Shown here: in pieces, positions 1-25,843 of the stretch
Position numbering within the stretch: position 1 is the stretch's first letter
How the letters are laid out: each line of letters opens with the position of its first letter
IMG/VR virus record: IMGVR_UViG_3300028883_001009
Span: 1-25,843 of that record
Strand: one strand, 5' to 3'
Source: a virus
DNA length: 25,843 nucleotides
Made by a program: the position numbers and the translations under genes
Notes under the pieces: model-generated
What the model was told of the DNA's origin: nothing
Seen by the model: only the letters and a program-made list of their open reading frames with translations
Databases searched by the model: none

Positions 1-74
1 CTTTTATATGCTGGACACGATCCACTGGATTTTGGATCACCAACACAATTTTTCAAAGAGCCACGAAGCCGGAT

Positions 75-320
75 TTATTCCGACTTCTTCATTTTCTGTT
101 TTCTGTAATGTGGATCAAGTTGCGCTCCGGCTTCATAAGCCCGTTTTCTAATGTCGTCTAAGAGCTCGAACAGGATCTTTTCCAGATGCGGCGCCAGACC
201 ATCACCGGAAATCCAGCCAACCCGCTGTTCGTGCAACCGCACGTGATCTTGCTTCAGGTAGTTGTAGAGCGCCACGACGGCCATTAACAGGGCCACCATC
301 CAGCCGATCATTTCGAACAT
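75..320 (-). CDS. Small N-terminally membrane-anchored protein
   Basis: An 81-residue protein with one hydrophobic segment at about residues 5-20 and a charged remainder ending in a Lys-rich tail. No family is recognised. It is the last gene seen in the leftward Mu-like early run and overlaps the end of the upstream membrane-protein gene by 13 bases, so the two are probably translated together. The ribosome-binding sequence is weak (GAGAG). In Mu, genes near here lead into the lysis region, so a role in lysis (holin or spanin accessory) is possible but is only inferred from position and topology. Confidence 0.6.
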   Translation of the reverse strand: MFEMIGWMVALLMAVVALYNYLKQDHVRLHEQRVGWISGDGLAPHLEKILFELLDDIRKRAYEAGAQLDPHYRKQKMKKSE

Positions 321-550
321 GGCGTTCTCTCAGTTCCGGATCGACCTAAGAATCTCAATGGCGATACGCCAGTCAGTCCGTAATAAAGAACATTGAGCCA
401 AGCCCAAGCGACAAGAGAAACGGCCACGGCAATCAACATTTCCGTAAGCGAGGATGACTTGAACCGGTCCCAGTTCAGAAAAACGATCAGGGGAAGGACC
501 GGTCCGAGCGTCACGGCCAGTGCGAACTTCTGTTTCGTTGCTTTCTTCAT
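308..550 (-). CDS. Small two-helix membrane protein, holin-like topology
   Basis: An 80-residue protein starting MKKATKQKF. The ATG at 550 is chosen because GGAGA lies about 7 bases upstream; a longer frame upstream has no such site. Two hydrophobic segments (about residues 10-28 and 40-60) are separated by a short polar loop. Size, positive N-terminus and two membrane helices fit a phage holin, and it sits downstream of gemA where Mu-like phages move towards lysis genes. No sequence motif proves this. It could equally be a membrane protein of unknown role. It overlaps the downstream 81-residue gene. Confidence 0.6.
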   Translation of the reverse strand: MKKATKQKFALAVTLGPVLPLIVFLNWDRFKSSSLTEMLIAVAVSLVAWAWLNVLYYGLTGVSPLRFLGRSGTERTPCSK

Positions 551-596
551 GGCATCGGTCTCCGCGGGTCTTGAAGGGTTACCGCAACGACAGTGC

Positions 597-785
597 CTAC
601 TCCCCGACAAACCCGGCAAACTGTTCGACACAGGTTGGAATGCCGCCCTGGGAGGCGCCGATCATCTCCTCGATCATGATGGTGCCCTCGGTGGGATCGA
701 TGCTGCACTGTTCGAGGTAATCAAAAAACTGTTCCTGTTCATTGAGAAGGAAGCCGGCAATGATTTTGGCGTCGATGGGTTTCAT
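597..785 (-). CDS. Hypothetical acidic small protein, Mu-like early region
   Basis: A 62-residue protein starting MKPIDAKIIAGF. The ATG at 785 has a good AAAGGAG site 5-6 bases upstream, which decides this start over longer frames. The sequence is acidic and likely helical (FLLNEQEQFFDYLEQC). No known domain is recognised. It lies 16 bases after the 72-residue gene and about 46 bases before the holin-like gene, within the same leftward run. Its role is unknown. Confidence 0.6.
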   Translation of the reverse strand: MKPIDAKIIAGFLLNEQEQFFDYLEQCSIDPTEGTIMIEEMIGASQGGIPTCVEQFAGFVGE

Positions 786-801
786 GGCATCTCCTTTCGG
801 T

Positions 802-1020
802 TCAGGTTCCATACCGTTCGAACACATCGATAAACAGACCGGGCAATCGATCCCGGTCGATATGAACGTAATAATTGCGGCCACGCTGACTGATGACCGC
901 ATCCGGACCCAGGATCCGGCGCAGGTGTTCCCGGGCCTGGCTGGTGATCTTCACCCGGTCCCGGGTGGGACCGGCCTGGATCATCAAAGTTCCGGAAGTG
1001 CAAAGCAGACGGATGGCCAT
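802..1020 (-). CDS. Hypothetical protein downstream of gemA
   Basis: A 72-residue protein starting MAIRLLCTSGTLMIQ. A GGGGAG site lies within the last codons of gemA, about 7 bases before the ATG at 1020, and only two bases separate this start from the gemA stop, so translational coupling is likely. The protein is basic with an alternating beta/alpha look. It does not resemble the Mor activator that follows gemA in Mu. Function is unknown. Confidence 0.6.
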   Translation of the reverse strand: MAIRLLCTSGTLMIQAGPTRDRVKITSQAREHLRRILGPDAVISQRGRNYYVHIDRDRLPGLFIDVFERYGT

Positions 1021-1022
1021 GG

Positions 1023-1559
1023 TCAACTCCCCGTGTACCGGCCGTGGCGTTTGGCATCGATCACCAAAGCCGCCACGATCTTGTGCAACTGATCCGGCCG
1101 GCACCAGTGGACCCGATCGACATCGAACATGCGTTTGCTGATATCGTGGACGTATTTCCAGGGACGGTTGGCCTCGGCCAATATCGCCTCGATCTTTTTC
1201 AGCATTGGCCCCTTTGCCGGATCATGCATGTTGGCCGGCCTGCCCGGATACCGGGTTTCATTTCTCTGGATGGCCACGGTTCGCTCCGGATCCCCACGGG
1301 TCCAGTCCGCCAATTCCCCTGGTAAAATCGGATTTTTTATCCGGGCGCCCTGCCGTGAGAGATAGGCGATCACGCTACGGCGTTCACCCAGGGTCAGGTC
1401 GGAAAGCCCCTGGATGTTTTCCCGGCCGAGTAGTTTGCGAAACACGCCGATCCAGCCCTTCTTTTCTTCCTTGTAGGGCATGTCCAACAAAGCAAAGGCC
1501 CGGTGCAGGGTTTGATTCTGCCGCTGGTAAAGTTTTTCGGCGCTGACAATGTACGCCAT
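1023..1559 (-). CDS. gemA: GemA-like phage regulatory protein
   Basis: 178 residues, matching the GemA (DUF1018) family of Mu-like phages. The C-terminal third carries the family-like stretch WCRPDQLHKIVAAL, and the middle has LTLGERRSVIAYLSRQG. GemA (gp16) of Mu is an early protein reported to alter host gene expression and DNA topology; its mechanism is not settled. The gene lies directly after gam, as in Mu, with GAGGTG just upstream of the ATG. The 74-base gap after gam holds a short GC-rich inverted repeat (TCCCG/CGGGA) that could attenuate transcription. Confidence 0.88.
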   Translation of the reverse strand: MAYIVSAEKLYQRQNQTLHRAFALLDMPYKEEKKGWIGVFRKLLGRENIQGLSDLTLGERRSVIAYLSRQGARIKNPILPGELADWTRGDPERTVAIQRNETRYPGRPANMHDPAKGPMLKKIEAILAEANRPWKYVHDISKRMFDVDRVHWCRPDQLHKIVAALVIDAKRHGRYTGS

Positions 1560-1633
1560 GGGTCACCTCGAATGTGCTGCTCATCAGGCCGCCCGCGCCA
1601 CCGGGCGACGATCCCGCCGAAACGGGATTTCGC

Positions 1634-2149
1634 TTACTCCGCCTTGTCGGCAATCTTTTCCTCATCGACTTCGTACCAAAAAGAATCCTTTTCCACCCGG
1701 CGGCAGCCGATAAGATCCAGCCGCGAGTCCGGCCAGGTGTGCAGTTCCTCCTTGTTGACCATATCCTTGGATCTCACGGCTGCTTTAAAGCCCAACCGCT
1801 TGATCGTTCCCAGCACCATCTTCCAGGTTCTTTTCGGTTGGGGTTTGATCTCCTTGGAACGGCGATAGCCCAGGGAGCCGAAGTCCAGTTCCCGGGAGCG
1901 TTTGGCCTTGAACAGCTCGTCCTTGTTGAGCTCGGCAAAGGCTAATAGTCCGCCTTCGATGGAAGCCAGACGCGTCTGCAGTGGTGCCGCCTTGACCTCG
2001 GCTTCTGATTTGATCCGGTCGATGCTGGTGTTCATGGCGCTTTCCAGCTCGGTGATAGAGCGTTTGATGACGGCGATCTCAGCCATGGCCGCGTTGGCAG
2101 CTGTGAGATCCTTGACCGGATACAGGTTTTTGGGTTTGATGCGTGCCAT
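1634..2149 (-). CDS. gam: Mu Gam-like host-nuclease inhibitor protein
   Basis: 171 residues, close to the 174 of Mu Gam (Phage_Mu_Gam family, a Ku-like fold). The N-terminal half is a long helical, coiled-coil-like segment (about residues 15-75, including AVIKRSITELESAMN), followed by the basic core FGSLGYRRSKEIKPQP that is typical of the family, and an acidic, Trp-containing tail. Gam binds double-strand DNA ends and shields them from host exonucleases such as RecBCD; in Mu it protects infecting DNA. A strong AAGGAG lies 6 bases before the ATG. It is followed by gemA, as in Mu. Confidence 0.92.
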   Translation of the reverse strand: MARIKPKNLYPVKDLTAANAAMAEIAVIKRSITELESAMNTSIDRIKSEAEVKAAPLQTRLASIEGGLLAFAELNKDELFKAKRSRELDFGSLGYRRSKEIKPQPKRTWKMVLGTIKRLGFKAAVRSKDMVNKEELHTWPDSRLDLIGCRRVEKDSFWYEVDEEKIADKAE

Positions 2150-2159
2150 GGGATTCTCC

Positions 2160-2324
2160 TTAAAGTTTCTGCTTGCTCAAATAAGCCGTTAAGGCTCGTT
2201 CAAGGCACTTTAAAACCACCAGCATACGCATGGCGGCAGCAACATTGAGTTCGCCGATCATACCGGACTGCAGTTCGGTAAGACGATCAACATACTCGCC
2301 GATCTGCTCGATCCCCCGACTCAT
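2160..2324 (-). CDS. Small hypothetical protein upstream of gam
   Basis: A 54-residue protein starting MSRGIEQIGEYVDRL and ending SKQKL. Its ATG overlaps the stop of the preceding 64-residue gene in an ATGA arrangement, and it ends 10 bases before gam, so it fits the spacing of the run exactly. It is predicted to be all-helical (ELQSGMIGELNVAAAMRMLVV). No family is recognised. The tight coupling and codon pattern are the main reasons to call it real. Confidence 0.6.
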   Translation of the reverse strand: MSRGIEQIGEYVDRLTELQSGMIGELNVAAAMRMLVVLKCLERALTAYLSKQKL

Positions 2325-2515
2325 GCCGGACCCTTCTTCATGGGGGCATGGTGCAATCCCATGCTCTCCAGGGTCTTGCGCATGGTGATCAACGAGAGGA
2401 TCGCATCCTGCTTGGCCTCCCGGCTGCGTTCGTCCATCACCTGGATGTCGTTCATGTCCATGAAGACATCATTCAGTTTCTCATGCAGCAGATGGACTTT
2501 TTCTTTTTCTGACAT
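2321..2515 (-). CDS. Small helical hypothetical protein
   Basis: A 64-residue protein starting MSEKEKVHLLHEKL. GAGGAG sits 5 bases upstream of the ATG. It is highly charged and predicted to be all-helical (LNDVFMDMNDIQVMDERSRE), possibly coiled-coil. It is coupled by an ATGA overlap to the 54-residue gene and starts 10 bases after the Cys-rich 106-residue gene. It belongs to the small accessory genes between MuB and Gam that vary widely in Mu-like phages. Function is unknown. Confidence 0.65.
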   Translation of the reverse strand: MSEKEKVHLLHEKLNDVFMDMNDIQVMDERSREAKQDAILSLITMRKTLESMGLHHAPMKKGPA

Positions 2516-2525
2516 GATTTCTCCT

Positions 2526-2846
2526 CTACAATCTGGCAGATCCCCATGCCATCATCGATACGAAAACATCTCGGGCAATTTGCTCCACCCGTTCGATCTG
2601 ACCGGACCGGTTCAGCCGGTCGATCAGATCCCGGCCATAGACCGCCGCCGCCCGGCACTCGCAGGCCTCGCAAACAACCTCGAGGGCGTCATCCCAGCCA
2701 TCGTAAACGCCGACGACAGGACCGTTGTTGAGGTAATCGAAATAGTCACCGCGATCGTCCAGGACGTAATGAACCGCCTGGCACACCGGGCACAGGCAGC
2801 GCTGTAGAACTGTACGTTCGTCAATGATGCAGGCCATGGTTTTCAT
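2526..2846 (-). CDS. Cys-rich, probably zinc-binding hypothetical protein
   Basis: A 106-residue protein starting MKTMACIIDERT. The ATG at 2846 overlaps the previous stop as ATGA and has GGAGG about 7 bases upstream. Two cysteine clusters are visible, CLCPVC near residues 17-22 and CEACEC in the middle, an arrangement typical of a zinc ribbon. The C-terminal third is helical (LIDRLNRSGQIERVEQIA). No named family is recognised. It is one of three small proteins with CxxC motifs in this early run, which may act in DNA or protein binding; that is an inference. Confidence 0.65.
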   Translation of the reverse strand: MKTMACIIDERTVLQRCLCPVCQAVHYVLDDRGDYFDYLNNGPVVGVYDGWDDALEVVCEACECRAAAVYGRDLIDRLNRSGQIERVEQIARDVFVSMMAWGSARL

Positions 2847-3157
2847 CGTGGACCTCCATTCTTCAAACACCGCCGGCAGGCCACGTACAGCTTGACCCGC
2901 TGGGGGCTGCTCACGGAAAAAGGCTTGCGCCGCTCAAGAGCGCAGCGCTTGAGAGAGATCTCCCCCATCACCGGGCAATGGACCGTACCGTCGCCATAGG
3001 TCTCGGAAACCCGTTGCAGCAGGTTGGATAAACTGCCGGCATAGGTGCCCTTGATGGCCTGGTTGACGGCCGAGGGGGAGTAGCCCAGGCGCCGGGCAAC
3101 GCCAGCCTGACCCTCGGATGCCACCGCCTGCCTAAGCAGGGTCATGGGGTTGTTCAT
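2843..3157 (-). CDS. HTH DNA-binding protein with Cys-rich C-terminus
   Basis: 104 residues. The N-terminal half has a lambda-repressor-like helix-turn-helix (VARRLGYSPSAVNQAIKGTY, about residues 20-39). The C-terminal half holds cysteines in CPVMGEISLKRC and ACRRC, suggesting a metal site. Proteins of this build recur in Mu-like phage early regions as small regulators of unknown target. The start overlaps the preceding gene by 26 bases, with AAGGT about 8 bases upstream. Likely role: a transcriptional regulator or DNA-binding accessory factor, inferred from the HTH only. Confidence 0.7.
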   Translation of the reverse strand: MNNPMTLLRQAVASEGQAGVARRLGYSPSAVNQAIKGTYAGSLSNLLQRVSETYGDGTVHCPVMGEISLKRCALERRKPFSVSSPQRVKLYVACRRCLKNGGPR

Positions 3158-3311
3158 TGGGTTTTACCTTCAGCTCGTACTCCAGATCCTCGATGATGAA
3201 CGTGGCCGCGTGGGAACTCAGGCCCCTCTCTTCACTCAAAAACTTTTCGAAGTCGCCGATTCTGGATTTCATGTAATCCAGGATCAGATCGCTGTCTTGC
3301 TGGTCGACCAT
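3132..3311 (-). CDS. Small acidic hypothetical protein
   Basis: A 59-residue protein starting MVDQQDSDLILDYM. AGGAGG lies 7 bases before the ATG at 3311, while the in-frame ATG at 3317 would sit almost on that site, so the shorter form is preferred. The sequence is acidic and helical (RIGDFEKFLSEERGLSSHA). No domain is recognised. It follows the winged-helix gene and overlaps the next HTH gene by 26 bases, within the leftward Mu-like run. Confidence 0.6.
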   Translation of the reverse strand: MVDQQDSDLILDYMKSRIGDFEKFLSEERGLSSHAATFIIEDLEYELKVKPNEQPHDPA

Positions 3312-3313
3312 GG

Positions 3314-3637
3314 TCATTCCTCCTTGATGATGCAGGCGGCGCCGAGAACATTGTCGCAGCGATTGCACTTCATGGGATGGTCCGGACCAATATTCTTCAC
3401 CAGCCGCCAGACATGGTACGATCCGGCCTGGCCGGATTCGTTGGGTTCATGCAGGGCCACATAGCCGTGCTCGGCCAGCCGGTGGATGAACTTTCTGACA
3501 TTGCTTGAGTCGGCCCCGGAGGTGCGGCACAGGTCGGGTATGGTGAAGACTTTTTTAATGCGCATGCTCTGCCACACCTTCCGGCGCATCGTATTGGGCC
3601 GGGGCTTGCGATCGGTCATGTTGGGAACGCCGGGCAT
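3314..3637 (-). CDS. Winged-helix-like protein with CxxC motif
   Basis: A 107-residue protein starting MPGVPNMTDRKPRP. Its ATG forms TAATG with the MuB-like stop, with CCGGAG about 8 bases upstream; an internal ATG at 3619 is an alternative. Residues about 20-70 look like a winged helix (VFTIPDLCRTSGADSSNVRKFIHRL) and the C-terminus has CNRCDNVLGAACI, a possible zinc site. The protein is probably DNA-binding. Coupling to the transposition ATPase suggests a role in replication or its control, but this is inferred from position only. Confidence 0.65.
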   Translation of the reverse strand: MPGVPNMTDRKPRPNTMRRKVWQSMRIKKVFTIPDLCRTSGADSSNVRKFIHRLAEHGYVALHEPNESGQAGSYHVWRLVKNIGPDHPMKCNRCDNVLGAACIIKEE

Positions 3638-4362
3638 TACCGCTTTCTCCGGAATGTGGGTTGATCGAAGAAAAACGGCCGGTCTCCCCACTGTTTCAAA
3701 GAAACGCTCTTTAGCTTGTTGACGCGGGCGAACTGTTCGATACGGGAAAGCCCTAATGTCATGCGCCCGATGTTGGCCCGGGCAGCATCGTACAGGGCAA
3801 AGAGCAGATCATCTTCGACACCCACCTCACAGATGGTGTCCGCCAGGGTGCGGGCATCGGCCTGGGATATCCCCCGGAACTCCACCCACTGGGAGACGCG
3901 CCGGGCAAAACGGCCCTCACCGATGGTCTGGACCTTCCGGGCGAAAGTTTCCATGCCGATGAGCAGAACCGGACTGCCGGTGTTGTCATAGATGTCGCGC
4001 ATGACATCCAGCATGTCCGGCTGGCGGAGCAGATAATCCGCTTCGTCGATGAAGATGGGCCGTGGCTGCTCCATGAGACATTTTCCGCAGGCGTCGATCA
4101 TGGGGTTTTTAAACCGCCCCCGGGGCTGGCCCAGTTCCAGGCACAGGGCCTGAAGCAGGGCCGTTACATTCCAGCAGGCATTGGCCCTGAGGAAAATGCC
4201 GTCCAAAGTATTGGTGGCATAGGCGACGGTAGTGCTCTTCCCTTCCCCGGGAAGGCCCCATAAAAGCCCCATGCCCTCGCTCCCGTAAAAACGGTCGGTG
4301 AGTTCGCGAACGGCGGCCAGAAACCGTCTTACGTTCGTGGTCATTGCCATTTCATGTTTCAT
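3637..4362 (-). CDS. MuB-like AAA ATPase, transposition target protein
   Basis: 241 residues with a Walker A motif (GLPGEGKST, residues 36-44) and a Walker B motif (PIFIDEADY, acidic pair D106-E107). This matches the small AAA ATPases (MuB, TniB, TnsC) that bind target DNA, recruit the transposase and give target immunity. It is shorter than Mu MuB (312 residues) and lacks a clear N-terminal DNA-binding HTH extension. It lies two genes downstream of the transposase. A strong AAGGAGG precedes the ATG, which overlaps the preceding gene by 11 bases. Transposition ATPase is the confident level; orthology to MuB is supported by context. Confidence 0.88.
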   Translation of the reverse strand: MKHEMAMTTNVRRFLAAVRELTDRFYGSEGMGLLWGLPGEGKSTTVAYATNTLDGIFLRANACWNVTALLQALCLELGQPRGRFKNPMIDACGKCLMEQPRPIFIDEADYLLRQPDMLDVMRDIYDNTGSPVLLIGMETFARKVQTIGEGRFARRVSQWVEFRGISQADARTLADTICEVGVEDDLLFALYDAARANIGRMTLGLSRIEQFARVNKLKSVSLKQWGDRPFFFDQPTFRRKR

Positions 4363-4711
4363 GGTGTGGCCTCCTTATTGCCTGGCCGGTCTTTTCTTTC
4401 CGGCCGTTGAAGTATTTTTCAGTCAGGCCGTATTGGTCGGCCAGTTTCCTGGCCGATTCGAACAAGGTGGTGGAATTGACCGCATGGCGCTGGGCCTTGA
4501 TTTCAAGATCGCGCCGTCTTCTGATTTGCTGAGTCCGTTTTGCCGCCGCGGATATTGCATTGTATTGCCCGGCATGTTTCTCAGCTCGGTGCAGGCGATG
4601 CTGAATGATGGCTGCGGCAATCATGGCATCGTCTACCGGAAACCCGAGGGCTTCGATGATCCCGACCAAAAACGGTTTGGGCATGTCGAAAAGGGTCAGT
4701 TTACGGTTCAT
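4352..4711 (-). CDS. Hypothetical basic protein between transposase and ATPase
   Basis: 119 residues, basic and helical (AAKRTQQIRRRRDLEIKAQRHA in the middle, likely nucleic-acid contacting). It is joined to the transposase by an ATGA overlap and to the MuB-like gene by an 11-base overlap, so all three are translated as one unit. No family is recognised. Mu itself has no gene between A and B, so this is a lineage-specific insertion in the A-B unit. A role as transposition accessory protein is plausible but unproven. Confidence 0.65.
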   Translation of the reverse strand: MNRKLTLFDMPKPFLVGIIEALGFPVDDAMIAAAIIQHRLHRAEKHAGQYNAISAAAKRTQQIRRRRDLEIKAQRHAVNSTTLFESARKLADQYGLTEKYFNGRKEKTGQAIRRPHHET

Positions 4712-6855
4712 GACAGCCCTCCGTCGGCCATGGTGCCGGTCTCGAGATAGACCTCGTAGCGCTTCATCCAGGCCAGGTCCGCGTCGGGCAGGTCAGTGCC
4801 CATGGCAAGCTCCTGGGTGAGAAATTCGTATTTTTCCCAGGGAGAGGCTGGCAAAACCGGGCGGGACTGTTTGGCCGCCAGTTGGATAACTTCATTGGAT
4901 CGCTGTTGCTCATCCTTGGTGATTTCGATGGGCTCCGGCCCCAGCAGTTCGTCGCTGGCCAGGTCGACCGCATGGCGGGCCTCTTCCAAACCCGGAGAGG
5001 TGTATTCCTCATCGTTGCGGGGAAGATCGATGATATTGTCAATTTGAGATTCTCGGTGAGCCAGGATCTCTTCGTGAATAAAGCGGGTACCTGCCTTTTT
5101 GGCGATCTTTTTGACCTTGCCACTCAACTCCCGCATGACCTGTTTCTGGACGGCCTTGGCCCGGGCCGCGATCTCGGCACGATCGAAGCCCTTCCTGTCA
5201 GGATTAACCGCCTTGCAGATGAATTTTCCCTGACGGGAACGGACGTAAACGGTGCCGAAATCGGTGCGGTCCAAAAGCACCTGGACATCTTCTCCTTCGT
5301 GGCCGGCCAACTCAGGGGCAATGAAGAAAGCGTTCTCCACGGCAATGCCCTTCTTGCCGACCTGGCGGATACCGCCGTCGGAGGGCGCCGGCGATAAAAG
5401 AATATCCAGGGCACGTTCGTCAGAGATACGGCGCAAAGGACCGGTCCATTCCCGGGCCATCTGGACCGGGGTTTTACCATTCAGACTGTTGTGGGGATTG
5501 TAGTGGTACATGGCCCGGGTCCAGCGATTGCAAATGGACTGCAATTCTGAAGAGGAAAGCCGGACTTCGATGGGGTCGGATCCCTGCTTCATCATCCTCT
5601 GGGCGAAGGTGCGCCGAGCCTCGATGGCTTTTCGATCGGCAACGCTGTGGCCGATGTAGCCGGGAAGCAACTCGACAATGGAATGGGAGAAGGTCCGGAA
5701 GAAGCGCTCAATGTGAGGTTTTTTCTCCGGGGTGAAGTGCGGGCACAGAATCTGCTGGATGCCCAGATCCTGGAACACCCGCACCATATGCTTGGAGACG
5801 TAGTCGGAACCGTTATCGGTTTTAGCCGATTCGGGAACGCCCCAGTCCAGGATGGCACGACGGGTCAACGCCGCGACTGACTCCGCCTTGGAGGTGGGCG
5901 ACACCAGCAGCTTGGCCCGTCGGGAATAGACATCGATGACACCAATCAAGGTATGGCGGCCGTCGGTGAGCATGACATCCCCGGGAGTGGAATCATACTC
6001 CCATAGCTGGTTGAGCCGTTCGATATTTTCTGAGGCGTCTCCGAAGGCGAACATATTGCGTTTTTTCCATTCGTCCGGATCGGTGACGAACAATAATAGG
6101 CTGGCGTTGTCCGATTTCCAGCGTTTAACAAAACGCCTGACCGCCGACTCGCCTGGGATTGATTGGCCGGCGAAGCGGGCTTTGACCGCGTCCATGATCG
6201 TCGGGATCAGAACATGCGGATGATCAACGATCATGGACTGGATGAAATCTTGCATCGAAGGCGAGACCGAGGAGGAAGATGTACTGGCATATCCGCCGGC
6301 CAGCCCTACCCTGCCCTGCTCCCGATAGGATTTTTCCCAACGGTACAAACTGGCCCAGGACAATACAGCCTGACCATTACGTTGAGGAATCGCTGCAGCA
6401 ACGTCGCCAGGAAGATCGATATGCCCGGCCTTCAGTTCTTTTATAAATAGGTGTGTGCCCTTCTTTTTGGACATACCTGAGGCAACCAGAAAGGCGTCCC
6501 GGGCCTGGAGAATTTCTAAACGGGCGTCGGCTTCGGCGCGTTTATCGGCGGAAAGCGCGTTGTAGGCGGCCAGGCCTGCCTCTTTGGCCTGCAGGCGGGC
6601 ATGTTCGGCCAGTTGCCTTTCTTCAGTAACGCCGACGCCTCGAGTAAAGCCGGCGGCAGCGGACTGGGAGGATGAAGTGTATACTGCAGCGCGGACATCG
6701 TCGGGTAGCATCGAGCAGGGAAACAGATAACGATACCCGCCACGGATCCGCCTACAGATCGCGTGCCATTTTTCTCGTTTGGCACGGACCTGAACGGTGC
6801 GCGGCTTGAGCCCCATCACATCGGCGATGGAGTTGATAGTCAGGCAATGATCCAT
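4708..6855 (-). CDS. MuA-type DDE transposase
   Basis: 715 residues from the ATG at 6855, chosen because AGGTGAAG lies 6-8 bases upstream; longer frames run into the preceding gene. Order: N-terminal winged-helix DNA-binding part (about 5-65, SIADVMGLKPRTVQVRAKR), a second HTH region (about 125-190), the rve catalytic core (about 275-400) and a Mu-type C-terminal domain (about 475-610) followed by a Lys-rich segment. Catalytic residues visible: D288 (EYDST), D347 (TDNGSD) and E383 (HIERFF), i.e. DD35E spacing, unlike MuA's 55. In Mu the protein cuts both phage ends and joins them to target DNA, needing MuB, HU and IHF, and is removed by ClpX. Confidence 0.93.
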   Translation of the reverse strand: MDHCLTINSIADVMGLKPRTVQVRAKREKWHAICRRIRGGYRYLFPCSMLPDDVRAAVYTSSSQSAAAGFTRGVGVTEERQLAEHARLQAKEAGLAAYNALSADKRAEADARLEILQARDAFLVASGMSKKKGTHLFIKELKAGHIDLPGDVAAAIPQRNGQAVLSWASLYRWEKSYREQGRVGLAGGYASTSSSSVSPSMQDFIQSMIVDHPHVLIPTIMDAVKARFAGQSIPGESAVRRFVKRWKSDNASLLLFVTDPDEWKKRNMFAFGDASENIERLNQLWEYDSTPGDVMLTDGRHTLIGVIDVYSRRAKLLVSPTSKAESVAALTRRAILDWGVPESAKTDNGSDYVSKHMVRVFQDLGIQQILCPHFTPEKKPHIERFFRTFSHSIVELLPGYIGHSVADRKAIEARRTFAQRMMKQGSDPIEVRLSSSELQSICNRWTRAMYHYNPHNSLNGKTPVQMAREWTGPLRRISDERALDILLSPAPSDGGIRQVGKKGIAVENAFFIAPELAGHEGEDVQVLLDRTDFGTVYVRSRQGKFICKAVNPDRKGFDRAEIAARAKAVQKQVMRELSGKVKKIAKKAGTRFIHEEILAHRESQIDNIIDLPRNDEEYTSPGLEEARHAVDLASDELLGPEPIEITKDEQQRSNEVIQLAAKQSRPVLPASPWEKYEFLTQELAMGTDLPDADLAWMKRYEVYLETGTMADGGLS

Positions 6856-6863
6856 ATGGGTCT

Positions 6864-7052
6864 TCACCTGGCAAACGTCTGGTCTTTTTCCACCAGGGTC
6901 TCGGTATACAGGTGCAGAGCAAAGCAATATTCGAGCACCGCGTACTCGATGGAAGGCCCCCAGCAGTTCATCCCTTCAATCTGGGGTGATGAGGCGTTAA
7001 AACCATCGGCCTCGGGGACCACGTTGATTTCGAGTTTGAATTCTTCGGCCAT
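6864..7052 (-). CDS. Small hypothetical protein upstream of transposase
   Basis: A 62-residue protein starting MAEEFKLEINVVPEADGF. GGAGAG lies about 6 bases upstream of the ATG. It ends 8 bases before the transposase start. It has an acidic beta-like N-terminus and a helical C-terminus (YAVLEYCFALHLYTETLV). No family is recognised; it is a typical small accessory gene of this phage group. Confidence 0.6.
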   Translation of the reverse strand: MAEEFKLEINVVPEADGFNASSPQIEGMNCWGPSIEYAVLEYCFALHLYTETLVEKDQTFAR

Positions 7053-7074
7053 GGGTTCTCTCCTTTCACAACAG

Positions 7075-7854
7075 CTAAAGTGGATGTGCGATCGCCTCCA
7101 TTAATCCCCGGAGGTATCGAAGCAATTCGTTTGGATCGGTGTGTTTCCAGTCGGCCAGGCGATCTTCGTTGACGGCGTCGAACAGTTCTTCGAAAGCCGC
7201 CCGCATCCGATCGCTCATCTTCACCGACGGCTGGCAGGCCCTTTTACGGGCCTTTTTAATGTTCTCTTTGACGACTTTGCCGTGCATCTGGCGGGCGGTA
7301 CGTTTGATATGGGCGGCGGTGATGCGGCCGTCGGCGGTTTCCACCGCCTGGCGCCAGATCTCGATCTGCTTTTCTTCGGGGTATTTGGCGAGGGCGCGGG
7401 CCTGGCGTTCGTTTTGGGGAATTGGATTATTGTTTTGTCTCCCATTGGGAGACATTTTTGAATCAGTCAATTTCTGTCGCCAATTGGCGACACTTTTCAG
7501 ATCCGAAACATGCGGAATAATCCTATCGACTACATCTGCGGATGAAATCAGTCTATAAGCGTGGGCACGTTGGAGATCCCATAGATCCTTTGCATAATCA
7601 GAGAAAACTTTGTGGGTTTCTCGATAGAGTTTTTTATCGCAGATTTCCCGCAATGCACATCCCACTTGGTAAAACGCCTCGAAATTATTGGTGACGATTT
7701 CCTCCAACTCTACAAGGCGCTTTTTCTCGCGTACCGACATAGGTGGCATTCCAGGAAAACTCTCATTAAACGGGATGATGCCATCAGTATCAGAATCAAT
7801 GACCTCAAACTCTGGGGAGGTTGCTTTGAACAATGGATTGCCTCGTCTTGCCAT
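7075..7854 (-). CDS. Phage DNA-binding-like protein of unknown role
   Basis: 259 residues. Residues about 45-110 (LEEIVTNNFEAFYQVGCALREICDKKLYRE through the HAYRLISSADVV segment) form an all-helical domain common in phage and plasmid proteins and often annotated as hypothetical or ParB-like. The C-terminal half is strongly basic (AAHIKRTARQMHGKVVKENIKKARKR), then acidic. Probably DNA-binding. AGGAG lies 8 bases before the ATG. It sits between the regulator genes and the transposase in the early run. A partition or replication-regulation role is possible, but no catalytic motif is visible. Confidence 0.7.
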   Translation of the reverse strand: MARRGNPLFKATSPEFEVIDSDTDGIIPFNESFPGMPPMSVREKKRLVELEEIVTNNFEAFYQVGCALREICDKKLYRETHKVFSDYAKDLWDLQRAHAYRLISSADVVDRIIPHVSDLKSVANWRQKLTDSKMSPNGRQNNNPIPQNERQARALAKYPEEKQIEIWRQAVETADGRITAAHIKRTARQMHGKVVKENIKKARKRACQPSVKMSDRMRAAFEELFDAVNEDRLADWKHTDPNELLRYLRGLMEAIAHPL

Positions 7855-7877
7855 CTCTAAATCTCCTCAGTGATGGA

Positions 7878-8105
7878 TCATTCGCTAATCTGCTTTACAA
7901 ACGTAACAGTCGACCTGTACCGCCGGTGGGCAGGATCCAGAATGTTGAAATGGTAGATCACCTTGCCGATGGTCTGCCGTTCGTCCTGTAGACCCACGTA
8001 TTCCAGAAACTGCTGGGCCACGTGGTTGGCTCGGGCCACATGACCGAGAATCCGTTCGATAACGTCTCCTGATGTGTGGTCGTTGATGTTGATTGAATCC
8101 ATCAT
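7878..8105 (-). CDS. Hypothetical protein coupled to the HTH gene
   Basis: A 75-residue protein starting MMDSININDHTSGDV. Its ATG overlaps the stop of the upstream HTH gene as ATGA, so it is probably translated by re-initiation. The sequence looks like alternating helix and strand (VIERILGHVARANHVAQQFLEYV, then YRSTVTFVKQI). No family is recognised. It lies in the promoter-proximal part of the Mu-like early run, where regulators and small DNA-binding proteins are usual. Confidence 0.6.
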   Translation of the reverse strand: MMDSININDHTSGDVIERILGHVARANHVAQQFLEYVGLQDERQTIGKVIYHFNILDPAHRRYRSTVTFVKQISE

Positions 8106-8611
8106 GACCGCCCCCTATCCCTGGACTCCATCTCCACCAGCATCGCCTTGCGCCTCTTCAGCGAGTCCATAATCCGTTTCTTCCGGGCCTCCTCCCTGGC
8201 GATCTCCGCCCGCAAAGCCTCCGGACCGGGCAATACAAAAAACCCACTGGACTTGCCCATGATCACCAAAGGTTCGTTACAGCCGGTCACGTAACAAAAG
8301 GCCGGCAGGTACTCGGCCGGGATATGACGGCGATTAACGCCGCCATCGCTGTCGGTTTCTCGGGTCCAGGAATAGATAGTGTCCGAAGTTATGGTGTCGC
8401 CGGTCAGATGGGAAATCTCGCCGGCAATCTGGGCGACGGAAAGCGAACAATCTTTGATGGCACGTCGAAGGGAAGAACGAAGTTGATCGATGCAGCGGTA
8501 GGTGCCTTCGGTCTCTTCAGGCGCGGCCTCCCGCTGGAGTTTTTTCAGATAATCGAAAATCGAGTCCTGGGCATGCCGCCTGTGGTCAGTTTTTCGCCTG
8601 GCTTTCGACAT
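8102..8611 (-). CDS. HTH-type protein, early phage regulator
   Basis: 169 residues from the ATG at 8611, with AGGGGG five bases upstream; an in-frame GTG six bases earlier is possible. Residues about 50-85 look like a helix-turn-helix (LSVAQIAGEISHLTGDTITSDTIYSW). The C-terminus is a charged coiled-coil-like helix (ALRAEIAREEARKKRIMDSLKRRKA). It is the second gene of the leftward run after the Ner-like gene, where Mu-like phages often carry an extra regulator. Probably DNA-binding; its target is unknown. Confidence 0.65.
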   Translation of the reverse strand: MSKARRKTDHRRHAQDSIFDYLKKLQREAAPEETEGTYRCIDQLRSSLRRAIKDCSLSVAQIAGEISHLTGDTITSDTIYSWTRETDSDGGVNRRHIPAEYLPAFCYVTGCNEPLVIMGKSSGFFVLPGPEALRAEIAREEARKKRIMDSLKRRKAMLVEMESRDRGRS

Positions 8612-8653
8612 TGACACCCCCTATCGGGCGGGGTAATACATTAACGGTAACGA

Positions 8654-8875
8654 TTAAGCGCTTTTGCGCTCGACGTAGTACCAGGGGAAAACGGCTTCTA
8701 CGGGCATGTCGAGTCTCCGGGCGATATCCAACATATGGTCTTTGGCTACATAGCCGGTGTCCCGGCTACGAACCACCTTGGACACGATCACGCCGGATAT
8801 GCCCCACTCCTTGGCGAGAGCTGCCTGTGTGATACCTCGTTTTTTTAATTCTGCCTGGATGTCGGCGGGATGCAT
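8654..8875 (-). CDS. Ner-like / Cro-like HTH regulator
   Basis: A 73-residue protein starting MHPADIQAELKKRG. GGGAG lies 7 bases before the ATG at 8875; a longer frame would run through the promoter region. A classic HTH is visible at about residues 14-40 (ITQAALAKEWGISGVIVSKVVRS). In Mu, Ner is a 75-residue protein that dampens both repressor and early transcription. Here the gene is the first of the leftward run, divergent from the repressor across a 110-base control region, exactly the Mu arrangement. Confidence 0.8.
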   Translation of the reverse strand: MHPADIQAELKKRGITQAALAKEWGISGVIVSKVVRSRDTGYVAKDHMLDIARRLDMPVEAVFPWYYVERKSA

Positions 8876-8985
8876 GGCTGGTCTCCCTTGTCGAAAAATT
8901 GTTAGTGTTTTGACATAACTATTTATAAAATACACAATCATATGATTTTGTAAAGTCTTTATCCAATGTTTGGTGATTTTTTTCT
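8876..8985. promoter_or_regulatory. Divergent early/repressor control region
   Basis: An AT-rich gap between the Ner-like and repressor genes. On the minus strand TTTACA (about 8956-8951) followed 16 bases later by TATTTT resembles a promoter for the early genes. On the plus strand TTGACA at 8910-8915 could serve the repressor. Between them AATCATATGATT at 8936-8947 is a perfect 12-base palindrome, a good operator candidate for the repressor or Ner-like protein. Promoter calls are by eye. Confidence 0.55.
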
Positions 8986-9486
8986 ATGACTATACGCTCC
9001 GATTCATTCAGCAAAAGGCTACTTTCCCTTATTAAAAAGGCGGGGGATAATAATAAATCATTCGCGCAAGCTATAGAAATTTCTGAAAATTCAGCGACAA
9101 ACTATCTTAAAAAAGGTAGGATTCCTGAACCTGACATCCTTGTTAGGATTGCCAAGCGTTATAAAAAATCAATCGATTGGTTATTACAAGATTTGTTTGA
9201 TGAGGTCCCCAAGGAAGAAATTTCGCATGAAGCGTATCCATGTTTGGTGTTAATCGAACACTTTCAACAGAGAATGATAGCCTCCGATATAAATTTCGAT
9301 CTTTTAAAGTTAGAAAAGATACGCCCTGAGGCACTTCAGGAAGTTAGCGAATTTATAAAATTCAAAATAGGTATGTATGATCGCCGCGTAAACGGCGAGC
9401 GTCGTGAGGAAGATATTCCCGATCTGATACCCGAAGAGGATCGGCGTTCCGGTCAAGACCGCAGGGTGGCAAACCTAAAAAGTTAA
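8986..9486 (+). CDS. Mu-like prophage repressor (HTH)
   Basis: 166 residues. An N-terminal lambda-repressor-like HTH (SFAQAIEISENSATNYLKKGRIP, about residues 25-47) is followed by a helical middle and a charged tail with the DRRVNGERRE and DRRSGQDRR motifs. There is no S24 peptidase domain, so self-cleavage as in lambda CI is not expected; a Mu c-type repressor controlled by other means fits better. It diverges from the Ner-like gene. The ribosome-binding site is weak. An open frame in the -1 phase continues past its stop (9408-9842); see that entry. Confidence 0.8.
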   Translation: MTIRSDSFSKRLLSLIKKAGDNNKSFAQAIEISENSATNYLKKGRIPEPDILVRIAKRYKKSIDWLLQDLFDEVPKEEISHEAYPCLVLIEHFQQRMIASDINFDLLKLEKIRPEALQEVSEFIKFKIGMYDRRVNGERREEDIPDLIPEEDRRSGQDRRVANLKS

Positions 9487-9842
9487 AGCCCGCCCAAAAG
9501 CGCGGCAGTCAGGGTGGGCAGCGACCGCCGAAAACGTCTGGCGGCTTTTTTGCGATCTACATTGATAACCACGGCCAGGTACTTCGAATATTCAACAACA
9601 AGGCCGGCGCCAGGCTGGCCATACTACAGCCCGGACAACCCTACTATATACAGGCCCTGACCAAAAATCCGCTATCCATGGTCAGGGCCATTCGTAAGGT
9701 GGCTCAATCCTGGACGATACAGACCATACGGTTCAAGATGGGGTTTTCAAAATTTTGGATACCGGCAACTGCCCGGATCTATCCAGACGACCCTGGACCG
9801 CCCCCACTGTTGATCATGACCATCAGTTTAAACTCGCTCTGA
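9408..9842 (+). pseudogene. Open coding-like frame without a start, overlapping the repressor tail
   Basis: This frame is open from just after a TGA at 9405 to a TGA at 9840-9842 and reads as protein from about 9550 on (FFAIYIDNHGQVLRIFNN ... FSKFWIPATARIYPDDP), with GC-rich third positions like a true gene. No ATG, GTG or TTG occurs before the codon for the Met in LSMVRAIRK. It lies in the -1 frame of the repressor and overlaps its stop. Explanations: a remnant that lost its start, a frameshifted extension of the repressor, or chance. A terminator-like hairpin inside it argues against joint expression. No family is recognised. Confidence 0.4.
9525..9551 (+). terminator. Rho-independent terminator after repressor
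   Basis: CCGCC (9525-9529) pairs with GGCGG (9540-9544) around a 10-base loop and is followed by C and six T. It lies about 40 bases after the repressor stop and fits termination of the rightward repressor transcript. Confidence 0.65.
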
Positions 9843-10118
9843 ATACAATATACTGCAACCAAAAGATAAATGGGGACAGTTGGCAGAATTGTCTGTGGCT
9901 ATGCTTTGTAGGATTTGATGGAATGAGTCCATTTTTGAACTTGTCTCAAAGGTTATGTTAGTTCTTTTTGATTGCTTATCGTCGCGGCAACACTGGTTGG
10001 CTCTGGCATTTTAAAGAAGGCACATCGCACATCCTGCAAGATTAGCAATTACTGAGACCGGTGAAGTTTTCAACATCATCATTCTGTCTATCCATAGCCT
10101 ATTCACATAGGAGAAGCT
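9843..10118. other. Intergenic gap, possible prophage terminus
   Basis: A 276-base gap with no gene seen. It contains a weak hairpin near 9876-9894 (GACAGTT/AATTGTC) and a CCTAT/ATAGG hairpin just before the Mrr gene. The Mu-like element should end here or slightly earlier, but no direct target repeat or terminal TG/CA array could be recognised. Confidence 0.4.
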
Positions 10119-10973
10119 ATGACAGACCTACAAGTCCCACAGCACTTCCGTTACATCATTCCTATTGTCCAGGTTTTGAAGGAGCTTGGAGGTTCTGGCA
10201 GAGCTGGTGAGGTCACCGATTTTGTAGTGGAAAAACTGCAAATCCCAGAAGATGAACTCAATGAAACCATTTCGTCTGCGCAATCAAGGGTTAAAAATCA
10301 AGTGCAGTGGGCCAGATTCATGCTGGTGAAGGCTGGCTATCTCGACTCATCGACCAAGGGTGTCTGGGCTCTTACAGAGAAAGGACTAAATTTGAAGCCC
10401 TCTGACCAGTTTCTACTGGATCTATACGAGCAACGGAAACATATGGGCAAGGAATACCGGCAGCAACGTAAAAAAGGTGAGGTTGGACCGGGATCTGAAG
10501 AACCAGTTGAGGGCAATGATTACCAATCTGAACTTTTGAGTAAATTGAAAAAACTGGCCCCCAATGGTTTTGAACGCATCTGCCAGAGGCTCCTCCGTGA
10601 ATCAGGCTTTGAGCAAGTCACAGTTACCGGTCGTTCAGGTGACGGTGGCATTGATGGCATCGGAGTCCTACAGGTTAATCCGTTTGTCAGCTTCAAAGTC
10701 TTGTTTCAGTGCAAGCGATATCAAGGTTCAGTTGGTGCTGCAGTGGTAAGAGATTTCAGAGGAGCCATGATGGGCAGGGCTGACAAGGGCATCATCATGA
10801 CAACCGGTACCTTCACCTTAGATGCCAAGAAGGAGGCCCGAAGAGATGGTGTTACGCCCATCGAACTGGTCGATGGTGACAGCCTGGTAGGGATGTTTGA
10901 GCAGTATGAGCTTGGCCTCAAACCATTCAAGACTTATGAACTGGATTACAAGTTCTTTGAGGAATTTGAGTAG
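10119..10973 (+). CDS. mrr: Mrr-type type IV restriction endonuclease
   Basis: 284 residues (E. coli Mrr is 304). The N-terminal Mrr winged helix (about 5-95, ending GVWALTEKGL) is followed by a linker and a PD-(D/E)xK catalytic domain (about 136-260). Visible active-site elements: E152 in FERICQRLL, D179 in GDGGIDG, and Q197-x-K199 in FQCKRYQ. Mrr enzymes cut DNA carrying foreign methylation and act as phage/DNA-entry defence. AGGAGAAG lies 4-5 bases before the ATG. No methylase gene is adjacent, as expected for a solitary type IV enzyme. It lies just outside the Mu-like element. Confidence 0.92.
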   Translation: MTDLQVPQHFRYIIPIVQVLKELGGSGRAGEVTDFVVEKLQIPEDELNETISSAQSRVKNQVQWARFMLVKAGYLDSSTKGVWALTEKGLNLKPSDQFLLDLYEQRKHMGKEYRQQRKKGEVGPGSEEPVEGNDYQSELLSKLKKLAPNGFERICQRLLRESGFEQVTVTGRSGDGGIDGIGVLQVNPFVSFKVLFQCKRYQGSVGAAVVRDFRGAMMGRADKGIIMTTGTFTLDAKKEARRDGVTPIELVDGDSLVGMFEQYELGLKPFKTYELDYKFFEEFE

Positions 10974-11279
10974 AGTTACTTCACAATCTAAATATTTTGA
11001 TAATTTAATGCCGCGAAATTAAACACGGCGGAGCTGATTGAAGCCCTTTGCCAATTAATGCCTTTCAGTATCTTAAAGGATTAATGATTTAAAGGGTGAT
11101 ATAAAATTAAATTTTGGGCATAGATATTCTATACAAATCAAAAGTTTCTCTGATTTGGGATATTGGTATGTAATCTCAGGTTTTGACAGCCTCAATTTTC
11201 GTGGGATACTCTCAATATATCTGTAATTCGAATTGTTATTGGACACTGGTATGCGGCGAATACTAAAAACTATTTAATT
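10974..11279. other. AT-rich intergenic gap
   Basis: A 306-base AT-rich stretch without a gene. Its only clear content is the promoter-like pair at 11183-11210. No strong terminator after mrr is visible; the TTAATG/CATTAA-like short repeats around 11010-11090 form no long stem. Confidence 0.4.
11183..11210 (+). promoter_or_regulatory. Candidate sigma-70 promoter
   Basis: TTGACA at 11183-11188 and GATACT at 11205-11210 with a 16-base spacer, about 70 bases upstream of the 194-residue membrane protein gene. The match is good by eye but untested. Confidence 0.45.
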
Positions 11280-11864
11280 ATGAATACAAATGAGCAAAAG
11301 AACCACTTATACGGGGTGTCGCATTTCAGCATTGGTGCCTTATTTTACATAATTTTGGCTGGACTTGTTGTTGGTGTGCTAATAATATACCCCAGCGAAA
11401 TTAGAGACGCGATTTGGTTAATGAGAAAGGATAACGCCGAATCGATTACCATTCCCTATCTATCAGTTAAACTCCAAAATGATGGCAATGAATCTATTTC
11501 ACTTCCTTTGCAAGGCGAATGCTTGTTATGGCCACCTGAGCATAGTTGGGATTATGAATGCGGATACGAATTCAAACAGACAGACGGAGCTAACATTGAT
11601 TCCAAGGCAATCTCCGTTCCCGCCAAGGGTGAAAAAGATTATCTAATTCATGTGACAAAATTAGCCCCAATTCATCAGACAAAAACTTCGCTGGCGCGTT
11701 TCCTCTTAACAGGTGATTGGCAAATCCAATTCTTCGCAGTTACAGACCAAAAAGGTCGATTAAAAATTAAGAGCAGACGCATCCCTTTCACCGTAGATTC
11801 AATGTCATCAAAATATTTATTTGAAGTATATCGGAAATCCCATCAGCGTGAACTCTTAAATTGA
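11280..11864 (+). CDS. Membrane-anchored hypothetical protein
   Basis: 194 residues. One hydrophobic segment at about 17-37 (GALFYIILAGLVVGVLII) is preceded by a short polar N-terminus, so most of the protein (about 38-194) is likely displayed on one side of the membrane. That part looks beta-rich (ITIPYLSVKLQNDGNESISLPL). No family is recognised. The gene is clearly more AT-rich than the elements on both sides, suggesting separate acquisition. No good ribosome-binding site is visible before the ATG. It has no close partner gene; it lies between mrr and the broken nuclease. Confidence 0.6.
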   Translation: MNTNEQKNHLYGVSHFSIGALFYIILAGLVVGVLIIYPSEIRDAIWLMRKDNAESITIPYLSVKLQNDGNESISLPLQGECLLWPPEHSWDYECGYEFKQTDGANIDSKAISVPAKGEKDYLIHVTKLAPIHQTKTSLARFLLTGDWQIQFFAVTDQKGRLKIKSRRIPFTVDSMSSKYLFEVYRKSHQRELLN

Positions 11865-11934
11865 AGGTCAAGATTACTCCAACGTATCTGTAGATTTGAA
11901 CAACCTGTGATTTGGTCGATGTATCGCAGTTTTT

Positions 11935-12453
11935 TCATTCCAACCAAAACGGTTGATTACAATATCTTATCGTAACTTCAGACGTGATCGGGTTTGAATC
12001 GCTCCAGAGCCCTCTGCCAGTCGCTTTGGCTTTATTTTCGTATTCAAGCCAATCACTGCAAAAATCCGCACGGCAATATTTCCGATAAACCCAGGCAAAT
12101 CCGTGCCAAACAAGGGCTTCGTTTAAGAACACATAATCGGCTGGCATCTGGACCAAGGCAACGGTTCAGCCATAACGGTCGGTGTCCATTGGAGTGATCT
12201 TCACGGTTTTCTTGAAAACCTTTTGGCTGGTGAACTGTTTGGCTTTGTTACCGAACGCCTGGCGTTTCTCTGGCGTGTCGATGCCGTAGAGACGGATCTT
12301 GACCTGATTTCCGTTATGCAGGACCTTGACTGTGTCACCGTCGGAGATGCCCACAACCTTTGCCTGGTAAGAAGGCTCTTCTGCCCAAACTAGGGTTGAC
12401 AGCAGGATAAGAAATAGAAACGCCGCCAATGATATTCGGTTGAATTTGCGCAT
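11935..12453 (-). pseudogene. Secreted thermonuclease (SNase-like), broken by in-frame TGA
   Basis: The frame starts MRKFNRISLAAFLFLILL, a signal peptide cleaved near AWAEE-like residues 22-25, then a staphylococcal-nuclease domain (about 30-155) with DGDTVKV and RLYGIDTPE. R54 and E62 match SNase R35 and E43. At codon 96 the sequence reads DTDRYG-stop-TVALVQM in one frame; family members have DRYGR or DKYGR there, and that arginine (R87 of SNase) is catalytic. CGA to TGA is a single-base change. The remainder (ALVWHGFAWVYRKYC, GRGLWSD) is intact in frame. Without read-through the product is inactive. Confidence 0.85.
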
Positions 12454-12490
12454 GCTGGCAATATTGCCACACTGCAACCGTTGCGGCCAT

Positions 12491-12528
12491 AAAAAAAAAA
12501 GACAAGCCCCTGGGCATAGAGGCTTGTC
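12491..12528 (-). terminator. Strong minus-strand terminator or leader attenuator
   Basis: GACAAGCC (12501-12508) and GGCTTGTC (12521-12528) form a perfect 8-bp stem with a 12-base loop. On the minus strand the stem is followed by ten T (12500-12491). It lies 38 bases upstream of the thermonuclease start, so it either ends an older leftward transcript or attenuates the nuclease leader. Confidence 0.75.
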
Positions 12529-12915
12529 CGTGAACAAGAGCGAAGCGGGAGAGGCTTTCCTGTTCCGTTGACTGTCTGGTTCCACAAAAGCCAGCGCAGT
12601 TTCAACTCAGATCGGTTTCAACACAGCGAGGTGAACATCCAATGCTGCTAATCTACTGAGCAGAATCAATGCCAAATAAACCATTCGATTAAATCCAATG
12701 GAATAGTGGGGACCTATAGGCTTCATTGAAAAGTTGGAGAACCATTTGTGTGCTATTTTTTATAACCTTTGTTGATAGATTTTTATTAAAAACCATCCAC
12801 CTACCCGTGATGCTCTTTTTAACCAGCTTGAATCACGATACATATTAAACCTTACCATTGGTTGGTTTTTTGCATCTACCTAAAATAGATATAAAAATAA
12901 CCGATGGAGGGTAAT
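12529..12915. other. Intergenic gap before NERD gene
   Basis: About 390 bases without a supported gene, becoming AT-rich towards the NERD gene. A divergent control region is likely, but no promoter pair with canonical spacing could be picked with confidence. Confidence 0.4.
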
Positions 12916-13815
12916 ATGGGATCAATACTGATTTCCGGTGCGTTCATTCCGGTAATGCTGCTTTCCATACTGGCTCTATCTGTTCTCTATTTTTTCAAAT
13001 CGCCTTGGTTCAAGGGATTCGCCGGAGAAATGATGGTTCATTTCTCCGCGAAGATCCATCTGAACAAGGATAAATATCACGTCCTCAGGAACGTCACGCT
13101 GCCCACCATTGATGGCACGACCCAGATTGACCATATTATCGTTTCACAATACGGCGTGTTCGTCATCGAGACCAAGAATATGAAAGGATGGATTTTTGGA
13201 GGCGCCCGTCAGAAAACGTGGACCCAAAAAATATTCAAATATACAAAAAAATTTCAAAATCCCCTTCATCAAAACTACAAACACGTTGAAACCCTGAAAT
13301 CATTGCTGGAACTGACCGATCAGCAAATATTCTCGGTTGTCGCATTTGTAGGCAACAGCACCTTCAAAACCGAAATGCCGAATAATGTGATCAACGTCCC
13401 AGGACTGATCAGGTATATCAAATCCAAGGACCGGCAGGTGATACTTAGCACTGATGTACCGATGATTGTTTCCAAAATTGAGGCTGAGCGACTGGCCCCA
13501 TCGAGAGAAACTACCAAGGCACACATAAAACACGTCAAAAATATTATCGAGGAGAAACAAACCAGGCATTCATGCCCCAGAAATGATAGCCCTATGGCTG
13601 TTCGCAACGTGAAGAACAACGCGAATCGTAGGCAACCAATTCCGGAATATTCGAGAGCGCCAAAACCCGGAAAGGTTTTAGATAGTCCACCAAAAAATGA
13701 TGAAGTGGGATTTTCGAAGAAGGCAGAACCGTTGTTTACGGATTCCTGGGGAAATAGAACATGGCGGGATGATGAAATAGAACCGGCATTTATGATGGAT
13801 CGGGAGTTTCGATAA
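12916..13815 (+). CDS. Membrane-anchored NERD-domain nuclease-like protein
   Basis: 299 residues from the ATG at 12916, which has GGAGGG four bases upstream; an in-frame ATG at 12904 overlaps that site. An N-terminal membrane segment (about 5-27) precedes a NERD domain (about 34-150). PD-(D/E)xK-like residues are visible: E38 (GFAGEMM), D72 (TQIDHI) and E85-x-K87 (VIETKN). NERD proteins are predicted nucleases involved in DNA processing. Near residues 215-235 CPRNDSPMAVRNVKNNAN resembles the topoisomerase-type zinc finger often fused to NERD, but the second and later cysteines are lost. The tail is charged and probably disordered. Confidence 0.85.
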   Translation: MGSILISGAFIPVMLLSILALSVLYFFKSPWFKGFAGEMMVHFSAKIHLNKDKYHVLRNVTLPTIDGTTQIDHIIVSQYGVFVIETKNMKGWIFGGARQKTWTQKIFKYTKKFQNPLHQNYKHVETLKSLLELTDQQIFSVVAFVGNSTFKTEMPNNVINVPGLIRYIKSKDRQVILSTDVPMIVSKIEAERLAPSRETTKAHIKHVKNIIEEKQTRHSCPRNDSPMAVRNVKNNANRRQPIPEYSRAPKPGKVLDSPPKNDEVGFSKKAEPLFTDSWGNRTWRDDEIEPAFMMDREFR

Positions 13816-13912
13816 AAGAGTCCAAAAACTGAAAAGTTTCCTGGAAGCTGGAAAAAGGTCCATTACAGATTTTTCCCGGCTTCAAATTAGCTTAAAATAC
13901 AGGAGGCTTGCC

Positions 13913-14248
13913 ATGAAAGATAACGACGATTTCGAAAGAGGGGTCTGCAGTTTCTGTGGCAAAAGCAGGAAGGAAGTCCACAGGCTCGTCGGAGGCCCAA
14001 ATATTTATATCTGCGATAAGTGTGTCCTTGCTTGCGCTGATTTTATTCAAAATGATAGAGAGGACCCGATCGACAGCCTGGAAGAGCGGAGATGTTTTTT
14101 CAGGAATGTTTATTTCATAATGGAAACGGACAGGCTCGCATTCAAGGAACTGTGCGGTTATGTTAGAGGCATCGCCAGCGGTCTCCGGCTTGCTGACGGA
14201 TATTGTCGGGAGAGAATCGACGACGAGATCCCGGACCAGCCGGCTTGA
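13913..14248 (+). CDS. Stand-alone ClpX-type zinc-binding domain protein
   Basis: 111 residues. Residues 11-43 match the ClpX N-terminal zinc-binding domain, with C12, C15, C34 and C37 in the CSFCGKS and YICDKCV motifs. In ClpX this domain dimerises and docks substrates and adaptors such as SspB. The AAA+ part is absent; the other two-thirds is helical and of unknown function, so it is not a ClpX unfoldase. A possible role is ClpX adaptor or competitor (inferred). AGGAGG lies 7 bases upstream of the ATG. An HU/IHF-like gene follows after 32 bases in the same direction. Confidence 0.85.
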   Translation: MKDNDDFERGVCSFCGKSRKEVHRLVGGPNIYICDKCVLACADFIQNDREDPIDSLEERRCFFRNVYFIMETDRLAFKELCGYVRGIASGLRLADGYCRERIDDEIPDQPA

Positions 14249-14280
14249 TTCGGCCCAAAAAATCAAAAAGGTGAAAACCA

Positions 14281-14559
14281 TTGAACAAGATGGAGCTTAT
14301 CCAGGCGCTAAGAGATTCTGACTACCTGCTTTCCAAATCCGAGGCCGAAAGTGTCGTAAGGCTGTTCTTCGATGGGATGGCCGATGCACTGGCAAAAGGT
14401 GACCGTGTTGAAATCCGGGGATTCTGTTCCTTTTTTGTTAAGGAATACGAGGGATACACCGGCCGGAATCCCAAAACAGGTGAAAAGGTAAAAATCGCTC
14501 CGAAAAAGCTTCCCTTTTTCAAGCCCGGGAAGGAATTAAAAGAGAGGGTGGATCAATAA
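14281..14559 (+). CDS. HU/IHF-family DNA-bending protein
   Basis: 92 residues, typical family length. The TTG at 14281 (AAGGTG seven bases upstream) gives the usual N-terminus MNKMELIQALRD; the ATG at 14290 is the alternative. The core GDRVEIRGFCSFFVKEYEG and the arm region GRNPKTGEKVKI are characteristic. HU/IHF dimers bend DNA in recombination, replication and transposition. The family is clear, but assignment to HU versus an IHF subunit is not made; IHF-beta-like is the closest impression. It is the second gene of a two-gene unit with the ClpX-type zinc-finger protein. Confidence 0.9.
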   Translation: MNKMELIQALRDSDYLLSKSEAESVVRLFFDGMADALAKGDRVEIRGFCSFFVKEYEGYTGRNPKTGEKVKIAPKKLPFFKPGKELKERVDQ

Positions 14560-14604
14560 CACAAAGAGAAGTTCCGGAAGTAAAAAGGCTTAAAAATCGT
14601 TTCG

Positions 14605-14976
14605 CACTTTCTGTTTTTGTCGATTTTTATTACTCTTTGTTATCATTTGATAAAAATCACTTTGTGAAATTTTTTACCCCTATGCGTCCCTTTTCGCACT
14701 TTTTTCCAATCAACATCGACCGCAAATTGCCGTAAAATCCCTTTAAATCCCCTTTAAACGGGCATTCACGCAACTTAAAATCGACTGGAATTGGCATCAG
14801 CCCAGACGCGGCCAAGGCCGAAAAACGGCCCAAAACGCCATTTTGGTTTCATTTTTAGAATCCGCGTCCGGTCACCACAACATCCGGCGCAAGCCCACGA
14901 CATCACAGCATATCCCACTGCATCCCGGCTGGTCCCGGCCAATCCCGGGTGGTTTCAAACCTGGTGTCAGATCACA
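14605..14976 (+). repeat. Diverged direct repeat, copy 1 (about 372 bp)
   Basis: A pyrimidine-rich non-coding stretch that aligns from end to end, with no net length change, to 15519-15891. The shared left start is CACTTTCTG. The right third is best conserved (CCATTTTGGTTTCATTTT, CCCGGGTGGTTTCAAACC) and both copies end GTGTCAGATCACA. Copy 1 follows the HU/IHF-like gene directly. The short frames inside it are not convincing genes. Confidence 0.7.
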
Positions 14977-15151
14977 CCTTGTCGAAAACATCGGCGGCAC
15001 TATCGACCAACGCTCGTTTCCAGTTGCTGATCATTGTGGGATGAATCTCAAACCGGACAGCCAGTTCAGCAATGGGCTCATCGTTTTTCAAGGCTGCCAG
15101 GGCGACCTTCGCCTTGAACTGGGGAGAATAGCTTCTACGTTTCTTGCTCAT
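14972..15151 (-). pseudogene. IS3-type transposase OrfA fragment
   Basis: Starting at the ATG at 15151 (AAAGGAT upstream) the frame reads MSKKRRSYSPQFKAKVALAA and ends ISNWKRALVDSAADVFDKV at a TGA created where the IS meets repeat copy 1. This is the N-terminal HTH part of an IS3-family OrfA (59 residues; complete proteins are about 90-100). The catalytic OrfB is absent. It is not expected to be functional. Confidence 0.85.
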
Positions 15152-15213
15152 GGTCAGATCCTTTCAAATTTGGCTGACCCAGAGCTTATCATACTGTCCA
15201 GTTTTTTGGGACC
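14975..15213 (-). mobile_element. Truncated IS3-family insertion sequence
   Basis: The outer end, read on the minus strand from about 15213, is TGGTCCCAAAAAACTGGACA, an IS3-type terminal sequence about 60 bases before OrfA. The element stops at about 14975, where repeat copy 1 begins. No other terminus or OrfB is present, so it is a remnant. Confidence 0.75.
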
Positions 15214-15518
15214 ATCGCCAACCTCTGTGGCATGAAACCCCGGCAATCAACTGGAGCGTTCTGCATATCAAAACACTAAACCCTAACTGTTTTTACCGAT
15301 ACAGCCCGACAGCAGAGGGACACAAGACCCCGCTCAATAAGCGCTCTTTCAACTTTTCAATTTCGGGGAAGACCTCACACCCTGGGTCTTGCCCATTTTT
15401 TTAAATCGCCGGTCAGTTGTTCTGGAATAGATTTTCTTGACAGGTGAAATTGATCAGGACGCTAACGGGGAGCTTAAAAAAGACATTCAGCAAGAATTAA
15501 AAAACTAATTTCATTTCC
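15214..15518. other. Intergenic remnant region
   Basis: About 300 bases without an intact gene. The last part (15437-15508) has a short frame starting with TTG and ending GELKKDIQQELKN, which looks like the C-terminal tail of a lost gene sitting directly before repeat copy 2, as the HU/IHF-like gene sits before copy 1. Its family is not recognisable. Confidence 0.35.
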
Positions 15519-15891
15519 CACTTTCTGATTTTTCGTCAAAGCCCTTTTATGTTGATTTAATTAACAATTTAAATTTTTTGTCCGAATTGAACCCATTTCC
15601 CCGCATTTCCGGACTTTTTTCTGACCAGTGGCCATCGCCTGCAGGCTTTTAAACACGCTTTAAACCGCCATTAACGAGCCTTCACGTCTATTTAAAACAC
15701 CATAAATAGACACCCATCAGGTCGCCGATCCGGCCCAAAAACCGTCAAAGCCCCATTTTGGTTTCATTTTGCCGATCCACGCCGCCACGACAAACCATCC
15801 CACGCAAGGCCCCAACATCAAAAGACATCCCACTGAATCCCGCCCTGTCCCGGCCAATCCCGGGTGGTTTCAAACCGAGTGTCAGATCACA
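15519..15891 (+). repeat. Diverged direct repeat, copy 2 (about 373 bp)
   Basis: Partner of 14605-14976 in the same orientation, offset by about 914 bases. Conserved blocks include CACTTTCTG at the left, GGCCCAAAA, CCATTTTGGTTTCATTTT, and CGGCCAATCCCGGGTGGTTT before the terminal GTGTCAGATCACA. The left two-thirds is heavily diverged, so the duplication is old or the copies are members of a dispersed family. Confidence 0.7.
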
Positions 15892-15915
15892 TTTCAAACC
15901 GAGTGTCAGATCACA
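15868..15915 (+). repeat. Tandem 24-bp repeat at end of copy 2
   Basis: TTTCAAACCGAGTGTCAGAT plus CACA occurs twice in perfect tandem (15868-15891, 15892-15915). Copy 1 has this end only once. It looks like a recent local duplication of the repeat terminus. Confidence 0.9.
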
Positions 15916-16049
15916 CTATGGCGCATCTATGCTCGACTATGCCAAAGTTCCGATTGGATCGATCCAGCGCATTCCGAAATTTTTCTCACACGGATTCTCA
16001 CACAGAAAAAAAGGGATCACAGCACTAAGTCTGTAACCCCTTGATTTTT

Positions 16050-16099
16050 TGGTACGCCCGGCCCGATTCGAACGGGCGGCCTACGGATTCGAAGTCCGC
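16050..16099 (-). tRNA. tRNA-Arg(UCG) 3' fragment, attachment-site remnant
   Basis: Read on the minus strand: anticodon stem 5' side (16099-16095), loop CTTCGAA with anticodon TCG (16094-16088), stem 3' side, variable loop AGGCC, T-arm GCCCG-TTCGAAT-CGGGC, acceptor 3' strand CGGGCGT, A73 and CCA (16052-16050). The acceptor 5' strand and D-arm are missing; unrelated sequence follows. Only a 3' half is present, as expected at one end of an element that integrated at the anticodon region and carries its own 3' half at the other end. The anticodon call assumes the loop is unaltered. Confidence 0.75.
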
Positions 16100-16194
16100 T
16101 TAAAACAACATTGATCGGCATTGATAACTACATCTATTTACCTAATATTTTCAGTATTTAATAAAATCCCCTCTTTTTAATCAACGCTTTTCAA

Positions 16195-16234
16195 TTGACA
16201 AATATTGACGAAATTTGCTTACATAGTGCTTACA
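16195..16234 (+). promoter_or_regulatory. Candidate integrase promoter with TGCTTACA pair
   Basis: TTGACA at 16195-16200 followed by TTACAT at 16219-16224 (18-base spacer) resembles a promoter. It overlaps two direct TGCTTACA sites (16216-16223, 16227-16234) spaced 11 bases apart, one helical turn, which suggests a protein binding on one face of the DNA. Confidence 0.4.
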
Positions 16235-16345
16235 CGTTTGGCCTGCGGATTTTTGTAATCACCTTCGGATTTTTTATCCGTTGAAATGGCCTAACCTTCG
16301 GATTCTTGTAACCGACCGCCGGAAAACACATCCGACAAAATTTTG

Positions 16346-16364
16346 TGTAAGCATCGTGTAAGCA
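16346..16364 (-). promoter_or_regulatory. Inverted TGTAAGCA pair at integrase start
   Basis: Two TGTAAGCA sites (16346-16353, 16357-16364), again 11 bases apart, are the inverse of the TGCTTACA pair at 16216-16234. They abut the ribosome-binding site of the integrase. They are candidate arm-type integrase sites or operators for autoregulation. Confidence 0.5.
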
Positions 16365-16375
16365 AAGGGGGCAAT

Positions 16376-17698
16376 ATGGCAAGACAGAAACTGACCGCCG
16401 GCAGGGTGAAAGATTTCAACTGTCCATCCAACAAACAACAGGCCTTTTTATGGGATTCCGAGGTTCCAGGCTTGGGTATCCGTTCCACTAAAAAGGCAAA
16501 AGTCTACATTTTCCAATCCCGTTTGGACGGAAAAACCATCCGCGTCAAAATCGGTGATGTTCGAACATGGGTGATTGATAATAGCAATCCCGAAAGCCCT
16601 GGCGCCCGCCAAGAAGCCCGCCGGCTTCAATCCATGGTTGATCAAGGGGTTGACCCGCGAGTTGCTAAACAGGAGCGCATAACGGCGCAGCATGAGGAAA
16701 AAGAAGAAGCGGAGCGGCAGGAAGTGACCGTCAAAGAGGCCTGGGACGATTACATCAAAGACCGCCGGGACCATTGGAGCGCCCGCCACCTTGCCGACCA
16801 TGAGAGCCTTGCCGACCCTGGGGGCCGGAAGCGCCAGAAGGGAAAGGGGAAAATCAAACCTGGACCGCTGGCAAAGTTGATGCCGTTGAAGCTGGCCGAA
16901 CTGGATCAAAAACAGTTTGAATCATGGCTCAAGACGGAATCGAAAAATCGAGCGGCTAGGGCCCGGCTGGCATTCAGCCTGTTTCGTGCTTTCCTCAATT
17001 GGTGCGATATAAAATCCGAATATCATGGCCTGTGCTCTCCCGCCGTTTGTTCCACTCGAATTAAAAAAGACGTACTTCCAAAGCAAAAACCGAAAGCCGA
17101 CTGCCTACAACGAGAACAGCTTTCCGTGTGGTTCAAAGCCGTTCGTGAATATCATAACCCGGTCATATCCGCGTATCTCCAAACTTTGCTTTTGATCGGA
17201 GCCAGACGGGGGGAGCTTGCCCGCCTGCGATGGGATGACGTTGACTTTCAATGGCAAAGTCTCACTATCCGCGACAAGGTAGAAGGAGAAAGAACCATCC
17301 CCTTAACGCCCTACGTCGCGAGCCTTCTGTCCCCTCTTCCGCGTCGTAATCAATACGTTTTCAGCAGCCCGGCGGCTAAATCAACAAGAATATCTGAACC
17401 ACGTCATGCTCACAACAAATGTCTTGCCGCAGCCGGCATCGATGGTCTGACTCTGCATGGCCTTCGGCGATCCTTCGGCACTTTGTCGGAATGGTGTGAA
17501 TCTCCGGTGGGAGTTGTCGCTCAACTTATGGGCCACAAGCCATCCGCCATTGCGGAAAAGCACTACCGGGCACGGCCACTGGATCTGTTGCGAATGTGGC
17601 ACGTCAAAATTGAGGCCTGGATCTTGGAGCAAGCCGGCATCGAACAGCCGGAAGCCGGTGAAACGGGGTTGAAGGTGGTCGGCGGAGGTCAAAAATAA
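16376..17698 (+). CDS. int: P4-type tyrosine integrase
   Basis: 440 residues from the ATG at 16376 (GGGGG six bases upstream); a GTG at 16343 would start inside the TGTAAGCA sites. The N-terminal DUF4102-like arm-binding part (about 1-95, KVYIFQSRLDGKTIRVKIG) is followed by a core-binding domain (about 115-215) and the catalytic domain (about 240-410). Catalytic residues: R277 (GARRGEL), H361 and R364 (HGLRRSF), H387 (LMGHK) and Y397 (EKHY). It sits next to a tRNA fragment, as usual for P4-type integrases. The stop overlaps the next start (TAATG). Confidence 0.95.
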   Translation: MARQKLTAGRVKDFNCPSNKQQAFLWDSEVPGLGIRSTKKAKVYIFQSRLDGKTIRVKIGDVRTWVIDNSNPESPGARQEARRLQSMVDQGVDPRVAKQERITAQHEEKEEAERQEVTVKEAWDDYIKDRRDHWSARHLADHESLADPGGRKRQKGKGKIKPGPLAKLMPLKLAELDQKQFESWLKTESKNRAARARLAFSLFRAFLNWCDIKSEYHGLCSPAVCSTRIKKDVLPKQKPKADCLQREQLSVWFKAVREYHNPVISAYLQTLLLIGARRGELARLRWDDVDFQWQSLTIRDKVEGERTIPLTPYVASLLSPLPRRNQYVFSSPAAKSTRISEPRHAHNKCLAAAGIDGLTLHGLRRSFGTLSEWCESPVGVVAQLMGHKPSAIAEKHYRARPLDLLRMWHVKIEAWILEQAGIEQPEAGETGLKVVGGGQK

Positions 17699-18372
17699 TG
17701 GGGAAAAAATACATCATCGAAAAAGATTTATCCGGCAATGTTTTATCAAAAAAATTGTTCGATAGAGTCGAATGGACTGCCTCAAAACCGGACGTTTTAA
17801 AGGGAGTTTTTTTCGAATTTGATGATGATGAACGTGAGGAAATAATCGATAATATCAATGCGCTTTGCCCGTCAAATAAAATTGACGTTGAATCCTTTAT
17901 TCGTGAGATTGAAACAGCATGCAATTTGGCAAATGCAAGGGAACCCAAACGGAAAAGAAAAAACGAACAACTTGACCAATTGATAAAGAAAATTCATTCC
18001 TTTAATGCAACGATTGACGATATTAAAAACTTTTCGGAAGACAACTTTCAGCATGATAGTTTTCCCGATGAAGTGTATCTAACTGCATCAAAAATGTCTG
18101 AACATCTCGTTCGTCTTGAGTCCTTACTTGAAAGTAAAAAAAAGATGCTATCGAAAAAGTTTTCGACGCCCGGAAGATCAAAAAACGATACAACAATAGC
18201 GGTCGGGCGTGGCGTAAAAGACGTTTTCGAACACTTCAAATTGCATATTTCTAAAAGTGATACAGGCCTATTTGTCACGATTTTTTTGCTATGTCTAAAT
18301 GCCCTGGAATTTCATTATAAGGATATCGGTCGAATCCTTTTACACGTATTCGACGAAACCTCCGAAAAATAG
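17698..18372 (+). CDS. Hypothetical protein coupled to integrase
   Basis: 224 residues, coupled to the integrase stop by TAATG. It is more AT-rich than the integrase and lysine-rich. The middle is charged and helical (EPKRKRKNEQLDQLIKKIH; LVRLESLLESKKKMLSKKF), probably coiled-coil. A hydrophobic patch near residues 193-208 (GLFVTIFLLCLNALEF) could be a buried helix or a membrane segment. No family is recognised. Being locked to the integrase suggests a role in the element's control or a cargo function, but nothing in the sequence decides this. Confidence 0.65.
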   Translation: MGKKYIIEKDLSGNVLSKKLFDRVEWTASKPDVLKGVFFEFDDDEREEIIDNINALCPSNKIDVESFIREIETACNLANAREPKRKRKNEQLDQLIKKIHSFNATIDDIKNFSEDNFQHDSFPDEVYLTASKMSEHLVRLESLLESKKKMLSKKFSTPGRSKNDTTIAVGRGVKDVFEHFKLHISKSDTGLFVTIFLLCLNALEFHYKDIGRILLHVFDETSEK

Positions 18373-18438
18373 GTAGGTTTCGTACCTTTCGGGCTTTTCC
18401 TTTTCCCACTACGTTGGCGGCAACACGTTGATAACCGT

Positions 18439-18462
18439 TGCCGTCACTTTCTTTTGACGGCA
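18439..18462. promoter_or_regulatory. Inverted repeat upstream of HTH gene
   Basis: TGCCGTCA (18439-18446) and TGACGGCA (18455-18462) form a perfect 8-bp inverted repeat with an 8-base spacer, 24 bases before the HTH gene start. No T-run follows on the plus strand, so an operator or leader hairpin is more likely than a terminator. Confidence 0.45.
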
Positions 18463-18486
18463 GCACTATCCGAAAGGAATGCCGTC

Positions 18487-18675
18487 ATGGACAAAAATCA
18501 TCTCAACACCAATCAATTTGCTGCCCGTTTTGGCGTCAAAGGCGAAACAGTCCGCCGAAATCTTTGCGTCAAGGGTCATTTCTTGGGCGTCAGACCGATC
18601 AAACTGCCCAACCGGCGCTTGCTGTGGCCTGACGTAACCCCTGAGCAAATCACAAAGCAACCTGCGGAGAGATAG
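18487..18675 (+). CDS. Small HTH protein, excisionase/AlpA-like
   Basis: A 62-residue protein starting MDKNHLNTNQFAARFG. AAAGGA lies about 8 bases before the ATG at 18487. The sequence is a small winged-helix/MerR-like fold: NQFAARFGVKGETVRRNL as the HTH, then LPNRRLLWPDVTPEQI as the typical wing and final helix. Proteins of this type act as excisionases or regulators (AlpA-like) in P4-type elements. Its position between integrase and replication genes fits that role. The specific function is inferred. Confidence 0.75.
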   Translation: MDKNHLNTNQFAARFGVKGETVRRNLCVKGHFLGVRPIKLPNRRLLWPDVTPEQITKQPAER

Positions 18676-18678
18676 GCC

Positions 18679-18792
18679 ATGGCGACCGGGGCAGCGGAAG
18701 CGCAAAAAAGGATCATGGCGCGATTGGAAATGATAAAAACAACCGGGGCAGCGGTTAAAGGGCGGGCACATGAAAACCCCACTTCCACATAG
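18679..18792 (+). CDS. Possible 37-residue leader-like protein
   Basis: A short frame (MATGAAEAQKRIMARLEMIK, ending ENPTST) with GGAGAG about 7 bases upstream of the ATG, starting 3 bases after the HTH gene and overlapping the start of the replication ATPase gene by 23 bases. The spacing fits translational coupling. The content is helical and otherwise featureless. It could be a real small protein or simply the leader of the ATPase gene. Confidence 0.4.
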   Translation: MATGAAEAQKRIMARLEMIKTTGAAVKGRAHENPTST

Positions 18793-20155
18793 TATCGAGC
18801 ACGAACAGTCGGTCATATCCGGCTTACTACTCAATCCTGAAACAGCCGAAACCGTTTTTAAAATTCTCACCCCCGAAGACTTTTATAATACGTCAAACCA
18901 GGAAACAATCAGGACCATGCAGACCCTTTATAATAAAGGTCTGCCGCCTGACATCGTTTCAACGGTCCAATCGCTGAGAGAAGTCGGAAAGCTTCAAAAG
19001 GTTGGCGGCGCTGCCCACCTGAAGCGGTTGACAATGGAATGCCCGGTTCCATCGGACACAGCATCGTATTGCCGAAAAATTGCCGAGCTATCCACCCACC
19101 GAAAAGTCATAATTGCGGCCAATGAGATAACCAAGCAGGCCGGAAACGGCAACGGCGGCGACCTGGGAGCATTCGCCCGGCAAGCTATCGAAACGGCGCT
19201 TGCATCGAGCCTGCCGGCTGCCAGTGTTGGCACCTGGGAATGTTTAGCAGACCTTCAAAAAAAGGTTTTTCCTGAGCCTAAAATGGTTGTTCCGCCAATT
19301 TTGGCACAAGGCAGCACCATTCTGGGAGCACCGCCGAAAATAGGGAAAAGCGTGTTGGCGGCCAATTTGTGTGTTTCGGTTTCCACCGGCGGGAAAGCGC
19401 TGGGCACCTTCGTCGTGGAGCCGGGCACTGTCTTTTACATCTCCCTTGACGATAAATCAGAGCGGCGCTTGAAAACTCGAATAGAGCGAATGCTGCCGGC
19501 ATACGATACCGCATGGCCGGCAAATTTTTTCTATGCCACCAACTTCCCGAAAGCCGATGAGGGAGGCATTGAATCCCTGCGCGAATTTATCCGCCAGCAC
19601 CCGGACACCCGCCTTATCGTAATCGACACAATGTACAAATTTTTGTCCGGCAAACGGGACCGCCAGAAGAATGCCTACGAAATCGACGTTGACCGCCTGA
19701 CACCCGTGGCGGAAATGGCCACCGAAGCCGGCATATGCCTTTTACTCATTCACCACACCACAAAAACCAAATACCAGGACCCTTTCGACAGCATATCCGG
19801 CAGCATCGGCACACAGGGAAGCGTTGACGATTTAATCGTCATCGAGCGGGACCGGGCCGGCTTCAAGCTGTCCACCAGGGGGCGAAGCCTGGACGATAGG
19901 TCAATCATATTGGAACGGCACCGGGAAACCTTCACCTGGCAGTACAAGGGAGAAGCCGGGGAAGTCATGGCTTCGAATAATCAGCAGGCCATTATCGACG
20001 TACTGAAGGAAAACGGCGGCTCCATGAGTCCAAAGGAAATCGCCAGAGAATCAGGCGTGAACGAAAGAACTATTCGCCATAATCTCAAGCGGTTTTGTGA
20101 GCAAGGGATAGTTAAAGCGGTTGGATACGGCCAATATATCTCAATGACTACCTAA
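18770..20155 (+). CDS. Replication ATPase: DnaB-N domain plus RepA-type RecA fold
   Basis: 461 residues. The N-terminus (about 5-110, PHSIEHEQSVISGLLLNPE, PEDFYNTSNQETIRTM) matches the DnaB helicase N-terminal domain. It is followed by a RepA/AAA_25-type RecA-fold ATPase (about 165-395): Walker A GAPPKIGKS at 186-194, Walker B RLIVID with D286, and a LLLIHHTTK sensor-like strand. The C-terminus (about 400-455, MSPKEIARESGVNERTIRHNL) is a winged helix. The combination suggests an element-encoded replicative helicase or initiator that also binds DNA. Iterons lie directly downstream. AAAGGGCGGG precedes the ATG. Confidence 0.88.
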   Translation: MKTPLPHSIEHEQSVISGLLLNPETAETVFKILTPEDFYNTSNQETIRTMQTLYNKGLPPDIVSTVQSLREVGKLQKVGGAAHLKRLTMECPVPSDTASYCRKIAELSTHRKVIIAANEITKQAGNGNGGDLGAFARQAIETALASSLPAASVGTWECLADLQKKVFPEPKMVVPPILAQGSTILGAPPKIGKSVLAANLCVSVSTGGKALGTFVVEPGTVFYISLDDKSERRLKTRIERMLPAYDTAWPANFFYATNFPKADEGGIESLREFIRQHPDTRLIVIDTMYKFLSGKRDRQKNAYEIDVDRLTPVAEMATEAGICLLLIHHTTKTKYQDPFDSISGSIGTQGSVDDLIVIERDRAGFKLSTRGRSLDDRSIILERHRETFTWQYKGEAGEVMASNNQQAIIDVLKENGGSMSPKEIARESGVNERTIRHNLKRFCEQGIVKAVGYGQYISMTT

Positions 20156-20199
20156 GAAGAGAGAGAGAATGTTTTTTTCTTTTAGAGAGTGTTTTTACG

Positions 20200-20366
20200 T
20201 TGCCTACCTTGCCGGGTTTGCCGGGTTTGCCTACCTTGCCGGGTTTGCCTACTTGGTTGGAAGTCGGCAACGGTTGGCAATGAGTAGGCAACAAGTAGGC
20301 AACGTTGCCAAGTTAGAAAAAGCCTTATTTTTTAAGATCTTAGCTGCAAGTAGGCAAGGTAGGCAA
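20200..20366. repeat. Phased 9-bp iterons, candidate replication origin
   Basis: Six perfectly phased 9-base units: TTGCCTACC (20200), TTGCCGGGT (20209, 20218), TTGCCTACC (20227), TTGCCGGGT (20236) and TTGCCTACT (20245). The inverse unit, AGTAGGCAA or GGTAGGCAA, recurs at 20283, 20294, 20349 and 20358, the last two in tandem. Between the inverse groups lies an AT-rich stretch (about 20315-20345) suited to strand opening. Position directly after the replication ATPase gene, as in many plasmid and phage origins, supports the call. Confidence 0.7.
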
Positions 20367-20614
20367 TGGCGGCAATAAGACCAATTCAAAAACAGCTTTT
20401 CCCCGACGCCCGCCCGTCGGGGAAAATTGGACCGTCGGCGGCTGCCTCCGTCGGCGGTCCAATCTTTATAAAATACTGCGGTTGTCCACTTCAAACCCTG
20501 GAAAGGGTACGGGAGATATTCGGCCGTGATCGGAATTTTATCCTGATACCCGAAAAACTTTGGCACCGGCTGCGGCCGGAAAATCGAAAGGAGAAAACAG
20601 ATGGACCACTATGA
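20366..20614 (+). CDS. Possible small protein spanning palindromes
   Basis: 82 residues starting MAAIRPIQKQLFPDARP. AAGGT lies about 5 bases before the ATG, but that sequence is also the last iteron. The second half has coding-like codon use (TLERVREIFGRDRNFILIPEKLWHRL), and the stop overlaps the start of the next gene. The first half is made largely of the two palindromes at 20397-20463, which gives a Gly/Ala/Ser-rich peptide. It may be a real gene with a structured 5' end, or a shorter gene starting later. No family is recognised. Confidence 0.5.
   Translation: MAAIRPIQKQLFPDARPSGKIGPSAAASVGGPIFIKYCGCPLQTLERVREIFGRDRNFILIPEKLWHRLRPENRKEKTDGPL
20397..20463. repeat. Two adjacent strong palindromes
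   Basis: TTTTCCCCGACG (20397-20408) pairs perfectly with CGTCGGGGAAAA (20415-20426) around a 6-base loop. Directly after, ATTGGACCG (20426-20434) pairs with CGGTCCAAT (20455-20463), enclosing direct repeats CCGTCGGCGG at 20432 and 20448. No T-run follows on either strand, so these are not ordinary terminators; an origin structure is possible. Confidence 0.75.
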
Positions 20615-20792
20615 ATTTTGTATTGGGAGAAGCCCCATAGGCAACGTGATTGAGTTTATCCAACTGATGGTGGTGGAAGAGATGGAAGTCGAGTTGGGCG
20701 GCTGCCTTCATTTCGAGATTGCTGATGATGAACAACGGCTGCGGCTGGCCGAGACGTTCCGCGCTGCGGCTGATGTGTTGGTGGGGGGCTGA
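20601..20792 (+). CDS. Small acidic hypothetical protein
   Basis: A 63-residue protein starting MDHYEFCIGRSPIGN. A good AAAGGAG lies 7 bases before the ATG, which overlaps the end of the preceding frame. It is acidic and helical (EFIQLMVVEEMEVELGG; DDEQRLRLAETFRAAADVL). No family is recognised. It lies between the candidate origin and the terminase genes. Confidence 0.6.
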   Translation: MDHYEFCIGRSPIGNVIEFIQLMVVEEMEVELGGCLHFEIADDEQRLRLAETFRAAADVLVGG

Positions 20793-20909
20793 TAAAGTAG
20801 GTTCTTCTGAGCGATAGATCACCCTCGGTGACGGCCAGCACCGAAGCTGGCCACAGATAAACCCCAAAAAAACCTGTAAATTTATAAAAATGGAAAGTTG
20901 GAAAATAAA

Positions 20910-21443
20910 ATGGAAAATTTTCCGAGCAGACGAAAAGCCCACGAATGGCTGAGAGCCCAAGGTTACAAGGTTTCACAAGGGAAAATTTACAGCGACGCGG
21001 CAAAAGGCTTGCTTTACCAACAGCCGGACGGCTCCGTCCTTATGGAAAGCGTTACCCGGTATATCCAGCTTGCCGGCCTGGTGAAACCCGGTGCCGAATC
21101 TGCGGAAGTGGCGCCGAAGGTCAACCAGAAGCTGGCCGAAGAGATCCGGCAGTTGCAGCTTAAAAACGAGCGCCTGCAACATGAAAATGATGTCATGCAT
21201 GGCCGGTATATCCTAAAAAACGACCACGAAGCGGAGCTTGTTGACCTTGCCGCCCTGCTGGACGCGGTGCCGCGGCATGTCCTGCGGAGGAACCTGCCCA
21301 CATACCTGTCATCGATCGACGCCGACCCGAGCAGGGCGAACGACTTTTACGGAATGTTCGACCGGGACCTCACCACCGAAATAAACGCGATTTGCGATGC
21401 CGGCGAGGTCGAACTCGTGCCGGAGGGCTCCGATGCGGATTGA
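20910..21443 (+). CDS. Terminase small subunit, Nu1-like
   Basis: 177 residues from the ATG at 20910; an in-frame TTG at 20898 is possible and neither has a strong ribosome-binding site. Residues about 5-55 form a winged helix of the Nu1 kind (RKAHEWLRAQGYKVSQGKIY ... QPDGSVLMESVTRYIQLAG), followed by a coiled coil (about 75-105, EEIRQLQLKNERLQHEND) and a helical C-terminus. In lambda-like phages Nu1 binds the packaging site and hands DNA to the large subunit. The next gene, overlapping by 11 bases, is the GpA-type large subunit, which supports the call. Confidence 0.75.
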   Translation: MENFPSRRKAHEWLRAQGYKVSQGKIYSDAAKGLLYQQPDGSVLMESVTRYIQLAGLVKPGAESAEVAPKVNQKLAEEIRQLQLKNERLQHENDVMHGRYILKNDHEAELVDLAALLDAVPRHVLRRNLPTYLSSIDADPSRANDFYGMFDRDLTTEINAICDAGEVELVPEGSDAD

Positions 21444-23289
21444 GACCGCTCGGCCGTTTTCCGATGCCGGAGCATTTAAGATCCGTCCGCGTTTACGGCT
21501 GAAGCTGAAGAAACGCCCGCCGATGGCTGTGAGCGAATGGGTTGAAAAGTATCGTGTAGCGCCCGCCGATAGTCCTGTTCCTGGCCCCTGGAGAAACGCA
21601 ACAACTCCCTACCTTGTCGGGATCATGGACGCGATCATGCGCCCGCATGTGCAGGAAGCGGCTATTTGTGCTCCCCCCCAGACCGGCAAAACGGACCTGG
21701 CCTTAAATATCGCTGGATATACCACAGACCGTGTTCCGGGGAACTGGTTGATCGTTTACCCGGATGAAAAAACCGCCGGCGATCTATCCCGCGACCGGGT
21801 GCAACCCATGTTTCAGGAAAGTCCGCGGCTCCGCAAATATCTGACAGGGGCCGTGGACGATATGAGCGCGCACCGCCTGACCTTGAAAAACTCCAGGATT
21901 TATTTTGCCTGGGCATCCAGTGCATCCCGCCTGGCATCCCGCCCGTTGCCGTTCGTCCTGTTGGATGAAGTTGACAAGTATCCTGCCGTTGCAAATTCGA
22001 AAGAGGCCGGACCGATAGACCTGGCCCGGAAACGGACGCGGACCTTCGGCCACATGAGGAAAATAATACGGGTATCGACGCCCACCGTTGAAGCCGGGCC
22101 CATTTGGCAAGCCCTGGAAACCGAAGCCGAGGCGGTTTTCGTTTATTGGGTGCGTTGCCCGTTGTGCGACGCCTGGCAGCTGATGGACTTCACCTCCATC
22201 AAATGGAACGGCGGCGGCGATGCGGATCCGCGTGAGATCCTTTCGGACCCGGCATCCACTTGGTACGAATGCCCCGAATGTGGTGGCCATTGGGACGATG
22301 CCCGGCGGGATCTGGCCGTTGCTGCAGGAACATGGCGAGACCGGGAAACCGGCGACGATATGACCGATGTTCTCGAGACGAAGCGCCCCGTTTCCATCGG
22401 TTTCCACTATCCAGCCTGGATAAGCAGATTTGTCCCTCTCAGAGAAGCGGCAGGCGCGTTTATCAAGGGGCAAAATGACATATCGGCACTCAAGGACTTT
22501 GCCAATGCCTATGAGGCCCGACCGTGGAAAATTCAGCCGGCGGGAAGAGACGTCGACAAGATCCTGACGCTGGTAGATCCGACCCGGCCGCGAGGGTTGG
22601 TGCCGGGCGGCGACAGCATCGCCGTGATCACCGCCGGAATCGATACGCAAGATTCAGGCTTTTGGTACTGGCTTCAAGCGTGGGAATGGGCGAAACCGGG
22701 CACCCGACCCATTGGTCATTGCATCCGGGCCGGCTTTGTCACCGACTTCGAGGCTTTGTCACAGGTCTTGTGGCAGGATTTGCCCGGCGATGCGGATGGG
22801 AACCGATACGCGGTTTCCTTCTCCCTTCAGGATGCCATGGGACATCGTACCGCCGAGGTTTACGACTTCTGCCGGATGAATCCAGGGCGGATTGCACCGT
22901 CGATTGGTCGGCAGAAGTTGGCGAAGCCTTTTCAGTGGTCGAAACAGTCGAGCGATCCGGGCGGTTTACAGGCTGTCATCGTCTCTACGCAATACTTTAA
23001 GGATGAGGTTGCATCCGCCCTGCAAGTGCTGCCCGAAGATCCCGGCAGCCTATCCCTGTACGATCAGTTCCCCGAGGATTATGCGAGGCAGTTGTCCGTC
23101 GAATACGTCAACGAGAATGGCGTCTGGGAATGCCCGGACGGGAAAGACAATCACTTGTGGGATTGCCTTGTTCTCAACTTTTGCGCCCTGGAAATCCTCG
23201 ATGCCCGATATTGGACAAAACCCGAAACACAGCCAACGCCACGGCCACGGCCCCAGAGACGGAAGCCCGAACGCGTGAGGCGGTGGTAG
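21433..23289 (+). CDS. Terminase large subunit, GpA family
   Basis: 618 residues from the ATG at 21433 (GGAGGG five bases upstream). The N-terminal ATPase has Walker A APPQTGKT (80-87), Walker B VLLDEV (D178, E179) and the coupling motif RVSTPT. A zinc-like insertion has C242, C245, C280 and C283 (CPLC, CPEC). The nuclease half has acidic motifs D404 (GIDTQDSG) and a late LWDCLVL. All are features of lambda GpA-type terminases (about 640 residues), which cut concatemers and pump DNA into proheads. The Arg-rich tail ends ERVRRW; in lambda the C-terminus contacts the portal. Confidence 0.95.
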   Translation: MRIETARPFSDAGAFKIRPRLRLKLKKRPPMAVSEWVEKYRVAPADSPVPGPWRNATTPYLVGIMDAIMRPHVQEAAICAPPQTGKTDLALNIAGYTTDRVPGNWLIVYPDEKTAGDLSRDRVQPMFQESPRLRKYLTGAVDDMSAHRLTLKNSRIYFAWASSASRLASRPLPFVLLDEVDKYPAVANSKEAGPIDLARKRTRTFGHMRKIIRVSTPTVEAGPIWQALETEAEAVFVYWVRCPLCDAWQLMDFTSIKWNGGGDADPREILSDPASTWYECPECGGHWDDARRDLAVAAGTWRDRETGDDMTDVLETKRPVSIGFHYPAWISRFVPLREAAGAFIKGQNDISALKDFANAYEARPWKIQPAGRDVDKILTLVDPTRPRGLVPGGDSIAVITAGIDTQDSGFWYWLQAWEWAKPGTRPIGHCIRAGFVTDFEALSQVLWQDLPGDADGNRYAVSFSLQDAMGHRTAEVYDFCRMNPGRIAPSIGRQKLAKPFQWSKQSSDPGGLQAVIVSTQYFKDEVASALQVLPEDPGSLSLYDQFPEDYARQLSVEYVNENGVWECPDGKDNHLWDCLVLNFCALEILDARYWTKPETQPTPRPRPQRRKPERVRRW

Positions 23290-23300
23290 AAAGGAAAATC

Positions 23301-23534
23301 ATGGCAGAGCAAGTACTTGTTGGAGCAAATGAAATTAAGAAATTTTTGGGCGGCGTCAGCGATGACACGTTGATGAGAATGTACAGGCGGCACCGACTGC
23401 CCATTTATAAAAGGGAGGGGGTTTGGGTCGGCAACGAAAGCGAACTCACCCGCTGGCTTGAATGGTGGCGCGAGGAAATGCTGACTTCCACCAGGCCGGC
23501 CAGGGGGGTCTCGCGGCGTGTGAAAAGATGGTAG
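23301..23534 (+). CDS. Small HTH-17-like protein in the packaging cluster
   Basis: 77 residues starting MAEQVLVGANEIKKFLG. AAAGGA lies 6 bases before the ATG. It looks like a small DNA-binding fold: EIKKFLGGVSDDTLMRMYRR as the HTH, then LPIYKREGVWVGNESELTRWLEWW. It occupies the place of lambda gpW between terminase and portal/protease genes but does not look like gpW. It could be a regulator of the packaging genes or a specificity factor. The stop overlaps the protease start. Confidence 0.7.
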   Translation: MAEQVLVGANEIKKFLGGVSDDTLMRMYRRHRLPIYKREGVWVGNESELTRWLEWWREEMLTSTRPARGVSRRVKRW

Positions 23535-24328
23535 ACCGCGATCCATGCAAAAACCCGGACTGCAGGTTTTACGATACCTGTCCGCTGCGACCGTCTCCCC
23601 ACCTGCCCGTGGATCCAAATCCACCCCGGCAGCCGACCCCGGCCCGGGCGGCATGGTACGCGGTGGATAGCGATTATTCGGGGCGGATCGGCCGGTTGCA
23701 TATCCGCGGCGAGATAGCAAAACCCATGCTCCCAATCTTGGCGCAATTTGAAAGGTTGCTGGCCATCGTTGACGGCGCCTTCGTCGTTTTCAATTCACCC
23801 GGCGGAAACGCATTCGTCGAAAGCCGGCTGGTGGAGGTTCTCGAGACGGCATCCGCGACCATGCCCACCGTCGCCTATTTACGGCAGGCGTGCAGCGCCG
23901 CATTCATTGCGTCCATGGCTGCCAGCCGGATCTATGCGCGCCCCGATGCCCGGCTTGGTGGCCTGGGGGTATTGTGCAGGACCTGCGATGGGTACCGCCC
24001 GACAACGCTGGTAAGTGCGCAAACACCTGCCAAAACCGATGGACGGCCTCTTGCCCCGTGGATTTTCGCAAAAATGACGGATCACGCGGTTTTGCAGGAT
24101 TCGCTCGATGCTTCGTTTTACGAAACCATCAAGGAGGTCTGCCGGCACCGGGGATGCTCAATTGATAGCATCGTTCGGCTTTTGGACGGCAGGATCTTCC
24201 CTGCGAAACAGGCACACCAGGCTGGCCTCATCGACGGTGTGGTCCTCGGGGAAACGGAAGCCTTTGAAAAATTGTCAATTTTAATTCATGAAAGGAAGCA
24301 AAAATGTTTAAGAAAAAAAGCAAGTTAG
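23528..24328 (+). CDS. S49-type prohead protease-like protein
   Basis: 266 residues starting MVDRDPCKNP; the ATG overlaps the previous stop. The N-terminus carries a Cys cluster (C7, C12, C18), unusual for the family. The crotonase/ClpP-like core (about 50-240) shows VFNSPGGNAFV, the likely nucleophile S123 in RQACSAAFIASMAASRIY, the likely general base K169 in TPAKTDGRP, and the family ending GRIFPAKQAHQAGLIDGVV. In lambda-like phages (gpC) and many others this enzyme processes the prohead and scaffold. It normally lies next to the portal gene, which is absent here. Confidence 0.85.
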   Translation: MVDRDPCKNPDCRFYDTCPLRPSPHLPVDPNPPRQPTPARAAWYAVDSDYSGRIGRLHIRGEIAKPMLPILAQFERLLAIVDGAFVVFNSPGGNAFVESRLVEVLETASATMPTVAYLRQACSAAFIASMAASRIYARPDARLGGLGVLCRTCDGYRPTTLVSAQTPAKTDGRPLAPWIFAKMTDHAVLQDSLDASFYETIKEVCRHRGCSIDSIVRLLDGRIFPAKQAHQAGLIDGVVLGETEAFEKLSILIHERKQKCLRKKAS

Positions 24329-24930
24329 ACGATGCCTTAGACCGTATTCTGGCGATTGAAAAACGGCGGGACGAAACCCGGACGGCGTTGGAATTGGCGA
24401 AAAGGGAACTGCGGGAGAAGATCAACGAAAACCTCGAAAGCGGCTCAACCGCTGGTGAAACAAAGCTGAAATCTCAGATTGCGGGCCACCAGGCGGCTTA
24501 TGACGAACTCACCAGGCTGCTATCCGAAGCCCACGAAACCGCAAAAAAAGCCGTTGGCGTGGGCAAAGACACCCGAAGGGGTGAACTCGAAAAGCTGAAA
24601 TCGGAAATCGATGAGACGACCGCCAGCATCGACCGGCGCCGGATCACTGAATTTATCAAATTTGCCAAATCGCACGGCGTTGCATACCAGTTGCCCAAAT
24701 TTGGAAAGCAAGGCAACAAGGGCAGCATGGAAATCCCCACCGTGGAGCTTACCGATGAAGAGTTGGCGGCAATCGTCGAAACCACGAACGTTGACGTCAT
24801 TGTCGATGGCGAGCAGGACGCGCTGGAAAACCTACGAGTTAAGCAATCGCAGGTTGAGACCTTGGTATATAGCGATCCGGCAACGGCCGTGAACATCCTT
24901 CTTCACGAACGTCGCGTAGCACAACGATAG
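24304..24930 (+). CDS. Coiled-coil protein after protease, scaffold-like position
   Basis: 208 residues starting MFKKKSKLDDALDRIL. GAAAGGAAG lies 6-7 bases before the ATG, which overlaps the protease gene by 25 bases. Residues about 5-115 are a long charged coiled coil (LELAKRELREKINENLES; ELEKLKSEIDETTASID); the C-terminal half is mixed and acidic. Position after the S49-type protease matches the scaffold protein of lambda-like phages (Nu3), which is also helical, but no sequence signature confirms it. It is the last gene before a terminator-like hairpin. Confidence 0.7.
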   Translation: MFKKKSKLDDALDRILAIEKRRDETRTALELAKRELREKINENLESGSTAGETKLKSQIAGHQAAYDELTRLLSEAHETAKKAVGVGKDTRRGELEKLKSEIDETTASIDRRRITEFIKFAKSHGVAYQLPKFGKQGNKGSMEIPTVELTDEELAAIVETTNVDVIVDGEQDALENLRVKQSQVETLVYSDPATAVNILLHERRVAQR

Positions 24931-24979
24931 CTTTCGCACCTTTGGCGATCATTGGGCGCCTATCCCGTGGGTGCGATTG

Positions 24980-25025
24980 ACGGCCGGCCGGGTGGCCTCG
25001 TACCGGTCGGCCGTTCATCTTTTTG
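24980..25025 (+). terminator. Terminator-like hairpin after the packaging genes
   Basis: ACGGCCGGCCGG (24980-24991) pairs with CCGGTCGGCCGT (25003-25014), one G-T pair, with an 11-base loop, followed by TCATCTTTTTG. It is a strong stem with a modest T-tract, about 50 bases after the coiled-coil gene stop. Confidence 0.6.
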
Positions 25026-25038
25026 AGAACAGGAACGC

Positions 25039-25200
25039 ATGCGAAACTATCGATGTAAGTATTATCTCGACTGTTTAGCGAGAGCCGCAAGAACGAACGA
25101 AAAGGATCTGCCCTGCCGTGGGTGCCCGTTCGAGGCGGACCGGGGCGCGGAATCCACGACGTTTGATGGGCGATGCCTGGGCCGGTTTTTATTTGCATAG
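25039..25200 (+). CDS. 53-residue Cys-rich mini-protein
   Basis: Starts MRNYRCKYYLDCLARAARTN and ends GRCLGRFLFA. AGGAA lies about 6 bases before the ATG at 25039. Five cysteines (6, 12, 26, 29, 46), with CRGC in the centre, suggest a zinc ribbon or knuckle. No named family is recognised. It follows the packaging genes after a terminator-like hairpin and ends 38 bases before the convergent AT-rich gene. Confidence 0.6.
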   Translation: MRNYRCKYYLDCLARAARTNEKDLPCRGCPFEADRGAESTTFDGRCLGRFLFA

Positions 25201-25237
25201 CAAGTTTGGATCATGGGGCCGGGTATAAGCCATAGAA

Positions 25238-25843
25238 TCAATATCTTGCTTCTGATAAGACGCCTTTTTTTCTGAGGCTTCTCAATAAATTTGAACTTTC
25301 TTTTTTCAAAATTTCATGAGTTTTCTTTATTTCTTTAGCGTATTGAATCAGTTGTGTAAACCGGAGTTGCAAATGCTGTTTATGCACTTGGTTATTGGTT
25401 TCACGAAATAGTTGTTCCAAATATTCGTATTTCTGAACTAAGTCGTTATTTAAACGAAATGAATCTATCAAGGCTTTGGCTAAAGTGTAAGTTTTAACTA
25501 TTTGCTTTCTTAAATCGTTGTCTGCGATACGACCAATCAAGAATGAATTTCCATTATAAACAGCAAAATAGTCATTAACTAAAGGATAATGAAATAAGAG
25601 GGGTTGGTTTTCTTTTAAGGCATCAACATTAGACCCCATTGTTTCCTGGTATCTCTCAGTTATAGTTTCCATTTCATCGTGGATTGCCTGCAAAAAACCT
25701 TTAACAAGGCTGTCTTCATTTCTCTCTGCTTGGTCAAGATTTTTACGATGGGCTCTATCCACACTTATTAAAGCAAAAAAACCAGTAATAATACCACCGA
25801 CGATAGCACCTAAAATCGCAGAGCCAAAATTGACCCACTCCAT
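25238..25843 (-). CDS. AT-rich membrane-anchored coiled-coil protein
   Basis: 201 residues from an ATG at the very window edge (MEWVNFGSAILGAIVGG), so an upstream extension cannot be excluded. A hydrophobic segment at about 8-28 anchors the N-terminus. The rest is helical and charged, with a likely coiled coil near the end (LIQYAKEIKKTHEILKKE). The base composition is far more AT-rich than the packaging genes, and the gene runs opposite to them, which fits a later-acquired cargo gene near the element's end. No family is recognised. A defence or exclusion role is conceivable but not shown. Confidence 0.6.
   Translation of the reverse strand: MEWVNFGSAILGAIVGGIITGFFALISVDRAHRKNLDQAERNEDSLVKGFLQAIHDEMETITERYQETMGSNVDALKENQPLLFHYPLVNDYFAVYNGNSFLIGRIADNDLRKQIVKTYTLAKALIDSFRLNNDLVQKYEYLEQLFRETNNQVHKQHLQLRFTQLIQYAKEIKKTHEILKKESSNLLRSLRKKGVLSEARY

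Follow-up and report, generated by a model that had tools for sequence, protein, structure and literature searches.

What kind of element integrates at a tRNA gene, brings its own replication protein and both terminase subunits, and has no portal gene where its relatives carry one? The window analyzed here is the complete IMG/VR record IMGVR_UViG_3300028883_001009 (25,843 bases), in which the initial annotation had read positions 16050-25200 as a capsid-less phage satellite. We tentatively favor a chimeric island integrated at tRNA-Arg that has captured a portal-less packaging cassette and is most likely a phage satellite.

Attachment Site and Genomic Context

A partial tRNA-Arg(UCG) gene on the minus strand (16053-16101), comprising its 3' half, marks the left border and substantiates the tRNA 3' fragment described initially. 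The Rfam tRNA alignment shows a gene split at the anticodon loop: the match is good over the 3' half, the 5' half is unmatched, and the match ends at the anticodon stem-loop, where the element begins. We assign this displaced tRNA half as attL. A minus-strand tRNA 3' half with the same break point, followed by an integrase, is also found in three of the four integrase relatives (L102, L105 and L106), and the recurrence of this layout indicates that the fragment is a true attachment site and not a chance match. Read by eye, the anticodons of these tRNA halves correspond to Asn (L102, L105) and Lys (L106); Rfam scores those of L105 and L106 weakly and does not detect that of L102. No clear tRNA fragment was seen by the integrase of the fourth relative, L107.

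In tRNA-targeted islands, the integrase lies between the tRNA fragment and the regenerated tRNA (PMC4383910). Given the orientation of fragment and integrase, a regenerated tRNA is expected to the right of the element. In the 25,843 bases of the window, the tRNA 3' half does not recur and no intact tRNA was found, suggesting that the element, unless damaged, extends past position 25843. The border initially placed at 25200 must accordingly be abandoned, as the right end lies outside the record. A minus-strand gene for a 201-aa protein (25238-25843) starts at the very edge of the record, whose final triplet is its ATG in reverse complement, suggesting that a provirus was trimmed at a gene boundary. 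This protein, with an apparent N-terminal membrane segment, is a possible cargo protein.

Positions 1-9500 of the window contain the early region of a partial Mu-like prophage (GemA, an AAA protein, a Mu-type transposase and a repressor), separated from attL by other genes and IS debris. We rejected this prophage as part of the element, as its genes run mostly in the opposite direction and no phage-type genes lie between its repressor and attL. Within the Mu-like early region, adjoining GemA, there is a Type II hammerhead ribozyme (1571-1635, minus strand) scoring 52 bits, above the gathering score. The interval between prophage and element also encodes an Mrr-type nuclease, a nuclease-like fragment and a NERD-domain protein (10119-13815), as well as a 146-bp direct repeat (14831-14976 and 15746-15891, 79% identical) that adjoins an IS3-type transposase fragment. 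A host among the Desulfobacterota is a guess, prompted by the appearance of HU-like and ClpX-zinc-finger proteins.

Integration and Replication Genes

The integrase proposed initially is a tyrosine integrase of 440 aa (16376-17698, plus strand), with matches to PF00589 (4e-16), PF13356 (Arm-DNA-bind_3) and phrog_1; it is 51-53% identical to those of L102, L105, L106 and L107, the four relatives found. At its stop codon begins an A+T-rich gene for a 224-aa protein (17698-18372, plus strand), for which family searches returned no match and viral contigs no relative. A small HTH protein follows (18454-18675, plus strand; HTH_DeoR 0.0025, below the cut-off), a possible regulator or excisionase. 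The replication ATPase (Rep, 461 aa; 18770-20155, plus strand) combines DnaB_N (1e-23), AAA_25 (3e-25) and C-terminal winged HTH domains, as judged from Pfam and from DnaB structures. After its gene, at 20200-20375 on both strands, there are clustered direct and inverted repeats reading TTGCC/GGCAA (TTGCCTACC / GGTAGGCAA) with 9-bp spacing, possible iterons or an origin, so that the initial pairing of a replication ATPase with clustered repeats stands. A replication protein with adjoining repeats is typical of self-replicating elements; the element is self-integrating and probably self-replicating. A 63-aa ORF without assignment (20601-20792, plus strand) completes this half, and the distance from integrase to small terminase (TerS) is only about 3.2 kb.

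Among 31 phage records related through the large terminase (TerL), none contains an AAA_25 Rep scoring over the family cut-off, suggesting that the left and right halves of the element are of different origin. A similar AAA_25 domain occurs in the human-gut records L104 and L103, which we rejected as elements of the same kind: L104 encodes an integrase, a Rep and an apparent mobilization protein, and L103 has no other element-type genes. No second copy of the element was found, and element-specific searches with the Rep, 224-aa, S49 and coiled-coil proteins gave no relatives in viral contigs.

The Packaging Cassette

The right half opens with a Nu1-like TerS (20898-21443, plus strand), which matches phrog_57 weakly, is homologous to the gene preceding TerL in many relatives, and is 47% identical to its L027 counterpart. 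TerL (21397-23289, plus strand) overlaps TerS by 47 bp and is a GpA-type large terminase with ATPase and nuclease domains (PF05876, 3e-64; PF20454, 5e-39); both subunits had been recognized as such in the initial annotation. Alignment shows the Walker A and Walker B motifs retained in TerL, along with the conserved Asp residues in its nuclease domain; in the TerL tree the protein is sister to L027 with 100% support, within a phage clade. The small HTH protein encoded next (23301-23534, plus strand) resembles the one encoded after TerL in many of the related phages and occupies the equivalent position. A small HTH gene soon after TerL is conserved across the phage lineage (L004, L005, L039, L041, L046 and L054).

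The following gene (23528-24328, plus strand) encodes an S49 protein of the SppA/head-maturation type with a Cys-rich N terminus, assigned from PF01343, phrog_53, TIGR00706 and SppA structures. The S49 domain is clear (E 1e-9), as initially proposed, with SppA models scoring 67 bits versus 73 bits for the phage head-protease family; the active-site serine aligns, and the alignment of the nearby lysine is uncertain. In alignments the protein is shortened relative to its phage homologues, with neither their N-terminal domain nor one of their internal segments, and its structure is predicted poorly (pLDDT 47). Shortened and poorly modeled, it might serve as something other than a head protease. 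The gene after it (24304-24930, plus strand) encodes a 208-aa protein modeled as two long helices. The helical coiled coil of the initial description is thus retained, and the scaffold part is more doubtful: the match to Phage_scaffold has an E-value of 0.012, and a structure search with the model returned no significant fold match, making the protein scaffold-like at best. A role in the head is plausible for either the S49 or the 208-aa protein. Satellites are known to redirect helper shells via scaffold-type proteins, such as Sid of P4 and TcaP of PLE (PMC10945586); by analogy of function, and not of sequence, the 208-aa coiled coil could be a shell-redirecting factor of this kind. A 53-aa Cys-rich ORF without a family match (25039-25200, plus strand) lies between it and the terminal 201-aa gene, which is A+T-rich like the 224-aa gene.

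The gene set, its order and its intact reading frames agree with the first description. Genes overlap at three of the four junctions of the right half (TerS-TerL, HTH-S49 and S49-coiled coil), and all reading frames are open, with none broken across 9 kb, which indicates a compact operon. TerS and TerL, together with the small HTH and S49 genes, match the packaging module of lambda-like phages. Packaging genes that are phage-derived and nested among those of portal-bearing phages are also what a decayed prophage would leave, one from which gpW, portal, coat and tail were deleted and in which the open packaging genes persist in an immobile or only integrase-mobile remnant. The shortening of the S49 protein and the adjoining Mu-like prophage and IS debris are in keeping with such decay, but the unbroken frames, the preserved start/stop overlaps, the short integrase-TerS distance and a Rep not found in the related phages are not, and we consider a decayed prophage rather unlikely.

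The Portal Gap

A model search of the whole record (25,843 bases) gave no match to the portal family PF05136, confirming that the portal is missing from it, and a family search detected no coat or tail families among the element's proteins within the record. By comparison, PF05136 is present in all 23 viral TerL relatives of a first scan (in one of them below the cut-off, at the record end), and the portal lies downstream of TerL in all 44 relatives that have at least 4 kb after TerL. The gene order in related phages is TerS, TerL, HTH, gpW-like, portal, S49, scaffold-like and coat; the portal precedes S49 in each of the 17 relatives showing both. In the window, the S49 gene overlaps the HTH gene, with neither gpW nor portal between them, and this junction is unique among the relatives seen. 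The portal is absent from its usual place within the record, an absence established for the record and not for the whole element: the record contains only 2.55 kb after TerL, and the TerL-portal gap is longer than this in 13 of 60 relatives.

In the related phages L037, L070, L032, L065 and L028, insertions collect between TerL and portal; this hot spot measures 0.7-7 kb and carries antirepressor-like, ParB-like and methyltransferase-like genes.

Relatives with accessory-filled gaps of up to 7 kb, together with the attR missing from the window, raise the alternative that the record covers only part of a longer element, an entire temperate phage or capsid-forming satellite with a rearranged order, its portal, coat and perhaps tail genes lying right of 25843; portal and capsid genes further right are what the initial annotation had named as refuting its satellite. 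The integrase relatives L102 and L106, which do carry coat, protease and portal genes, agree with this alternative. It would, however, place S49 before the portal, an order found in none of the 17 relatives, and the last gene of the record is A+T-rich and on the opposite strand; moreover, the apparent cut at a gene start would fit a provirus caller that saw no further phage genes. We regard such a longer element as improbable, to about the same degree as the decayed prophage.

Comparison with Known Phages and Satellites

The closest relatives of the right half are lambda-like phages with a GpA terminase and a PF05136 portal (L002-L011 and L027-L101, IMG/VR), which share a homologous TerS-TerL-HTH series and S49 in the same relative order. 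These phages also encode gpW, a portal, coat and tail, whereas the window lacks a portal and joins the cassette to a foreign integrase-Rep half; the arrangement typical of a lambda-like temperate phage, with portal and coat after the terminase and S49 after the portal, is not present within the 2.55 kb following TerL. Close relatives with a full structural module, which the initial annotation had counted as evidence against a satellite, thus exist for the packaging module, whose kin resemble full phages, and not for the integrase-Rep half.

Capsid-forming PICIs (cfPICIs) encode coat, head protease, portal, connectors and both terminase subunits (PMC10690885). The element resembles them in its tRNA-site integrase, its own large and small terminase and its compactness; it differs in that, the S49 protein excepted, the coat, portal and connectors of cfPICIs are unseen in the record, which ends before the element's right end. 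In L102 and L106, a major capsid-protease-portal series follows about 3.5-4 kb after the integrase. We note that L102 (7560-16437) and L106 (596-8959) contain cfPICI-like elements, each with a tRNA-half site followed by integrase, coat, protease and portal, in that order; both records end before any terminase. This kinship places the integrase of the window near satellite-type elements and mildly favors a satellite over an ordinary prophage.

PICIs and SaPIs use the TerL of their helper and encode at most their own TerS, while P4-like satellites are characterized by the large primase-helicase P4 alpha, Psu, Delta and Sid. The element is similar to both in its integrase, HTH regulators, own replication protein and possible capsid-altering protein. 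It is set apart from the former by a full-length GpA TerL of its own, and from the latter by a Rep composed of DnaB_N and AAA_25 and by the absence of the P4 families among its proteins. Integrative mobilizable elements with an AAA_25 Rep (e.g., L104) likewise have an integrase adjoining the Rep gene, but the element carries a phage packaging cassette, and no relaxase was seen in it.

A Proposed Chimeric Satellite-Like Island

Among the explanations considered, a satellite is the likeliest single one, although we hold it with less than even confidence; the deleted prophage and the element continuing beyond the record edge come about equally behind it. What endures of the initial satellite claim are the intact frames, a left half foreign to the related phages, the cfPICI-like kin and the portal gap, to which we add a compact integrase-Rep-TerS-TerL layout unlike that of the related phages. 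The claim is weakened by a right end outside the record, by the short stretch after TerL, by the lack of a second copy, by the shortened S49 protein and by the possession of its own TerL without its own portal, which is unusual for a satellite.

As a satellite, the element would use its left half (integrase, HTH regulator, and AAA_25 Rep with repeats) for excision, integration and replication. The right half (TerS, TerL, HTH, S49 and coiled coil) would descend from a lambda-like phage lineage through loss of gpW and portal. Upon induction, the element would replicate, and its own TerS and TerL would direct its DNA into procapsids built with the portal and coat of a helper, which the S49 and coiled-coil proteins may in turn adjust. 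Helper dependence, packaging and the roles of these two proteins are predictions.

If the locus is a deleted prophage or a truncated record, it is ordinary. Known satellites occupy two poles: those that borrow both the TerL and the shell of their helper, and the cfPICIs, which make a whole head. There is some chance, though well below even, that the element represents a class of satellites with a complete terminase of its own, a modified S49 protein and a coiled-coil protein, and with neither portal nor coat, whose own motor docks on the portal of a helper. If so, the combination of own motor and borrowed portal would be the missing middle step between the two poles, and the element would offer a test of whether TerL docking extends to a portal that is not its own.
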